The notes under the pieces were generated by a model, which saw nothing but the letters and a program-made list of their open reading frames with translations, searched no databases and was not told where the DNA came from. 64,000 nt of DNA from Vibrio ezurae NBRC 102218. Its GTDB lineage: Bacteria > Pseudomonadota > Gammaproteobacteria > Enterobacterales > Vibrionaceae. Shown one piece after another: positions 1 to 64,000 of this stretch; position 1 is the first letter of the stretch; each line of letters starts with the position of its first letter. The stretch is taken from NCBI RefSeq assembly GCF_000467185.1, contig NZ_BATM01000008.1:62001-126000 (forward strand), in the 5' to 3' direction. A program made the translations under genes and the position numbers.

Positions 1-69
1 AGAACACCAAGAGGGCGAATTGTAACAGATCGCGCTTATTTGCATTTTGGCTTCGATTTGAAAGATTAA
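1..69 (+). CDS. ruvB: RuvB C-terminal end (partial)
   Basis: The first 23 codons are open from base 1 and read into a TAA at 67-69. The encoded tail contains RTPRGRIVTDRAYLHFGF, which matches the conserved C-terminal winged-helix end of the Holliday-junction branch-migration ATPase RuvB. Only this tail is in the window, so the AAA+ motifs cannot be seen. ruvB directly upstream of cydAB is the usual arrangement in Vibrio, which supports the call. It is followed by an intrinsic terminator. Confidence 0.85.
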   Translation, partial: RTPRGRIVTDRAYLHFGFDLKD

Positions 70-78
70 TATTAAGTT

Positions 79-103
79 AAGGAGGTGTGACCTCCTTTTC
101 TTT
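79..103 (+). terminator. Intrinsic terminator after ruvB
   Basis: A perfect 8-bp stem (AAGGAGGT at 79-86, ACCTCCTT at 90-97) with a GTG loop runs into a T-rich tract. It lies just after the ruvB stop codon and separates the ruv operon from the cyd promoter region. Confidence 0.8.
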
Positions 104-613
104 ATCCAACCATTCTTTAATTACATATTTTAACATTGCTGGCAAAACCTCCCATCTACGTATAATAAAAACGCTTTTTCAATTCATTATTCTTGATTTA
201 TATCAAGGTAATTTTCTTAAATAAAGCCTTTGAAACCAACGGCCTAAACCTATACTATACCCACCGGATATATTAGAGGATGCTTAACAAATGTTTAATT
301 ATTAATTATCAGTGTATTAATAATTAACTCAGTTATTTAACATCTCTTGTGTGATTTTAACTTTGCGCTTTATGCTAACCCGACTAAATCGTTGTTTAGA
401 GGCTTGCTTAGATAAAATGACCTGATTAAAGCACTTAAAAACAACACTATTTATTGTTGATTAAGTGCACAGCAAGGATTGCGATTAGAAATGCCTTCTA
501 TCAATAATCATCGGTTGCTGTTTTAGGTTGTTTAATGAGTAACCATAAGCCGCTATTTAATGGGTTTAGTATTGGATTGAACCTGTGTCTTGGAAGACAC
601 CCAAGGAGTTCTT
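104..613 (+). promoter_or_regulatory. Long regulatory region upstream of cydA
   Basis: About 510 bases without a gene separate the ruvB terminator from cydA. The region is AT-rich and holds a perfect FNR-type site (listed separately) and several taattatta / gttatttaac tracts that could be ArcA sites, but these are too degenerate for me to define. Cytochrome bd operons are known to be controlled by ArcA and FNR in enterobacteria. I cannot pick a convincing -35/-10 pair by eye. Confidence 0.5.
193..206. promoter_or_regulatory. FNR-type binding site
   Basis: TTGATTTATATCAA is an exact match to the FNR consensus TTGAT-N4-ATCAA. It lies about 410 bases upstream of the cydA start, in the only intergenic region between ruvB and cydA, so control of cydABX in response to oxygen is the likely role. 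The distance to the transcription start is unknown. Confidence 0.7.
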
Positions 614-2203
614 ATGATAGATGTCGTTGATCTGTCGCGACTGCAATTCGCGTTGACAGCAATGTACCACTTCCTATTTGTGCCACTAACGTTAGGTCTA
701 GCCTTCCTACTTGCCATTATGGAATCCGTTTACGTGATGACAGGTAAGCAGATTTATAAGGATATGACTAAGTTTTGGGGTAAGTTATTCGGTATTAACT
801 TTGCCTTAGGCGTTGCGACCGGCCTTACCATGGAGTTCCAATTCGGAACGAACTGGGCATACTATTCTCACTATGTCGGTGACATTTTCGGTGCACCGCT
901 GGCCATTGAAGCCCTTGTCGCTTTCTTTTTAGAATCAACATTTGTTGGTTTATTCTTCTTTGGTTGGGAAAGACTATCAAAACGTCAACACCTGGTAGTG
1001 ACTTGGTTAGTGGCGTTAGGCTCTAACTTCTCAGCATTATGGATTCTGATTGCGAATGGCTGGATGCAACATCCAGTAGGCGCAGAATTTAACTTCGAAA
1101 CCATGCGTATGGAAATGGTGAGCTTTGCTGAGGTGGTCTTTAACCCAGTCGCTCAGGTTAAATTTGTACACACAGTCGCATCGGGTTACACCACAGGTGC
1201 AATGTTTGTCCTTGGTATCAGTTCTTACTACCTATTAAAAGGTCGTGACGTGGCGTTCGCTCGCCGTTCATTTGCGATTGCTGCTTCTTTTGGTATGGCC
1301 GCTATCCTTTCTGTCATCGTATTGGGTGATGAGTCAGGTTATGAGCTAGGTGATGTTCAGAAAGTGAAGCTCGCCGCTATCGAAGCCGAATGGCACACTG
1401 AGCCAGCACCGGCTGCGTTTACGGCATTTGGTATTCCAAATCAGGAGACCATGGAAACAGATTACGCACTGAAAATCCCTTACGTAATGGGTATCGTGGC
1501 AACACGTTCTATCGACAAGCAAGTGACGGGGTTACGTGATCTTCGCGAAGAGCACGTTGGTCGTATCCGTAACGGTATGTACGCCTATGAACTGCTTGAA
1601 AAACTGCGCTCAGGCGATCGCTCGGTGGAAAACAAAGCCGCATTTGATGAAGTTAAGCACGACCTCGGTTATGGCTTATTGCTGAAACGCTACACCGATA
1701 ACGTGGTCGATGCGACAGAAACGCAAATTCAAGCGGCAGCGGATGACTCTATCCCTACAGTTTGGCCTCTGTTCTGGTCGTTCCGTTTGATGGTGGGCTG
1801 TGGCTTTATCATGTTGTTTGTATTCGGTATGGCGTTCTTACAAACTTGTCGTCAAAAAATCGAACAAAAACCTTGGTTACTTAAAGCGGCACTTTGGAGC
1901 ATCCCACTACCTTGGATTGCTATCGAAGCCGGTTGGTTTGTCGCCGAGTTTGGACGTCAGCCATGGGCTGTGGGTGAAATCTTACCTGTGCATGTGGCCG
2001 CTTCGGCACTGACGGTCGGTCAATTATGGGCATCATTAGCGGCTATCTTAGCGCTGTACACTGTGTTCTTGATTGCCGAAGTGTATCTGATGGTGAAATT
2101 CTCTCGTAAGGGACCAAGTAGCTTGAAAACAGGTCGTTATCACTTTGAACAACAAGACAATGATGAAGCGAAAGCAAAAATCGACCGTCAAGTTGAAGCA
2201 TAA
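614..2203 (+). CDS. cydA: Cytochrome bd ubiquinol oxidase subunit I
   Basis: CydA carries the quinol site and the haem b558, b595 and d cofactors of the membrane cytochrome bd oxidase, which reduces oxygen to water at low oxygen tension. The 529-residue protein is nearly the E. coli length. It has the conserved start [20 protein letters not shown], with the haem ligand His19, and the late GRQPW motif. I chose the ATG at 614 because AAGGAG at 603-608 precedes it and it gives the family N-terminus; an upstream ATG at 590 would add eight non-conserved residues. cydB follows after 15 bases, so the two are co-transcribed. Confidence 0.95.
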
Positions 2204-2218
2204 TAAGGGAGCGAAATT

Positions 2219-3355
2219 ATGTTTGAATATGAAGTTTTAAGATTTATATGGTGGTTGCTAGTTGGCATATTGTTTGTTGGCTTTGCAGTAACGGACGGAT
2301 TTGATCTGGGGGTAGGCGCTCTAGTGCCTATCATCGGTAAATCGGATAACGAACGTCGCGTAATGATCAACAGTATTGCCCCGCACTGGGATGGCAACCA
2401 AGTTTGGTTAGTGACCGCAGGTGGTGCACTTTTTGCGGCATGGCCTACCGTGTACGCAACGTCATTCTCTGGCTTTTACTTCGCGATGATTTTGACTTTG
2501 GCGGCATTGTGGCTTCGTCCACTGGGCTTGGATTATCGCTCAAAGATTGAAGATCCAAAATGGCGCAGTAGCTGGGATATTGCGATCTCAATCAGTGGTT
2601 TTGTTCCGCCAATTATCTTCGGTGTGGCATTTGGTAACCTATTCCAAGGTCTGCCATTTCAGCTAAACGAATTTATGATGTCTAGCTACCACGGTTCGTT
2701 CTTCGCTCTATTAAACCCATTTGCACTGCTGTGTGGTTTAGTGAGCCTATCCATGATTGTGCTACAAGGCGCAACTTGGCTACAAATGAAGACGACCAGC
2801 GAAGTGCATGCACGCTCTCGTAAAGTGGCTCAGCTAACAGGTATTACGACAGCATTGTTGTTCGTTATTGCAGGTTACTTCATTCATGGAATGGACGGCT
2901 ATGTCATTGCGAGCCAAATCGATCATAACGCAGCATCGAACCCGCTAAACAAAGAAGTGGTACTAGAAACCGGCGCTTGGTTGAACAACTTTGCACAATA
3001 CCCAGCGCTATGGGCAGCCCCTATTATTGGTGTGTTCATGCCGCTGTTAGCCGTGATTGCATCGCGCGTCGAAAAAGGCTTTTTAGCCTTCTTGTTCTCA
3101 AGTTTGGCGTGTGCAGGCATTATCTTTACCGCAGGTCTGTCTATGTTCCCATTCATCATGCCTTCGAGCTTGAATCCATCGCACAGCTTAACGATGTGGG
3201 ATTCAACTTCAAGTGAGCTGACATTGAATATTATGACAGCGGTAGCGTTTGTGATGGTTCCCGTTATCTTGGCGTACACCAGCTGGACGTATTACAAAAT
3301 GTTCGGTCGCATCGATGCGAAATTCATCGAAGAAAACAAGAATTCACTTTACTAA
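2219..3355 (+). CDS. cydB: Cytochrome bd ubiquinol oxidase subunit II
   Basis: The 378-residue polytopic membrane protein is subunit II of cytochrome bd oxidase and pairs with CydA. It has the family motifs FVGFAVTDGFDLG near the N-terminus and HWDGNQVWL around residue 57, and about eight hydrophobic segments. Its length matches E. coli CydB (379). The ATG follows the GGGAGCG ribosome-binding sequence, 15 bases after the cydA stop. cydX follows after 13 bases. Confidence 0.95.
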   Translation: MFEYEVLRFIWWLLVGILFVGFAVTDGFDLGVGALVPIIGKSDNERRVMINSIAPHWDGNQVWLVTAGGALFAAWPTVYATSFSGFYFAMILTLAALWLRPLGLDYRSKIEDPKWRSSWDIAISISGFVPPIIFGVAFGNLFQGLPFQLNEFMMSSYHGSFFALLNPFALLCGLVSLSMIVLQGATWLQMKTTSEVHARSRKVAQLTGITTALLFVIAGYFIHGMDGYVIASQIDHNAASNPLNKEVVLETGAWLNNFAQYPALWAAPIIGVFMPLLAVIASRVEKGFLAFLFSSLACAGIIFTAGLSMFPFIMPSSLNPSHSLTMWDSTSSELTLNIMTAVAFVMVPVILAYTSWTYYKMFGRIDAKFIEENKNSLY

Positions 3356-3368
3356 GAAGGGATAAAGT

Positions 3369-3479
3369 ATGTGGTATTTTGCTTGGATATTAGGTGTGCT
3401 GCTTGCGTGTGCTTTCGGCATCATCAATGCTCTATGGCTTGAGCACTCAGAAATGATGGACAAAGATAAGAAAGACTAA
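3369..3479 (+). CDS. cydX: Cytochrome bd small subunit CydX
   Basis: This 36-residue protein starts MWYFAWILGVLLACAFGII and is one transmembrane helix followed by a short charged tail (MMDKDKKD). CydX (YbgT) binds the CydAB core and stabilises the haems. The ATG at 3369 has AAGGGA just upstream, and the gene sits 13 bases after cydB with a strong terminator directly after it. The family is usually 30-40 residues, so this is full length. Confidence 0.92.
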   Translation: MWYFAWILGVLLACAFGIINALWLEHSEMMDKDKKD

Positions 3480-3500
3480 GTCTTTTAACCATTATTAAAT

Positions 3501-3536
3501 AAGGTCAGGGTTGGAACTCCAATCCTGACCTTTTTT
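3501..3536 (+). terminator. Terminator of the cydABX operon
   Basis: AAGGTCAGGGTTGGA pairs with TCCAATCCTGACCTT around a short loop and is followed by six T residues. It ends the cyd operon and shows that ybgC-tol is transcribed separately here. Confidence 0.88.
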
Positions 3537-3868
3537 GTATAATTTTATTACCAATCGCAATAAAGGTCCCTCGTAAGTTTCGAAGCCTGTATAATCGGGC
3601 GATTATTTGACTATGCTTAGCTGTCGCGTGCGAGCACTTTGACCGTTGCAAGTACGCAATACCTTCAGCAATGCTAATTTGAACAACTGGCAAAATTGAA
3701 CTTTTTCTCGTTAAAAGACTCTGATTTGGTTAAAGAATAGGGCTAGACCAGTCAATTTTTAGTCACTTAGGCAATGAAATTGCTGCCTGCATCAAAAAAA
3801 GCGTGTTGCATAAAAAATAAAGCGATACATTGTGTATATTACAGGCGAGAAAATCAGGGACCTAGGAT
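3537..3868 (+). promoter_or_regulatory. Intergenic region before ybgC-tol
   Basis: About 330 bases with no convincing gene. In many gammaproteobacteria ybgE lies between cydX and ybgC; I find no hydrophobic YbgE-like frame here. At 3548-3560 there is a single TTACCAATCGCAA copy of a motif that recurs as palindromes elsewhere in the window. The stretch around 3800-3845 (ttgcat ... tatatt) is AT-rich and probably holds the tol operon promoter, but the spacing of the best boxes is not canonical. Confidence 0.4.
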
Positions 3869-4279
3869 ATGCCAAAAGCCGAAACGACACTATTTCGCTG
3901 GCCAATACGAATTTACTACGAAGATACTGATGCGGGTGGGATTGTATACCACTCGAATTATCTGAAGTTTTTTGAGCGTGCCCGCACTGAAATGTTAAGA
4001 GCCATTGGTGTTTCGCAAGAGGTACTGTTACAAGAGAAATTAGGGTTTGTGGTACGTCATATGGACATCGATTTTTTGCAAGGCGCAAAACTCGACCAAG
4101 AGCTGACAGTACTCACACATATTTCTCAAATTAAGCGAGCTTCTCTCGATTTTTGTCAAGAGATAGTCAATCTAGAAGGCAGAGTATTGTGCAAAGCTAC
4201 GGTTAAGGTAGCATGTATCAATACCGCTAAAATGAGGCCTCAGGCCATACCCAGTTTTATGATCACGGAGTTATCTTAA
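3869..4279 (+). CDS. ybgC: YbgC acyl-CoA thioesterase (hotdog fold)
   Basis: This is a 136-residue 4-hydroxybenzoyl-CoA-type thioesterase of the hotdog fold, cytoplasmic and associated with the Tol-Pal system. The signature [16 protein letters not shown] near residue 14 includes the catalytic Asp, and FFERARTE follows. E. coli YbgC hydrolyses short- and medium-chain acyl-CoA and interacts with the phospholipid synthesis machinery. It heads the tol operon; the tolQ start lies one base after its stop. Confidence 0.92.
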
Positions 4280-4280
4280 A

Positions 4281-4964
4281 GTGTCCGCAGAAATCAATTT
4301 TATTGATCTTATTCTAGAAGCCAGCCTATTAGTGCAGTTGGTGATGCTCACCTTAGTGGGTATGTCGATAGCCTCTTGGGCAATGATCATCAGCCGTAGC
4401 AAGGTTATCTCTGCCGCTTATGCTCATACCGAGCGTTTTGAAGATAAATTTTGGTCTGGTAAAGACCTTGGCAAGCTGTATCACGAAGTGAAAGCTCGCA
4501 AAGGTAGCTTATCTGGCATTGAAGAGATTTTTTACTCAGGCTTTACTGAGTTTGCGCGTTTACGTCGCACAAATGCTAACTCTCCTGACTTTATTATGGA
4601 AGGCACAGGTCGAGCAATGCGCGTCTCTGTTGCAAGAGAAGTCGACAACCTAGAAACAAACTTACCATTTTTAGCTACCGTCGGCTCTATTAGCCCATAC
4701 ATTGGTTTGTTCGGTACGGTATGGGGCATTATGCATGCCTTTATTGCTCTAGGGCAGGTTAAACAAGCGACGCTGGCTATGGTAGCGCCGGGTATCGCAG
4801 AAGCATTGATTGCCACTGCGATGGGCCTATTTGCGGCGATTCCAGCGGTTATGTTCTACAACCGTTTGAGCAATCGTGTCGGTAAGCTTGAGCATTCTTA
4901 CGCCACCTTCTCCGAAGAGTTTCATGCTATTTTGCACCGTCAAGCAATGAGCGAAAAGGACTAG
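4281..4964 (+). CDS. tolQ: Tol-Pal system proton channel subunit TolQ
   Basis: TolQ (227 residues) is a three-helix inner-membrane protein of the MotA/TolQ/ExbB family. With TolR it uses the proton motive force to drive TolA. The helices are near residues 15-38, 130-155 and 165-195, with the conserved [21 protein letters not shown] block and [18 protein letters not shown]. The start is GTG, one base after the ybgC stop, giving [20 protein letters not shown], the family N-terminus. Confidence 0.95.
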
Positions 4965-4967
4965 TCA

Positions 4968-5411
4968 ATGGCGGGTTATCAACCTAAAAAGCGTAAGCTG
5001 ACCGCTGAAATCAACGTTGTACCTTACATCGATGTGATGTTGGTATTGCTGATTATTTTTATGGTGACTTCTCCTTTTGTCACCCAAGGTGTGGATGTGG
5101 ATCTGCCTAAGACTCACAGCGCAACACCCGCTTCAGAGCTTGCAGGCGATACTGAGGCGAGTTTTATCATTATCGAGATTAATTCCAAAGGCGAACTGGG
5201 TTTAAGTGTTAACGACCAAGAGATGCAAAGAGGAATGAGTCTGCAAGATATTGTGGTGCGAGTAAAAGCAGAAAGAGCCATTTCACCGAATTCACCGGTT
5301 GCGGTAGGTGGTGATGCGGCAACTCCATACTCAGACGTGGTTCTAGTTCTCGATGAATTAAGCCAAGCAGGTATCGCGAAAGTTGGCCTGTTAACGGATA
5401 TCAAGGAATAG
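4968..5411 (+). CDS. tolR: Tol-Pal system proton channel subunit TolR
   Basis: TolR (147 residues) is an ExbD/TolR protein with a short cytoplasmic tail, one membrane helix and a periplasmic domain. The motif EINVVPYIDVMLVLLIIFMV contains the conserved proton-coupling Asp in the helix. It follows tolQ by three bases and precedes tolA. Length is typical (E. coli 142). Confidence 0.95.
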   Translation: MAGYQPKKRKLTAEINVVPYIDVMLVLLIIFMVTSPFVTQGVDVDLPKTHSATPASELAGDTEASFIIIEINSKGELGLSVNDQEMQRGMSLQDIVVRVKAERAISPNSPVAVGGDAATPYSDVVLVLDELSQAGIAKVGLLTDIKE

Positions 5412-5424
5412 AATCCAGTAGCCG

Positions 5425-6459
5425 ATGAAACAAGATAAAAAGTTCATGAAATCACTAGCCATATCACTAGCAGTTCACTTATTGCTAGTGATTGCTTTGA
5501 TTTGGGGCACAAAATTCAATATGTCAAAGCCTGAGCCAAAACCGAATATGGTTGAGGCTGTGGTGATTGATCCCAACGTCATTCACCAACAAGCTCGACA
5601 GATTCGTCAGCAACGAGAGGCGGCGGCAAAAGCTGAGCAGGAGCGTATTCGCAAGTTACGTCAACATACTGAACAGCTGGAAAAAAATCGTAAAGCGGAA
5701 GAGAAGCGTATTCGTCGCTTAGCGGAACAAAAAGCGCAAGCGGAAAAGAAGGCCCGTGAAGCGGAAAAACAGCGCCAGTTGAAAGAACGTCAGCGTAAAG
5801 AAGAAGAGAAGCGCGCGAGCGCGGCAAAAGCGGAACGCTTAAAGAAAGAACAAGCGGCCAAAAAAGCCGAAGCAGAACGTGCGGCTAAAGTAAAAGCTGC
5901 CGCAGAGGCGAAGAAAAAAGCGGCAAAGGCCGAAGCCGATAGGTTAGCGAAAGAGAAAGCCGCTAAGGCTGCGGCTGAAAAAGCGCGTCAAGCCGAGCAG
6001 AAAAAACTCGCTGAGCAGAAGGCAGCTAAAGAAGCCGCTGAAAAAGCGAAGCGAGAGAAAGCGCACCTAGCGCAGCTAGAGAAAGAGCGTAAAGAGAAAG
6101 AAGCTGCTCTTAATGATATTTTCTCAGGGCTTGAAGCGGAAGCGGCCAGTAACTCTAGTGCTCGCAACCGCGCCATCACCGATGAAGTGTCACGCATGGG
6201 TGAAGTGTATAAACAGATGATTCAAAGAGAGTTGTTGTTAGATGACTCGTTTAAAGGTAAAGAATGTAAGGTCAATCTGCGCTTAATTCAAGCAGGCTCT
6301 ACCTTTATGGTGAGTGACCTTAGAACGCTTTCTGGTGACTCAAGTTTATGCCGTGCGGCAAAAACAGCGGTCTCAAAAGTGGCGAGTTTCCCACTACCAA
6401 AAGACAAAGCGGCGATAGAAAAATTGAAAAATATTAACTTAACCGTTGCACCTGAATAA
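5425..6459 (+). CDS. tolA: Cell envelope integrity protein TolA
   Basis: TolA (344 residues) spans the periplasm and links the TolQR motor to Pal and TolB. It has an N-terminal membrane helix (about residues 9-27), a very long Ala/Lys/Glu/Arg-rich helical domain (about residues 55-230) made of irregular KAEAERAAK-like repeats, and a C-terminal globular domain with paired cysteines (KGECKVNL and SSLCRAAK). This architecture is diagnostic. Its 3' end precedes tolB by ten bases. Confidence 0.94.
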
Positions 6460-6469
6460 GGAAACCCCG

Positions 6470-7819
6470 GTGATTAAACGATTATTTGTAAGTCTACTGA
6501 TGATGTGCAGTTTGGGCGTATCTGTTGCCCATGCTTCACTAGAACTTGTTATTACTGAAGGCGTAAACTCAGCTCGCCCCATCGGCATTGTGCCATTTAA
6601 ATGGGCTGGGCCGGGAAAACTGCCGCACGATGTATCAGCGGTGATCGCCTCTGATTTACAGCGCAGTGGTAAATTTAGCCCAATTCCGACCAATCAAATG
6701 CCTCAAACACCTTATCAAGATAAGGATGTGGATTATTCGGCGTGGACTGCCATGGGTGTTGACGCTCTATTAACGGGCACCATTACCGATGCAGGCGACG
6801 GTAAATACCGCGTGCAATATAAACTGATTGACGTGGTACGCGGCGCCTTGACCAATGGTCAGTCTAAATCACTGCAAAACGGTAAGTTGGTGCTGTCTAA
6901 AGATCACATTCTATTCAACAAACAAGCGACCGTACCAGGCCCTCGTTTACGTGAATACGCACACAGAATTTCAGATTTAGTGTACGAGCAATTAACGGGT
7001 GATCGCGGCGCATTTTTAACGCGCATAGCGTATGTGGTCGTGAACGACAAAGACAGCTATCCATACCAACTGAGAATTGCCGATTACGATGGCTACAATG
7101 AACGTTTGGTACTGCGCTCTAAACAACCGCTAATGTCACCATCATGGTCACCTGATGGCAGACAATTGGCTTATGTCAGTTTTCAAAGCGGCCACTCAGA
7201 AATTTACTTGATGAATATCTATACTGGTAAAAGAGAGAAGCTAACGTCATTCCCTCGTCACAATGGTGCGCCAGTATTCTCTCCTGATGGTAAGTCTTTG
7301 GCTTTGACACTGTCTAAGACTGGCAGTTTACAAGTGTATACAATGGACTTAGCGACTAAGAAGCTAAAACAAATTACTCGTGGTCGCGCAAATAATACCG
7401 AACCATTTTGGAACCCAGATGGTAAATCGCTAATATTCACTTCTGATAGGGGTGGTAAGCCTCAGATTTATCAAGTAAATTTGGCAAGTGGTGCAAGTAA
7501 GAGGTTGACTTGGCAAGGTAGCCAAAACTTGGGTGGTCAAATTACCCCAGACGGACGTTTCATGATTATGGTGAATCAATCCCGTTCAGGATTTAATTTG
7601 GCAAAACAAGATTTGGAGACTGGAGCGGTTCAAGTGTTAACAAAAACACTACTAGACGAGTCTCCTAGCATAGCTCCAAACGGCGGAATGGTGATATACA
7701 GTTCGATGTATAACAAAAATAATGTACTATCGATGGTTTCGATTGATGGACGTTTTAAAGCCAGACTACCAGCAACCAATGGGCGTGTAAGAGCACCCGC
7801 CTGGTCACCGTTTTTGTAA
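6470..7819 (+). CDS. tolB: Tol-Pal system beta-propeller protein TolB
   Basis: TolB is a periplasmic protein that binds Pal and TolA. The product is 449 residues with a signal peptide (cleavage near VAHA-S), an N-terminal alpha/beta domain and a six-bladed propeller made of PD40 repeats ([43 protein letters not shown]). I chose the GTG at 6470, preceded by AAGGAAA at 6458-6464, because it gives the family N-terminus [10 protein letters not shown]; an ATG at 6446 inside tolA would add eight residues. Confidence 0.94.
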
Positions 7820-7866
7820 CCGTTTTCTTAACAACGTTACTTTTTATACAATAAGGAAAATTTAGA

Positions 7867-8421
7867 ATGCAACTTAATAAAGTTTTGAAAGGACTGCTAA
7901 TCGCACTTCCTGTACTGGCTGTTACAGCTTGTAGTTCATCTGACGATGCGACTGATGCATCAGATGCACAACAAACAACAAATCAAGAAACTCAACAAGC
8001 TACGCCAGCAGAAACGACTGATACTACAGTAGTATCTCCAATGACTGACGAGCAAAAACTGGCTGAAGAGCGTGAAGTTGCTGAAAAAGCACTACGTGAA
8101 AACACTACGCTTTACTTCGCATACGATAACTCTGCAATCAGCTCTGAGTACGAAGAAATGCTTTCAGCTCACGCTAAATTCCTAAGCGAAAACCCAGATG
8201 TTAAAGTATCTATCGAAGGTCACGCTGATGAGCGCGGTACTCCTGAGTACAACATCGCACTAGGCGAGCGTCGTGCTAACGCAGTTTCTAACTACCTACA
8301 AGCTTCTGGCGTTCAAGCTGACCAAATCTCTATCGTAAGCTACGGTGAAGAGAAGCCACTAAAACTAGGTCAAACTGAAGAAGCGTACGCGAAAAACCGT
8401 CGTGCGGTTCTAGTTTACTAA
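7867..8421 (+). CDS. pal: Peptidoglycan-associated lipoprotein Pal
   Basis: Pal (184 residues) is an outer-membrane lipoprotein that binds peptidoglycan through an OmpA-like domain. There is a lipobox (LAVTAC, Cys near residue 22), a low-complexity Thr/Gln/Asp linker, and an OmpA_C domain with [20 protein letters not shown] near residue 118. It is 47 bases after tolB, with AATAAGGAAAA as ribosome-binding sequence. Confidence 0.96.
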
Positions 8422-8439
8422 TCTTAGGAAGACGTAAAC

Positions 8440-9222
8440 ATGATCAGTAACTATAAGCGAGCAGTTGCGCTTACGTTACTAGCAAGTGCGGCGAGTGTTT
8501 CATTCGCCGCACCAGCTCCCGTTTCTGATCTCAACTCTAGCAGTGTCTCGACGTCAAAATCTTCCACTGCCTCTAAAGAAAATGAGACACAACGTCTGGA
8601 GCGTTTGCTTAGAAACAGCAACCGAGTTCAAGCTAATTTACAACAACAAGTCGACGAATTATCGATGGACTTGAGTGAATTACACGGTCAACTTGAAAAA
8701 AGCGCGCACGAAAGAGAGCAACTTGTCGAAAGACAAAAAGAATTGTTTATCGAGCTGGACCGTATGCGTACAGAGCTAGCCGATATTAAAAAGGCGCCCG
8801 CGGCTCAGCCTGCACAAGCCACACCTGAAGGTCAGTATTCATCTAACCAAGGTGAGCAACAGGCGTATCAAAGTGCTGTCGATCTTATCTTAAAAAATAA
8901 AGATTATGATGCGGCCACCGTTGCCTTAGAGCAATTCCAAAAAGACTTTCCAGAATCTGTGTATTCGGCCAATGCAAGCTACTGGCTAGGACAGCTCTAT
9001 TTCTCGAAAAAGAACGACGTAGAGTCAGCTAAGGCATTTGCTTCGGTTGTTTCACACGAGAAATCGAACAAGCGTGCAGACGCACTGGTTAAGCTTGGTG
9101 ACATTGCGGTGCGCAATAACAGCGCTGCTGCGGCCAAAAAATACTACCAGCAAGCCATTGATGAGTATCCAAATACCGGCTCAGCCAATTCAGCGAAGCA
9201 GAAATTGTCGAAACTGAAATAA
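8440..9222 (+). CDS. cpoB: Cell division coordinator CpoB (YbgF)
   Basis: CpoB coordinates outer-membrane constriction with septal peptidoglycan synthesis through PBP1B and TolA. The 260-residue protein has a signal peptide (ending SFAA-P), a coiled-coil trimerisation segment (about residues 48-110) and C-terminal TPR repeats (YQSAVDLILKNKDYDAA; YWLGQLYFSKKN; KYYQQAIDEYPNTGSA). It is the last gene of the tol-pal operon and is followed by an intrinsic terminator. Confidence 0.94.
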   Translation: MISNYKRAVALTLLASAASVSFAAPAPVSDLNSSSVSTSKSSTASKENETQRLERLLRNSNRVQANLQQQVDELSMDLSELHGQLEKSAHEREQLVERQKELFIELDRMRTELADIKKAPAAQPAQATPEGQYSSNQGEQQAYQSAVDLILKNKDYDAATVALEQFQKDFPESVYSANASYWLGQLYFSKKNDVESAKAFASVVSHEKSNKRADALVKLGDIAVRNNSAAAAKKYYQQAIDEYPNTGSANSAKQKLSKLK

Positions 9223-9237
9223 TCATAGGCTTAATCA

Positions 9238-9266
9238 AAGCTCAACGTCTTAGTTGAGCTTTTTTG
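9238..9266 (+). terminator. Terminator of the tol-pal operon
   Basis: AGCTCAAC (9239-9246) pairs with GTTGAGCT (9253-9260) around a six-base loop, followed by a run of T. It lies 16 bases after the cpoB stop. Confidence 0.88.
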
Positions 9267-9333
9267 CTTTTGGCAACCAGCGTCAAAGCAGTGTACAATG
9301 CTCTAAGTTAAAGGAAGTTGCCCGAGCATTGCA

Positions 9334-10395
9334 ATGAGCCAAATATTAGAAACAGCACCAACAATATACCCATTCCCTCCGAAACCTGTTCCATTGAGCA
9401 ATGATCAAAAACAGGCGTACAAGGAGAGCATCAAAACCCTTCTTAAACAAAAAGATGCGGTATTGATTGCCCATTATTACACCGATCCAGAGATCCAAGC
9501 TCTAGCAGAAGAAACCGGCGGTTTTGTCGGCGATTCTCTAGAAATGGCAAAGTTTGGTAATCGTCATTCTGCAAAAACTTTGATTATTGCAGGTGTGCGC
9601 TTCATGGGGGAGTCAGCTAAGATCCTAACCCCAGAAAAGACCATTCTAATGCCAACACTTGAAGCCGAGTGTTCGCTCGATCTAGGGTGTCCGGAAGAAG
9701 AGTTTAGTCAATTTTGCGATCAGCACCCAGATCATACGGTAGTGGTTTACGCTAATACCTCTGCGGCCGTGAAGGCCCGCGCTGATTGGGTTGTCACGTC
9801 CAGCATCGCCCTTGAAATCGTCGAGCACCTAGACGCAGAAGGTACGCCTATTATTTGGGGACCAGACCGTCATTTAGGTTCATACATTGCCAATCAAACC
9901 GGCGCTGAAATGCTGCTGTGGAATGGTGAATGTGTGGTTCACGATGAGTTTTCTGCGAAAGCACTAAAAGACATGAAAGCGGTGTACTCTGATGCGGCTA
10001 TCTTAGTTCACCCTGAGTCACCAGCCAGTGTCGTCGCGCTTGCCGATGCCGTAGGCTCAACCAGCCAGCTGATTAAAGCTGCGAAAGAGCTTCCGCAAAA
10101 GCAATTGATTGTTGCCACTGATAAAGGCATTTTCTTCAAAATGCAGCAACTGGTGCCAGAGAAAGAGCTGATTGAGGCACCCACCGCAGGCGCAGGCGCA
10201 ACCTGTCGTAGCTGTGCGCATTGTCCTTGGATGGCAATGAACGGCCTTAAAGCCATTGAATCCGCACTGAAAAGTGGCGGGGCAGAGCACGAAATCTTTG
10301 TGGATGAAAACGTACGCGTTAAATCACTGATTCCGCTAAATCGTATGTTAGATTTTGCCGAGCAGCTGAACATTAAAGTGAAAGGTAACGCTTAA
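9334..10395 (+). CDS. nadA: Quinolinate synthase NadA
   Basis: NadA condenses iminoaspartate with dihydroxyacetone phosphate to make quinolinate in de novo NAD synthesis, using a [4Fe-4S] cluster. The 353-residue protein shows the family blocks [31 protein letters not shown] and [12 protein letters not shown]; the Cys of SLDLGCP or ECS and those of the last block are the cluster ligand candidates. AAGGAAG precedes the ATG. It is flanked by terminators and so is probably a single-gene unit. Confidence 0.95.
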
Positions 10396-10423
10396 GCCAT
10401 CTTGAGCGTTTATCGACAGCAAA

Positions 10424-10458
10424 TAAAAACCTCGACGCACAGCGCCGAGGTTTTTTAT
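10424..10458. terminator. Bidirectional terminator between nadA and the UPF0149 gene
   Basis: AAAAACCTCG and CGAGGTTTTTT flank an inner CGC/GCG stem. The A tract on one side and the T tract on the other let it work in both directions, which fits the convergent nadA (+) and UPF0149 gene (-). Confidence 0.85.
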
Positions 10459-10476
10459 TTATATAGTGTTTAAAGA

Positions 10477-11076
10477 CTATTGCTCTGAAGCTAATATCGC
10501 GCCACGCTGAGTGAGTCCACATAACATCATAGGTACGGCATTAAAGATCTCGACAAACTGATCTAAGCCGTTCATACCTTCTTCTGACAAGGTAGCAAGT
10601 GAAGTCTCTGGATCATAAAGCATGCTAATAGAAAGCAACACACCGCCCAGCAAGGCATTGTCTTGGCTATTTTCAGGCATCAGTGTTTGCCAATCATCTT
10701 GCGCCAACTGCCAGCCTTGTAGCAGACCTTCACAAAATTCTTTAGTCGCTTCAGTCACAATCTCTTGATCGTTTAAGCCACATTCAATCGGCCACTGCCA
10801 AGTGTCCTCAAAAAGAGCAGGACGGGTCGCATTCCAAGAACCCACTACCGCTTCTAAATAAGCCTCTAACTGCTCACCATCAGTGAAAGGGGCCGTTTCT
10901 TCCCCTCCCCATAGATAAGCAACCCATTGAGATGGGTCAAGGACATTAGGGGCAGCCGCAACAGCCGTAATAAACCCAAGAGTTTGATGATAAGGGAGGA
11001 GGCGGTCTTCCAGCTCAGGTTGAGCAATAATTTGTGCTAAATCCAAAATATTTGTCCAAATAAAGGTTTTGCCCAT
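10477..11076 (-). CDS. UPF0149 (YecA/YgfB-like) family protein
   Basis: The product is 199 residues starting MGKTFIWTNILDLAQI. The LPYHQTLGFITAVAAAPNVLDPSQWVAYLWGG segment is the typical hydrophobic/acidic start of UPF0149 proteins, which have no agreed biochemical role. I chose the ATG at 11076, preceded by AAGGG, because the longer frame up to 11211 encodes a stretch unlike the family. No C-terminal SEC-type zinc motif is present. It converges on nadA and lies just upstream of tRNA-Ser on the other strand. Confidence 0.75.
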   Translation of the reverse strand: MGKTFIWTNILDLAQIIAQPELEDRLLPYHQTLGFITAVAAAPNVLDPSQWVAYLWGGEETAPFTDGEQLEAYLEAVVGSWNATRPALFEDTWQWPIECGLNDQEIVTEATKEFCEGLLQGWQLAQDDWQTLMPENSQDNALLGGVLLSISMLYDPETSLATLSEEGMNGLDQFVEIFNAVPMMLCGLTQRGAILASEQ

Positions 11077-11263
11077 TATATCAACCCTTAGCCCCCAACT
11101 GTAATGCAAATTAGTCGCAAAAGCGTCAATTTCCAACGAACTAGACAATAATTGCGCAAACAAACCAAAACAAAGTAAAAACCGCCCAAATCTACTTGAC
11201 CAACCGCCCACAAATCATTAAATTAGCGCCTCGTTGACAGACACTGTCAACCTAATCAAATTC

Positions 11264-11351
11264 GGTGAGTTGTCCGAGTGGCTGAAGGAGCACGCCTGGA
11301 AAGTGTGTATACGGCAACGTATCGAGAGTTCGAATCTCTCACTCACCGCCA
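11264..11351 (+). tRNA. tRNA-Ser (GGA anticodon)
   Basis: An 88-base tRNA with acceptor arms GGTGAGT / ACTCACC, discriminator G and encoded CCA, the D-arm TGTCCGAGTGGCTGAAGGAGC, anticodon loop CTGGAAA (GGA), a long class II variable arm (TGTGTATACGGCAACGTATC) and T-arm GAGAGTTCGAATCTCTC. Class II structure plus GGA anticodon means serine. tRNA-Ser genes are common integration sites; an integrase-like remnant starts 76 bases downstream. Confidence 0.95.
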
Positions 11352-11426
11352 CATTAGAAACCCTTGCTTCGGCGAGGGTTTTGTCGTTTTAGGGCTATCT
11401 GTTCCTTAAACACGGACACAGACACA

Positions 11427-11702
11427 ATGTATCTAATCAAGTCTAACTATGGCATCTATTACTTTAGATTTACTGTTAGAGCCAACGGTATACAGCACCA
11501 ACCTAAGTTATCTTTAAGAACCAAGTGTAAGCGCAAAGCTAGATACCATTCGGCTATCTTGTCTAATGCTATCTATAATCTACCTAGAAACACTGTAGAT
11601 GCTATTAAAGCTACCTACTCAGAACAAGGCAGGGGATACTCAAGTTTCATCAAGAGTACTTATCTTGTTATAGGTCTTACATTAAATACTTCACCACATT
11701 AG
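11427..11702 (+). pseudogene. Truncated tyrosine integrase-like N-terminus
   Basis: The frame from the ATG at 11427 encodes 91 residues, MYLIKSNYGIYYFRFTVRANG followed by KLSLRTKCKRKARYH. This resembles the N-terminal arm-binding region of phage-type tyrosine recombinases (YYFR..., LSLRTK...A). No catalytic R-H-R-Y part follows. A different frame (LDKNINILRVVQKAINRES) continues to a TGA at 11843-11845 and could be the same gene after a frameshift. The position just inside a tRNA-Ser gene fits an integrase remnant. The remaining bases to 11976 show nothing I recognise. Confidence 0.55.
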
Positions 11703-11976
11703 ATAAGAACATCAACATTTTGAGAGTTGTGCAAAAAGCGATAAACAGAGAGAGCGTAACAAAGCGATTGCTTGGGCGTAATACTTGCGTCTCAAGACTC
11801 GATGGATTCGAGATGATTATTTCAATGATCAGAAAATGCTATTGAGTTCGGGTACCATATGTTTTCTAGGATTAATGCAAAATATGCGATTATTTGCCAT
11901 AGTGCTGCTGCTGTGGCAACACTGTGCTTTTTGTAGTCAACGCTTTAGCTAACTGAAGCGTAAAGCAAAAGCCTCT

Positions 11977-12840
11977 TCAGAAAAACAAATATGGCTTCAG
12001 CTCTTCAAAATTCCCTAAGATGATCTGTTGTCCTTTGGGGTTCGAATTCAACATATTAATATCGATGTTATAAGCATCAAGAACATAGCGAACTAATGCT
12101 GCGTTCGTCGGTATTGCCAGGATTCCTTTTTCCATACCATAGTCGTGTGCAATCACTTTGGCTTGGGCTTCGGTCAATCTTGAGTCGGGGATTAACTTAA
12201 TAGATAGATGAGTATTCCAAAGCCTATCTTGTTCTTTCCCTTTTGTTTTTTTTGTCTCGAGAGTTGGAATACCTCGAATTCGGCTCAGCACAAAATCACG
12301 ATAACCTTTTGCATGTTCACAGTAAGCCCGAATATGCCAGCGTAGAGGTGTGCAAACGAGGGTATGAGGAGAGATAATCCGCTCAACTTGAATACCGTCT
12401 TTGAGAGATGTGTAGCTTATGTCGACACGTTTTTTCTCTCTGATAGCTTGAACTAATGGACGCAAGACTTGTGGTGATATATTGCGAGTCACAGGGCGGA
12501 TCATTGAAACATTCTCAAATCCCATATCGAGTTCTTTAAATGTGATGGTCATATCTTCACTTCTTGAAAGAATGTGCAAATATTCATCAGCATGACCGCT
12601 TGTTACTTGTGGGATAAAGCTATCACTGGGCTTGTAGCCTTTGAGCTGCTTATCATAAACAAGATTTCCTGGAGCGATGTCGGTTAGATAGGTGTTGATG
12701 TCTTTCGAAGCTTGCTGTCTGCCAATACCAAAGCTCTGAATCAAATGGTTGGTAGTGAGTCGCCCTTCCCATAATGCAATGATTTCTATCATTCGGTAGC
12801 GGAACAGCAGATCCCAACGTATTGGCCATTTGCTCATCAT
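11977..12840 (-). CDS. WYL-domain transcriptional regulator of a defence operon
   Basis: The 287-residue protein has an N-terminal winged helix (about residues 14-60, with SFGIGRQQASKDINTYL), a WYL-like domain near residues 150-200 (ISPHTLVCTPLRWHIRAYC...YRDFVLSRI) and a C-terminal WCX-like segment. This is the BrxR/CapW layout; such proteins repress phage-defence operons and are thought to sense a ligand or nucleic acid. In the WYL motif the central Tyr-Leu is replaced by His-Ile (WHI). It is divergent from the SMC-type operon, with 93 bases between the starts, so it probably controls that promoter. ATG at 12840 or 12837. Confidence 0.8.
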   Translation of the reverse strand: MMSKWPIRWDLLFRYRMIEIIALWEGRLTTNHLIQSFGIGRQQASKDINTYLTDIAPGNLVYDKQLKGYKPSDSFIPQVTSGHADEYLHILSRSEDMTITFKELDMGFENVSMIRPVTRNISPQVLRPLVQAIREKKRVDISYTSLKDGIQVERIISPHTLVCTPLRWHIRAYCEHAKGYRDFVLSRIRGIPTLETKKTKGKEQDRLWNTHLSIKLIPDSRLTEAQAKVIAHDYGMEKGILAIPTNAALVRYVLDAYNIDINMLNSNPKGQQIILGNFEELKPYLFF

Positions 12841-12933
12841 CTAATTCCTGTCTAGTTATGCGACGTGTGTATGCAATCAGTATTTACCTGTCGTTATTGA
12901 CGTCATATTATTGAATTTGCTGTAGCTAAGTCA
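12841..12933. promoter_or_regulatory. Divergent promoter region, WYL regulator / SMC operon
   Basis: The 93 bases between the two divergent starts must hold both promoters and probably the regulator's operator. I see short inverted segments such as TTATTGACGTCATATTATTG but no perfect long palindrome. Confidence 0.45.
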
Positions 12934-13749
12934 ATGAAAGGATTTGGACATACTGAAATGAAACTTAACCGATATCTCAATAAAATCTCACAGGGCGGTA
13001 TGATCAACTTAGAGCACTTCCTCAAGTCTTTGCCATTCTCGGACATCAATGAATGGCGGAAAATTTATCGTGCAACTCGTTTTAAGAATGGCTATCAAAT
13101 GGAGATACTCGATGAAGAACGGCATCACGCACTCTTTGAGCCGGAGGTAAGCAATAGAGTCGAAGCATCAAACTTGGGTCGTTCACATGATTTCCCAAGT
13201 AATTTCGCTCATGTCCTAGTTTTGAACCTCTCCACTAAATCGCAGATCCCTTTTGTTGTTGTATCGGATAGCAACGGTTACAAAACCCATGGAAAGCTCA
13301 TTGGCAAACGAGCAGTTCTTATTGAAAATATAGAGAACTTCTATCGATATCGAGAGTTCCTAGAGTTAATCGGCCATTCTTTGTTGGCGGAAAACTCAGA
13401 CATCATTTTTGGTGCAGGAAATCAAATATGCGACTATCTGAACAGACCATTTTTATCTACTTATGATGAGATCTATTGTGCTCAAGACGTTGAATTGGGC
13501 GGGCTAACTGTGTATGGAACTCTCAAAAAGTCATTTCCTCAATGTGAATGGCTTGCTCCAGTAGATTGGGACTTATTTCAAAACAAATTCAAACTCAAAC
13601 CCAAAAACGCAGTTCACTTAGCTAAGGCGATAGAGCTGGCTCGAAATCTTGGCTTAGATTCAGAAGCCGATCTTATGAACAAAACTCGCCTATTCCTAGA
13701 GCAAGAGGCTCTATTACCCGAAATACGACAGGATTCCACTGATGTTTAA
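12934..13749 (+). CDS. JetD/MksG-like Toprim nuclease subunit of a Wadjet-type complex
   Basis: The protein has 271 residues. A Toprim-like core is visible: GKRAVLIENIENF (candidate metal-binding Glu131, residues 125-136) and, about 54 residues on, YCAQDVELGGLTVYG (Asp185-x-Glu187), the place of the DxD pair in DUF2220/JetD nucleases. JetD/MksG cleaves plasmid DNA held by the SMC complex. At 271 residues it is much shorter than canonical JetD (about 380-400), and the N-terminal arm domain appears reduced. The start may be 12934 or the ATG at 12958; neither has a strong ribosome-binding site. It overlaps the next gene by 8 bases, so it is in the same operon. Confidence 0.65.
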   Translation: MKGFGHTEMKLNRYLNKISQGGMINLEHFLKSLPFSDINEWRKIYRATRFKNGYQMEILDEERHHALFEPEVSNRVEASNLGRSHDFPSNFAHVLVLNLSTKSQIPFVVVSDSNGYKTHGKLIGKRAVLIENIENFYRYREFLELIGHSLLAENSDIIFGAGNQICDYLNRPFLSTYDEIYCAQDVELGGLTVYGTLKKSFPQCEWLAPVDWDLFQNKFKLKPKNAVHLAKAIELARNLGLDSEADLMNKTRLFLEQEALLPEIRQDSTDV

Positions 13750-16681
13750 CAATCCAATAGATAATCTTCTAATCAGTATATCGCGCTTGGTTGCAGTAGA
13801 TTGTGCTGGCGTTGCAATTGCAGAAATTGACCTGCGTGAAGGCGGGATTCTTATTGGTGGAGGGAACATCGGTAAAACTTCCATTCTGAACGCCATTCGA
13901 CTCTTTTTGCTGCCAGAGGAGAACTTTAAAGATTCAAAAAATAAGTTTGGATTTTCAGATAAAGAAGGCAACTTTTACTCCAATGATGAGTGCTTTGAGC
14001 ATTACTTCCCTAGTAGCACCAGCTTCCTGATTTTGGAATGTGACAACTACCTCGGCGGGCCAATGCCTCATTGTCAGATACTCTATCGTGGTAACTCGGA
14101 TAAGCTCGATTATCGCCGTATGTTTACGTCCCTTCGGTATGCGCAAATACGGCATATATTTTGGGATGACAACGTTGGGGATGATGGCATTGGTGGTCGA
14201 GTCGATGATTTATCACCCAGCAAAGTGCAGGCTTTTCTAAAGCGTGAGGATAAGCACTTTAAATCATTAGTACGCTCTTCCGCGATTAAGGAAGTGATCT
14301 ATGCGAATCAACTACTCGATATCGATGCGATGCGTTTTTGTTTATTTCCTCTCAGCTCAACTAAGGATGCAGATGTCGATGCTTTTCGAGCACTCGTCCG
14401 CTTGCTATTTGATATGAAAACGGGGTCGGACACGGTTCGCTTGGCTGTGGCCAATATCATTGAATCGAGAAAGAAGGAGCGCAAAGACGAACTCAATTTT
14501 GATATTGATGCTTTTATTAATCATAACGACATGTTGTCAAGTCGCGAGCTAATACTTAAAAAAATTGAAAGCCTAAGACCTGAGTACGAAAAGCTAGCCG
14601 TCAGTCATCAGCAATTAGTGAGCAATAAAAATGCTGAAGATGCGCTGATGCAGTACGCTATGATGCTTGACAGCCGAATCAATCAAGAAAACCAAATTCT
14701 TGAGCAAGAAGAGATACAGTTAACGTTACAGAAAGGAAAAGTACAGTCGGCTAAAAAAGTGTGTGATGACACTGTCGATAAACAAAAGACACTGAAAGGT
14801 GAGGTTAAAGTACTCGTTCGTCAGCAGAAAAAGCTCAATGAGATTGTGCAAGAGACGGATCTTATCCTTAACATCTACGATAAAAGTGAGACGATAGACG
14901 ACATTATATCAGGCCACCGTGAACACCTGGATGATAAAAAGGAAGCGTTAAGATTAAAGGAAGATGCAGAGGCTCTACAAACTGAATTGGAAACCCTCAA
15001 GCAAGAAATTTCCAACCTTAGCGAGACTGAAGCTCGCTATAAAGCCTCGGTCAATGCTCAACAATTTAAACTGTTTAACCAGTTACCTGAAAGTGTTTGG
15101 ATGAAGTTAGCAGCGGTTAATGAGGAGTTGGCGGAGGCTAACCCCGCAAGAGTGTTATCCTCATCAGAGAGGCAGGCAATTGAGTCATTTACCGATTTAT
15201 TAGAAGAAAAACAGCAGCACTACGCACTTTGGGACTTAACATTAGGGTCTATCTCAAGCACAAATCGAGAGTCTGACCAAACGCGATTATCTAAAGTACA
15301 AGAGGCCTTAGAGCAAAAACGCAAGCGAGTTACAGAACTCAGTGTAATGGGTAATCAATCCCGCATTGAGCGAATTAAAGAAATTACGGCGCTTAAAACG
15401 GAAATCAAACGTACTGAAAATGAAATCAACTTGCTAAAAGCATATACAAACAATGCAGATCTGTTTCAAGAGACTAATAAAGAACTAGCGGAAGCCGAAG
15501 AAGTGCGTGAGTCGCTACAAAAACAGTTCGATGCACAAAATGATCTGTGGGTACAAGAAAAGCAGTCGTTTGACGAACAAACTCACAAATTAGCCGAAAA
15601 AAAAGAACAAGTAGAAAAATTAACCGGACGCAGCATTAGGGTCAAAGCGGAACTTCAGGCGCATCATCTGCCAGTCAGTGATTTCGCAGTTTTACCCGTT
15701 CAAACCCTCGACCTTTCGGAAGAAACACTACGAGATCGAATAGATGCTTTGCACAAAAAGCGTCAATCAAAGACCGAAATTACCGAAAAAATCCAAGGTT
15801 TTGTCAGAGAGCAAGTGCTAGAAAGTGACGATAAGTTGATGCTCTCTCACCTAGATGATGAGCTTCTAGAGCACGCATTTCAGCAACTCCAAACTCGCTA
15901 TCAAGGCTTAGATGATGAGTTTGATATTCTGCGTAAAAATTTTGTTGAACATAAGCACACTGTTCACGCCATCATCAATGAATTAAAAAATAATCGAGAA
16001 TTAGTTTTCCAGTTTGAACAGAATATTAACCGTGCGTTTGAAGGATTAGAGATCAATGATTTGTCACAGGTTGAAGCCAAAATCAAGGTTGAGGCGCGAT
16101 TTGATGACCTAGTGAGGGAAATCGAGTTTTTTGATTCGCACTCAGATCAAAAAGCCTCGGAGCAGTTTATTGACCGCCTCAAAGCTTTTAGCAAAAAGTT
16201 TTTCCCAGAAGGCAAAGCCGCGCTGCTGACCATGGAGCAGATTGTCTCTGGCATTAGCTATAGAGTTAAAAAGCGTGGTCAAAATGGTTGGGAGAGCAAA
16301 TCACAGTCCACCTCTACTATCATGCTGATCAATATCAAGCTGGTGGAAATTTTGTTGAGCCGATTAAGAAATAGCGCTTGTGCAACCCAATTTCCACTAG
16401 TGATAGATGAAGGTGCTTCGGTGGATAGTTCACAATTTGATTGGCTGTTGCCAAATATGAAAAAAGCAGGCTTCCGAGTTTTAAGTGCTTCGACTAACTC
16501 GGCATCCAGTGAGATCATCTTTAAGTTTGGTCAACATTTCCGTTTGGATTCGATGCGCACTTCAAAACCCTACGATGAAGCTCGAACCATTGCTTATACA
16601 GGCATACCAGAAAGCTTTGTGATAAAAGGAAGTGCGCTGGATAGAGAGCAACTCGATATTTGGGGAGAGGCTGATGAGTGA
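13742..16681 (+). CDS. SMC-type ATPase (JetC/MksB-like)
   Basis: The 979-residue protein has an ABC-type head split by long coiled coils, the SMC/Rad50 layout. Walker A is GGGNIGKTS (Gly39-Lys45-Thr46), followed by ILNAIRLFLLPEENF; Walker B is FPLVIDEG (Asp889-Glu890) near the end, with a coiled-coil core from about residue 290 to 850. The signature motif before Walker B (SKSQSTSTIMLINIKL) lacks the classical SGGE. JetC/MksB proteins load DNA loops and recognise plasmids. It overlaps its neighbours by 8 bases on both sides. The four-gene context separates it from RecN, SbcC or MukB. Confidence 0.72.
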   Translation: MFNNPIDNLLISISRLVAVDCAGVAIAEIDLREGGILIGGGNIGKTSILNAIRLFLLPEENFKDSKNKFGFSDKEGNFYSNDECFEHYFPSSTSFLILECDNYLGGPMPHCQILYRGNSDKLDYRRMFTSLRYAQIRHIFWDDNVGDDGIGGRVDDLSPSKVQAFLKREDKHFKSLVRSSAIKEVIYANQLLDIDAMRFCLFPLSSTKDADVDAFRALVRLLFDMKTGSDTVRLAVANIIESRKKERKDELNFDIDAFINHNDMLSSRELILKKIESLRPEYEKLAVSHQQLVSNKNAEDALMQYAMMLDSRINQENQILEQEEIQLTLQKGKVQSAKKVCDDTVDKQKTLKGEVKVLVRQQKKLNEIVQETDLILNIYDKSETIDDIISGHREHLDDKKEALRLKEDAEALQTELETLKQEISNLSETEARYKASVNAQQFKLFNQLPESVWMKLAAVNEELAEANPARVLSSSERQAIESFTDLLEEKQQHYALWDLTLGSISSTNRESDQTRLSKVQEALEQKRKRVTELSVMGNQSRIERIKEITALKTEIKRTENEINLLKAYTNNADLFQETNKELAEAEEVRESLQKQFDAQNDLWVQEKQSFDEQTHKLAEKKEQVEKLTGRSIRVKAELQAHHLPVSDFAVLPVQTLDLSEETLRDRIDALHKKRQSKTEITEKIQGFVREQVLESDDKLMLSHLDDELLEHAFQQLQTRYQGLDDEFDILRKNFVEHKHTVHAIINELKNNRELVFQFEQNINRAFEGLEINDLSQVEAKIKVEARFDDLVREIEFFDSHSDQKASEQFIDRLKAFSKKFFPEGKAALLTMEQIVSGISYRVKKRGQNGWESKSQSTSTIMLINIKLVEILLSRLRNSACATQFPLVIDEGASVDSSQFDWLLPNMKKAGFRVLSASTNSASSEIIFKFGQHFRLDSMRTSKPYDEARTIAYTGIPESFVIKGSALDREQLDIWGEADE

Positions 16682-18086
16682 TAAAAGGCTACTGACCATC
16701 CCCACGTTTGCAATTATGCTTGAACATCACACCATAATGAGGGACGTGATTCGGACAATGGATGAGGGAGGGGAGCCTTATGTAAGAGAAGCGACCTTCA
16801 TCTCTAGATTACACCGATACATACAAGGGCAAAGCAAAGACAAACAAAAGCAATTACGTACTGCCTTTTCTACCGATAACTTGTTAGCGGCCCATATCTT
16901 AGTCGACAAAGATGAGTTCGGTGGTGAAAGTCGCTTGATCTTTGATCGAGCCGTGATTGGGGTATTTCGTCTGTTTGATCGCAGCCTATTTCAAGACCTT
17001 ACCGATGTAGCACTTAAAATCCAGCTCGGTGGTATACGTATACTCTTAGAAAAGCTGCAATCGGGTTCGATGCTCTATAGCGATAGTGACTTAGATTTCA
17101 AGGAGTTAATTGACGAATTATTTCATCAATTGAGTGAGCTGCTTAACAGCATCCGCTTGAATTTGGTAAAAATGCAAACGATCAATCAGGAGCTCAGTGA
17201 TGCGAGTGAACTTGCTGCCAAATCGGATAACCCACAAGTGTTCTCACTCCTCCAGCAAGAGTCGATAGAAAAAATATCGCTATTGTTATCGAGGCACATA
17301 CTGCCCACGCGACAATTTTTGGATGAGAAAAGTCGCTTGAAAGATGGTCCGAACTTGTTTGAATGTTTGCAAAGTTTACGCAGTCAGTTTGAGCGCCATC
17401 AAGATCACCCACGGGCGAACGCGATGTTGAGATATGAGGTGAGTTTTAACAGTTTTCACAAACAGATCAGTAAAGTATCGCATTCAGTCGATCAGTTTTT
17501 GGCACGATCTAAAAAACGCCTCCAACAGTTTAATGCTATTGAAACGGCATTTGGTGATTTAGTCAAAGAGCTAGATGCAACAAAGCACAACCTAAAACGC
17601 AGCCAGATAGATGGGCAATTTGCCCGAGATAACGGCGCATTTATGGGCTTAATGCAACAAGCTAGGCCCAAAGTGCTTCGTATCAGCAGTTCAGAAGCCT
17701 ACCTCAACAATGTAGTGAGTGATATAGATGCGCGAGTCGCGGATAAACGCCTGCTAGATCGAGGCCGTTATGTAGAGTTAGTTAGCACTAAAGATGATTC
17801 CACCGAACGAAGGCTCGCTCGCGCAGAGCAGATCTTTGAATTGGTGAAGCAGATGAAAATGGCCGAATATCAAGATCTCACGCTCTCACTTCATCGGCGC
17901 CTAAAAGAACATCTGGTTGATTATCATTTTGTTGATCTGTTGGAAGGGCTTAACTTCTTATTACGCAGTGAAGCGATGCTTGATGGACACATACTTAAAA
18001 TGACTAATTTCCGCCAACGCATTGCCCAAAGCGACACTATTTATCTATACCGTAAAATTCGAACAGAGCGAGTAACTAATCTATGA
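16674..18086 (+). CDS. Kleisin-like subunit (JetA/MksF-like)
   Basis: The product is 470 residues from the ATG at 16674, which has GGAGAGG upstream and overlaps the SMC gene stop. It is mostly helical: an N-terminal winged-helix-like part (IPTFAIMLEHHTIMRDVIRTMDE), heptad-rich helices in the middle and a C-terminal helical end. Kleisins of the MksF/JetA class link the SMC heads and bind MksE/JetB. The call rests mainly on size, helical content and gene context; the primary sequence has no motif I can name with certainty. Databases may carry misleading names for such proteins. Confidence 0.6.
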   Translation: MSDKRLLTIPTFAIMLEHHTIMRDVIRTMDEGGEPYVREATFISRLHRYIQGQSKDKQKQLRTAFSTDNLLAAHILVDKDEFGGESRLIFDRAVIGVFRLFDRSLFQDLTDVALKIQLGGIRILLEKLQSGSMLYSDSDLDFKELIDELFHQLSELLNSIRLNLVKMQTINQELSDASELAAKSDNPQVFSLLQQESIEKISLLLSRHILPTRQFLDEKSRLKDGPNLFECLQSLRSQFERHQDHPRANAMLRYEVSFNSFHKQISKVSHSVDQFLARSKKRLQQFNAIETAFGDLVKELDATKHNLKRSQIDGQFARDNGAFMGLMQQARPKVLRISSSEAYLNNVVSDIDARVADKRLLDRGRYVELVSTKDDSTERRLARAEQIFELVKQMKMAEYQDLTLSLHRRLKEHLVDYHFVDLLEGLNFLLRSEAMLDGHILKMTNFRQRIAQSDTIYLYRKIRTERVTNL

Positions 18087-18649
18087 CGCCATTTTCTCAA
18101 ATAAGCATGGTGAAAAGCCAGCAGATATACACGACATTCGTCAATGGTAAGGTTATCACTAAGCAAGCTTATGACCTTTACCAGCAACATTTTATTGAGA
18201 GCCCGCTTTATACCGAGCTTTACAATAATCTGGAGCACTTTACTCAGTTCTATCTGCACATTGGTTATAGCCTTAACTTTAACGTAGAAGGGGAGTTTTT
18301 CTATATTAGTCGCAGTGAGGCAGAAGAAGACGCAGACACTAATGCCACCAAAATCCAGGCCATGTTGCTGATTATTGCCCGTTACTGGGTAGACAAGGGC
18401 TTCGATTTAGATGATCTCACCACGCCAGTGATAGGACTCGGGCGCACAGCATTAGACGAGATTGCAGAGCAAACCATTTATGATGATATTCGCCAGGCGC
18501 TTGGAATAGAAACTTGGGATAAGGCCATCAACTACCTTGCGGATCGAAACTTCCTCTATCCTTGTGGTGATAAACATTACGTTCTAAGTTCAGCTGGAAT
18601 GCATTTCTTGAACTTGCATGTTGAAAAATATTCACAAGAACAAGAGTAA
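18083..18649 (+). CDS. MksE/JetB-like kite subunit
   Basis: The 188-residue protein has the look of tandem winged-helix MksE/JetB (DUF4194-like) proteins: YNNLEHFTQFYLHIGYSLNFN followed by EGEFFYISR, then KIQAMLLIIARYWVDKG and a C-terminal winged-helix segment ending ...ADRNFLYPCGDKHYVLSSAG. Kite subunits bind the kleisin and dimerise. It overlaps the previous stop codon (ATGA) and is the last gene of the operon. A candidate hairpin lies 39 bases further on. Confidence 0.62.
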   Translation: MTPFSQISMVKSQQIYTTFVNGKVITKQAYDLYQQHFIESPLYTELYNNLEHFTQFYLHIGYSLNFNVEGEFFYISRSEAEEDADTNATKIQAMLLIIARYWVDKGFDLDDLTTPVIGLGRTALDEIAEQTIYDDIRQALGIETWDKAINYLADRNFLYPCGDKHYVLSSAGMHFLNLHVEKYSQEQE

Positions 18650-18687
18650 AATAGTTTGTATCTATTGCTAGTCAATATTTGATTACT

Positions 18688-18722
18688 GACTGTTAGCTAA
18701 CTCTATGAATTAACTAACAGTC
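18688..18722. repeat. Inverted repeat between the SMC operon and hsdR
   Basis: GACTGTTAGCTAA (18688-18700) and TTAACTAACAGTC (18710-18722) form a 13-bp stem with one mismatch and a 9-base loop. There is no T tract, so it may be a weak terminator or an operator for the downstream hsd genes. Confidence 0.55.
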
Positions 18723-18793
18723 TCAAAGGTAGTAAGATGCTAACTTAGTTGCATTTAAGGATTAACCAGCATTAGCGAGAAAGGAACTTTTGA

Positions 18794-21700
18794 GTGGAAA
18801 AAAGTAATTTTGAGTTTTTAAAGCATCATGACGAATTACTGTTTCGGTTAGCAAATCGTGCAGAGCAATGTTTTGTTCCTGATCCAAATACCACACTGGT
18901 TAAGATACGCCAACTGGGTGAAGCATTAGCGCAAAACGTAGCTGCACGCGTAGGTGTCCAATATGGCAAAGATGAAAACGGGCGAGATATCAGACAAGTC
19001 GACCTCTTACGTAATCTTGAGTATAAGTTGACCCTAGACCAGCGTATCAATGACTCTTTCCATACTATTAGAAAGCTTGGAAACACCGCTAATCATGACT
19101 TCACTTCGTCGAGCCACCGCGATGCCCTTAAAGCATTAGTGTTGGGCCATGCCCTTAGCGCCTGGTATCACACCCTATTTGGCGGGGCTCATGCCAAAGA
19201 TTTTAAACCACAATCCTTTATAAAACCTGAAGACCCATCTGAGCATGTGCGTAAGTTAGAAGAAAAGCTACAAGCTTTAGAAGTTACCCAACAGCGAACC
19301 TCAGAGCGTCTGAAAGTTGCTGAACAGCTCAAACAAGTTGAAGCCGAAAAATCCGCAGCCTTGAAAAGCCGAGCCGAGCAAATGCAGGCAGAAAGCCAGC
19401 TTTGGGAGGAAGTGGCGACTGAGCATGAGGATAGGTTAACTCAATATCGTAAGAAGATGGACGAGGCTAATTTAATTTATTTGGCTGAATTCAACCAACA
19501 AGATAAACAAGCTCAAGCCAAAGTTATTGAGCTTGTTGAAAAGTCGCGTCTTGAATTAAATGAACAAGAGACGCGCGTGCTTATCGATGAACAACTTAAT
19601 GATGCACAATGGACAACAGATACGGTTAACTTAAGGTATTCAAAAGGGGCAAGGCCTGTAGCTAACGAAAACCGTGCTATCTCTGAATGGCCAACTTCAT
19701 CTGGGCCTGCGGACTATGTGTTGTTCTCAGGTCTAACGCCTGTTGCTGTGGTGGAAGCTAAAAAGAGCGCGAAGAACGTATATGGCGCAATTGATCAAGC
19801 TAAGCGTTATGCAAAAGGGCTATTAGAGAAAGGTGGGGTCACAATTGAAACGTCTTATGGAGAGTTTCAGGTCCCTATTGTTTTTGCCACTAATGGCCGC
19901 CCCTATTTAGAACAGTTAAAACAAGAAAGTGGTATCTGGTTTTTAGATGTACGCGACAGCACCAACCGACGTCGTGCCCTTAAAGGTTGGTACACACCGC
20001 AAGAAATCAAAACGTACTTAAGACAAACGCCACAACAGGCAGAGCAAGAACTTGATCAAATGGGCTTTGATTATGATTTGAAGCTGCGTGATTATCAGGT
20101 AGAAGCAATTAAATCAGTCGAAGCGGCTATTAAACAAGGCCAAACCAATGCACTGGTGGCAATGGCAACAGGAACAGGTAAAACCAAAACCTGTATTGCC
20201 TTGGTCTATCGCTTACTAAAAGCTGAACGTTTTCGCCGTATTCTGTTTCTAGTTGATCGCTCAGCCCTAGGGGTACAAGCCACTACTGATTTTGGTGAAG
20301 TGCGTCTAGAAAACCTCAATACCTTCGCCGACACCTTTGATGTGATTGGTATGGAAGCAGACAAATCACCCATTGCCAAACCCGAAGATGACACCAAGGT
20401 TCATGTCGCCACGGTGCAAGGCCTAGTGAAACGTATCTTGTACCCAAATGACGATGATACCAAGCCAGGGGTCGGTCAGTACGACTGTATCGTTGTCGAT
20501 GAATGTCACCGTGGTTACCTACTTGATAGGATACTAAGTGATACCGAATTAGAGTTTCGCGACCAAAAGGATTACCAGTCTAAGTATCGCGCCGTTTTAG
20601 AATATTTTGATGCCTTCAAGATAGGCTTAACTGCCACGCCAGCGTTGCATACCGTCGATATCTTCGGTGAGCCTATCTTTAGCTACAGCTATACCGAAGC
20701 CGTTTTAGATGGTTACTTAAACGATCACCTTCCTCCGGTTCGCATTCACACCAAGCTCGCTGAGCAGGGCATTCACTACGATATCAACGAAGAGGTACAA
20801 GCCTACAACGTTGAAGACAACACAGTAGAGAAATACAACACACCCGATGAACTCGATTTCGATGTATCGCAGTTTAACAAGAAAGTGGTGAGCCCAAACT
20901 TCACCAAAGTCGTGACCAAATGGTTAATCGAAAGTGATGCCATTAGCCCTTATTCAGAAGCGAAAACCTTAATCTTCTGTGTCACCGACAAACATGCCGA
21001 TCAGGTAGTCGAGGCACTAAAAGAAGCGTGTGAACATTATCATGGTGAAGTGGAAGATGATGCGATTCAGAAAATCACTGGAGCCAGTGATAAACCGCTA
21101 GAAAAAATCCGCCTGTTTAAGAATGATCGCCTGCCCAATATAGCGGTTACGGTTGACTTGTTAACGACAGGTGTCGATGTACCAAGAATTTGTAATCTGG
21201 TTTTTTTACGCCGAGTAAATAGTCGAATTCTATTTGAACAGATGCTTGGCCGTGCAACCCGCTTGTGTGACGAAATTGGTAAAGGGCCGTTTAAAATCTA
21301 CGATGCGGTAGACATCTATACCCAGTTAGAAGACGTCAACAGCATGAAGCCTGTCGTCACCAACGTGAATGTAACTTTTACTGAGCTTGAGAACGAGATG
21401 AAGCACGTGGATGAAGACGAACTTCAAACGCTCGCCAAGAATCAGTTCATCGCTAAACTGCAAGTGAAACGCCGACACTTGACTGACACCCAGCGCGATA
21501 ACTTTGAAACTATCGTTGGGCAATCACCAGAAGACTTTATTCAAGATTTAAAGAACCGACCGTTAAATGAAGTAGCCAAATGGTTTACCAATCACCCAGG
21601 TTTAGGTGAATTGCTTGATGCCAAAGTCACAGGTGGAGGAAACCGTCCACCTGTGATCATTTCAGATCATGATGATGAAGTGACGGGCGTTACTACTGGT

Positions 21701-22255
21701 TACGGCGATGGCCAAAAACCTGCCGATTATCTGCAAGCGTTTAGCGACTTTGTTAAAGCCAACAGCAACCGATTGATTGCTATTCAAACAGTCGTGCAAA
21801 AACCTTGGGAATTAACCAGAAAAAGCCTGAAAGAATTGGCGTTAGAGCTTGAAAAGAACCGCTTTAGAGAACAAGATCTGCAAGTTGCATGGAACGAAGT
21901 GAAAAATGAAGAAATTGCCGCCAGAATCATTGGTTTTATTCGTCAAGCCGCATTGGGTGAAGCTCTTATTCCATTTGATCAACGTGTCGATAAAGCATTA
22001 GCCACCATGTTAGCTAGCCAGCAATGGAAGACACCACAAAAGCAGTGGTTAGAGCTTATTGCCAAGCAAATGAAGGCCACCACCATTGTAGATCTTCCCG
22101 CGTTAGACCAAGGTATTTTTAAGCAGCAACAAGGTGGCATTAAACGCGCCAACAAACTTTTTGAACAGCCTATAGAGGATGTTCTACTTCAATTTAACAA
22201 AGCACTTTGGCTAGCCCCTCAATCGGAAGCGCCGCAGCAAGCAAAAACAGCCTAG
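18794..22255 (+). CDS. hsdR: Type I restriction enzyme, R (endonuclease/translocase) subunit
   Basis: HsdR (1153 residues) is the motor and nuclease of the type I complex: it translocates DNA from unmodified sites and cuts. Seen in order: a helical N-terminus like DUF4145 (RKLGNTANHDF), a coiled coil (about residues 150-240), a PD-(D/E)xK nuclease (ADYVLFSGL with Asp near residue 305, then VVEAKKS near 318), Walker A ATGTGKTKT (near 457), DECHRG (near 568), helicase motifs VTVDLLTTGVDVP and EQMLGRATR, and an EcoEI-type C-terminal domain. The start is GTG at 18794. hsdM follows after 30 bases. Confidence 0.94.
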   Translation: MEKSNFEFLKHHDELLFRLANRAEQCFVPDPNTTLVKIRQLGEALAQNVAARVGVQYGKDENGRDIRQVDLLRNLEYKLTLDQRINDSFHTIRKLGNTANHDFTSSSHRDALKALVLGHALSAWYHTLFGGAHAKDFKPQSFIKPEDPSEHVRKLEEKLQALEVTQQRTSERLKVAEQLKQVEAEKSAALKSRAEQMQAESQLWEEVATEHEDRLTQYRKKMDEANLIYLAEFNQQDKQAQAKVIELVEKSRLELNEQETRVLIDEQLNDAQWTTDTVNLRYSKGARPVANENRAISEWPTSSGPADYVLFSGLTPVAVVEAKKSAKNVYGAIDQAKRYAKGLLEKGGVTIETSYGEFQVPIVFATNGRPYLEQLKQESGIWFLDVRDSTNRRRALKGWYTPQEIKTYLRQTPQQAEQELDQMGFDYDLKLRDYQVEAIKSVEAAIKQGQTNALVAMATGTGKTKTCIALVYRLLKAERFRRILFLVDRSALGVQATTDFGEVRLENLNTFADTFDVIGMEADKSPIAKPEDDTKVHVATVQGLVKRILYPNDDDTKPGVGQYDCIVVDECHRGYLLDRILSDTELEFRDQKDYQSKYRAVLEYFDAFKIGLTATPALHTVDIFGEPIFSYSYTEAVLDGYLNDHLPPVRIHTKLAEQGIHYDINEEVQAYNVEDNTVEKYNTPDELDFDVSQFNKKVVSPNFTKVVTKWLIESDAISPYSEAKTLIFCVTDKHADQVVEALKEACEHYHGEVEDDAIQKITGASDKPLEKIRLFKNDRLPNIAVTVDLLTTGVDVPRICNLVFLRRVNSRILFEQMLGRATRLCDEIGKGPFKIYDAVDIYTQLEDVNSMKPVVTNVNVTFTELENEMKHVDEDELQTLAKNQFIAKLQVKRRHLTDTQRDNFETIVGQSPEDFIQDLKNRPLNEVAKWFTNHPGLGELLDAKVTGGGNRPPVIISDHDDEVTGVTTGYGDGQKPADYLQAFSDFVKANSNRLIAIQTVVQKPWELTRKSLKELALELEKNRFREQDLQVAWNEVKNEEIAARIIGFIRQAALGEALIPFDQRVDKALATMLASQQWKTPQKQWLELIAKQMKATTIVDLPALDQGIFKQQQGGIKRANKLFEQPIEDVLLQFNKALWLAPQSEAPQQAKTA

Positions 22256-22285
22256 TGCTGTGAAACCCAGAAAGGTATTGTATTA

Positions 22286-23776
22286 ATGAGCACTCAAGAT
22301 CTCGTCGCCAAACTTTGGAATTTATGTAACTTACTGCGCGACGACGGCGTGACCTATCACGAATACCTTAATGAGTTAACCTACCTGGTTTTCTTAAAGA
22401 TGGTTGATGAAACAGGTCAAGACGAATTGTTACCAGAAGGCTACCGATGGGAAAACCTAGAAGCATATAACTCTGCTACTCGATTAGAAGAGTACAAATT
22501 GTTACTGCTGCATTTAGGTTCAAATGGTTCATTGATCACTAAAGCTATCTTTACTGATGCCAGCACAGTTATTCGCAAGCCAGCCACACTGAACAAGCTG
22601 GTGGTTGAAATTGATAAGCTTGATTGGTACAGCGCCAAAACCGAAGGGTTGGGCGATATGTACGAAGGCTTGCTAGAAATCAACGCAGGTGAGAAGAAAT
22701 CAGGTGCAGGGCAGTACTTTACGCCGCGTGTACTGATCGACGTGATGGTAGAGTTAATGAAGCCAAGCTTAGATGATGTGATTGTTGATCCAACCGCAGG
22801 TACAGGCGGCTTTTTAATCAGTGCGCACAATTACCTAAAAGAGAACAATGATATTGAATCGTTAGATACTCTGCCATACGATAAATATCAACATGATACT
22901 TTCTTTGGTATGGAATTGGTGCCAGACACTCGTCGTCTAGCCATGATGAATCTGATGTTACATGACCTAGCTGTTGATGATGAAAACTCAGGCATTCTAT
23001 TTGGTGATACTTTATCTAATGAAGGTAAAGCACTACCTCCCGCCAGCCTCATTTTAGCCAACCCACCGTTTGGGACTAAACAAGGTGGTGGAGTTCCGAC
23101 TCGTGATGATTTGGTACATTACACCAGTAACAAACAGCTAGCATTCTTGCACCTGATGTATCACAAAATGCTTAAGCCAGGTGGCCGTGCCGCAGTGGTA
23201 TTGCCAGATAACGTTTTGTTTGAAGGCTCTACCGGGCAAACCATTCGTAAAGACTTGATGGAGAAGTGTAACCTACACACCATCCTACGTTTACCAACGG
23301 GTATTTTCTACGCCGCAGGGGTGAAAACCAATGTGCTGTTTTTCTCTAAACCTGAAGATGTAAAACAAGACAAAGGCCAAACTAAAAATGTCTGGGTATA
23401 TGACTTGCGTTCAAACATGCCTAAATTTGGTAAACGTACCCTACTGACTAAAAAGCACTTCGAAGAGTTTTATCAGGCGGTCGGCAGTGATTTAACTCAG
23501 GTTGATGAAAAGGCTCGCCAAGCATTCATTAGCAACCACAAAGATGATACTGATGGTTGTCGTCTGCGTTGTTTTAGCCGTGATGCTATTAAAACCAAAG
23601 ATGAGTCACTTGACTTAAGCTGGATTCGTGATGAAAACAATGAAGATGCCTCAAAGCTGCCCGCGCCAGATGTGTTGATTAATGAGGCCTTACTTGAAAT
23701 GGCAGGCGCAATGGAAGAGCTAAAAGCGATTTTGGTGGATCTAGATTCAGCGGAAAGTGATGAGGTGGCTTCGTGA
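22286..23776 (+). CDS. hsdM: Type I restriction-modification methyltransferase, M subunit
   Basis: HsdM (496 residues) methylates adenine N6 in the recognition site when bound to HsdS. It has the HsdM_N helical region, the SAM-binding motif DPTAGTGGFLISA (about residue 168) and the catalytic NPPFG motif (about residue 257). Its GTG-start partner hsdS overlaps the stop codon, which suggests translational coupling. Length is typical. Confidence 0.95.
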   Translation: MSTQDLVAKLWNLCNLLRDDGVTYHEYLNELTYLVFLKMVDETGQDELLPEGYRWENLEAYNSATRLEEYKLLLLHLGSNGSLITKAIFTDASTVIRKPATLNKLVVEIDKLDWYSAKTEGLGDMYEGLLEINAGEKKSGAGQYFTPRVLIDVMVELMKPSLDDVIVDPTAGTGGFLISAHNYLKENNDIESLDTLPYDKYQHDTFFGMELVPDTRRLAMMNLMLHDLAVDDENSGILFGDTLSNEGKALPPASLILANPPFGTKQGGGVPTRDDLVHYTSNKQLAFLHLMYHKMLKPGGRAAVVLPDNVLFEGSTGQTIRKDLMEKCNLHTILRLPTGIFYAAGVKTNVLFFSKPEDVKQDKGQTKNVWVYDLRSNMPKFGKRTLLTKKHFEEFYQAVGSDLTQVDEKARQAFISNHKDDTDGCRLRCFSRDAIKTKDESLDLSWIRDENNEDASKLPAPDVLINEALLEMAGAMEELKAILVDLDSAESDEVAS

Positions 23777-25113
23777 GTGAGTTGCCGAAAGGGTGGGAAC
23801 TAATTACGCTTAAAGAAGAGTGTACGTCGGTAAAGGGAAAAAAACCCAAGTCATTGGAAATAGAACAGAGAGACTCTTTGGTACCTTATGTCGATATTAA
23901 GGCGTTTGAAAAAGGAATCTTTGCAAAGTTTGCTGAAGCGAATAGCGGAGTGTTAGCTCAGGAAAACGATACATTGATGGTCTGGGATGGCGCTAGATCT
24001 GGTTTGGTAGGGAATGGTGTCAAAGGGGTTGTAGGGTCGACGTTAGCTAAAATAACACCGAATTATTCACATAGGTGTTATCTTCACTATTTTTTGAAGT
24101 CGAAATTTGATCACATTAATACAAAAACTAAAGGGACAGGAATTCCTCATGTGGATCCTGCTGTCTTGTGGAGTATTTCTTACCCTCTAGCACCACTAAA
24201 CGAACAAATCCGCATTGCCAACAAGCTAGATTATATTCTTGCTATGGTCGATAAAGCCCAAGCGCGTTTAGACAAAATTCCAGCGATCCTAAAACGTTTC
24301 CGCCAATCGGTATTGGCTGCCGCAACGTCTGGGGAGTTGACTCATTCGAGTGTGGCGACAAAAGAGTGGAAGATTGTCAAGCTAATAGATCTTGTTGAAA
24401 ATAAACCAAGAAATGGTAAATCACCAAAAGGGGTTGATTTTGATACTGGCGTTAAGAATTTAACGTTGTCGGCTATTACTCCGGGTTATTTTGTTGAAAA
24501 TAAATATAAATTTGTCGATCTTGATGTTCCTACTGGTTCCCATTTATGGCTAAAGAATCAAGATATCTTGATTCAAAGAGCTAACTCAATCGAATATGTT
24601 GGGGTAAGTGCTTTATATGAAGGTGAAGATGATCAATATATCTATCCTGACTTGATTATGAAATGCAGAGCTAATGAGCGAGTGTTATCAAAATATTTAT
24701 ATTACGCTTTGTCATCAGAGCCTGTTAGAAAATACTTTAGAGATAATGCAACAGGTACTACTGGTAATATGCCGAAAATCAATCAGGCAGTAGTCTCTGC
24801 TGCACCAATCAATCTTCCGAAAATAGATGAACAAAAAATCATTGTTGATAAGGTTGAGAGTTTATTTAAGAAAGCCGACAAACTAGAACAACAATACCTA
24901 GTCGCGAAAGCTCGATTAGATCGCCTAACTCAATCTATTCTAGCCAAAGCCTTCCGAGGTGAGTTAGTACCACAAGATCCAAACGATGAACCAGCAGAAC
25001 AACTGTTAGAGTGTATCTTGAAAGAACGTCTTTCTCAGCAACAAAAAGCAGATAAACCCAAGAAGACAGTTAAAAAACGTACAATCAAAACCAAAGTTGC
25101 AGACAAAGGGTAA
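23773..25113 (+). CDS. hsdS: Type I restriction-modification specificity subunit
   Basis: HsdS (446 residues) sets the DNA target of the type I enzyme. It shows two target-recognition domains (about residues 1-140 and 195-350), each ended by a conserved helical spacer: PLNEQIRIANKLD with a following coiled coil, and IDEQKIIVDKVESLF with its own coiled coil, then AFRGELVPQDPNDEPAEQLL. The start is GTG at 23773, overlapping the hsdM stop. The Lys-rich tail is longer than average. The half-sites recognised cannot be read from sequence. Confidence 0.93.
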   Translation: MSELPKGWELITLKEECTSVKGKKPKSLEIEQRDSLVPYVDIKAFEKGIFAKFAEANSGVLAQENDTLMVWDGARSGLVGNGVKGVVGSTLAKITPNYSHRCYLHYFLKSKFDHINTKTKGTGIPHVDPAVLWSISYPLAPLNEQIRIANKLDYILAMVDKAQARLDKIPAILKRFRQSVLAAATSGELTHSSVATKEWKIVKLIDLVENKPRNGKSPKGVDFDTGVKNLTLSAITPGYFVENKYKFVDLDVPTGSHLWLKNQDILIQRANSIEYVGVSALYEGEDDQYIYPDLIMKCRANERVLSKYLYYALSSEPVRKYFRDNATGTTGNMPKINQAVVSAAPINLPKIDEQKIIVDKVESLFKKADKLEQQYLVAKARLDRLTQSILAKAFRGELVPQDPNDEPAEQLLECILKERLSQQQKADKPKKTVKKRTIKTKVADKG

Positions 25114-25120
25114 TACGGAT

Positions 25121-26287
25121 ATGAATCAATCACTCTCACTAGTCAATATCAAAGCCAATAACTTTAAGTCGCTGGTGGACTTTTCGCTGCCGTTTAGTAA
25201 GTTTAATTGTCTTGTGGGTTTAAACGGCTCGGGTAAATCGACGGTATTGCAGTTTATTGATTTCCTCTCACAGCAGATAAGTGGCGACATTGATGAGTGG
25301 TTGGATAGCCGTCAGTGGAGTGCTAGAGATCTTAATTCAACGTTAAGTAAGCAACTCAATATTAGCTTTACTGCTGAGCTGAGTTATCAAGGGAAGCCGG
25401 TTAAATGGACAGCAAGTTTTAATCGAACTGAGCTAAATTGTACTTCTGAGAAAATTACTTGGGGTGGAGAAACATTACTTGACGTTACTAGTGGTCGTTA
25501 CTCCGTGCCAACGAAAGATATTTATGATGCCATTAATTTTGACTATCAAGGTTCTATTCTCTCTCAGCTAAAAGAAAAGCAATTGCCGAAAGAACTAGTG
25601 AAATTTAAAACTTTCTTCAATGAGCTTAATGCACTAGACATGCTTTCACCCGATATGCTTCGTGACCAACACATCAGTGGTAAAACACTTGGTGCGGGTG
25701 GCAAGATGCTGTCGAGCTTTATCAGTAATATGAAGAAAGAAGAGAAGTCGAACTTAGTTTCGACGCTTAAAGGCTTGTATCCAAATTTGATCAAGGTGGA
25801 CGCTACGGTTCAAAAATCGGCAGGCACGGTTAAGCTTGAGATAGAAGAAAAGTTTGGCGAAAAAACCATCAAAACTGAAGCTAGGCATATTAACGATGGT
25901 TTGCTTCGCTTTATGGCTATTTTTGCTCAATTAACCAAAAAGCAAAGTGCTCTATTGCTTGATGAGATCGAAAATGGTGTGAATCCAGAGCTGATCGAAA
26001 AGCTGGTGGACAGCTTAGTGGCGGCAAACACCCAAGTCATTGTTACCACTCATAGCCCAATGATTCTTAACTACATGGAAGATGACGTCGCTAAAACAGG
26101 TGTTGTTTATCTGTATAAGAATAAAACAGGTGCAACTCAAGCGATTCGACTGTTTGACATCCCCTCTATGCAACGCAAGTTGAAGTTCATGGGGCCTGGT
26201 GAAGCTTACGAAGATACAATGCTTGAGAACCTAGCCTCTGAAATTGCCATATTAGAACACGCAATTGTCGAAGATACTGACAGCTAA
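25121..26287 (+). CDS. AAA_21/OLD-like ATPase next to the type I RM genes
   Basis: The 388-residue protein is an ABC-class ATPase. It starts with NIKANNFKSLVDFSL, has Walker A VGLNGSGKST (near residue 35), a signature-like region ARHINDGLLRFMAI, Walker B ALLLDEIENGV and an H-loop VTTHSPMIL. This is the RloA/OLD/PARIS AriA type of defence ATPase. I chose the ATG at 25121; a start at 25097 inside hsdS adds eight residues. The next gene begins 14 bases later and encodes a Toprim-like partner, so they likely act as a pair. Location between hsdS and mcrB suggests a guard or add-on for the restriction systems. Confidence 0.75.
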   Translation: MNQSLSLVNIKANNFKSLVDFSLPFSKFNCLVGLNGSGKSTVLQFIDFLSQQISGDIDEWLDSRQWSARDLNSTLSKQLNISFTAELSYQGKPVKWTASFNRTELNCTSEKITWGGETLLDVTSGRYSVPTKDIYDAINFDYQGSILSQLKEKQLPKELVKFKTFFNELNALDMLSPDMLRDQHISGKTLGAGGKMLSSFISNMKKEEKSNLVSTLKGLYPNLIKVDATVQKSAGTVKLEIEEKFGEKTIKTEARHINDGLLRFMAIFAQLTKKQSALLLDEIENGVNPELIEKLVDSLVAANTQVIVTTHSPMILNYMEDDVAKTGVVYLYKNKTGATQAIRLFDIPSMQRKLKFMGPGEAYEDTMLENLASEIAILEHAIVEDTDS

Positions 26288-26301
26288 TAGGAGCATAAAG
26301 C

Positions 26302-26997
26302 ATGTATTTAGTTGTCAGCGGTGAAGGTGAAACAGACATCGGAAAAAGCAATGAGGCCATAGGGCCACTGAGTAAACTGATTGATAAGTATATTGAGCCT
26401 TATTCGGGGTTTTCATTACTAGAATCAGAAATGCTCGAAGTTGTTCATGAAGCAAGAATTACTGAAATCTCTCGAGATAGAAGTATCATCAAACCCTTAT
26501 CAAGGCGCGGTAAAAAGACTTTACATGAAACTCGTGAGTTTTACAGTGCTGCCCGTGCTCTAGCCTATGTAGCACAGATCGCGGATATCCAGCCAAGCCT
26601 AGCGGTTTTATTCCATGATTCAGACAGCAATAGATGGCCTGATTACAATTCCAAACGCCTTTCGATGAAACATGGCTTTGAAGCTCAGGGCTTTGACAAT
26701 GGTATCCCTTTTATTGCTCAGCCTAAATCAGAAGCCTGGCTTTTATGTGCGCTGAAAAACGGCTATAGAAATTGTACAGCTCTTGAAGAGCGTTCTGGTA
26801 ACGATAATTCACCTAATTCTTTAAAAGGTGAGTTGGAAGCTCATTTAGGTGAACCAGCTACTCGAGTTAAACTCAATGAGCTAGTAGATGAAGGCAATAT
26901 CTATCTTGCTCAAATCACAGATATGCAGTCGATGACCGATTTCCAAGAGTCGATGAAAGAAGTACTAAGGCGCATGTTGGGTAAGCCGATCGAATAG
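26302..26997 (+). CDS. DUF4276-like protein, probable Toprim-type effector partner
   Basis: The protein has 231 residues. It opens with a beta strand and an acidic motif, YLVVSGEGETDIG, then VLFHDSDSNR (near residue 110) and PKSEAWLLCAL (near residue 147). This pattern, Glu in the first strand, DxD in the second and a conserved PK-EAW, fits the DUF4276/RloB group that accompanies AAA_21 or AAA_15 ATPases and has a Toprim-like fold, as in AriB of PARIS. Such partners are nucleases or toxins. The function here is inferred from the pair and context, not shown. Confidence 0.62.
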   Translation: MYLVVSGEGETDIGKSNEAIGPLSKLIDKYIEPYSGFSLLESEMLEVVHEARITEISRDRSIIKPLSRRGKKTLHETREFYSAARALAYVAQIADIQPSLAVLFHDSDSNRWPDYNSKRLSMKHGFEAQGFDNGIPFIAQPKSEAWLLCALKNGYRNCTALEERSGNDNSPNSLKGELEAHLGEPATRVKLNELVDEGNIYLAQITDMQSMTDFQESMKEVLRRMLGKPIE

Positions 26998-27046
26998 ATA
27001 CGCCATAATTAAAGAATAAGAAGAAATTATAAATAAGGAATACAAA

Positions 27047-29743
27047 TTGGCAATATATTGTGGTGACAAGAATTCTACATATTTACTTACCAACATCTCG
27101 GAGTTCAAAGAGCATTGTTTTATTCAAGGCCGCTCTCTTTTTACGGAACTCCCTGTGTGGAATTCACCAACTTGCCAAGAGCTCATTGATTTTTTCGTTG
27201 AAAACTTAGATGAAGGTGATGGTGACTTTTTTGAAAAGTTAGAAACTCAATTGGCAGATGCTTCCCCAGAAGCCAAAGTACTGGCGTCTGAAATGCTGTG
27301 GTTGATGTTTCTTTGCCCAAGCAATACGGGACCTGAATCTAAGCGTAAGAGTATTGAACGAGTATTTTCCTGGAGTGGATACGAGGTTACCCCAGAATCT
27401 AGACAAAAATTCCTTTCTGATAACGCGTTAACTGGAATTGGTAGTGCTGGCACTGCATACAACACACTTCGTTGGCGTGAGCTTATTTATGTTATCCGGT
27501 TGGTTGAAGGTTTGCTAAAGCTCTCTGACCTGGAGAGAAAAGAGCTTTTGAATGATGTTGACCGCTTACCTCAGTGGTTGGAATCCATTCCAGAAAATGG
27601 CAAAAGACAGTTTCGTCATATGTTTTTGTATTTACTGTTTCCAGAGATCCATGAGCGTATTTTCGGTAACACGGACAGAAAGTCTATTTTGACGACTTTA
27701 ACCGATATCACGAGTGCCAAATATAACCGAATGGATACGAAAGATGCCGATGCTCGACTATTGGCATTAAGGCAATCGTTTGAAGCGGAGTACGAGACTA
27801 AAGAACTTGACTACTATGTTGAGCCATTACGTTCAAAGTGGAAGCAACCTAAGCCACCATCCGTCAATGAAGTCAACGATACAGTACAGGAGTATGACGT
27901 GAAGAGTAATGATAAACCTCAACCACTTAATACGATCCTTTATGGTCCTCCAGGTACTGGCAAAACCTATAACACGATTAATAAAGCCTTAGAGATTGTT
28001 GACCCTGAGTTTTACCATCAAAATAACGATGATCGAGTTGCCATCAAGAAGCGATTCGATGAACTATTAAACAGTAACCGCATTGGCTTTGTTACCTTCC
28101 ATCAGAGCTTTAGTTATGAAGATTTTGTTGAAGGCCTGAAAGCGACGACAGAGAACAATCAGGTTAACTATGAAATCGAAGATGGTATTTTTAAACGCTT
28201 ATGCGAATCTGCTCGTGCTAAACCAACTATCAAAGCGGCTCAAGATCATGTTGATATTAGTGGCCGTAAAATCTGGAAGATGTCGTTAGGTGATACCGCT
28301 GGTGATGATGCCTTTATCTATCAACAATGTATTGATAATGGCTGCGTGTTGCTAGGTTATGGTGATGATATAGATTTCACTCATGCAGATGATCGTAAGC
28401 AAGTTGCCCAGACTTATCGTGATAATGGCGTAAATATTGAAAATGAAAGTAATAACTATCAAGTAACATCGGTCAACACATTCAAGAATACGATGAGTAT
28501 AGGTGATTTGATTGTTGTCTCGGACGGTAATCGTAAGTTTCGTGCTATTGCAGAAATAACCAGTGATTACTACTTTGATAACTCTTCGGTTGATGATGTT
28601 AGTTATTCTCAAGCAAGGAAAGTTACGTGGCACAGAGTATACGAACCATCATTACCAGTTGATGAATTATTCAATAAAAACCTGTCTCAAATGACTTTGT
28701 ATCGATTGTATGACACGACCATTGATACTGAAAAGCTTCGAGCTATATTGCAAGGCAGTGGTGATTCAGACAGCGTTGCGCCGGGCCGCACGGTAGGTAA
28801 GTATCAGATTGAATCAATTTCTGATGAGTTGATTACTATTCGAAAGCCTAATGGTTCTGAGCTTCCAATGCCCAAATCGATTGTTGACGAACTTTGTGAG
28901 TTGGTTCGCTCTGGTAACGTTTCTGTTGACGATATCAAGCAAAAAAGGGTGTTTGATAAAGTCGACACCTTGATGGAGAAGTTCCTAGTAAATGGCTACC
29001 CTAATGTTCTCGGGCCGTTAGTGGAAGGGATTGTTAGCAAGGGAGTATCCGCATCAAATCAAGCCTCTTCAGACAAGAGGGTACTGATCATTGATGAAAT
29101 CAACCGAGGTAACATTTCCAACATATTCGGTGAGTTAATCACTTTGATTGAGTCAAGCAAGAGGGCGGGTGGTAAAGAGGCACTATCGGTTAAGTTGCCA
29201 TATTCTAAAGAGACCTTCTCAGTTCCTGATAACCTGCACATCATTGGTACGATGAACACGGCTGATAAGTCGTTGGCTCAGCTAGACATTGCGCTGCGTC
29301 GCCGTTTTCAGTTTGAAGAAATGATGACGAACTATGAACTGCTTGCAACTATCCCACAATTCGATGGTATTGATATTAAGCAGATGGTTGAAACCATCAA
29401 CAAACGAATTGAGTTACTGTATGACCGTGAACACACAATAGGACACAGCTTCTTTTTATCGTTAGTTGAAGAACCGTCGATTGAAAAACTGTCAAAAATT
29501 ATGGAGCTGGAAATTCTTCCTCTTCTAGAAGAGTATTTCTTTGAGGATTGGGAGCGGGTAGCGATGGTGTTGGGAGATCACCTTAAAGAGGATCAGAGCT
29601 TACGTTTTGTAGTTGAACAATTTGATGTGAACGAAGTCGCTCAGTTAATGGGCGATGATTGGGATCAAACGGGCATACAGCCTTATGTTAGAAATGCTCA
29701 CGCCTTTAACACTTCCGCAGCGTATATCGGTATCTATTCTTAA
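27047..29743 (+). CDS. mcrB: McrB-like GTPase of a type IV restriction system, with EVE-like insert
   Basis: The 898-residue protein starts at TTG (27047) behind AATAAGGAA. Walker A YGPPGTGKTYNT is near residue 300 and Walker B LIIDEINRGN near 678; GTMNTADKS near 734 is the MNxxD motif that gives McrB its GTP preference, followed by ALRRRF. Between Walker A and B, about residues 400-530, there is an inserted domain (SGRKIWKMSLGD ... GCVLLGYGDDID ... GDLIVVSDGNRKFRAIAEI) that looks like an EVE/YTH-type reader of modified bases. The N-terminal 250 residues are helical and of unknown role. mcrC begins at the stop codon. Confidence 0.88.
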   Translation: MAIYCGDKNSTYLLTNISEFKEHCFIQGRSLFTELPVWNSPTCQELIDFFVENLDEGDGDFFEKLETQLADASPEAKVLASEMLWLMFLCPSNTGPESKRKSIERVFSWSGYEVTPESRQKFLSDNALTGIGSAGTAYNTLRWRELIYVIRLVEGLLKLSDLERKELLNDVDRLPQWLESIPENGKRQFRHMFLYLLFPEIHERIFGNTDRKSILTTLTDITSAKYNRMDTKDADARLLALRQSFEAEYETKELDYYVEPLRSKWKQPKPPSVNEVNDTVQEYDVKSNDKPQPLNTILYGPPGTGKTYNTINKALEIVDPEFYHQNNDDRVAIKKRFDELLNSNRIGFVTFHQSFSYEDFVEGLKATTENNQVNYEIEDGIFKRLCESARAKPTIKAAQDHVDISGRKIWKMSLGDTAGDDAFIYQQCIDNGCVLLGYGDDIDFTHADDRKQVAQTYRDNGVNIENESNNYQVTSVNTFKNTMSIGDLIVVSDGNRKFRAIAEITSDYYFDNSSVDDVSYSQARKVTWHRVYEPSLPVDELFNKNLSQMTLYRLYDTTIDTEKLRAILQGSGDSDSVAPGRTVGKYQIESISDELITIRKPNGSELPMPKSIVDELCELVRSGNVSVDDIKQKRVFDKVDTLMEKFLVNGYPNVLGPLVEGIVSKGVSASNQASSDKRVLIIDEINRGNISNIFGELITLIESSKRAGGKEALSVKLPYSKETFSVPDNLHIIGTMNTADKSLAQLDIALRRRFQFEEMMTNYELLATIPQFDGIDIKQMVETINKRIELLYDREHTIGHSFFLSLVEEPSIEKLSKIMELEILPLLEEYFFEDWERVAMVLGDHLKEDQSLRFVVEQFDVNEVAQLMGDDWDQTGIQPYVRNAHAFNTSAAYIGIYS

Positions 29744-31083
29744 TGTTTAGTCGGCATCATGACTCCGTAATTGCTGTCCGCGAGTTCGGCTTGTTACTCA
29801 ATGATGGTGATAAGTCGAGTATTGATTGCCAGTCAATACCGAGGAAAGCGTTCGAGTGGTTGTTGGTCAATGGACAGAGTCATAATCAAGAGTCAGTCGA
29901 TCTCATAAAGGTCAAAAAGCAAGGTCGTTCAATTGCTCTGCAAGTTATCAATTATGTTGGGGTATTAGAAACGCCTTGCGGCACCCGGATTGAAATTCTG
30001 CCTAAAATATTAGAGAAGGAAGATAACCAAACAGCTACGAAAGTGCTTCTCAAGATGCTTTCAACGGTCTATAAACTTAACATGCATAGGTTTGAAAATT
30101 CTTCCTTACAAACGTTAAACAGACCATTGTTTGAAATATTGATTGGTTACTTCTTGAAAGATGTTTCAGATGTCATTAAGAAAGGGATTCGAAGCCAGTA
30201 CACAAGAGTTCAAGATCGTAAACCTTATTTAAAAGGTCAGCTACAAACATCAAAGCAAATAAACCAAAGACCGGGTTGCTTGAATAGTTTTCACATTGCT
30301 TACGATGAATTTTCTCCAGACAGAGCTGAAAATAGATTAATGCGCTCTGCGCTTAATCAAGTGATGAAGTGGTCTAAAAATAGCGATAACTTGCGTTTAG
30401 GTAGTGAACTTCAATTTGCGCTTGATGATATTCCTTGTTCTAAAAACTATGCACTGGATTTTCGCCAGTGGTCTAAGGAGCGTTCTCTTGTTCACTATCG
30501 TACAGTGAGGTCATGGTGTGAATTAATTTTGAGTTACCAATCACCAGTATCACTCTCTGGGGGGTACAATGGCATCTCGATGCTTTTCCCGATGGAAATT
30601 CTCTTTGAGCGATATGTTGCGATTAGGCTAAGCAAGTCGCTACAACCTTCTCTTAAATTGAAAACTCAGGCAAGCAGTTGCTCATTAGTTACTCATACGC
30701 CGCGCTTAGGAAAGTCTCAAGAGTGGTTTAGACTCAAGCCCGACATTATTGTTAGTGATAAGGCTTCACATGAGCCGTTTTATGTAGCCGATACAAAGTG
30801 GAAGCGAATTAACGAGAAGCAAGCTACGGCTAACCAGAAGTACGGTATTAGCCAATCTGATATGTATCAGATGTTCGCTTATGGCCAAAGTTATTTAGGT
30901 GGTTCAGGCGTGGTATATCTTATCTACCCGGCTTACGAGTATTTTAATGAGTCTTTGCCGCCATTTAGGTTTGACGATAATCTCGCGGTGAAGGTTATCC
31001 CCTATGATCTTGTGGATGATGAATGTGAATTATTGGTTGTTGAGTGTCCAGGAAAAATTTCATCTCCTGAGCTTTCGTGCTAA
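29743..31083 (+). CDS. mcrC: McrC-like nuclease subunit of the type IV restriction system
   Basis: McrC (446 residues) supplies the nuclease and activates McrB GTP hydrolysis. The C-terminal PD-(D/E)xK site is LKPDIIVSDK (Asp near residue 331) and FYVADTKWKRI (Asp-x-Lys near residue 347). The N-terminal half contains GTRIEILPKI, typical of McrBC 5-methylcytosine restriction subunits. It starts at the base where mcrB ends, so the two are coupled. Its last 24 bases overlap, on the other strand, the stop end of a truncated gene. Confidence 0.9.
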   Translation: MFSRHHDSVIAVREFGLLLNDGDKSSIDCQSIPRKAFEWLLVNGQSHNQESVDLIKVKKQGRSIALQVINYVGVLETPCGTRIEILPKILEKEDNQTATKVLLKMLSTVYKLNMHRFENSSLQTLNRPLFEILIGYFLKDVSDVIKKGIRSQYTRVQDRKPYLKGQLQTSKQINQRPGCLNSFHIAYDEFSPDRAENRLMRSALNQVMKWSKNSDNLRLGSELQFALDDIPCSKNYALDFRQWSKERSLVHYRTVRSWCELILSYQSPVSLSGGYNGISMLFPMEILFERYVAIRLSKSLQPSLKLKTQASSCSLVTHTPRLGKSQEWFRLKPDIIVSDKASHEPFYVADTKWKRINEKQATANQKYGISQSDMYQMFAYGQSYLGGSGVVYLIYPAYEYFNESLPPFRFDDNLAVKVIPYDLVDDECELLVVECPGKISSPELSC

Positions 31084-31317
31084 ATCGCGTATCCTATTAT
31101 CAACTCGATTAGATTGAAGTATCAAATCAAGTGCATCGAGCTCTCTGTCGTTTTCAAAGATCAACTTTGCGTTTCCGATTCGAATGGCTGCACCAGCTTC
31201 ATTGCTAAATTTTTGCTTTACAAGGGTTTTAATAGCACCTGCTCGTGAGATCTTTCCAGCAGCGAAGTTTTGGAAAAGCTCATAGTTGGAGAGGTAATCC
31301 TCCCAATGACTAGCGGT
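31060..31317 (-). pseudogene. 3' fragment of an unidentified gene
   Basis: On the minus strand a frame without stop runs 85 codons into a TGA at 31060-31062. It encodes SHWEDYLSNYELFQNF, then ISRAGAIKTLVKQKFSNEAG, IGNAKLIFENDRELDALDLI and ends ARKLRR. Composition and regular hydrophobic spacing look like a real protein end, mostly helical and charged. I do not recognise the family. Its upstream part is lost at the junction with the IS66 remnant near 31300-31310. The stop lies inside mcrC. Confidence 0.5.
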
Positions 31318-31381
31318 TTAATTGCACGTTCAGCATGGTTGTTATCGATAAGTGACCTTCATCGATGTAGCAGAGCAGCCA
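31299..31381 (-). pseudogene. IS66-family transposase remnant
   Basis: On the minus strand, WLLCYIDEGHLS followed, after a shift of frame, by IDNNHAERAIKPLVIGR. IDNN-AERAIKP-VIGR is the diagnostic C-terminal block of IS66 TnpC transposases. Only about 83 bases are left, with a frameshift, so the element is dead. It directly abuts the stop codon of the DUF234-type ATPase gene and the 3' gene fragment. Confidence 0.8.
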
Positions 31382-32731
31382 TTACGCTTGATATTCCTCC
31401 ATCACTTCAACCAAGTTATCCAGTGAAAATCCACGATATTCAATTTGATAGCCTTTTAGGTTTAACTTTTTCAAAAGGTTATGGGATTTTTCGATTAATT
31501 TTGCCTCACTGTAGCGCTTTTGCTGTCTTTTGACCTCTGCAATGAGTATTTTCTTATCTAGGTCATTGATGGCAACTATATCGATCTCATTGTGACCTTT
31601 TGCATCCCAGTAGCCACCGATCTTTCCAAATTGTTTTGATTCGATCAATATAGCAGTGAATAGGCTTTCTAACTCAAGGCCTGAGTACACAGCGAAGTCT
31701 CGCTCAATGTATCTTCTGATGTATTCGTAGTTCTCCATCTCGACTGCACTTTTGTTGGCGTGGATAAATCGAAACCAGAAGTTTAGAAATGGGTCGGAAA
31801 TAGAGTAGCGAATATCTCGAGAGTTCTCTTTAGAGCTAATTGGACGCTTTTTAGTGATAACGTCAAAAACTTCATCAAGCTTTTCCATATGAACGCCAAC
31901 ACTCATATCTAAGAAGTTTTCAATGCGAGCGCGGCTTGTATTGCCTTTTGATATTGCTCCGAGAATATCGAAGTAAACTCGATGTTCTGAACCAAAATCT
32001 TCTACGAGCCGATGAGTGCCTTCTTTGATGAGTGGTGAAAACTCTGAGATCACCGATTCAAATAGTGTGTTATTTTCAGCAGAAAATCGAGTTAACCATT
32101 CAAGGTATTTTGGGATTCCTCCTGATAGGCACCACCATTGAAGCATGCTCTCTGCATCAAATTGATTGTGGTCTTTCATCACTTCGGCAAGGTAAGACGG
32201 TTGTAAAGGTTGGATTTTAAAGAATTGGTCATCGCGGTTGAACAAAGGTTCATCTTTACCTTTGAAGATCTTAGTCATCATACTGTATAGGGAACCACAG
32301 CAAACAAGGTGCATCATTGATTCTCTTTTGTTTGTATCCCATAAATTTTGAATGTCAGAGAATAGAGCAGGGCTGACGATATCAATGTCTTGAAACTCAT
32401 CAATAATCACTGTTAGAGGTTTTTGCTTTGTATAATCTAGCAAGAATTCGATGATATCTCGGAGTGATTGAGGCTGGAAAAACTTTACACCGAGCTCATT
32501 GTTGATAACTTCTGTGAATTCAGTAACTAAAGAGTTTTCACTTTTTCGGCTTATGAATAAGTAAAGAAATTGAGTCTTACCTCGGTGAAATGCTTCGTTT
32601 AAAAGACGGGTTTTACCCACACGTCTTCTTCCCACCATTACACTTAGCTGTCCTTTGCTTTCAGCTATCTGTTCAGAAACAGTTTGTAGGGCTTTTAATT
32701 CTTTCTGACGATTATAAAATTTCTTCATCAT
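31382..32731 (-). CDS. DUF234-type AAA ATPase with nuclease-like C-terminus
   Basis: The 449-residue protein belongs to the ATPase_2/AAA_14 group: it starts FYNRQKELKALQTV, then Walker A GRRRVGKTRLL (near residue 35), Walker B VIIDEFQDI and a sensor region VCCGSLYSMM. The C-terminal DUF234 part holds GHNEIDIVAIND and ILIAEVKRQ, the D...ExK pattern of the PD-(D/E)xK nuclease fold. The role is unknown; such proteins are common in mobile and defence regions of bacteria and archaea. It converges on mcrC and has a strong palindrome 56 bases upstream of its start. Confidence 0.75.
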   Translation of the reverse strand: MMKKFYNRQKELKALQTVSEQIAESKGQLSVMVGRRRVGKTRLLNEAFHRGKTQFLYLFISRKSENSLVTEFTEVINNELGVKFFQPQSLRDIIEFLLDYTKQKPLTVIIDEFQDIDIVSPALFSDIQNLWDTNKRESMMHLVCCGSLYSMMTKIFKGKDEPLFNRDDQFFKIQPLQPSYLAEVMKDHNQFDAESMLQWWCLSGGIPKYLEWLTRFSAENNTLFESVISEFSPLIKEGTHRLVEDFGSEHRVYFDILGAISKGNTSRARIENFLDMSVGVHMEKLDEVFDVITKKRPISSKENSRDIRYSISDPFLNFWFRFIHANKSAVEMENYEYIRRYIERDFAVYSGLELESLFTAILIESKQFGKIGGYWDAKGHNEIDIVAINDLDKKILIAEVKRQQKRYSEAKLIEKSHNLLKKLNLKGYQIEYRGFSLDNLVEVMEEYQA

Positions 32732-32786
32732 TTCCGACTTTTGATTCTAATTTATTAGCCTTAGAATAGAACATGACTAACTTACT

Positions 32787-32830
32787 GTAAATAAAGTTAC
32801 TGTAATATAATTTACAGTAACTTTATTTAC
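32787..32830. repeat. Perfect 19-bp palindrome with three TTACWGTAA boxes
   Basis: GTAAATAAAGTTACTGTAA (32787-32805) and its exact reverse complement (32812-32830) flank a 6-base loop, TATAAT. TTACTGTAA also occurs just before (32783-32791), so there are three copies of TTACWGTAA. On the plus strand TTACTG (32783-32788), 17 bases, TATAAT (32806-32811) resembles a sigma-70 promoter. It could be an operator/promoter for the ATPase gene or a scar of a mobile element. Confidence 0.75.
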
Positions 32831-32835
32831 ACTAG

Positions 32836-32976
32836 TGCAAGGTGCGCTGTGGCAGTGAAATGAAGCGAAGAAACGGCAAGTACGGTGCATTTTGGAGTTG
32901 CTCGACGTACCGAAAGGACGCGGATAAAAACTGTGGCTACACGCTCGATGCAAAACCTCGCAAAAAAGCACATTAG
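32836..32976 (+). pseudogene. Topoisomerase-type zinc-ribbon fragment
   Basis: The frame from 32836 to the TAG at 32974-32976 reads CKVRCGSEMKRRNGKYGAFW, then SCSTYRKDADKNCGYTL. C--CGSEM-RR-GKYGAFW-CS-Y is the C4 zinc ribbon seen at the ends of topoisomerase I and small zf-C4_Topoisom proteins. It begins right after a TAG with no start codon, so it looks like the tail of a lost gene. The remaining bases to 33027 hold nothing recognisable. Confidence 0.6.
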
Positions 32977-33027
32977 GTGACTTAGTTCGCTATAAACAGC
33001 AATACAAGGCGAGCAGTAGGGAAGGGA

Positions 33028-33053
33028 ATAAGCGGCATCGGAAGATGCCGCAT
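33028..33053 (-). terminator. Terminator after the M42 peptidase gene
   Basis: GCGGCATC (33032-33039) pairs with GATGCCGC (33044-33051) around GGAA; on the minus strand TTATTCCC follows. It lies just downstream of the peptidase stop codon. Confidence 0.7.
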
Positions 33054-33076
33054 AGAAGATTAAGCGATGAGGGTGA

Positions 33077-34147
33077 TTAGTCTATGATCAGACGGTTCAC
33101 TGTTTCGCGGTCTAGGCGTTTAACCAGCTCTGTGATCAAGGTGGTTGTCGCGTAGTAATCTTGCTTGTGGATCATTGAAGTATGCGAGTGGATATAACGT
33201 GAAGGAATACCAATTGAGATAGACGGTGCGCCGTTTCCTGATACGTGCATCATGCCTGCGTCAGTGCCGCCACCATCAAGTACTTGGTATTGGAATGGAA
33301 TATCCAGCTCTTCACATAAGTTCACGCAGAGATCGCGAAGACCTTTGTGACCAACCATGGATGCGTCTTTTAGAGTCAGTTGTGGGCCTTTGCCCATCTG
33401 GCCTTTGTTGTCGCATCCAGGAGTGTCATCGGCAATACCTACATCGACTGCAATAGCAATCTCTGGTTGAACCAAGTTTGACGCGGTACGTGCACCACGA
33501 AGTCCTACTTCTTCTTGAACTGTGCCGACAGAGAACAGTTGGTTAGGGTGAGCAACGTCTTTTAGGTTGTCCATGACATCTAGCGCAATCGCACAGCCGA
33601 TACGGTTGTCGAAGGCTTTACCCATTAGGTAGTCTTTGTTTGCCATTTCACGAAATTCGATATATGGCGTGATCATATCACCAGGTTTGATGCCAAGTGC
33701 GACGGCTTCTTCTTTTGATGCTACACCGATGTCGATGAACATCGCTGCGATATCTACAGGCTTCGCTCTTTCTTCTGGTTTTAGGATGTGAGGTGGTTTA
33801 CTGCCAATGACGCCGTGAACATGTTCACCGGTGCTGGTGGTAATCGTCAGCTGCTGTGCCAACATGACTTGGTTCCACCAACCGCCAAGAGGTGTGAACT
33901 TAACAAAGCCCTCAGCGTTGATGTCAGAGACCATAAAGCCAACTTCATCCATATGGCCTGCCAGCATAATGCGAGGGCCTGTTTCGTTGCCTACTTTTTT
34001 GCCGATGATACTGCCGATGTTGTCAAACAGTACTTCGTCTGCAAGACCGTCGAATCGTTGCGCCATGTATTTACGACATTCGCCTTCGTTGCCGGGTACG
34101 GCATTCAGTTCAGTCAGTTTTTTAAGCTCTAAAATTTTATTTTCCAT
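33077..34147 (-). CDS. M42 family aminopeptidase
   Basis: The 356-residue protein is an M42 (FrvX/PepA-like) cocatalytic metallopeptidase, which removes N-terminal residues from peptides as large cytoplasmic oligomers. Metal-site motifs in order: LAGHMDEVGFMV (near residue 62), MGKAFDNRIGC (near 174), VQEEVGLRGA (near 209), AVDVGIADD and a late SRYIHSHTSMI. Full length, no signal peptide. It lies downstream of a peptide importer operon on the same strand, after a terminator, and could finish off imported peptides. Confidence 0.88.
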   Translation of the reverse strand: MENKILELKKLTELNAVPGNEGECRKYMAQRFDGLADEVLFDNIGSIIGKKVGNETGPRIMLAGHMDEVGFMVSDINAEGFVKFTPLGGWWNQVMLAQQLTITTSTGEHVHGVIGSKPPHILKPEERAKPVDIAAMFIDIGVASKEEAVALGIKPGDMITPYIEFREMANKDYLMGKAFDNRIGCAIALDVMDNLKDVAHPNQLFSVGTVQEEVGLRGARTASNLVQPEIAIAVDVGIADDTPGCDNKGQMGKGPQLTLKDASMVGHKGLRDLCVNLCEELDIPFQYQVLDGGGTDAGMMHVSGNGAPSISIGIPSRYIHSHTSMIHKQDYYATTTLITELVKRLDRETVNRLIID

Positions 34148-34169
34148 TTCGATTTAACTCTTTTGAATA

Positions 34170-34198
34170 AAAAAGAAAGTCGCCCGTAGGCGACTTTG
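34170..34198 (-). terminator. Terminator of the peptide transport/protease operon
   Basis: AAAGTCGCC (34176-34184) and GGCGACTTT (34189-34197) form a perfect 9-bp stem; on the minus strand it is followed by CTTTTTTATT. It ends the transcript that includes the large metalloprotease gene. Confidence 0.88.
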
Positions 34199-34217
34199 TC
34201 ATAGATATGAATCTAAC

Positions 34218-37200
34218 TTATTGAATAACAGGAAGCTGTTCTAGTGCTTTCTGATCACGGTGGTAACGTGTAAGCAATAGTTTGAACGCAGCCGCTTTGG
34301 TTGCGTCAGCTTGACTTGCTTTGTCCGTTGAGAACGCTTTTAGTTTCTGTTCAATCAATTGGTAGTCGTAATATAGGCTACCTGCCAGAATGTTCTCTTC
34401 GGTTATCGTGTACTGCTTACCTTGTAGGGTAATGTTTGCACCTTGAACATAATCTGAAGCGAGGTGGATACCCACAAACTCACGAAGTTGACGAGCAGGC
34501 TCTTTACCGTAGCTATCACTGTCTGTTGAGTACAGTACCACTTGGTTCAGTAGCGCGTGGAATAGGTTAGTTTTACCTTTAGTCACGCCATTGTCTCTAT
34601 CAAAACCAAAGCCGAGAACGTTTCGTGTTACCGAAGGCTCCAGTTCTTCGATGTCTTGATCAACAACGTCATCTGTCAAAGTATAGAAATCATCAACACT
34701 GGTAATACCTTGCCATTTCCAGCCAGTACTTGAGCTTTCCATAGTGGTTAGATCAAAGTCGGTTGGTAGGTCAGGGTTAGTTCCCATGATTTGCGTAATC
34801 GCCAGTTCATTACATTTTGATTCTGGTGCGGCTACCTTAGCAGGATCAGAACCGTCTACCGCTGCCATAGCGCCAACATAGGTGTTCTTCACATCCGCCA
34901 GTGCCATGCGACATAACATACCTTTGAACAATCGGTTGATTGGCGCAAAGTCCACCATAGCTTGGTGAGTTAGATTGTTAGTCTCACGGTTTGTATGACG
35001 CGTTACCAATTGCTTCATCGCGATTAAACGATCAGGCCAAATACCTAAAGAATCCACTTCATTTGAGTATGGGTGTTCAGGATCTGAAACCGTAGCACTA
35101 GTACTGTTTAGACGACGACCAACGACTTTCACAACCGGTGTGAATTGGTAGAACTGATCCCACATTGAGCTCTTAATTGCAACTTGAACGGCCATAAGAT
35201 CGAACAGTTTAGGTGCATCAGAGTATTGAGTCAGTACTTGTCCTGGTTGCAGTTTATCAGCATCATCCAAACGAGAAAGATCAAGAGTCGTGTACTTACT
35301 CATTAGGAAGGTAAGGCTAGTGACAATAGGATCATTGAAAACAAGCTTGCCATCAGCGCCTTTGAAGTTAATCAATACGGCTGCATCAGGTTGGCTAGCT
35401 ACTTGCAAGAAGAACTTAGCTGTTTTGTCTTTTGCGTTTACTGAATCACAGTACCAAGGGCTGCTGTCGTTCGCACACCATAGATCTAGAGAGTGATCAG
35501 GTAGATTGATACGACCTTCAAGTCCGCCTGTGTCTTCAATAAACTCATGCATTGTTGAAAACTCTTTTCTACGAGCTGCAATGTAACCGTTGTAATTCGT
35601 GTCGAAGTAGGTCGCACGCTCAAAACGTGTATTACGTAGTTTGTAGAAATTTAAGTAAGTTTCAATGTAGTTTTGTGCAATTTGCTCGTTGTTAAAGCCT
35701 GCGTCAAAACGGTTACAGTTACTGTTTAAGGTAACATGACCGTCAGTACAGTATTTATAACCAAAGAAGTTACTGTAGTTGTTGTCATCGCCTTTAGCGT
35801 TTACTTTACCGTCAAGCTGTTGACTTAGTAAGTCCACAGAGCCGGTACGAGTTTCGCCATTATTGATGTCGTTTGCCCATTCATCACGACGCTTCTGGTC
35901 AAATGGTTTCAGTGAATGCCAGTAACTCGCGTTATCCCAATCATCGAAGGTTGTTGCGCGGTTATCTTGGATTTCACGGCGGTAGCCAAAGCGAATAGCG
36001 GCCAAATCGTATGGTCCAAAGCCCATACCGAACATGTCACTGATGTACTCCATTTGCGAGCTGGTCGCAGTAGATAGAGTCACATTTTTGTAGCCAAGTT
36101 TAGCCAATTCTGCTTTTTGCTTATCAATGGCTGCTTTGGTGTAGAAGTGCTTGTAATCCAATGAGCCTTTGAAGTTATGGCGTAGGCCAATACTGTGACC
36201 AAATTCATGGATAATCGTACCGACAAAACCTACCGCTGCTGTTTTTAATACCATGTCATGGCGAAGTGCTTTCGGCAGTTTTTTCAGTTGCTTAAGCTTA
36301 CCGCCAACAATACCATCAACCCATAGCTCTGGTTGTTTCCAATCAATCGCATAACCTTTGATACCTTTAGGCAGAACGGAATAGTTACCACCAAGGTTCA
36401 CGGCGTCAGCCGTCATAATGTTATGCTCAGAGTTGTAGCTCATACGCTTGTTATACAGTTCAAGTACGTTTGTAGAGTAGGCTACCGCTTGTTGATTGGT
36501 TTGGACATCGCTTGTATCGCGATTGACTTTTTCTGATAGGTTTTGCAGCTCACTGAATTGCAGTGGATCTTTAGATACTTGCTCTAAAGTCTCATGCATC
36601 ATCGGCAACATGTTAGAACCACTTTGCAGTGCAGCCGCCAGTTTTTGGTTGGCTTCTTTCGTTAGCATGTCTTGGTCGTGAGGCTGACTTGCATTGGCGA
36701 TCGCATGTGCAATGTCCAATGGTGCTTCTTTCGCTGTTTGGTTTAGACTCGCCGTATTATTAATCGTACGAGCAAAGTCTGTCACACCTTCTAGCTTAGT
36801 GTTTTGTAGTGCAGGCATTGGGTAAGTTGCGCCTGTACTTTCTTTAACTGAATCAGAGTTTAAACGACCTAAGTTGTACTCACGTACGAATACATCGTAT
36901 GAGAACGCGGCATTGCCTAGGAAGTTACCACTGAATTGGTTAAAGCCAGCACTGATGATTTCACCTGTTAGAGGATCAACACTGCTGTTTGCTACACCCA
37001 GTAGGCCGTTATCAAGAGGTTGATCAAACAGTCTTAGGAAGTTGTAACGTAAATCACCGTAACGCTTGTCTTTAGCTTGTACAAAGTTGATGTGAGGCAA
37101 CCCTGTGTGGTACATGCTATTTTGCGTATTGATAATCGCTTCAGCTTCTTTTGCTGCGGCAAGGAATACGGCGTTATCTTCTTTCCAGAAGTCATTCGAC

Positions 37201-38117
37201 AAGTAGTACGTTTCTTCTTTCTTATTCGGATTGAAGCGTTCTAGGTACGAGCGGCTGTAGCCTGATTTACCTGATTGATAATCATCATCGCGGTAAGAGT
37301 GCTGGGTTTTAAAGAAGCCGTATGTGCTGTTGTCTGCTTCTTGATAAGGTACTGGCTTATAGTCTTTTGACACGACTTTATCGCGCTCAACCATAGAGAA
37401 GTATTCGGTCGTTTGGAAGCTCAGTTTGTCGAAGTCCCAATCGCTTGCAAACTTAGGAATACAACTTTGACTTGGTACTGAATAAACCGATTTTAGCTCG
37501 AAGTTAATCACGCCATTTTTTAGGTCAAGTAAGTAGCCTTTCCATTTGTCTGCGTCCACTTGTGCAAGAACAGAGCTGACAGGTTGCACAGCACAATGCA
37601 GAGAGAATAGGTTATTCATGTCTTGCTCGGCGATGCTTACGTTCGAGAAGTCAGGAATGAAGTAGTGCTTTTGATCCCAAGTTAATGCGTCACTTGAATC
37701 AACTTGCTCTTTGTTAGTACATTTGTTGTAGCTGTCTTCAGTACATTTGTAGTCAACGTATTCGCCGCCAATCGTTAGGATTGGACGGTAGTTGTTGTCT
37801 GTATTAAAGCGAGCGTCATGGCCGTCACCTACATTATCAGAATCAAGTTGTAGAACTTGAAGTCCGTTTTCGGTTAGGCGAAGTTTTACCAGCTTAACAT
37901 CATCAGGCACTTTACCGCGTACAGCAGTAAGGTAGCGTGGAGTCTCGCCCAGCATACGACGGTATAAAAAGGTTTTTGAGGATAGTGTGTTTATATCCGA
38001 CACTTTGAGTTCAAAAGGAGAGCGATCAACTTTGTCATACGCTTCATCCTTGGGACCACAGCCTACAAGTCCTATGGTTGCAGCAAGAATACTGCAACCT
38101 AATAAGCTCTTATTCAT
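34218..38117 (-). CDS. Very large zinc metalloprotease lipoprotein
   Basis: The 1299-residue protein has a lipoprotein signal ([20 protein letters not shown], with lipobox LVGC ending at Cys20), so it should sit in the membrane facing the periplasm or cell surface. The zinc site IIHEFGHSIGLRHNF is near residue 640 (HExxHxxGxxH, metzincin type), and about 55 residues later MFGMGFGPYDLAAI is a likely Met-turn region. It resembles the DUF5117/DUF4953 family of secreted proteases, but is longer. Its start overlaps the end of the OppF-like ATPase gene by 8 bases, which places it in the importer operon. The substrate is unknown. Confidence 0.78.
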   Translation of the reverse strand: MNKSLLGCSILAATIGLVGCGPKDEAYDKVDRSPFELKVSDINTLSSKTFLYRRMLGETPRYLTAVRGKVPDDVKLVKLRLTENGLQVLQLDSDNVGDGHDARFNTDNNYRPILTIGGEYVDYKCTEDSYNKCTNKEQVDSSDALTWDQKHYFIPDFSNVSIAEQDMNNLFSLHCAVQPVSSVLAQVDADKWKGYLLDLKNGVINFELKSVYSVPSQSCIPKFASDWDFDKLSFQTTEYFSMVERDKVVSKDYKPVPYQEADNSTYGFFKTQHSYRDDDYQSGKSGYSRSYLERFNPNKKEETYYLSNDFWKEDNAVFLAAAKEAEAIINTQNSMYHTGLPHINFVQAKDKRYGDLRYNFLRLFDQPLDNGLLGVANSSVDPLTGEIISAGFNQFSGNFLGNAAFSYDVFVREYNLGRLNSDSVKESTGATYPMPALQNTKLEGVTDFARTINNTASLNQTAKEAPLDIAHAIANASQPHDQDMLTKEANQKLAAALQSGSNMLPMMHETLEQVSKDPLQFSELQNLSEKVNRDTSDVQTNQQAVAYSTNVLELYNKRMSYNSEHNIMTADAVNLGGNYSVLPKGIKGYAIDWKQPELWVDGIVGGKLKQLKKLPKALRHDMVLKTAAVGFVGTIIHEFGHSIGLRHNFKGSLDYKHFYTKAAIDKQKAELAKLGYKNVTLSTATSSQMEYISDMFGMGFGPYDLAAIRFGYRREIQDNRATTFDDWDNASYWHSLKPFDQKRRDEWANDINNGETRTGSVDLLSQQLDGKVNAKGDDNNYSNFFGYKYCTDGHVTLNSNCNRFDAGFNNEQIAQNYIETYLNFYKLRNTRFERATYFDTNYNGYIAARRKEFSTMHEFIEDTGGLEGRINLPDHSLDLWCANDSSPWYCDSVNAKDKTAKFFLQVASQPDAAVLINFKGADGKLVFNDPIVTSLTFLMSKYTTLDLSRLDDADKLQPGQVLTQYSDAPKLFDLMAVQVAIKSSMWDQFYQFTPVVKVVGRRLNSTSATVSDPEHPYSNEVDSLGIWPDRLIAMKQLVTRHTNRETNNLTHQAMVDFAPINRLFKGMLCRMALADVKNTYVGAMAAVDGSDPAKVAAPESKCNELAITQIMGTNPDLPTDFDLTTMESSSTGWKWQGITSVDDFYTLTDDVVDQDIEELEPSVTRNVLGFGFDRDNGVTKGKTNLFHALLNQVVLYSTDSDSYGKEPARQLREFVGIHLASDYVQGANITLQGKQYTITEENILAGSLYYDYQLIEQKLKAFSTDKASQADATKAAAFKLLLTRYHRDQKALEQLPVIQ

Positions 38118-39099
38118 TATTATTTCCTGGTAATAATTGTACTAAATGACATGCTACTTTGTGCTCGTCGCAACTTAGGGTAGGGGAATGTTCAAAACAC
38201 CCTTTTTCAGCAAGACGGCATCTTGTTGAAAAGGCACAGCCTTTTGGTGGATTCATCGGAGATGGAATATCACCATTGAGTATTATTCTGTCTTTCTTAG
38301 CCCATGGATCTGGCTGAGGAATGGCAGAAATCAATGCTTCTGTGTAGGGGTGTTTAGGGGTGTTGTAGACATCTTCGGCTTTGCCTATTTCAACAAACTT
38401 ACCTAAGTACATTACGGCAATTACGTCCGAAACATGTCGGACTACAGAAAGATCATGCGCAATAAAAATTAATGCGATGTTCATTTCTTTTTGTAAGTCG
38501 AGCAGTAAGTTCACAATTTGCGCTTGCACAGAAACGTCTAATGCCGATACTGACTCATCACAGACAATCAGCTTGGGCTTTAGCGCTATTGCGCGTGCAA
38601 TTCCGATACGCTGACGCTGACCACCTGAAAATTCATGTGGAAAACGTGAAGCCGCATCAGGACGTAATCCTACTTTGACTAACAATTCTGAAACCCATTG
38701 GTCTCTTTCTTTGGGAGTTCCAATACCGTGGATCTGGAAGGGTTCTTTGATGATATCCCCGACAGTATGGCGTTGGTTTAAACTCTCAAGTGGATCTTGC
38801 AGTATGATTTGCATTTCTTTGCGAAGAGAGATCATCTCTTTTGCTTTTAGGTTCGTAATATCACGACCTTCAAAGAAAATGCGTCCTGCTGTTGGCTCGT
38901 ACAATTTAAGTAATGTACGTCCTACGGTGCTTTTACCACACCCAGATTCGCCCACAAGACCAATGGTTTGCCCCGGATAAAGATCAAAAGAGACCCCATC
39001 CACGGCGTAAACGTATTTTTTATCTTGAAACAGTTTGTTGGACACTAAAAAGTGCTGCTTCAAATCTTTAATTTGGAGTAAAGGCGTTGCCTGTGTCAT
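38110..39099 (-). CDS. Peptide ABC transporter ATPase, OppF/DppF-like
   Basis: The 329-residue ABC ATPase energises peptide import at the inner membrane. Walker A is [12 protein letters not shown] (near residue 48), the signature [14 protein letters not shown] and Walker [13 protein letters not shown]. The C-terminal oligopeptide-transporter extension with clustered cysteines ([14 protein letters not shown]) is a mark of the Opp/Dpp/Yej group. The ATG overlaps the end of the oppD-like gene. E. coli YejF fuses the two ATPases; here they are separate proteins. Confidence 0.9.
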
Positions 39100-40088
39100 T
39101 ACATAACCTCTTTAACAGCAAGACAAGAAACAAGGTGGCCAGCTTCCACCAATGCCGATTCAGGTTTGGTGTTGTGACAATGCTCCATTGCTTTGCTGCA
39201 ACGGTTTACAAAACGACATCCTGACGGCATATCTTTTAACTGCGGTACGCTACCCTCAATGGTAGTGAGTTGCGTTTTGGGTACCGACGAGATAGTGGGC
39301 ATAGATGCCAGAAGACCTTGTGTGTAAGGGTGTGATGGCTTACCAAAAATTTGATAAACATCGCCTTGTTCAACAACGTTTCCTGCGTACATGACGGCAA
39401 CGTCATCACAGATTTCGGCCACAACGCCAAGATCATGAGTGATGAACAAAATAGCCATACCCAGTTGCTCTTGCATCTGTTTCATCAGCTCAAGAATCTG
39501 TGCTTGAATGGTGACATCCAGTGCCGTTGTCGGTTCATCTGCGATTAATACTTTTGGCTCACAGGCGAGGGCCATTGCGATCATAACGCGTTGGCGCATA
39601 CCGCCAGACAACTCATGAGGATAAACATCTAAACGTTTTTCAGGTTCAGAAATTCCGACCTTTTTAAACATTTCAAGTGCCGCCTGACGACGAGTGGCAT
39701 CAGTGGTGTATTTAGTGCTGTGTAGCTCATACACTTCTTCAACTTGCTTACCGACACGAACGACAGGGTTAAGCGCTGTCATTGGATCTTGGAAGATCAT
39801 AGAAATGTCGTGACCGCGAAGTTTACAACGCTCTGCTTCGTTGAGCTTGCTAATATCACGGCCTTCAAAGAGGATCTCACCGTCGGTCACATTGCCATAA
39901 GGTTGAGGCAATAGGTTCATGATGGAAGCGGCGGTAATACTCTTGCCACAGCCAGACTCACCCACGATACCCAGTGTGCGACCTTTGATCAGATCAAAGG
40001 TAACGCCGTTGAGTGCGGTAATATCACCTTCGTCGGTATTGAAGGTAGTGGTCACGTTACGCAGTGACAGTATTGCTTTATTTGACAT
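39099..40088 (-). CDS. Peptide ABC transporter ATPase, OppD/DppD-like
   Basis: The 329-residue ABC ATPase forms a pair with the OppF-like protein. Walker [13 protein letters not shown] (near residue 38), signature [14 protein letters not shown], Walker [14 protein letters not shown] and the C-terminal motif [14 protein letters not shown] are all present. It starts 11 bases after the binding-protein stop and overlaps the next gene by one base. Confidence 0.9.
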
Positions 40089-40099
40089 GCTTAGAGACC

Positions 40100-41980
40100 T
40101 TATTGACCGATAACTTGAGTACTTAAGTGCGTGATTTTAGGGAAGGTTCTACCTTCACTTTTCGCTGCTAGAACGTCACGCTTCATATCGGTATCAATCC
40201 ACATTAATCCTAAATCCAATGTCGATTCGTCGAATAGGTAGCGAGATTGAGCGGTACCTACTTTCTCTGGTAGACGCACATAGCGCCAATGCGCTGCGCG
40301 AGCAAACTGAGAGACAGTACCTGGGATAAAGCAGTTTGATGCCATCACCATGCGTTGGATCTTGTTCGATTGCTTCACTTGCTCTTCAACCGTTGACGCT
40401 TCATCGAATTTCTTAATGAGCTTATCCATCTCAGGATCGGCAAAGCTGAAGAAGTTATTGGTTTGTGGCACAACATTACTTGAATGGAAGTATTGTCGAT
40501 ACGCAGGGTATAGACTGGATGACATAGACAAGTACGCCATCTGGAATTTCTTCTCTAGTAGCGATTTAAACCCGGTAGAGCTATCAACCAGCTTAAGCTC
40601 AATATCTAAACCTGCTTTTTTCGCTTGTTCTTTTAAGATAATGACATCAGCGGTAGAGCGAGGGCTTAAATAAGTCAATGTGACTTGCAGCGGTTGTCCT
40701 TTCGCGTTGTACAACAGACCATCTGAGCCGAGCTTGGTGTAGCCGGCTTTAGCAAAATGCTTCTTCGCTTCAACAGGAGAAAATGGCTTAACCCCAATAT
40801 TTTTTGGCGTTGAATAAGCACCCACTAAAGTGCCAAATCCATTTTGTCGTCTTGCTTCACCATGACGTACGTGTTTGATAACTGAGTCAAAGTTAGTGGC
40901 GTACGCTACACCTTCTCTAAGCTCTGCATTCTTGAGTACTGGATCAACCATGTTTAAGAACAAACCAGCAGGTCCCATAGAGACTTCGTTATTGACCATC
41001 GATTTTACGATATAGCCTTTTCGGAACGGTTCAGAGTTCGTTTTATCAAACCACAGCTTTTGTGAGTTGATATTGAAAACGTCCAGTTCGCCTTTTTCAA
41101 AATAACGATACGCAAGATCAGGGTCACGGATTACAGAGAAGCGGATCTTGTCTACATTGAATCGATTTTTTAGGTAGCGGTTGTGGTAACCCCACCAGTC
41201 TTTAACGTGAGAAAGCTCGACGGTGCGACCTTTTTTCAGTGCCGAAACATAGAAAGCGCCAGTTGTTGGTTCTGCTTTCCAGTTGTATTCACGGATGTAG
41301 TTTTTACCGATGCCATGTTTGAAAAAGTGTCTAGGCTTTGGCTGTAAATTGATGCGGTCAATAAGCTGAGCTTCAGGTAACGCATCCGACGAGTGCAGTG
41401 CAATGGTGTACTTGTCGTAAATAGTTAAACCAGTGACTTTCTTGGTGTAATAGTTGTTATAAAAAGGTGCGTGCACATTTTTATTGGTCACGTATTCAAA
41501 TAGAAACGCGTAGTCATCGGCGGTAATTGGCACACCATCAGACCACTTAGCTTTAGGATCTAAACGGAAATACATGGTTTTGTTGTCTTTACCAAAGGCC
41601 CACTGCTCAGCCAACTCAGGGTAGGGCTGTAGCGTATTTGGGTGAATACCAAGTAGGTTTGGATGACCGTCTAACAGGTACGAACGAAACGCAGTGTTAG
41701 CGTCAGGGCCGATAGTACGCATTGTTAATGGGTACGACGGAACATACAGATTCAACGTACCACCACGTTTGGCGTTCGGGCTGGCAAATAATGGAAGATC
41801 AGAGTTTGATATCCATTTTAAATCTTTTGGTAACTGAGGCGTTTGTTTGGCCTGTTGCGCACTGGTATGTTGCGGCGCTTGCGCCGCAGCTGTTGCCGCA
41901 TCGGCATAAACGGGCGCTAACAGTGTTGTTCCTAATAGCGCAACCAATAACGTTGATAATTTTCGTGTATTTAGATTCAT
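40100..41980 (-). CDS. Family 5 extracellular peptide-binding protein (YejA-like)
   Basis: The 626-residue periplasmic protein has a signal peptide (KLSTLLVALLGTTLLAPVYADA) and the SBP_bac_5 fold: RGGTLNLYVPSYPLT, then PYPELAEQWAF and WSDGVPITADDYAFLFEY, the family signature. Length and sequence flavour match YejA, which binds peptides such as microcin C, more than DppA (535). I chose the ATG at 41980, four bases after the permease stop. It captures the peptide and passes it to the two permeases. Confidence 0.88.
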   Translation of the reverse strand: MNLNTRKLSTLLVALLGTTLLAPVYADAATAAAQAPQHTSAQQAKQTPQLPKDLKWISNSDLPLFASPNAKRGGTLNLYVPSYPLTMRTIGPDANTAFRSYLLDGHPNLLGIHPNTLQPYPELAEQWAFGKDNKTMYFRLDPKAKWSDGVPITADDYAFLFEYVTNKNVHAPFYNNYYTKKVTGLTIYDKYTIALHSSDALPEAQLIDRINLQPKPRHFFKHGIGKNYIREYNWKAEPTTGAFYVSALKKGRTVELSHVKDWWGYHNRYLKNRFNVDKIRFSVIRDPDLAYRYFEKGELDVFNINSQKLWFDKTNSEPFRKGYIVKSMVNNEVSMGPAGLFLNMVDPVLKNAELREGVAYATNFDSVIKHVRHGEARRQNGFGTLVGAYSTPKNIGVKPFSPVEAKKHFAKAGYTKLGSDGLLYNAKGQPLQVTLTYLSPRSTADVIILKEQAKKAGLDIELKLVDSSTGFKSLLEKKFQMAYLSMSSSLYPAYRQYFHSSNVVPQTNNFFSFADPEMDKLIKKFDEASTVEEQVKQSNKIQRMVMASNCFIPGTVSQFARAAHWRYVRLPEKVGTAQSRYLFDESTLDLGLMWIDTDMKRDVLAAKSEGRTFPKITHLSTQVIGQ

Positions 41981-41984
41981 GATA

Positions 41985-43028
41985 TTAGCTGTACTTCGTT
42001 TGTTTCTTAGGATCAAAGGCTTCACGGATAGCTTCACCGATGAAGGTAATCATGGTGAGAATTCCCACAATCGAGAACACAACTGAGCTCATGATCCACC
42101 ATGCATCTAGGTTAGATTTACCTTGTTGCAACAAGTCACCCCAGCTTGGGGTAGGGGGAGTTAAGCCTAACCCTAAGTAATCCAGTGCGGTTAAGGTTGA
42201 GATGTTAGCCACAATGGTAAATGGCGCTAAAGTCACAATCATAACCAAGGTGTTAGGTAAGATGTGTTTAGTGATAATTCGCCACGTGCTTGCGCCTTGC
42301 GCTCTTGCCGCCAGTACGTATTCTCGCGCTCGCTCTTTATAGGAGATGGAACGCATATACCAAGTAATCGGTATCCAGCCAAAGAGGACGTTGATAAAGA
42401 CAAATAAGACAAAGTTAGGCTTCATGATCGAGACTAATATCATGATCACGTACAGCATAGGCAGCATCGACCAAACTTCGATAATACGCTGCATAATCAG
42501 ATCGAATTTGCCCCCTAAATACCCCATAGCACTGCCAATAATGACCCCAATGAAGTAACAGATAGCAAGGGTAATAAAGGCATAGAAAATGGCGATGCGG
42601 AAGCCGTAGACCAAACGTGCCAATACATCGCGACCTGAATTGTCAGTGCCAAGATAGTGCTGAGCATGTGCATTTGGTGCACTCGGTGGAAAACCGTTAG
42701 AGTAGTCTTGCTCTAATGGATTCCAAGGGACGATAGGCATGACTATCCAGTCACCTTTATCCTCTTTTTCAAATTTTGCTTGCAGTGCACGATAGTCGGC
42801 TTCGTAGCCGTATTGCTCACCAAAATCATTCCCGGTATGTATTTTTGAATAGGTCGGAAAATACAGGTGTCCTTGGTAAGACACCACGAGTGCTTTGCTA
42901 TTGACCAATGCCTCTGAAAATAGCGACAACACGACCAGCAATAGCAAGAAGATAAGAGAAAAGTAGCCACGTTTAATTGAACGAAAGCGTGCTATTTTCT
43001 TTTTAGTTAATTCATCAAAGTTAAACAT
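41985..43028 (-). CDS. Peptide ABC transporter permease, YejE/OppC-like
   Basis: The 347-residue inner-membrane permease has an N-terminal helix (GYFSLIFLLLLVVLSLF) and a long periplasmic loop before the BPD_transp_1 core. The loop motif HYLGTDNSGRDVLARLVYGFR is typical of YejE/OppC. The EAA loop is YVLAARAQGASTWRIITKHILPN. It begins exactly at the YejB-like stop and precedes the binding protein by four bases. Confidence 0.9.
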   Translation of the reverse strand: MFNFDELTKKKIARFRSIKRGYFSLIFLLLLVVLSLFSEALVNSKALVVSYQGHLYFPTYSKIHTGNDFGEQYGYEADYRALQAKFEKEDKGDWIVMPIVPWNPLEQDYSNGFPPSAPNAHAQHYLGTDNSGRDVLARLVYGFRIAIFYAFITLAICYFIGVIIGSAMGYLGGKFDLIMQRIIEVWSMLPMLYVIMILVSIMKPNFVLFVFINVLFGWIPITWYMRSISYKERAREYVLAARAQGASTWRIITKHILPNTLVMIVTLAPFTIVANISTLTALDYLGLGLTPPTPSWGDLLQQGKSNLDAWWIMSSVVFSIVGILTMITFIGEAIREAFDPKKQTKYS

Positions 43029-44032
43029 TATTTACCAAACTTAACGCGAGGATCAACGGCGGCAACACACAGATCCGATATGATATTGCCAAACATAAGT
43101 AGCAGTGCAGACAGCGATAAAATACCCATTACAACAGGGTAATCTCTTTGAATAATCGCTTCGTAGCCCAACAGTCCAATACCATCGATATTGAAGACCA
43201 CTTCAATTAAGAAAGAACCGGCAAGGAAGACACTGATCACTGAACCAAAATGGCTAGCGATAGGGATTAAACTGTTTCTAAGCGCGTGTTTGTACACAGA
43301 ATCTTTATAGGTTAAGCCTTTGCTTACCGCTGTTTTGATGTAATCCGAAGACAGGTTCTCTAATAAGTTATTTTTCATCGTCATTGTTAAAATGGCGACG
43401 TCAGCAATGGTGTAACAAATCACCGGTAAGATGGCGTGCGAAAATAGGTCTTGCACTTTGCCTAGCAGTGAAAGCTCTTCAAAGTTATTGCTGGTAAAGC
43501 CCCCAAGAGGCAGTACATCGAAATAAAACGCCAATAAGGAGAGCAACAGCACCCCTAATACGTAGTTCGGCATCGAGTAGCCGATGAAAATGATAACCGA
43601 GCTGAGGTTATCGCCTTTACTACCGTGATGTATTGCTTTGTAGATCCCCAAAGGAATGGCAATGCCGTAACTCAAAATTAACGCAATAAGCCCGTAAAAT
43701 AACGATACAGGCATACGCTCTTTGATCATGTTCCAGACCGGATCATAGTAGCGAGTTGATACACCAAGGTTGAGATGAACCAAGTCTTTCAACCAGTCGG
43801 AATACGCGATGTAGACAGGTTTATCCATGCCGTACAGCGCTTTTAACTCGTTGATTTCACTTTCTGAAAGGGTTTGAGAAGCCGTTTTAGATCCACCGCT
43901 CATCTGCATTTGTGAGATCATTCGTTCAACAGGGCCACCTGGAACAAAACGAGTCAAACAAAAGATCAATACTGTAATTCCTAGAAAGGTAGGAATGATC
44001 AGTAACAGTCTTTTTATAAAGTAACCTAGCAA
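43028..44032 (-). CDS. Peptide ABC transporter permease, YejB/OppB-like
   Basis: The 334-residue permease starts MLGYFIKRLLLIIPTFLGIT and continues to RFVPGGPVE, close to the YejB N-terminus. The EAA loop (YIKTAVSKGLTYKDSVYKHALRN) and about six membrane helices mark it as a BPD_transp_1 subunit. It partners the YejE-like protein. It starts 28 bases after the outer-membrane protein gene. Confidence 0.9.
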   Translation of the reverse strand: MLGYFIKRLLLIIPTFLGITVLIFCLTRFVPGGPVERMISQMQMSGGSKTASQTLSESEINELKALYGMDKPVYIAYSDWLKDLVHLNLGVSTRYYDPVWNMIKERMPVSLFYGLIALILSYGIAIPLGIYKAIHHGSKGDNLSSVIIFIGYSMPNYVLGVLLLSLLAFYFDVLPLGGFTSNNFEELSLLGKVQDLFSHAILPVICYTIADVAILTMTMKNNLLENLSSDYIKTAVSKGLTYKDSVYKHALRNSLIPIASHFGSVISVFLAGSFLIEVVFNIDGIGLLGYEAIIQRDYPVVMGILSLSALLLMFGNIISDLCVAAVDPRVKFGK

Positions 44033-44060
44033 TTTAATTTCCTTACTTAGTATTGACGGC

Positions 44061-44948
44061 TTAGAACGCGTAGTTCGTCGTTAGGTAGAAGTGCGGGTCT
44101 TTATCGTCAAACAATCCTGTAATTGGATTTGGACCATGCTCAGGGTTGTAGAACTGAGCGTTATTGGTATAACCGACACCGATGTAAATATTATCGGTGG
44201 CTTGATAGCCTAATTCTTCGGCATGACTCAACGTAGGGTAGGTTGAGTTGCCTTTGTATGTGATGTAGTGGCTGTTTGCCAAACTCACGGTAAAGTAGAA
44301 CTTGTCCGAAATCTGATAGGTGGTATCTAACGTCATCGACAAGGTGTATTCCGTTAGGTTCTGGCCCCCAGCGGTTTTGTACTCATTAAAGTATTTCGTC
44401 ACTGCTGGAGTAAGAGAAACACTTAAGCCATTGATGTAGCGGTTGACGTCAAAAGAAACCGGTACATAGCCCGTCGCACCAAAATATAGGTGAGTGTCTT
44501 GAGCGTATTGTGTGGTTGGCAAGATGATGCGCCCTTGTACTCCGACTGTGGTGAAGTCGTCGAAGAAGCTCGCAAGGTTGTCGTATTTTGCGTACAAGTA
44601 CGTAGGAGACATACACCAGTAATCTTGGGTATGTGAAGAACAGTAAGCCGTATCTAAGTAGTAGGTGCCAGTGATGACGCCCGCGCTGAAATTCTGTGTG
44701 AACTGATAGCCCAGCTTGAGGTCAAAAGACACATTGCGGTCATCTCTGTAATCGCTTGCCCAGTCATCAGAATAGGTAGCTGCAATATAGCCAGTAAAGC
44801 CGGGTGTGAAGGCTTGAGTTTGGCTTGCATCGGCATCGGTCGCTTGAGCATCGGAGATGTTTGTTTCACTTGCCAAAGATGTTGTCGCCGTTAGCGAAAG
44901 TAGGGCAAGCAAAACTCCGTTTTTTACCACTAGATTTGATCTGTTCAA
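44061..44948 (-). CDS. Outer-membrane beta-barrel protein, first gene of the peptide operon
   Basis: The 295-residue protein has a signal peptide (NGVLLALLSLTATTSLAS) and alternating aromatic/polar strands typical of a barrel (FTGYIAATYSDDW, VSFDLKLGYQF, NIYIGVGYTNN), ending in TTNYAF with a C-terminal Phe, the outer-membrane sorting signal. I do not recognise a specific family. The start is TTG at 44948 with a weak ribosome-binding site; a GTG 18 bases in is an alternative. As the first gene of the operon it may be the channel by which peptides cross the outer membrane; this is inferred from position. Confidence 0.65.
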   Translation of the reverse strand: MNRSNLVVKNGVLLALLSLTATTSLASETNISDAQATDADASQTQAFTPGFTGYIAATYSDDWASDYRDDRNVSFDLKLGYQFTQNFSAGVITGTYYLDTAYCSSHTQDYWCMSPTYLYAKYDNLASFFDDFTTVGVQGRIILPTTQYAQDTHLYFGATGYVPVSFDVNRYINGLSVSLTPAVTKYFNEYKTAGGQNLTEYTLSMTLDTTYQISDKFYFTVSLANSHYITYKGNSTYPTLSHAEELGYQATDNIYIGVGYTNNAQFYNPEHGPNPITGLFDDKDPHFYLTTNYAF

Positions 44949-45542
44949 TTTGATGTCTCAATAAAAGTGAAAAATGGTACGTATTGAGAGGGACTGGGAA
45001 TCAATCAATCGCACTTATAAAGGTGAATAAACCACTTTCTATGCAATCGATAGAGTCTGTAGATGTATATACAGGCAGTTGAATATTCTGAGTCGTTATA
45101 GATTTAGTAATCCTTACTAACTATAAAGTGAACAAACTCATTAAACCTAACTAGCGACAACTCAAATATTCATAAATTAATAAACGATAATATTTTACAG
45201 ACGAAAGGTGATCGTTAAATTAAGTTATATCTACGAGAGTTAGTTCCCTCACACGCGTGTTACTAAATTTTATAGTATATGACTCGGTTATTCTTTTTAT
45301 ATAAATCGATATAAAAAAATCAAAATCACACACTTACAAGAAAAAAACAGCTATTCCTGTTATTTAGTAGCCAATTTAGGTGAATTTGCTAGCGTTTCAA
45401 TATTTAAATGTGAAATTTAAATATCCATTATTATGCTTCTGGAATATTAGATTTAATATTTACTCAATATGTGATTTGATTTCTATTAAAGAGATTATTT
45501 CAGGTAATTTAGGATTTGTTTGGTATTGAGAACCATTATTGT
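44949..45542 (-). promoter_or_regulatory. AT-rich intergenic region upstream of the peptide operon
   Basis: About 590 bases separate the outer-membrane protein start from the end of the RsuA-like gene. It is very AT-rich with no open frame I trust. It must contain the promoter of the peptide operon (minus strand). I see no perfect palindrome, terminator or recognisable operator. Confidence 0.4.
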
Positions 45543-46232
45543 TTATCGGTGGAAGGATTGTATTTCGTCTTCAGAAAGAAAGCGCCACTGCCCCGGTGCA
45601 ACGTCTAATGTTACCGACCCTATCTGCTCTCTATGTAAGTGTACGACTCGATTTCCAATCGCCGAGAACATGCGTTTCACTTGGTGAAACTTACCTTCAA
45701 CGATAGAGAGGCGGACGTCCTTACTCGATAGCACTTCAAGCTTAGCAGGGCGTGTCATTTGGGCTTCCCCTTGTAAGTACAGACCATGGGCAAATTTGTC
45801 TTTAGCATCGGCGCTGATGTCTTTAGACAGTGTCACTCGATAGACCTTTTGGCAATCGTGATGTGGGGTCGTAATGCGGTAGGACCAACGGCCGTCATCG
45901 GTGAGCAATACCATACCTGTAGTATCTGCATCTAAGCGTCCGACAGTATGCAGCTCAGAGACATTTTCAATATTCAGGTTATTGAATAACGAAGGGTAGG
46001 CTTCATCGATATTAGAACAAATTGTATCGCCAAGTTTATTCATTACGATATAACGAAAAGGGCGAGGGGTAAGAATGCACTCATTTAACTTTATGATATT
46101 GTTTTCATGCACTTGAGTCTGTTCTTTTGTCACGATACTTCCATTTACCGTGACGTTTTCATTTTTAATATGAAACAAAGCGTCTATTTTATTTAACGTG
46201 GTACTCTTGCAGATAAACCTATCTAGACGCAT
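45543..46232 (-). CDS. RsuA-family rRNA pseudouridine synthase
   Basis: The 229-residue protein has an S4-like N-terminus (MRLDRFICKSTTLNKIDALFHI...VTVNG) and the RsuA/RluB catalytic motif GRLDADTTGMVLLTDDG with the active Asp near residue 101, then KFHQVKRMFSAIGNRVVHLHRE. RsuA makes pseudouridine 516 in 16S rRNA; length and layout fit RsuA better than RluB/E/F, but the exact target cannot be read. Single-gene unit; nothing operonic around it. Confidence 0.82.
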   Translation of the reverse strand: MRLDRFICKSTTLNKIDALFHIKNENVTVNGSIVTKEQTQVHENNIIKLNECILTPRPFRYIVMNKLGDTICSNIDEAYPSLFNNLNIENVSELHTVGRLDADTTGMVLLTDDGRWSYRITTPHHDCQKVYRVTLSKDISADAKDKFAHGLYLQGEAQMTRPAKLEVLSSKDVRLSIVEGKFHQVKRMFSAIGNRVVHLHREQIGSVTLDVAPGQWRFLSEDEIQSFHR

Positions 46233-46291
46233 TGTACTTAACCTTACTTAATAACCGTGCAGGTATATTTATCAATTAAATTAGAGGGTTG

Positions 46292-46879
46292 TTATAGTTT
46301 GAGCGCTCTGACGTTCTGTTCTATTACAAATAGATGGTTCGCCGCGCTCATATACTCTGGGTAGTCAATAAAATGCGTTTGATATTCAGTAGTCATTGTT
46401 CTTATTTCTTCTGCGCGCATTAATTTCCAGTAAATTGGTGTGGTATGTAGCATAGCGGCTAAAGGTTTGAACACTTCTTTCTCATAAGCTAAAAACAGGC
46501 ATTCCAGCACGGCTTCACGTTCGTCTTCTGTGTGTATTTTAGCGTCAATGCTCGCTTGTGCTTTTTGATAGTTGGCATTCGCTTGCAGGGCTTGCATCAC
46601 AGCAATGTTGCTCTGTGCCATCTCTTTAAGTTGTGCATGCACCAGTGTTAACCAATAATGTTTGCTGAGCTGCTGCTCTGTGACATGTTCAAAGTCATGA
46701 CGAATCTGCTTTTCAATATTACGTTGCGAACTCATCAACACTTTACGAACTTTCTGAAACGAGAGTTGATAGGTTTTACACAGTTCAATGATCAAATCAT
46801 GAAACCCATTGTCGGGAAAATGCATACATGCTTTAAAGGTGGCAAGAGCGTGTTCTTGCGAAGGGGTGAGCTCACTCAT
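46292..46879 (-). CDS. Uncharacterised protein (195 aa)
   Basis: Mostly helical, soluble, no signal peptide. It starts MSELTPSQEHALATFKACM from the ATG at 46879; a longer frame to 46969 would overlap the upstream gene and lacks conservation-like composition. I do not recognise a domain. Segments such as SFQKVRKVLMSSQRN could be part of a helix-turn-helix, but this is weak. It follows another uncharacterised gene by 38 bases on the same strand, so they may be co-transcribed. Confidence 0.6.
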   Translation of the reverse strand: MSELTPSQEHALATFKACMHFPDNGFHDLIIELCKTYQLSFQKVRKVLMSSQRNIEKQIRHDFEHVTEQQLSKHYWLTLVHAQLKEMAQSNIAVMQALQANANYQKAQASIDAKIHTEDEREAVLECLFLAYEKEVFKPLAAMLHTTPIYWKLMRAEEIRTMTTEYQTHFIDYPEYMSAANHLFVIEQNVRALKL

Positions 46880-46917
46880 TGAATCTTGATCCTTAAACTG
46901 TGTTGGAGCGGTCGATA

Positions 46918-47268
46918 TTATAAACCAAAACCCACTTTTGGCAGCATACGCACAGAGCGCACACCCCAAGGCGTTAAATCAGGTTTAGGTTCTCCGGTAT
47001 AGTTACCTAGGCAGATATAGCCTTTTGATAAATAGCGATATAAGAAATCCCCACCTTGGTGTTTTGCGACTTTTTCATCGTAGGCGGGTAAAGAGATACG
47101 TTCGACGCGTAAATCGAAAGCTTGCTTAAACGCTGGATAAACAGAGGAGTTGATCTGATGAGCATCAAGATTGTTCAACAGAGCTTTATCTGACATAGAT
47201 GCTTTTTTACGAATAAAGAGCATGATGAGGCGTTTTTGTTGTTCCGATGAAACAATGAGCATTTCCAT
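46918..47268 (-). CDS. Uncharacterised small protein (116 aa)
   Basis: The product starts MEMLIVSSEQQKRLIMLFIRKK and ends in LPKVGFGL. It has a basic N-terminus and a C-terminal part rich in Gly, Pro and Tyr (YLSKGYICLGNYTGEPKPDL). No signal peptide or membrane helix is clear. I recognise no family. The gene is followed 38 bases later by the start of the 195-residue protein. Confidence 0.55.
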   Translation of the reverse strand: MEMLIVSSEQQKRLIMLFIRKKASMSDKALLNNLDAHQINSSVYPAFKQAFDLRVERISLPAYDEKVAKHQGGDFLYRYLSKGYICLGNYTGEPKPDLTPWGVRSVRMLPKVGFGL

Positions 47269-47558
47269 AACGAGAATTCCTTTGAAAGAAGCGCAGTATA
47301 TAAGAAGTAGGTGGTGAGGTCTTGCGTTTGTGCGCGAGATTCAGGTTGTCAGGCTTATTGAAAGCATTGGCATCAATTGTGCCGCTCTGCTTTCCATTCT
47401 ATATAAATAGGCAAGGGTTATGTAGGCAGTGAAGGAGAGCGGGCAGGGTTGCCATTTTTGCTTGTCATTTTTCAAGATACATTCGGTTACAAACTTTTTT
47501 CTGGCGATGAAATATAGTGTTTGCAACGTAAATTGAATCGAGAAAAAAGGCATCAATT

Positions 47559-48335
47559 ATGAAAACTATTTCCCTTGCTATCTCAGCTATCTTATTGTCA
47601 CACGCCGCTATGGCTGATACTGGCAACACGTACATTCGTAACGGTAACGTCTATACACACGAAGGCCACGGTGTTATTGGCGGTGGTGTGATTACGGGCA
47701 GTAAAATGTATAAAGGTCAAAAACACCAAACTTCAGCGTATTTAAATGGTGGTTATCACGGTGTTGATTTTAACGCGGACTTAAGTTCAATTAACTACCG
47801 TTTCCTAGGGACTAACGAAGATCTCTTTAATATGAGTGTGTTTGTGGTCACAAACCCTGGGGTTGATACCGATGATGCAACCGTTCTTAAAGGCATGAAA
47901 GATCGCGATATTAGCGCAGATTTAGGTTTGAACGCCGATGTGCATCTTGGTCAAGGCACTCTTTCTGGTAAATTCCAACAAGACGTGACAGGCGTATATA
48001 AAAGCTTCCAAGCGGACTTAACTTACTATCACCCAATCGCGCTAGGTAGCGTGGATTTTGTTCCTTATGCGGGCGTTCACTACTACAGCGAAAAATTTGT
48101 TAACTACTATGCAGGCGTTTCAGCAGCAGATGCAACAGCTGATAGAGCCGCATACAAGGCTGATGGCGCATTTGCTTATAAAGTGGGTTACGCGATGGTG
48201 ATTCCAGTGTCTGAGCACGTTGACATCACTCAATCGACTGGATACTCCTACATCACTTCTGATTTTGCAGACTCACCTCTGATTGACACGCAAAATCAAT
48301 GGGCAACAAGTTTAGGTGTTAACTACACATTCTAA
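47559..48335 (+). CDS. MipA/OmpV-family outer-membrane protein (first copy)
   Basis: The 258-residue protein has a signal peptide (ISAILLSHAAMA-D) and a barrel with the MipA/OmpV landmarks: GGGVITGSKMYKGQ near the N-terminus, VPYAGVHYYSEKFVNYYAGV followed by SAADATADRAAY, then SDFADSPLI and a terminal NYTF. MipA-like proteins are outer-membrane scaffolds or antibiotic-responsive barrels. It is followed 11 bases later by a lipoprotein gene and then a terminator. Confidence 0.78.
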   Translation: MKTISLAISAILLSHAAMADTGNTYIRNGNVYTHEGHGVIGGGVITGSKMYKGQKHQTSAYLNGGYHGVDFNADLSSINYRFLGTNEDLFNMSVFVVTNPGVDTDDATVLKGMKDRDISADLGLNADVHLGQGTLSGKFQQDVTGVYKSFQADLTYYHPIALGSVDFVPYAGVHYYSEKFVNYYAGVSAADATADRAAYKADGAFAYKVGYAMVIPVSEHVDITQSTGYSYITSDFADSPLIDTQNQWATSLGVNYTF

Positions 48336-48346
48336 GTTGAGGATGA

Positions 48347-48805
48347 ATGATGAGACTGTGTAAACCGTGGTGGGTTGTTGTCTTATTTGCTTGTGTATTG
48401 TCGGCGTGTGCTACGCCGTACAATACGCAAAAAAGTGTTTGGACTTTTGGTCAAGGATTTGAAACAACGCAAATAGCCCCCGATAGCTGGCAAATTAGCT
48501 TTGTTGGTAACGATCACACGGACAGAGCGTTATTGAGAAAGTACGTGATGCATAAAGCGGCGCAAGTTTGTCATGAGGCTGGCTTTGCCTACTTTATCTA
48601 CACCAATGAGCAGACCACGCGTGATACGGTTGCTGAAGTGGGCGTTGGGAGTAAAATGAATAAACGTTTTACCTTTAACACCTCAAGTACGTTACAAAAA
48701 GGAACCAGTATTGTAGAGGTCACTGGCCTAAAAACTAAGCCTGAGCATGCGTCGGGTCGGGTTTACGATGCAGAGTTTTTGTTAACGCATTTAAATGTCG
48801 ACTGA
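48347..48805 (+). CDS. CC0125/CC1285-type lipoprotein
   Basis: The 152-residue protein has a lipobox (VLSACATPY, Cys near residue 21), then SVWTFGQGFETTQIAPDSWQ and ISFVGNDHT, ending with a core rich in beta strands. The P..W.I.F.GN..T pattern with an ACATPY start matches the small CC0125/CC1285 lipoprotein family of unknown role. It shares an operon with the MipA/OmpV gene. Confidence 0.68.
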   Translation: MMRLCKPWWVVVLFACVLSACATPYNTQKSVWTFGQGFETTQIAPDSWQISFVGNDHTDRALLRKYVMHKAAQVCHEAGFAYFIYTNEQTTRDTVAEVGVGSKMNKRFTFNTSSTLQKGTSIVEVTGLKTKPEHASGRVYDAEFLLTHLNVD

Positions 48806-48845
48806 TTGCATTATTGACTCACAGTCTTAATCATACTTTTCTTGA

Positions 48846-48876
48846 GCGCCATATAGTTTGAATATGGCGCTTTTTT
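48846..48876 (+). terminator. Terminator after the MipA/lipoprotein pair
   Basis: GCGCCATAT (48846-48854) and ATATGGCGC (48862-48870) form a perfect 9-bp stem with a 7-base loop, followed by six T residues. Confidence 0.9.
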
Positions 48877-48946
48877 ACGTTCTGTAAACGGCCTATTTGC
48901 TGGCAGGTTATTATCATTGCAGCTAAAAAAGGCAGGGAACTTAGCG

Positions 48947-50275
48947 CTATACTTGGTCTGTTTTCTTGTTCTTTAGCGTGTTAAAGGTCAATCTCATGCT
49001 GGCGCCACCAAGCTCAGTTGAGCGATGGATCGACAATGGCGACCCCATCCAATCTCCAATACGATTGACGATGGCAAGTCCCATACCATGTCCGGCATTT
49101 CCTCGGCTTTGCTGACCGCGAACGAAGGGCTTGATAACCTGCATCGCTTCTTGTTCATCAATGCCTTTACCATCATCGTCGATGCGCAGTGTTGCGACAT
49201 TACCACGCTGCGTGAGCTGCACTTTTATCTGTTGCTGACCAAAGCGCTCCGCATTACTTAATAAATTGCCGACTTGCATCGATAAATACATCACATCACT
49301 GTGAACCCACACGGGAGTTGGATTGGGAACGAACTGCAAATCGTGTTTATCCAGAGTATAAGAAGCCATTTTTGATTTTAGCCAGGCGTTAAGCTCTAGT
49401 GGTGCCAACTCTGGTTGAATGTTAGCTTGATCAAGACGCGCGTAACTTAACAGTGTTGAGACCAACTCTTCCATCGAATCCAAATCGTGATTAAGACGAG
49501 AAAAATACTTGAGTTTGAGCTGTTCGTTGTCGGTTTCTTCCAGAGCTTCGATACCAAATCTGAGTCGCGCGATAGGGGTTTTCAAATCGTGAGAGACGGC
49601 GCGACTTAATAACTTATTATCATCGAGCAGTTGCTGAATACGATCCGCCATACCGTTAAATTCCTGTTCTATTTCAGAAATATAAGAGTATTTAGCGATA
49701 GGTATGCGCTGCTTTAAATCACCCATACCAAATGATTGCGTAGCTTTACTTAGGTTGAGCAATTGTTTAATTAAGGGTGACACCCAAAGCAATAGGATGA
49801 TGACAATGCCAATGTAAAACAAGGCCGTGTATATCATGTTAATGTTGTGGCTCTGTGGTACAACCGGAATGATATTCGTGTAGATGTTCAGGACTTGAGA
49901 TGTGTTTGGTAATAGATAATGAAGGGATACGCCTTCGTCTGATTGCAGTAGCAGCTGCCCATCGTGAATAAATTGCATTTTTAACGAGGGGGGAAGTGGA
50001 AATTGATCTTGGTTGATCAGTGATAGCTGCTCCGGATTGTGACGATTCCAGCTATTGATAAGACTAAGGTGTGCCTGTTGTTGGTTGGCTATGTGGTTGT
50101 CGTCTAAAATCTGAGCAAAGTTACTTCCCACCAGTTTTAGGGCTTGCAGGCGTTCGGCTGTGGCTCTCGATGCCACCTTAGTTTCATGTTGCTGCGCATA
50201 ATGGCTTATTGACCAGCCAACGATCACAATCGAGGCAAGCACAGCGGCAACCAGTGAGAGTATAAGCTTTCTCAT
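48947..50275 (-). CDS. RstB-like sensor histidine kinase
   Basis: The 442-residue inner-membrane kinase has two membrane helices (about residues 4-24 and 147-166) around a periplasmic sensor domain, a HAMP linker, HisKA with the phosphorylated His in LSRAVSHDLKTPIAR and HATPase motifs NLLSNAERFG, DDDGKGI and GHGMGLAIV. It follows its response regulator by 15 bases. The signal is unknown; E. coli RstB responds to acid and Mg-related cues through PhoP. Confidence 0.88.
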   Translation of the reverse strand: MRKLILSLVAAVLASIVIVGWSISHYAQQHETKVASRATAERLQALKLVGSNFAQILDDNHIANQQQAHLSLINSWNRHNPEQLSLINQDQFPLPPSLKMQFIHDGQLLLQSDEGVSLHYLLPNTSQVLNIYTNIIPVVPQSHNINMIYTALFYIGIVIILLLWVSPLIKQLLNLSKATQSFGMGDLKQRIPIAKYSYISEIEQEFNGMADRIQQLLDDNKLLSRAVSHDLKTPIARLRFGIEALEETDNEQLKLKYFSRLNHDLDSMEELVSTLLSYARLDQANIQPELAPLELNAWLKSKMASYTLDKHDLQFVPNPTPVWVHSDVMYLSMQVGNLLSNAERFGQQQIKVQLTQRGNVATLRIDDDGKGIDEQEAMQVIKPFVRGQQSRGNAGHGMGLAIVNRIGDWMGSPLSIHRSTELGGASMRLTFNTLKNKKTDQV

Positions 50276-50290
50276 GTTATTGATACTTCG

Positions 50291-50995
50291 CTATTCTTCT
50301 TCGCGACAAAATAGATAGCCTTTGCCACGAATGGTTTTTATTTTATACGGTTGCGCGGGAGCTTCTTGAAGTTTTTTGCGCAGTCGAGAGATGCGATTAT
50401 CGATAGAGCGATCAAAGCCATCATATTCTATTCCACGTAATTGGGTGATGAGTTCTGTTCTCGGCACGACAGTGCCTTCTTTGGCTGCTAATGCCCAGAA
50501 TGCGTCAAATTCGTTCGAGTTCAAATCCAGTTGATGTTCGTCAATAGTGACTGATTTTGCGGTGGCATTGAGCGTAAGAGAATCAAATTGTAATAGCATT
50601 TTGGGCGCTTCGTCGCTGGCTCTACGCAGCAAGGCTTTAATGTGCGCTAGCATCACTTTTGGGCGGATTGGCTTAGTCAGATAGTCATCGGCGCCGACCT
50701 CTAGACCTTTGATTTCATCGCCATCTTCTACACAGGCCGTCATAAAAAGGATAGGGCCTGAATAAAATTTGCGTGCCTCTTTGCATACATCAAATCCATC
50801 TTTTACAGGAAGCATCACATCGAGCAAGACAAGATCCGGTGTTTCTTCAGCGATCATCTCAAGGGCGTAGTCGCCTTGACTGGCAATGGTAATGTTATAC
50901 CCGTGATCAAGGAGATAATCACCTATCCACTCTGACAATGAGGCATCGTCTTCAACGACTAAGATGTGTTTTTGCTCGGTCAAAATAGTCTCCAT
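50291..50995 (-). CDS. OmpR-family response regulator (RstA-like)
   Basis: The 234-residue regulator has a receiver domain with the phospho-acceptor Asp in LVLLDVMLP (about residue 58) and the later Lys in DDYLTKP, then a Trans_reg_C winged helix (LNSNEFDAFWALA, DGFDRSIDNRISRLRKKL, IKTIRGKGYLF). It overlaps the DUF3019 gene by 16 bases and precedes the kinase. Likely targets include the operon itself. Confidence 0.9.
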   Translation of the reverse strand: METILTEQKHILVVEDDASLSEWIGDYLLDHGYNITIASQGDYALEMIAEETPDLVLLDVMLPVKDGFDVCKEARKFYSGPILFMTACVEDGDEIKGLEVGADDYLTKPIRPKVMLAHIKALLRRASDEAPKMLLQFDSLTLNATAKSVTIDEHQLDLNSNEFDAFWALAAKEGTVVPRTELITQLRGIEYDGFDRSIDNRISRLRKKLQEAPAQPYKIKTIRGKGYLFCREEE

Positions 50996-51369
50996 CCTGA
51001 TTGTGATTGTTTCGGCGCTTTATAGACCCAAGTTACGACCACTTTCACTTCCGCCAACGCTTGTGCTGTTTCTTGATTGATTAGGCGAAATTTGGTGGTT
51101 TTATCGTTGCTAAAACTGTACTGGTATTGCTGTTTTAATTGACCTTGCCAGCAGGTCAGTGGGGTTGCGTTATCCGACTGCAAAAGACAAAACCGTCCTT
51201 CTAACGGTGTTTTCCATTGAAAAACAATATCTTGATAACAAGTTTGCCCTTTATGCAGGGCTACGCATTGCTGGGGAGTGGCGGTAAAAGTCACCTCTTT
51301 ATCGTTTGCCAATGCTGGGGCAATCCCGGTGAATAAGAGTAAACCGCAATAAAGTTGCTTTCTCATCAT
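50980..51369 (-). CDS. DUF3019 family secreted protein
   Basis: The 129-residue protein has a signal peptide (LLLFTGIAPALAN) and paired cysteines (QQCVALHKGQTCYQ; GRFCLLQ; PLTCWQG) typical of DUF3019. The molecular role is not known; the family regularly accompanies MipA/OmpV and an OmpR-type two-component system in marine gammaproteobacteria. It sits five bases after the MipA stop and overlaps the response-regulator start. Confidence 0.8.
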   Translation of the reverse strand: MMRKQLYCGLLLFTGIAPALANDKEVTFTATPQQCVALHKGQTCYQDIVFQWKTPLEGRFCLLQSDNATPLTCWQGQLKQQYQYSFSNDKTTKFRLINQETAQALAEVKVVVTWVYKAPKQSQSGWRLF

Positions 51370-51374
51370 TCCCC

Positions 51375-52274
51375 CTAAAACACGTAGCTTACAGACAGGT
51401 TAAATAACGAGCTGTAATTCGCTTGACTATAGGGGCTATCGGTAATTTCATCGGATAATGCGATGACCCGATAGGTAGAACGAAATACAATGTTTGGGGT
51501 CAGCGGGTAGGCCGCGCCAAATTCCAATCCATAATTAAAGGCTGCATCCGGTTTATATTCATAAAACTGGCTGGTGGCTTCGGCGGCGCTGACGCCAAAT
51601 AAATTATTCGTAAGCTTACTAGAGAGGTAGGACACACTACCGAGTGTGTAAAGGTTCCAGTTTTGAACTTGCCATGATTTACCCAGCTTAATAGAGCCTT
51701 GTAAGCCTAGATTCTCCGAGTAATCGCTCACCATACGAAACTGGAAAACATAATTGTCATCCCAATAGCGGGTTGCACGAATACCGGCGCCGACATATAA
51801 GCCTTCATCAGCCAGCAAATAGTCATTACGCTGAGCTTCATTCAAAGTGCTCACATCAACATCAGGGTCTTTCTTCCAAGTGGTCTCAAAATTGGCGGCT
51901 AAAAAATCAACAGACCAATGTTCAGAGTTCCAGAAATTGTAGCCAAGGTTGGCACCATCTTGAGACAGATGCACCAGCTCGGCAAACATCCCTTTATATT
52001 GATATACACCACTCAGCAGCAGTGAAGGTTGAATGTTTCTATGATCGGTATTGCGAACGTCCATATGATTGGTCGCAATGAGCGAGCCACCCACTTCAAA
52101 ATAGCCCCCATCGTCATGACGACCACCACTTTGTGTGGAAGCTGTGGTGATATCAGCTGCAAGGCAGGGTGCTGAAATAAACAGTCCAGTCAGAAGAAAG
52201 GCAACAGTAGGAGCGCGAGCAACATTTCTCAATAGGGATGATGTTTTTTGTTGCGTAACAAAATAGGCGTTCAC
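51375..52274 (-). CDS. MipA/OmpV-family outer-membrane protein (second copy)
   Basis: The 299-residue protein starts at GTG (52274), has a signal peptide (VAFLLTGLFISAPCLAA) and begins the mature part with GGRHDDGGYFEVGGSLI. Later landmarks are NNLFGVSAAEATSQFYEY and DEITDSPYSQ, with a C-terminal SVSYVF. It heads the MipA-DUF3019-RR-HK operon. Its role may be the output of the two-component system. Confidence 0.8.
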   Translation of the reverse strand: MNAYFVTQQKTSSLLRNVARAPTVAFLLTGLFISAPCLAADITTASTQSGGRHDDGGYFEVGGSLIATNHMDVRNTDHRNIQPSLLLSGVYQYKGMFAELVHLSQDGANLGYNFWNSEHWSVDFLAANFETTWKKDPDVDVSTLNEAQRNDYLLADEGLYVGAGIRATRYWDDNYVFQFRMVSDYSENLGLQGSIKLGKSWQVQNWNLYTLGSVSYLSSKLTNNLFGVSAAEATSQFYEYKPDAAFNYGLEFGAAYPLTPNIVFRSTYRVIALSDEITDSPYSQANYSSLFNLSVSYVF

Positions 52275-52423
52275 TGATGTGTTCCAAATGAATGTTAATG
52301 GATGTGTCTATTATGACCTTCTAGTAAAACTGAGTCTAATAGAACAAGCCAGTTTTATAGATTAATAAGGTTTACCTTTCATGCCTATTATTGTGATAAA
52401 GCACGAAAGTAGGGGAGTGAATA

Positions 52424-52454
52424 ATACCAATCACTGAATAAATACGATTGGTAT
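52424..52454. repeat. ATACCAATC palindrome
   Basis: ATACCAATC (52424-52432) and GATTGGTAT (52446-52454) are exact 9-bp reverse complements with a 13-base loop. Related copies occur at 3548 and 58471, which suggests a dispersed intergenic palindromic repeat family. Confidence 0.65.
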
Positions 52455-52556
52455 AAGTAGAGGTGGGTAACGTATACACCTGATGGTAGCGTAATAACGC
52501 ATCACAGAGACTGCTGACAGTATGGATGCGTTTTACGTTTTGGCAGAAGTGACAGT

Positions 52557-52577
52557 AAGCAGGGGCAAGCCCTGCTT
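52557..52577 (-). terminator. Stem-loop downstream of fadD
   Basis: AAGCAGGG (52557-52564) and CCCTGCTT (52570-52577) form a perfect 8-bp stem 8 bases after the fadD stop (minus strand). The following T tract is weak, so termination is likely but not certain. Confidence 0.55.
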
Positions 52578-52584
52578 TTCGCTA

Positions 52585-54249
52585 TCAGTCGCGCAGTTCG
52601 CGACGTAAGATTTTACCTATGTTGGTTTTTGGCAGTTCGTCTCTAAATTCGATCACTTTAGGGATCTTGTAGCCAGTCAGGTGTTGACGACAGTGTTTCT
52701 TAATATCGTCCACAGTGACAGGGTCACTGGTTACGACTATCAGTTTCACTCGCTCACCGGCGACGTCATCGGGAACGCTAACCGCCGCAGCTTCAACAAT
52801 TTTAGGGTGTAGCGTTGCAACTTCTTCGATTTCCGTTGGGAATACGTTAAACCCAGAGACCAAAATCATGTCTTTTTTGCGATCTTCAATATAGAAAATG
52901 CCGTCGCTATCCATACGGCCGATGTCACCAGAGCTCAACCATCCATCTGAGGTTAAGATAGCCTTAGTTTCGGCCTCTTGCTTCCAATAGCCTTTCATCA
53001 CCTGTGCGCCGCGAACTTGAATCTCTCCAACCTCTCCAGTGCTAAGGGGCTGACCATTGTCATCCACAATGCGCAGTTCAGTGCTTGGCAGGGGTACACC
53101 AACCGCTGAAACGTACTCTTGTTGAGTGTGAATGCCGCCAGCCACAACAGGCGAGCACTCAGTCATGCCATAACCTTCGATTATTGGCATTCCGGTGATT
53201 TTTTGCCACTCATCGGCAGTGTGTTTTTGGGTTGCCATGCCGCCAGCAATGGTAAATTGCGCACTAGAGAAGTCTAGTGCTTTGAATTTACTGTTATTGA
53301 GCAAGGCAGCAAATAAGGTATTGAGACCAAAAATCATGGTAAATGGGTATTTGCTTAAATCAGAGACAAAACTTTTTAGGTCACGCGGGTTGGTGATCAG
53401 TAAGTTAGTGCCCCCCATATACATCATTAACATCATGCTGACGGAGTTAGCAAAGATGTGATAAAGCGGCAGTGGGGTGACGGCCAGTTCATTTTCTTTG
53501 GCGGTTCTTGGGCCAAAGTGGGCGAACACTTGCAGGACATTTGCAATGATGTTTTTGTGAGTCAGCATTGCGCCTTTTGCCACACCTGTGGTGCCTCCAG
53601 TGTATTGAAGATAGGCAAGATCATCATGCTCAAGGGTAGGGGCATTAAACTCCATACGCTTGCCTTCGGTTAATACGCGACGCAGAGAGATGGCGCTAGG
53701 AAGGTGATATTTAGGCACCATCTTTTTGACGTATTTCACCACAAAATTGACTAATGTGCGTTTATGGGGAGCCAGCTGGTCGCCAATGCTGGTCAGTATG
53801 ACGTGCTTGAGGCTGGTTTTATCAATGACTTTTTGTAAGCTGTCACCAAAGTTTGTGACCGCAACAATGATGCTTGCACCTGAATCACGCAACTGATGTT
53901 CAAGCTCTCGTGGTGTGTACAGAGGATTGACATTGACCACGACTAACCCTGCTTTTAGCGCTCCGAGAATAGTGATTGGGTATTGAAGAAGGTTGGGCAT
54001 CATTAGCGCAATTCTATCGCCTTTCTTCGCTTTTAATTCACATTGTAGATAAGCGGCAAAAGCATCGCTTTTGTCATTGAGTTCTTGATAGGTGAGCGAG
54101 TGCCCCATGTTTACAAAGGCCGTCTTATCAGCAAACTTGCTGAACGAGTTAACAAACATCTCATTGATGTTATTGTATTTGCTCGGCTCTATGAATTCAG
54201 GAACGTCGGTTGGATAAGTGTTTATCCATGGTTTGTGGCTTGTGCTCAT
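52585..54249 (-). CDS. fadD: Long-chain fatty acid-CoA ligase
   Basis: FadD (554 residues) activates imported long-chain fatty acids to acyl-CoA at the inner membrane. The AMP-binding motif YTGGTTGVAKGAMLTHKN is near residue 205, EGYGMTECSP near residue 350, and SGDIGRMDSDG and the C-terminal catalytic Lys region (ELPKTNIGKILRREL) follow. I chose the ATG at 54249, which gives MSTSHKPWINTYPTDVP; an extra 16 residues to 54297 do not fit the family. Single-gene unit. Confidence 0.9.
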   Translation of the reverse strand: MSTSHKPWINTYPTDVPEFIEPSKYNNINEMFVNSFSKFADKTAFVNMGHSLTYQELNDKSDAFAAYLQCELKAKKGDRIALMMPNLLQYPITILGALKAGLVVVNVNPLYTPRELEHQLRDSGASIIVAVTNFGDSLQKVIDKTSLKHVILTSIGDQLAPHKRTLVNFVVKYVKKMVPKYHLPSAISLRRVLTEGKRMEFNAPTLEHDDLAYLQYTGGTTGVAKGAMLTHKNIIANVLQVFAHFGPRTAKENELAVTPLPLYHIFANSVSMMLMMYMGGTNLLITNPRDLKSFVSDLSKYPFTMIFGLNTLFAALLNNSKFKALDFSSAQFTIAGGMATQKHTADEWQKITGMPIIEGYGMTECSPVVAGGIHTQQEYVSAVGVPLPSTELRIVDDNGQPLSTGEVGEIQVRGAQVMKGYWKQEAETKAILTSDGWLSSGDIGRMDSDGIFYIEDRKKDMILVSGFNVFPTEIEEVATLHPKIVEAAAVSVPDDVAGERVKLIVVTSDPVTVDDIKKHCRQHLTGYKIPKVIEFRDELPKTNIGKILRRELRD

Positions 54250-54461
54250 TGGTATTCTCACGCTTTTTGTATACGTGCATTTTAATGAAATATTCACAGG
54301 AATGAATTGGATTTAATCATTATTCAAATAATATTGAGATCGTTAGGTGGTTTTATAAGCAAATATCTGAAGCAAGATGAGCAGTACGCTTTGACAATTT
54401 GACCCTGTTCTCAACAGGTTGGGGGGATTAGGTGATTTGATGCTATTCGTTAGGAGGAGGT

Positions 54462-54485
54462 TGAGAGCCTAATTCTAGGCTCTCA
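54462..54485. terminator. Stem-loop after the art operon
   Basis: TGAGAGCCTA (54462-54471) and TAGGCTCTCA (54476-54485) form a perfect 10-bp stem with a 4-base loop, 10 bases downstream of artM. On the minus strand no T tract follows, so this may protect the 3' end rather than terminate alone. Confidence 0.55.
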
Positions 54486-54495
54486 GAATTTCTGA

Positions 54496-55167
54496 TTATC
54501 GAGCGTTTTCAAAAGCCAGCGCTTTACGCTCAATGCGGCGGAACAACAGCGTTAATAGTCCATTTACGGTTAGGTAGAACACACCAGCAACACCGAACAC
54601 GGTAAGGGTATCGTAGGTCTGTGCGTTGATACGCTGTGCATAACCCATTACGTCCATAATGGTGATTGTGCTGGCAAGGGACGTGCCCTTAAAGACTAAA
54701 ATCACTTCATTAGAGTAGGCGGGGATGGCGCGACGAATAGCGTAAGGTAAAAGCACTCGCAAACTTTGTGCGTTATTCATGCCCAGAGCACGACATGCTT
54801 GCCATTGACCGGATGGGATAGCATTAAAGGCGCCTTTGAATAGCTGCGTACTGTATGCCGCGGTATTGAGGGCCAGCGCGAGCATGGCGCAAAACCAAGG
54901 TTGGCTCAACCACTGCCAAATAAAGCTGTTGTGTATTGCTTCAAATTGCCCTGGGCCGTAATAAATCAAAAAGATTTGCACCAGCAATGGTGTACCAGTA
55001 AAGAGCGTAATGATGCCACGGCTCAACCAATGTACCCCTGGGGTGCGCAGAATTAAGGTGAGTGTCATCAATAATGCAAGAATACACCCGACGATCAGTG
55101 ATACGACAGTGAGGTGTACACTGGTCATCAACCCGTCAAGCATTTGATAGAAATGTTGTGAATTCAT
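54496..55167 (-). CDS. artM: Arginine ABC transporter permease ArtM
   Basis: The 223-residue inner-membrane permease of the HisM/ArtM group has about five helices and the EAA loop (WQACRALGMNNAQSLRVLLP). ArtM and ArtQ form the channel for L-arginine import. Its start overlaps artQ by 4 bases. Length equals E. coli ArtM (222). Confidence 0.87.
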   Translation of the reverse strand: MNSQHFYQMLDGLMTSVHLTVVSLIVGCILALLMTLTLILRTPGVHWLSRGIITLFTGTPLLVQIFLIYYGPGQFEAIHNSFIWQWLSQPWFCAMLALALNTAAYSTQLFKGAFNAIPSGQWQACRALGMNNAQSLRVLLPYAIRRAIPAYSNEVILVFKGTSLASTITIMDVMGYAQRINAQTYDTLTVFGVAGVFYLTVNGLLTLLFRRIERKALAFENAR

Positions 55168-55853
55168 GCTTTAGTTCCCGCACTGGTTGAGGCTTCTTGC
55201 AGAGAGAAGCGTGCGTCGATAATTTTAACGATTTTTTGGGTGATAATCGTAATGATGAGATAAATTGCGGCCGCTGTCGCATACCAAGTAAAGGCTTGGT
55301 GAGTCGTGGCAGAGGCAAGCTGAGCTTGTTTCATTAAATCGGTAACCCCGATTAAGGAAACTAGCGCGGTATCTTTGAGTAATACCAGCCATTGGTTCAT
55401 CAAACCGGGCATCGCATGGCGCACTGCTTGTGGCAATACGATTTTAATAAAAGTACGAGAGCGGCTTAGGCCTAAGGCATTCGCGGCTTCTACATGACCA
55501 CTTGGTACCGCTTTTAAAGCGCCACGAATGGTTTGGGAGGCGTAAGAGGCGAAAATTAAAGCTAATGCTATCACCCCAGAAATGAATGGGCTGATATCAA
55601 CAAAATTCCCAGTGATGAGAAAAATGACTTGGGTAGAACCGAAGAAGATAAACAGTACCACCAGAAGCTCTGGCAATCCTCGAATGATGGTAATAAATAA
55701 CGTTGTTGGCCAAGCCAACCATTTGTGACGAGACATCTCACCACAGGCAAATAATACCGCTAAAATTAAGCCCACGCATAAACTAACAAAAGCAAGTTGG
55801 ACCGTAGTCCAACTTGCTTGTGCGAGAGACGCGGAGTAACCCGTCAATTCCAT
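55164..55853 (-). CDS. artQ: Arginine ABC transporter permease ArtQ
   Basis: The 229-residue permease starts MELTGYSASLAQASWTTVQL; I prefer the ATG at 55853, one base after the artI stop, because the longer frame to 55877 would overlap artI. The EAA loop is VEAANALGLSRSRTFIKIVLP. It pairs with ArtM. Confidence 0.87.
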   Translation of the reverse strand: MELTGYSASLAQASWTTVQLAFVSLCVGLILAVLFACGEMSRHKWLAWPTTLFITIIRGLPELLVVLFIFFGSTQVIFLITGNFVDISPFISGVIALALIFASYASQTIRGALKAVPSGHVEAANALGLSRSRTFIKIVLPQAVRHAMPGLMNQWLVLLKDTALVSLIGVTDLMKQAQLASATTHQAFTWYATAAAIYLIITIITQKIVKIIDARFSLQEASTSAGTKA

Positions 55854-55854
55854 G

Positions 55855-56589
55855 TTACTTACCGAAGTACTTTTCAAAGATGGCTTTGTATTCGCCGTTT
55901 TCTTTTACAGTTTTCAGTGCTGCATTCAGTTGCTCAAGTAGAGCTTGGTTGTCTTTATTTACCGCGATACCAAAACCGTTACCGAAGTACTGTTTGTTTG
56001 TTACTTGCTCGCCTACGTAGCTAAGTTTGTCGCTTTTCTTAAACCATTCAGCCACAACCGCAGTGTCACCAAATACAGAATCAATACGGCCATTTTGCAT
56101 ATCAATGAACGCATCTTGGTAGCTCGCGTAAGGAACCGCAGTCACACCAGGAAGTTGCTCAATTAGGTATGATTGGTGTGTAGAACCATTTTGTACACCA
56201 ATGCGTTTGCCTTTGAGTGCCGCTTGGTTTTCAACTTTACCTTTAACCGCGATGAAAGCTGCTGAGTTGTCGTAGTAAGGTTGAGTAAAATCAACTTGTT
56301 CTTGACGCGCAGCGGTAATATCCATACCAGAGATAGCAGCATCATAACGTTTGAATTTAAGGGCAGGGATCAAGCTATCAAAAGATTGGTTATGGAAAGT
56401 ACATTTAGCTTCAATTTGCTTACATAGCGCGTTAGCTAGGTCGACATCAAAACCCTGAATTTCGTTGTTTGCGTCAACGTATTCAAAAGGTGCGTAAGTC
56501 GCTTCCATTACAAATTTAATTTCTTGTTGAGCGGCCATCGCGTGCGCTGACGTAAGACCAATCAAAGATGCTAATAAGAGTTTTTTCAT
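55855..56589 (-). CDS. artI: Arginine periplasmic-binding protein ArtI/ArtJ
   Basis: The 244-residue periplasmic protein has a signal peptide (KKLLLASLIGLTSAHAMAA) and the SBP_bac_3 core: FVMEATYAPFEYVDANNEIQ, then GFDVDLANALCKQI and YDAAISGMDITAARQ. These residues bind the amino-acid moiety in ArtJ/HisJ. The ATG at 56589 gives the proper signal peptide. The gene lies between artP and artQ, as in enterobacteria. Confidence 0.88.
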   Translation of the reverse strand: MKKLLLASLIGLTSAHAMAAQQEIKFVMEATYAPFEYVDANNEIQGFDVDLANALCKQIEAKCTFHNQSFDSLIPALKFKRYDAAISGMDITAARQEQVDFTQPYYDNSAAFIAVKGKVENQAALKGKRIGVQNGSTHQSYLIEQLPGVTAVPYASYQDAFIDMQNGRIDSVFGDTAVVAEWFKKSDKLSYVGEQVTNKQYFGNGFGIAVNKDNQALLEQLNAALKTVKENGEYKAIFEKYFGK

Positions 56590-56648
56590 TTTTATTTCTC
56601 CAGTCAATGCGCTGCCCAAATAACAGTCAGCGTCTTTAGGCTGTTCTA

Positions 56649-57377
56649 TTAGTGGGTAAGGTAATCTGCAAAATTTTGGGTTGTTGGGGTATTAAACACT
56701 TCGTTCGTGCCGTTTTCCACAACTTTACCGTCTTCTAAGTACAAGACATGGCTAGCCACTTTACGAGCAAAGTCGACTTCGTGAGTCACCACAACTTGTG
56801 TAATTCCGGTTTGACTTAGGTCATTAATGACCTTGGCAACTTGTGAGGTGATCTCAGGATCAAGCGCCGCAGTAGGCTCATCAAACAATAACACATCAGG
56901 TTTCATCATTAGAGCTCTAGCAATCGCGACACGCTGCTGTTGGCCACCGGATAATTGCAATGGCCATGCATCGGATTTATCACCCAGTTGCAGCATATCT
57001 AAAATTCTGTTGGCTTCTTCTTTGGCAGCGGTTTTTGAAAGGCCGGCCACGCGCACAGGGGCTTCAATTAGGTTTTCAAGAACAGTCATGTGTGGCCACA
57101 AGTTGTATTGTTGGAAAACCATGCCCACTTTCTGTCTCAGTTCTAGACCTTGTTTTTCGGTTAAACCTTTCGCAAAGTCAAACGACATTCCTGCGACTGA
57201 CATATTGCCACTGGTCGCACTTTCTAACAGGTTCAGGATGCGCAGTAATGAGCTTTTGCCCGCTCCACTTGGACCGAGTAATACTAAAGTGTCACCTTTA
57301 TTGCACGTAAAACTGACGTCGTGCAGTACTTGTGTATCACCGTAGAATTTATTGACCTGATTGACTTGAATACTCAT
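56649..57377 (-). CDS. artP: Arginine ABC transporter ATPase ArtP
   Basis: The 242-residue ABC ATPase begins [20 protein letters not shown], with Walker [12 protein letters not shown], signature [14 protein letters not shown] and Walker [14 protein letters not shown]. Length and sequence match ArtP (242). First gene of artPIQM. The upstream region contains a TGAATAAAAT element that might be part of an ArgR box, but a full ARG box is not clear. Confidence 0.9.
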
Positions 57378-57755
57378 GCTAAAAAACTGTCCTATATCTC
57401 TTCAAAGAGCATATTACCAACTTCGCTTGTTTATGCAAATAAAACGTATAAAAAAACGAAAACTTTAGTTTCATTAGCTATTTATGAATAAAATAGCAGT
57501 GGTGCTGACTATATATTAAACAGTTATTTGGTCTTTTCTAAATGCAGTCAGAGCTGTGTGTTCATGTTGTGGTTATGGTGACGTTATATTAAACGATTAT
57601 CCAGTGATAGCGCTGGTTATTTATCCTATTTTAGTTGCGATTTTATAGGTGTCTGATGAATTCTGATGAAGACAGAAATAAATGTGATGTAAATCCTTTG
57701 TTTAACTTCGTAACTATGGTGCTATGAGTCATACTCATTTAAAAAAGGAATTAGA
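57378..57755. promoter_or_regulatory. Divergent intergenic region, artP / small gene
   Basis: About 380 AT-rich bases between the divergent artP and a 97-residue hypothetical gene. Promoters for both should lie here. TATGAATAAAATAG near 57482 is a possible ArgR half-site. I see no terminator, repeat or small RNA. Confidence 0.4.
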
Positions 57756-58049
57756 ATGCGCCTTATAGCAACACGTGCAGACGACTGGAATTTATATCGC
57801 GCTGGCGATCAGTACTTTGAATCCAGCATACAGCTGACAGAGCAAGAGCAAGCCACCAATGGCGAAGAGCTGTTGACCAACTCGGGCAACTTAAAACAAC
57901 TCGCGTTTAATTTAGATTCTATTAATGGCTGGTTTAATGCCAATAAAACCCCAGAGGATTTTCAACGGGTGATCGTGGCATTAGAGCCGATCATTATCCA
58001 GCTATGGCAAGAGAAGAAACTGGGCTCTTGGGTCATGGAAATTTATTAA
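57756..58049 (+). CDS. Uncharacterised small protein (97 aa)
   Basis: The 97-residue soluble protein begins MRLIATRADDWNLYRAGDQYF and ends KLGSWVMEIY. AAAAAAGGAA precedes the ATG, a good ribosome-binding site. It is acidic and mostly helical, with no motif I know. The rhodanese gene starts 20 bases after its stop, so the two are likely co-transcribed. Confidence 0.65.
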   Translation: MRLIATRADDWNLYRAGDQYFESSIQLTEQEQATNGEELLTNSGNLKQLAFNLDSINGWFNANKTPEDFQRVIVALEPIIIQLWQEKKLGSWVMEIY

Positions 58050-58069
58050 TTACGGTTAATTGGTCGAAT

Positions 58070-58414
58070 ATGTCTAAATTTTTAGGATTGTGCGCGCTAC
58101 TGTTTTCCACATTCGTGTTTGCCAGTGAACGAGCGCAACAGGCTTGGGATTGGATTGATTCTGGGGCGGTCGTAATAGATGTCAGAACGCCACAGGAATT
58201 TGCCTCTGGGCATTTAGATAATGCGATTAACCTTCCTGTGCAAAATCTGGCGCACGCCGATCTTTCGTTTCTTAAAAATCGCGATCAGCTAGTGGTGTAT
58301 TGCCGAAGTGGCAACCGCTCTGCCAAAGCGCAGCAACTGTTGCTGACGCAGGGCTATAAACAAGTGCATAATGGCGGCGGATTGCAAGAAATGTTGTCAG
58401 CAAAGCCTGAATAA
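58070..58414 (+). CDS. Periplasmic rhodanese (PspE-like)
   Basis: The 114-residue protein starts MSKFLGLCALLFSTFVFAS, a signal peptide, so it is exported. The single rhodanese domain has VIDVRTPQEFASGHL and the active-site loop VVYCRSGNRSAKA, with the catalytic Cys followed by RSGNRS, as in PspE. It transfers sulfane sulfur to thiols or cyanide. I chose the ATG at 58070 over 58004 because it yields the signal peptide. Confidence 0.85.
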   Translation: MSKFLGLCALLFSTFVFASERAQQAWDWIDSGAVVIDVRTPQEFASGHLDNAINLPVQNLAHADLSFLKNRDQLVVYCRSGNRSAKAQQLLLTQGYKQVHNGGGLQEMLSAKPE

Positions 58415-58470
58415 CTCTAAATTCACACTATTGCCAGTCTTGGTAATAGTGTCTTATTGCTATCTTTTCT

Positions 58471-58540
58471 TATACCAACGCAGTGTTTAACTGATCATTC
58501 TAACTCGCTAGAATGATCAGTTAATAATTGCGATGGGTAT
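58471..58540. repeat. Palindromic intergenic repeat upstream of recQ
   Basis: AACTGATCATTCTA (58489-58502) and TAGAATGATCAGTT (58509-58522) are perfect 14-bp reverse complements with a 6-base loop. The outer ends, ATACCAACGCA and TTGCGATGGGTAT, pair imperfectly and resemble the ataccaatcgca motif at 3548 and 52424. The whole 70-base unit looks like a small MITE-like or REP-like element. Confidence 0.65.
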
Positions 58541-58577
58541 GCTTACCTTTCTATCACATCGATTAGGATGACGCGCT

Positions 58578-60782
58578 TTGAGCCACTTTGAACACACCAA
58601 TACCGAATACAGCCACTCTTCACAGCCAAACTCTCTACAACCATTAGACGTTTTGAAAAACGTGTTTGGCTATGACAGTTTTCGTCATCAGCAGCAAGAG
58701 ATTGTGGATAGTGTGGTCAGTGGGCAAGATGTTCTGACCTTAATGCCAACTGGTGGCGGTAAGTCGATTTGTTATCAAATTCCGGCCATTGTGCGCTCAG
58801 GCGTTGGGGTAGTGGTGTCACCTCTGATTGCCTTAATGAAAGATCAGGTCGATGCATTAAGACAAGTGGGCGTGTCGTGCGCGTTTTTAAATTCCACTCA
58901 AGACAGATATGAGCAGATGGAAGTGGAAGCCTTAGTCACCCGTGGCGAGATACAACTGCTGTATGTCTCTCCTGAGCGTCTTTTGATGGAGCGCACCTTA
59001 ACTCTATTGGAGCAGTCGAATCTCTCCCTATTTGCCATTGATGAAGCGCACTGTGTAAGCCAATGGGGACACGACTTTAGACCTGAATACCAACAGCTGT
59101 CTATCTTGCCGCAACGCTTTCCTAATGTGCCGCGCATCGCTTTGACCGCCACCGCCGATGAGCGCACCCGACAAGAGATCATCAGTCAGTTGCAACTGGG
59201 CGATGCTAAGGTGTTTGTACACAGCTTTGATAGACCCAACATCCGTTACCACGTCAGCGAAAAATCCAACGCCAAGCATGAGTTATGGGATTTTATTGAA
59301 CAGAATCATCCGCAAGATGCCGGGGTGATTTACTGCTTATCGAGAAAGAAAGTTGAAGAAACCGCCGCTTGGCTAGCGGAAAAAGGTCGAGTGGCCTTGC
59401 CTTATCATGCGGGCATGTCCATCGAGCAAAAAAATCAAAATCAACAGCGTTTTTTACGTGAAGATGGAGTGATTATCGTCGCGACGATTGCCTTTGGCAT
59501 GGGAATAGATAAGCCAGATGTACGTTTTGTCGGCCATCTAAGCTTGCCAAAAAGTATCGAGTCCTACTATCAAGAAACCGGTCGTGCAGGGCGTGATGGC
59601 GCACCCGCAAACGCTTGGATGGCGTATGGCTTGCAAGACTTAGTGATGCAAAAGCAAATGCTGGAAAACTCTGACGGCAGTGCGCAATACAAACAAGTGC
59701 AGGTGGGTAAGCTTAATGCACTGCTTGGTTATTGTGAGTTGAGTACTTGTCGTCGCCAGACATTGCTCGGTTACTTTGGTGAAACTCTCGAAGAGCCGTG
59801 TGGCAATTGCGATAACTGTTTGCATCCGCCCAAAACGTGGGACGGCACCCAAGCGGCGCAAAAAGCCCTTTCAACCGTGTATCGCTCCGAGCAGCGATTT
59901 GGCGTGACCCATTTAGTGAATGTTCTGCTCGGTAAATCCGATGATAAAATTAAACGCTTTGGGCATGACAATTTATCCACCTTTGGTATCGGCACTGAAC
60001 TAACCGCTGAGCAGTGGCGCGGCGTGTTCCGCCAACTTATTGCGATGAATTATCTAAAAGTTGAAGGTATGTACAACAACCTAAAACTGACGGAAGCTTG
60101 TCGCGCGGTGCTTCGTGGTGAGCAAAGCATCGAATTTCGTGAATTGCGCAAGAGCAAAAAGAAAAAAGCCAGTAGCAGCAAGAAAAGCAGCGCTTTGTCT
60201 GAACAAGATTCAGCCGTGTTTGAAAAACTGCGCGAGCTTAGAGCAAGTTTGGCAAAAACGCAGAATGTCCCTGCCTACATTATTTGTCACGATGCTAGCC
60301 TTGCCGAAATTGCACTGCAGCGCCCAGATAGCCTAGACGCATTAGGGCAAATCTCGGGCTTTGGTGAGGCCAAACTGGCGAAATATGGTGAGGCAATTGT
60401 GCAACTTATTAATGAGCAACCTAAGCCTACACCTACCTTAAGTGCGACTGAGCAAACCAGTTTGTCGCTGTTTAATCAATATCAAAGCATTGAACAGGTC
60501 GCCGCAGAGCGCGCTATTGCGACTACTACGGTGCAGAGTCATCTGGCAAGTGCGATAGAGCTTGGTTTGTGCCCATTACAACAAGTGATTGAGCTTGATG
60601 ACCCAACTCTTGAGCAGTTAGGTTCTGCGATTGTTTTGCTTAATATCTTGAGCGAGCAAAAGCTAAAGCCGTTATTTGAGCACTTTGAAGGCAAATACGA
60701 CTACGGCGCATTGCGCTGCATCGTTGCGCACTTTTCCTATCAGCGACAATTGACGCAATTATCCAAGCAGTCTGCTGAATAG
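58578..60782 (+). CDS. recQ: ATP-dependent DNA helicase RecQ
   Basis: The 734-residue protein is a RecQ helicase that unwinds DNA 3' to 5' in RecF-pathway repair. In order: Walker [20 protein letters not shown] motif [35 protein letters not shown], the zinc-binding region [17 protein letters not shown]...CGNCDNC, an RQC winged helix, HRDC ([20 protein letters not shown]) and an added C-terminal helix-turn-helix ([22 protein letters not shown]_40-like). It is longer than E. coli RecQ (609). The start is TTG at 58578 with AGGA upstream; no in-frame ATG lies between it and the helicase core. Confidence 0.92.
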
Positions 60783-60826
60783 AAAGCAAAAAACGGAAAG
60801 CAAATAAATAGAAAACGAAGAAAAAG

Positions 60827-62524
60827 CTAGAACGGAATATCCGCAGTAAATGTCATCCACTCCTTAGTGACGGGGTGGGTGAAGCTTAATTGCTGAGCAT
60901 GTAAATACAGTCTAAGGTCTTTTTTGCCGTATAAGCTATCGCCAATGATGGGCATGTTAAGGCCATCTTGATGGGCGCAGTGGACGCGAAGTTGGTGAGT
61001 ACGTCCGGTTTTTGGGTATAAAAAGACCTTTGATTTCCCGTCCATAACCTCGATTAACTGATAATGAGTATGCGCGGGTTTTCCGTGTTCAACGCTCACC
61101 CTCTGTCTTGGTCTATCTAATAGGTCGGGACACATTGCCAATTCAATATCCCCCTCATTTTTTATGTGAGTGCCGTCGATTACGCCGTCAATAAGTGCCG
61201 CGTAGCGCTTAGTCACTTCACGGGCAATAAACTGTTTTTGCAGATGTTTGTTGGCACGTTTGGTCAGTGCAAATACCAATAATCCAGAGGTCGCCATGTC
61301 TAAGCGGTGCAGGGCAAACGGGCCTTCTGCATCGCTATAGATTTGCTTCAGGCGATGCCACGCTGAATCTTGAATATAGCGTCCCGGCACAGACAAAAAG
61401 CCTTCCGGTTTGTTGACCACCACAATATGCTTATCTTCATAAATGATAGGCAGAGGCTTGTCTTTGGCTGGGTTTTCCAATAGCGGGTTATCATCCACGG
61501 ATAACCCTTTTAGCATATGCGACAAAATAGGGTGGCACTTACTCATGCACGAGGGGTAAAACTGCTTATGCTGACGTATCTCTGATTTTGGGGATTGTCC
61601 CCACCAAAATTCCGCCAGTGCAATTGGGGCGTAATGATTTAAATAGGCGTATTGCAACAGCTTTGGCGCGGCGCATTCCCCTGCACCTGCGGGTGGCACT
61701 TTAGACGCGGTTTGAGCAAAAATTTGATTGAGATCTTGGCGCTCATTATCGGCATTTAAAAACGAATATTGAGTGAACAGCTTATGTTGCATCTGGTTAG
61801 AAAGATGCGCTCTGCGCGAGCGAAGCTCACTGATTTGACGCTCAAATTCTTCTATTTCCAATGTCAGCGTGGCTTGTTTTTCCGCCCACAGCGATTTAGT
61901 TGCTTTGAGCTGATTTTTCTCAAACACGCTTTGCTTGGCAAGTTGCTGCTCTAGCTGCTGGTAATCATCAAGGCTTAAGTCTTGCTTGGCTTGTGAGCGC
62001 TGCTGTTTTCTCAGCTTTCGGCTGTCTGCCATTTGCGCTTGCTGAGCTTGAATTTGCGCGCTGGCTTGGCGGTTAATCTGGGTAAGCTGCGCTTTTAACT
62101 GAGCAATATCGACGCTGTTGGTAAACGCATTTAGCTCACTTGATACCGCATTGATTTTGTCAAACTCTTCTCGAACAAAACCTTCACTGTTGAGCATGTC
62201 ATACACAGGTGGCACAAACCCCTGATGATGATTGGAATCATCAATCTTGCCAGAAAAAGCGCTTAAAAAACCCAGTTCACCGTCGCGATTTTTTACCACT
62301 AACACGCCAAACATTTTACCTTGTTTTTGAGACGTGCTTGATGACGCGTTTGACTCTAAATCAAACTGGCAGTCAAAAGCTGAGTGCAACTGTTTTTGCA
62401 ATTGCTCGGAAGCTAACACGCTTAGCGGGTGGGGCTCATAATAAAAGGGGAATGTGAATCGCTTTGGCAGCGCAACTCCAGTGATGGATTGCTCAAATGG
62501 CGTGAAAAGCGGGTCGCTGCTCAT
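60827..62524 (-). CDS. RluA-family pseudouridine synthase with long N-terminal extension
   Basis: The 565-residue protein carries an RluA-type catalytic domain in its C-terminal 210 residues: VVNKPEGFLSVPG, FALHRLDMATSGLLVFALTK (catalytic Asp) and VFLYPKTGRTHQLRVHCAHQ. The first 350 residues form a GTG-free extension with a Gln-rich coiled coil (about residues 160-240) and a region ending in CAAPKLLQYAYLNHYAPIALAEFWWG. Such 'TruC/RluA with DUF' proteins of about 550 residues occur in Vibrio; the RNA target is unknown. It is convergent with recQ. Confidence 0.82.
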   Translation of the reverse strand: MSSDPLFTPFEQSITGVALPKRFTFPFYYEPHPLSVLASEQLQKQLHSAFDCQFDLESNASSSTSQKQGKMFGVLVVKNRDGELGFLSAFSGKIDDSNHHQGFVPPVYDMLNSEGFVREEFDKINAVSSELNAFTNSVDIAQLKAQLTQINRQASAQIQAQQAQMADSRKLRKQQRSQAKQDLSLDDYQQLEQQLAKQSVFEKNQLKATKSLWAEKQATLTLEIEEFERQISELRSRRAHLSNQMQHKLFTQYSFLNADNERQDLNQIFAQTASKVPPAGAGECAAPKLLQYAYLNHYAPIALAEFWWGQSPKSEIRQHKQFYPSCMSKCHPILSHMLKGLSVDDNPLLENPAKDKPLPIIYEDKHIVVVNKPEGFLSVPGRYIQDSAWHRLKQIYSDAEGPFALHRLDMATSGLLVFALTKRANKHLQKQFIAREVTKRYAALIDGVIDGTHIKNEGDIELAMCPDLLDRPRQRVSVEHGKPAHTHYQLIEVMDGKSKVFLYPKTGRTHQLRVHCAHQDGLNMPIIGDSLYGKKDLRLYLHAQQLSFTHPVTKEWMTFTADIPF

Positions 62525-62551
62525 GGGATAAGGTCTACCTATTATGATACG

Positions 62552-62659
62552 TTGGCGCGTGAAGATGCGGTTTTAGCTGATTGTATTGAATCCCATCGAG
62601 AACCGCCAGTGTATGTTGATGATCCCTATGTTGATATTCCCTATGGCGTTAGAAATTGA
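62552..62659 (+). CDS. Possible small ORF (about 35 aa)
   Basis: A frame ending in TGA at 62657-62659 encodes AREDAVLADCIESHREPPVYVDDPYVDIPYG, which has protein-like composition. The only late start is a TTG at 62552 with no ribosome-binding site at the right distance; a longer frame runs into the RluA-family gene. Kept at low confidence. Confidence 0.2.
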   Translation: MAREDAVLADCIESHREPPVYVDDPYVDIPYGVRN

Positions 62660-62665
62660 GCACCA

Positions 62666-62692
62666 TAAAAAAGGGCTCTATCAATAGAGCCC
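62666..62692 (-). terminator. Terminator of the moeA transcript
   Basis: GGGCTCTA (62673-62680) and TAGAGCCC (62685-62692) form a perfect 8-bp stem with a TCAA loop; on the minus strand TTTTTT follows. It lies 21 bases downstream of the moeA stop. Confidence 0.85.
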
Positions 62693-62713
62693 CATAAACC
62701 GTTAGCTAATACT

Positions 62714-64000
62714 CTAGATATTAAGCGGAATGATGGTGATTAACTCACCCGGCTCAACTTTGGCGTAGAGCGGATCAATTTCAATCAAACAATTCGCTTC
62801 ACTCATCGAGCGTAAAATGCCAGAGCCTTGTTTTCCTGTGCTCGATACCACCAATTGCCCTAATTCATTCAACTGATAGATACCGCGAGTAAACTCGGTG
62901 CGGCCATGACGAGAGCGCAAAGCTTCGCTGGCTATGGCGCGTAATTTGGTCGGTTGCCAGTTGCTTTCGCCTTGCATTTTATGGATAGCGGGGCGCACAA
63001 AATTAATAAAGGACACCATAGTCGCGACAGGATTTCCCGGCAGTCCGAAGAAAGGGGTATCGCCGATAGTGCCAAAGGCAAGAGGGCGACCTGGTCGCAT
63101 ATTGATGCGCCAAAAATCGATATTGCCGTTTTGCTCTAAGACATCTTTGATGTAGTCGGCATCACCCACAGACACGCCGCCAGTCGTCAGCACCATATCG
63201 GCGCTGACTGCGGCTTTAGAGACCGCGTGTTCAATCGCTAAATGATCGTCTTCTAAAATGCCTAAGTCGATAATTTCACAATTAAGTTGGCTGAGCAGTC
63301 CCATCAAAGCGTAACGATTTGAATCATAGATACAGTTTTGTTGTTGTGGCTGACTTGGGTGCTGCACCTCATCTCCGGTAGAGAAAATCGCCACTTTTAG
63401 CTTGCGTATCACCGCACATTCATTGATGCCAAGGGAGGCAATCATGCCCATTTCGGCGGCGCCAATTTTTTGGCCTTGGCTAAATACGGCTTGCCCAATG
63501 CTGAGATCTTCTCCAGCTGAGCGTACGTTTTGTCCCGCTTTCACTAATGCGCCGTTAAAAGTGACACAGTGTTGCCCGTCTTTTTCAAAGGTATCGGATT
63601 GCTCGCGCATGATGACGGTAGTGCCGTTACTTGGCACAGGTGCGCCAGTCATGATTTTTACCGCTTCACCGGCATTCAGTTCAGATGGATAGCTTTGGCC
63701 TGCCATCACTTCACCAACCAGTTTAAAGCTTTCCAGCGCCACATCTTGGTCACGAATCGCGTAGCCATCCATTGCGGAGTTGGTGTGCTGAGGCACATTG
63801 ATGCTTGAAACAATGTCTTGTGCTAATACGTGATGTAAGGCGTGGTCAATTGCCACTGTTGTGCTCTCAGTCAGTGGTGAGACCGCATTTAAGATGCGCT
63901 CAATCCCTTGCTCAACCGACAGAAAAGCCGGTGATAGGGTATCGCAGCATTGTGCAGCAGCATTGGCGTCAGTGCCATCCTTGCTTTGCTTAGAAGGCGC
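62714..64000 (-). CDS. moeA: Molybdopterin molybdotransferase MoeA (partial)
   Basis: MoeA inserts molybdate into adenylated molybdopterin to give the molybdenum cofactor. The visible 428 residues include NSAMDGYAI (substrate-binding, about 28 residues after the internal GTG at 63856), KIMTGAPVPSN, IFSTGDEV, LTTGGVSVGDADYIKDV and PFFGLPGNPVATMVSF. The frame is open to the window edge (AFLSVEQGIERILNAV is MoeA-like), so the start lies beyond 64000 and 63856 is not the true start. A typical MoeA has about 410 residues, so little is missing. Confidence 0.92.
   Translation of the reverse strand, partial: APSKQSKDGTDANAAAQCCDTLSPAFLSVEQGIERILNAVSPLTESTTVAIDHALHHVLAQDIVSSINVPQHTNSAMDGYAIRDQDVALESFKLVGEVMAGQSYPSELNAGEAVKIMTGAPVPSNGTTVIMREQSDTFEKDGQHCVTFNGALVKAGQNVRSAGEDLSIGQAVFSQGQKIGAAEMGMIASLGINECAVIRKLKVAIFSTGDEVQHPSQPQQQNCIYDSNRYALMGLLSQLNCEIIDLGILEDDHLAIEHAVSKAAVSADMVLTTGGVSVGDADYIKDVLEQNGNIDFWRINMRPGRPLAFGTIGDTPFFGLPGNPVATMVSFINFVRPAIHKMQGESNWQPTKLRAIASEALRSRHGRTEFTRGIYQLNELGQLVVSSTGKQGSGILRSMSEANCLIEIDPLYAKVEPGELITIIPLNI

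What the first reader, a model, noticed from the sequence alone, without database searches (positions are those of the whole stretch)
11977..18649. Wadjet/MksBEFG-like SMC complex with the gene order D-C-A-B and its own WYL regulator
Four overlapping genes encode a Toprim-type protein, a 979-residue SMC ATPase, a helical kleisin-like protein and an MksE-like protein. Canonical Wadjet/Mks operons run kleisin-kite-SMC-nuclease (A-B-C-D); here the nuclease comes first. The divergent WYL gene fits regulation seen with BrxR/CapW. Similarity to the known types is low to the eye, so this may be a divergent Wadjet lineage. Seen: gene sizes, overlaps, Walker motifs. Known: Wadjet cleaves plasmids. Inferred: same role here.
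Basis: partly seen in the sequence, partly recalled or inferred. Interest (0 to 1): 0.72.

Follow-up and report, generated by a model that had tools for sequence, protein, structure and literature searches.

The report
Nuclease-first MksBEFG/Wadjet-type SMC operon
Four overlapping genes encode a DNA-loop-pulling SMC machine with its own DNA-cutting enzyme, a little-known branch of the bacterial systems that destroy invading plasmids, found patchily in Vibrio and its relatives and not yet tested in the laboratory.

Summary
Window 12958-18649 (+) encodes, in overlapping genes, a Toprim nuclease (263 aa), a 979-aa SMC ATPase, a kleisin (470 aa) and an MksE-type kite (188 aa). Kite: Pfam MksE, 1.6e-22. 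SMC: near-full-length profile match to MksB, E 8e-44. Nuclease: JetD_C hits in 14 of 17 members (E<=0.1), and the catalytic E, DxD/E and EQE motifs of MksG/JetD. Kleisin: the weakest case; a low-confidence model whose seven best PDB rows are all MukF-type chains, plus a moderate MksF profile score. The order nuclease-SMC-kleisin-kite held in 24 of 24 loci where it could be read. The SMCs form one clade (95/96) apart from MksB. In a gammaproteobacterial census 16 of 18 loci put the nuclease last; the other two belong to this lineage. In the host family (Vibrionaceae) 17 of 197 genomes match, one a broken remnant. The divergent WYL gene is BrxR-family, adjacent in 11 of 23 loci, so frequent but not obligatory. 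Most likely this is an MksBEFG/Wadjet-kind anti-plasmid system in a divergent, nuclease-first lineage: a new variant of a known kind. Activity is inferred. Type III Wadjet gene order was not tested.

The parts
12958..13749 (+). MksG/JetD-like Toprim nuclease, 263 aa (component D); ORF can open at 12934
   Evidence: JetD_C in 14 of 17 family members at E<=0.1, best 1.1e-8 (window itself 20 bits, under the 22-bit cut-off); HHalign 95.8% to type I JetD and 95.2% to a 4-sequence MksG-like set; AF2 model best VIA row is MksG 8b7f, Z 7.4, rmsd 4.6, 132 aligned, tied with the Toprim protein RecR at 7.3; E123, D177 and EQE 248-250 invariant in 17 rows
13742..16681 (+). MksB-like SMC ATPase, 979 aa (component C)
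   Evidence: HHalign to a 7-sequence MksB set 100%, E 8.3e-44, residues 8-916; Walker A GGGNIGKT and Walker B PLVIDE; tree
16674..18086 (+). MksF/MukF-like kleisin, 470 aa (component A)
   Evidence: no Pfam or PDB sequence match; AF2 pLDDT 51.7; seven best VIA rows are chains of MukF, MukEF or MukBEF entries, Z 13.3-14.3; HHalign to MksF 64.4%, 6.4e-5
18083..18649 (+). MksE-like kite, 188 aa (component B)
   Evidence: PF21980 MksE 1.6e-22, 81 bits against cut-off 27
11977..12840 (-). BrxR-family WYL transcriptional regulator, divergent
   Evidence: phmmer to BrxR 7t8k 8.5e-57, CapW 7tb6 4e-35; PF13280 1.2e-14
12846..12913 (.). conserved intergenic block, candidate operator/promoter; imperfect inverted repeat at 12860-12894 (8 of 13 paired in the window, up to 11 of 13 in L025)
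   Evidence: 51 of 68 columns invariant in the 7 aligned loci, against 22 of 112 in the rest of the intergenic region in six rows; its core is absent from three more distant WYL-adjacent loci, L014, L154 and L155

Best explanation
The operon encodes a nuclease-armed MksBEF-type SMC complex of the MksBEFG/Wadjet kind. Two SMC heads, bridged by the kleisin and its kites, hydrolyse ATP and pull DNA into loops. When the motor runs out of DNA on a small closed circle, it hands the DNA to the Toprim nuclease, which cuts it. The cell thereby rejects small plasmids and perhaps circularised phage DNA. A divergent BrxR-family WYL repressor, where present, keeps expression low until a signal relieves it. 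Shown here: the four families (kleisin moderately), the order, the clade, purifying selection, and the conserved intergenic block. Inferred from the characterised relatives: loop extrusion, cutting, plasmid rejection, and repression.
For: MksE kite 1.6e-22. SMC to MksB 8.3e-44. JetD_C in 14 of 17 nucleases. Catalytic residues: the window motif RAVLIENIENF aligns with type I JetD, which aligns with MksG; counting residues in that alignment puts the Glu and first Asp at MksG E236 and D279 (same spacing of 43; my inference), whose alanine mutants had drastically impaired nuclease activity (PMC10123090, passages). Kleisin model best matched by MukF-type chains. Accessory, patchy distribution: 17 of 197 genomes of the host family. 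The host carries a separate MukBEF-like locus. Neighbouring genes are a type I restriction-modification operon and PADLOC candidates and an McrBC component. The two plasmids that carry the lineage are large, 320 and 599 kb; no match in 50,697 phage records.
Against: No activity test. The kleisin rests on a low-confidence model and a moderate profile score: the tool notes that mostly helical models without a clear match typically reach a best Z of about 14, the eighth row (an unrelated Munc18-syntaxin chain) has Z 13.2 against 13.3-14.3 for the MukF rows, and one control pair outside this family (MksF against type I kite) reached 44.5%. The nuclease model has pLDDT 65.6, and its Z values (5.7-7.4, tied with RecR) are in the range the tool calls common. 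Foldseek alone gave nothing at E under 0.001. In 8 of 12 Vibrionaceae rows, the window included, the second acid of the Toprim DxD is Glu, and the SMC signature SQSTST lacks the glycine found in 5 of 8 distant rows. Two large plasmids are too few to show size selectivity. The core of the intergenic block is missing from three WYL-adjacent loci.
Confidence: 0.78

Rival explanations
1. An accessory condensin: an MksBEF-type chromosome or replicon organiser whose Toprim protein resolves or nicks DNA for segregation rather than for defence.
For: The core is closest to MksB/MksE, a family that includes chromosomal condensins; an MksBEF-like locus with no nuclease identified occurs (L075); the lineage sits on two large replicons.
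Against: Patchy presence (17 of 197 genomes of the host family), a separate MukBEF-like locus in the host, location beside restriction genes, and a nuclease gene in all 25 loci read.
Confidence: 0.1
2. A phage-defence rather than anti-plasmid system: the BrxR-family repressor is lifted on infection or DNA damage, and the complex attacks replicating phage DNA.
For: BrxR/CapW-family regulator in 11 of 23 loci; BrxR homologues co-localise with many phage-defence systems, Wadjet included (PMC9122601, passages).
Against: The characterised nuclease-bearing relatives act on plasmids (PMC10123090, PMC10586767, passages); about half of the loci lack the regulator.
Confidence: 0.1
3. A Lamassu/AriA/Gabija-like ATPase-plus-Toprim system that only looks like an SMC-kleisin-kite operon.
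For: Weak PADLOC hits of the SMC to AriA (4 of 17), GajA (3 of 17) and LmuB (three models, 1 of 17 each).
Against: The window's AriA hit covers only the P-loop region (residues 27-77). The kite is MksE and the SMC matches MksB along nearly its whole length.
Confidence: 0.02

Closest known systems
MksBEFG (Corynebacterium glutamicum and Pseudomonas; PMC10123090, which calls the C. glutamicum system a Wadjet type I)
   Same: Four components: SMC, kleisin, MksE-type kite, Toprim nuclease with the same catalytic motifs
   Different: Order nuclease-SMC-kleisin-kite instead of mksFEBG; 263-aa nuclease (though a 277-aa DUF7281 protein follows MksB in L079); separate SMC clade
Wadjet type I JetABCD (E. 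coli GF4-3, P. aeruginosa PA14)
   Same: Nuclease Toprim domain and motifs; four-gene operon with SMC, kleisin, kite
   Different: JetA/JetB/JetC models do not recognise the window's kleisin, kite or SMC; type I SMC frames in the census are about 1,080-1,220 aa against 979; order A-B-C-D
MukBEF-like locus of the same genome
   Same: MksE/MukE kite family; MukF-like kleisin fold in the model
   Different: No nuclease identified there and a 1484-aa SMC; order kleisin-kite-SMC
BrxR / CapW WYL regulators
   Same: The WYL gene is a clear relative (8.5e-57 to BrxR) and lies divergently upstream
   Different: Here it faces an SMC-nuclease operon, and only in about half of the loci

Membership tests
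MksBEFG/Wadjet kind | SMC ATPase with Walker A and B, related to MksB/JetC | tested here: met
MksBEFG/Wadjet kind | kleisin subunit | tested here: met
   moderate only: seven best rows are MukF-type chains (model pLDDT 51.7, Z close to what helical models give by chance), MksF profile 64.4%; no sequence-family hit
MksBEFG/Wadjet kind | kite subunit | tested here: met
   PF21980 1.6e-22
MksBEFG/Wadjet kind | Toprim nuclease (JetD/MksG) with catalytic Glu and Asp | tested here: met
MksBEFG/Wadjet kind | restricts circular plasmids | not testable with these tools
   bench work needed
Wadjet type I or canonical MksFEBG | order kleisin-kite-SMC-nuclease | tested here: not met
   D-C-A-B in 24 of 24 readable loci; census
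Wadjet type I | recognised by JetA1/JetB1/JetC1 models | tested here: not met
   window kleisin and kite 0 PADLOC hits at E<=1, SMC no JetC1; the nuclease has weak JetD1 hits in 11 of 17 members
Wadjet type II | JetC2-like SMC and its operon order | tested here: not met
   one of 17 SMCs hits JetC2, 9.9e-5; the one strong JetC2 locus found among 299 genomes (L185) reads kleisin-kite-SMC-nuclease by position, gene size and Toprim motif, by eye
Wadjet type III | JetC3-like SMC and its operon order | tested here: inconclusive
   weak JetD3 hits in 10 of 17 nucleases and weak JetC3 hits by two models, 1 of 17 SMCs each; no JetC3 locus at E<=1e-20 in 289 genomes nor in the controls, so its order could not be compared
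BrxR/CapW WYL regulators | sequence relation to solved BrxR/CapW | tested here: met
BrxR/CapW WYL regulators | binds an inverted repeat and represses the operon | not testable with these tools
   a conserved block with an imperfect inverted repeat is present in the closer loci; binding untested

The most novel reading that the evidence does not exclude
A distinct class of SMC-nuclease immunity ('GBFE'): an MksB-core motor with a compact, exchangeable Toprim nuclease encoded first. Nuclease cassettes are swapped on to the same motor by recombination, and in many hosts expression is held by a BrxR repressor and released by invasion or DNA damage.
Probability: 0.25. Interest if true: 0.6.

Novelty: new variant of a known kind. 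Interest (0 to 1): 0.45.

Why it matters
Most work on these machines concerns type I Wadjet (PMC10586767, passages). This lineage joins an MksB-type motor to a small nuclease (263 aa against about 390-490-aa frames in the type I census loci), which would help to ask what a motor needs in order to switch from folding DNA to cutting it. PADLOC models of 2023 recognise none of the window's motor subunits as Jet proteins at a meaningful score, and the two public plasmid records call the four proteins hypothetical, so surveys probably miss it in Vibrio, Photobacterium and Aliivibrio.

Tried and rejected
Viral contigs: three scans gave no relative. Phage records: none (SMC query, E<=1e-5). PDB by sequence: no hit for the nuclease profile, one meaningless hit each for the kleisin and kite profiles (E 0.18 and 0.59), and only coiled-coil and P-loop matches for the SMC profile; phmmer with a Pseudomonas-type MksB gave none. 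Foldseek with the nuclease model was not significant (JetD 7til ranked 8th at E 0.15). JetD_C for the window falls just under Pfam's cut-off, so it was not used alone. JetD3 family search: 17 of 249 genomes; of the 10 neighbourhoods that I fetched seven look like type I operons or remains of them by size and order, L127 begins at a contig edge, and L131 and L133 show no such operon (by eye). Island ends: the 23-nt tRNA-Ser 3' end occurs only once in the window, so no attachment repeat was shown. Kleisin against type I, MukF and C-B-A kleisin profiles: 0.1, 1.2 and 0.6%, so only MksF is recognised; five pairs among the known kleisin sets score 0.1-0.4%. Plasmid hits with weak SMC similarity: the Pseudomonas amygdali and Persicobacter psychrovividus loci look kleisin-kite-SMC by size, not D-C-A-B; the Persicobacter sp. 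JZB09 record has no annotation and was not read further. A sigma-70 scan found fewer sites than shuffles do. Best-inverted-repeat scan: the repeat in the block is the top repeat only in L017, L019, L025 and L159, not in the window, L015, L016 or L021.

Rows left out: in the census 28 of 30 hits were read; the window itself and a fragment at a contig start (G100) were left out. Ten of the 28 have no identified nuclease (MukBEF-like, MksBEF without one, contig ends, or undetermined), which leaves 18: 12 type I and 4 with a DUF7281-like nuclease, all last, and 2 of this lineage. The sequence sets behind that census were picked by me from partly the same loci by gene size and order; only the kite position (PF21980) is independent, and the type I nuclease set is anchored by the match of one member to MksG and JetD. 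The 25 D-C-A-B loci are those with enough DNA fetched; other matches (G694 among them) were not read for order, and most of those appear to be the named loci again.
Full report
Observation. One search confirms a divergent 287-aa gene and four overlapping genes on the plus strand. Relatives fix the nuclease start at 12958 (263 aa) and the kleisin start at 16674 (470 aa). The overlaps of 8, 8 and 4 nt suggest coupled translation.

What the parts are. The kite hits Pfam MksE at 1.6e-22; the nuclease hits JetD_C just under the cut-off (20 against 22 bits); the SMC hits only general ATPase models; the kleisin hits nothing. PADLOC gives JetD3 at 6.8e-5 for the nuclease and no Jet motor model at a meaningful score (JetC3 at 0.51). 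Over the family, 14 of 17 nucleases hit JetD_C at E<=0.1, best 1.1e-8. Profile-profile comparison with small sets that I built from other genomes places the SMC with MksB (100%, E 8.3e-44, residues 8-916), well above the C-B-A set (3.3e-16), type I JetC (9.5e-10) and MukB (2.3e-7). The kite matches MksE at 96.7%. The kleisin matches MksF at 64.4% (E 6.4e-5), against 0.1-0.9% for six unrelated profiles; one control pair not involving this family reached 44.5%.

Structure. AlphaFold models were made from 12 close sequences. The kleisin model is poor (pLDDT 51.7). Its seven best PDB rows are chains of MukF, MukEF or MukBEF entries (Z 13.3-14.3, model residues about 106-313; one entry is titled MukF alone, for the others I infer MukF from chain length and shared range). 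The eighth, an unrelated helical protein, has Z 13.2, and the tool says that helical models without a match often reach about 14, so it is the agreement of the seven rows, not the Z, that carries weight. The nuclease model (pLDDT 65.6; residues 1-60 about 85-93) has MksG 8b7f as its best row (Z 7.4, rmsd 4.6, 132 aligned), tied with RecR (7.3), with Topo VI A (6.9) and JetD 7til (5.7) further down among other Toprim proteins. These Z values are modest, so the motif evidence matters more. Across 17 nucleases E123, D177, G182 and the C-terminal EQE (248-250) are invariant. The window motif aligns with type I JetD and that with MksG, where the EQE motif also recurs. By residue counting, the two acids fall on MksG E236 and D279, shown by mutation to matter (PMC10123090, passages). 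The second acid of DxD is Glu in 8 of 12 Vibrionaceae rows.

Lineage and order. Nuclease then SMC holds in 25 of 25. Kleisin then kite follows in 24 of 24 where the contig continues (not in L012, cut by a contig end); the kite of L104 is itself cut by the contig end, and in L013 two small genes lie between SMC and kleisin. In a maximum-likelihood SMC tree 20 such rows form one group (95/96), apart from seven MksB rows (100/100); some branches are long, and the tool warns about them. For comparison, 28 MksE-family loci from 274 gammaproteobacterial genomes were read. Of the 18 with an identified nuclease, 16 have it last (12 type I, 4 DUF7281-like) and 2 first, both members of this lineage. The type I, MksBEF and C-B-A sets used for this were chosen by me partly from the same loci; the anchors are the Pfam kite and one type I nuclease that matches MksG and JetD in the PDB. 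One strong type II locus also reads A-B-C-D by eye. Type III was not found. The mksFEBG order is also what the literature gives (PMC10123090, passages).

Distribution. Relatives are rare in a class-wide sample: 4 of 369 genomes including the own one. In the host family 17 of 197 have a match, 16 of near-full length and one a decayed remnant (G744). Of 72,556 plasmid records two carry it, of 320 and 599 kb; follow-up searches with three distant members added no further clear one (one unannotated record unread). The own genome has a separate MukBEF-like locus (kite 3.6e-48, 1484-aa SMC).

Context and regulation. In the window the operon lies between tRNA-Ser (11264-11351) and a type I restriction-modification operon, with further PADLOC candidates and an McrBC component beyond. 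The WYL protein is a BrxR relative (7t8k, 8.5e-57). It lies next to the nuclease gene in 11 of 23 testable loci, is displaced by two genes in L024, and was not found in the DNA held of 11; two loci end at contig edges. In the seven closer loci that I aligned (of 11 with an adjacent WYL gene) a block of about 68 nt is strongly conserved (51 of 68 columns, against 22 of 112 in the rest) and holds an imperfect inverted repeat (8-11 of 13 pairs). Its 12-nt core is also present in L159, ahead of the displaced WYL gene of L024, and nearly so in L018 and L023, which lack the gene; it is absent from the distant WYL-adjacent loci L014, L154 and L155. BrxR binds inverted repeats and represses (PMC9122601, passages), so this is a candidate operator of the closer loci only. 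Co-localisation of BrxR homologues with Wadjet was already reported there.

Selection and exchange. dN/dS is 0.04-0.16 for the five genes, window against L015. L017 and L018 are 86-98% identical from the SMC gene through the kite gene but 46-74% in the upstream region and nuclease, while L018 and L023 match at 84-90% over the nuclease. This points to replacement of the nuclease end of the operon on to a similar motor, seen in this one comparison.

Novelty. Literature searches for Wadjet, JetD, MksG, gene order, type IV or Wadjet-like variants, and the Pfam names returned no listing that I recognised, from titles, term counts and the starts of abstracts, as describing a nuclease-first lineage; I read passages of four papers only. 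Most subscription papers are outside that library, and I did not see the original Wadjet paper in these listings. I therefore call it a new variant of a known kind, with activity untested.

Noticed in passing
L017 and L018, 7000-8000 against 8000-12900: Sharp change in similarity at the nuclease/SMC boundary between two near-identical motors, as if the nuclease end had been swapped.
   Followed up: partly
L024 1020-6595: A two-gene module (1199 and 656 aa, no Pfam family at cut-off) sits between the WYL gene with its conserved block and the SMC-nuclease operon; possibly another defence module under the same regulator.
   Followed up: partly
L100 5366-11786 and L098 5228-10856: Another unusual order, SMC-kite-kleisin, with a 277-aa DUF7281 protein last in L100 and no nuclease identified in L098; PADLOC barely recognises these SMCs.
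   Followed up: partly
L079 1174-2007, L077 12045-13262: Pfam DUF7281 looks like an MksG-type Toprim nuclease family downstream of MksB; the Pfam name gives no function.
   Followed up: partly
L013 11926-12700: Two small genes (DUF5406 and a hypothetical) lie between the SMC and kleisin genes on a 599-kb Photobacterium damselae plasmid.
   Followed up: no
L158 (G744), 7780-8469: A decayed remnant of the operon with broken SMC and nuclease frames; it shows loss of the system within the family.
   Followed up: no
window 25097-31083: Downstream of HsdRMS: PADLOC candidate pair PDC-M25A/B, an 898-aa protein with weak restriction-enzyme hits and an McrBC component, i.e. a defence island.
   Followed up: no
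window 13742-16681: ABC signature reads SQSTST in all 12 Vibrionaceae rows, and GQSTST in two distant ones, without the glycine seen in 5 of 8 distant rows.
   Followed up: partly
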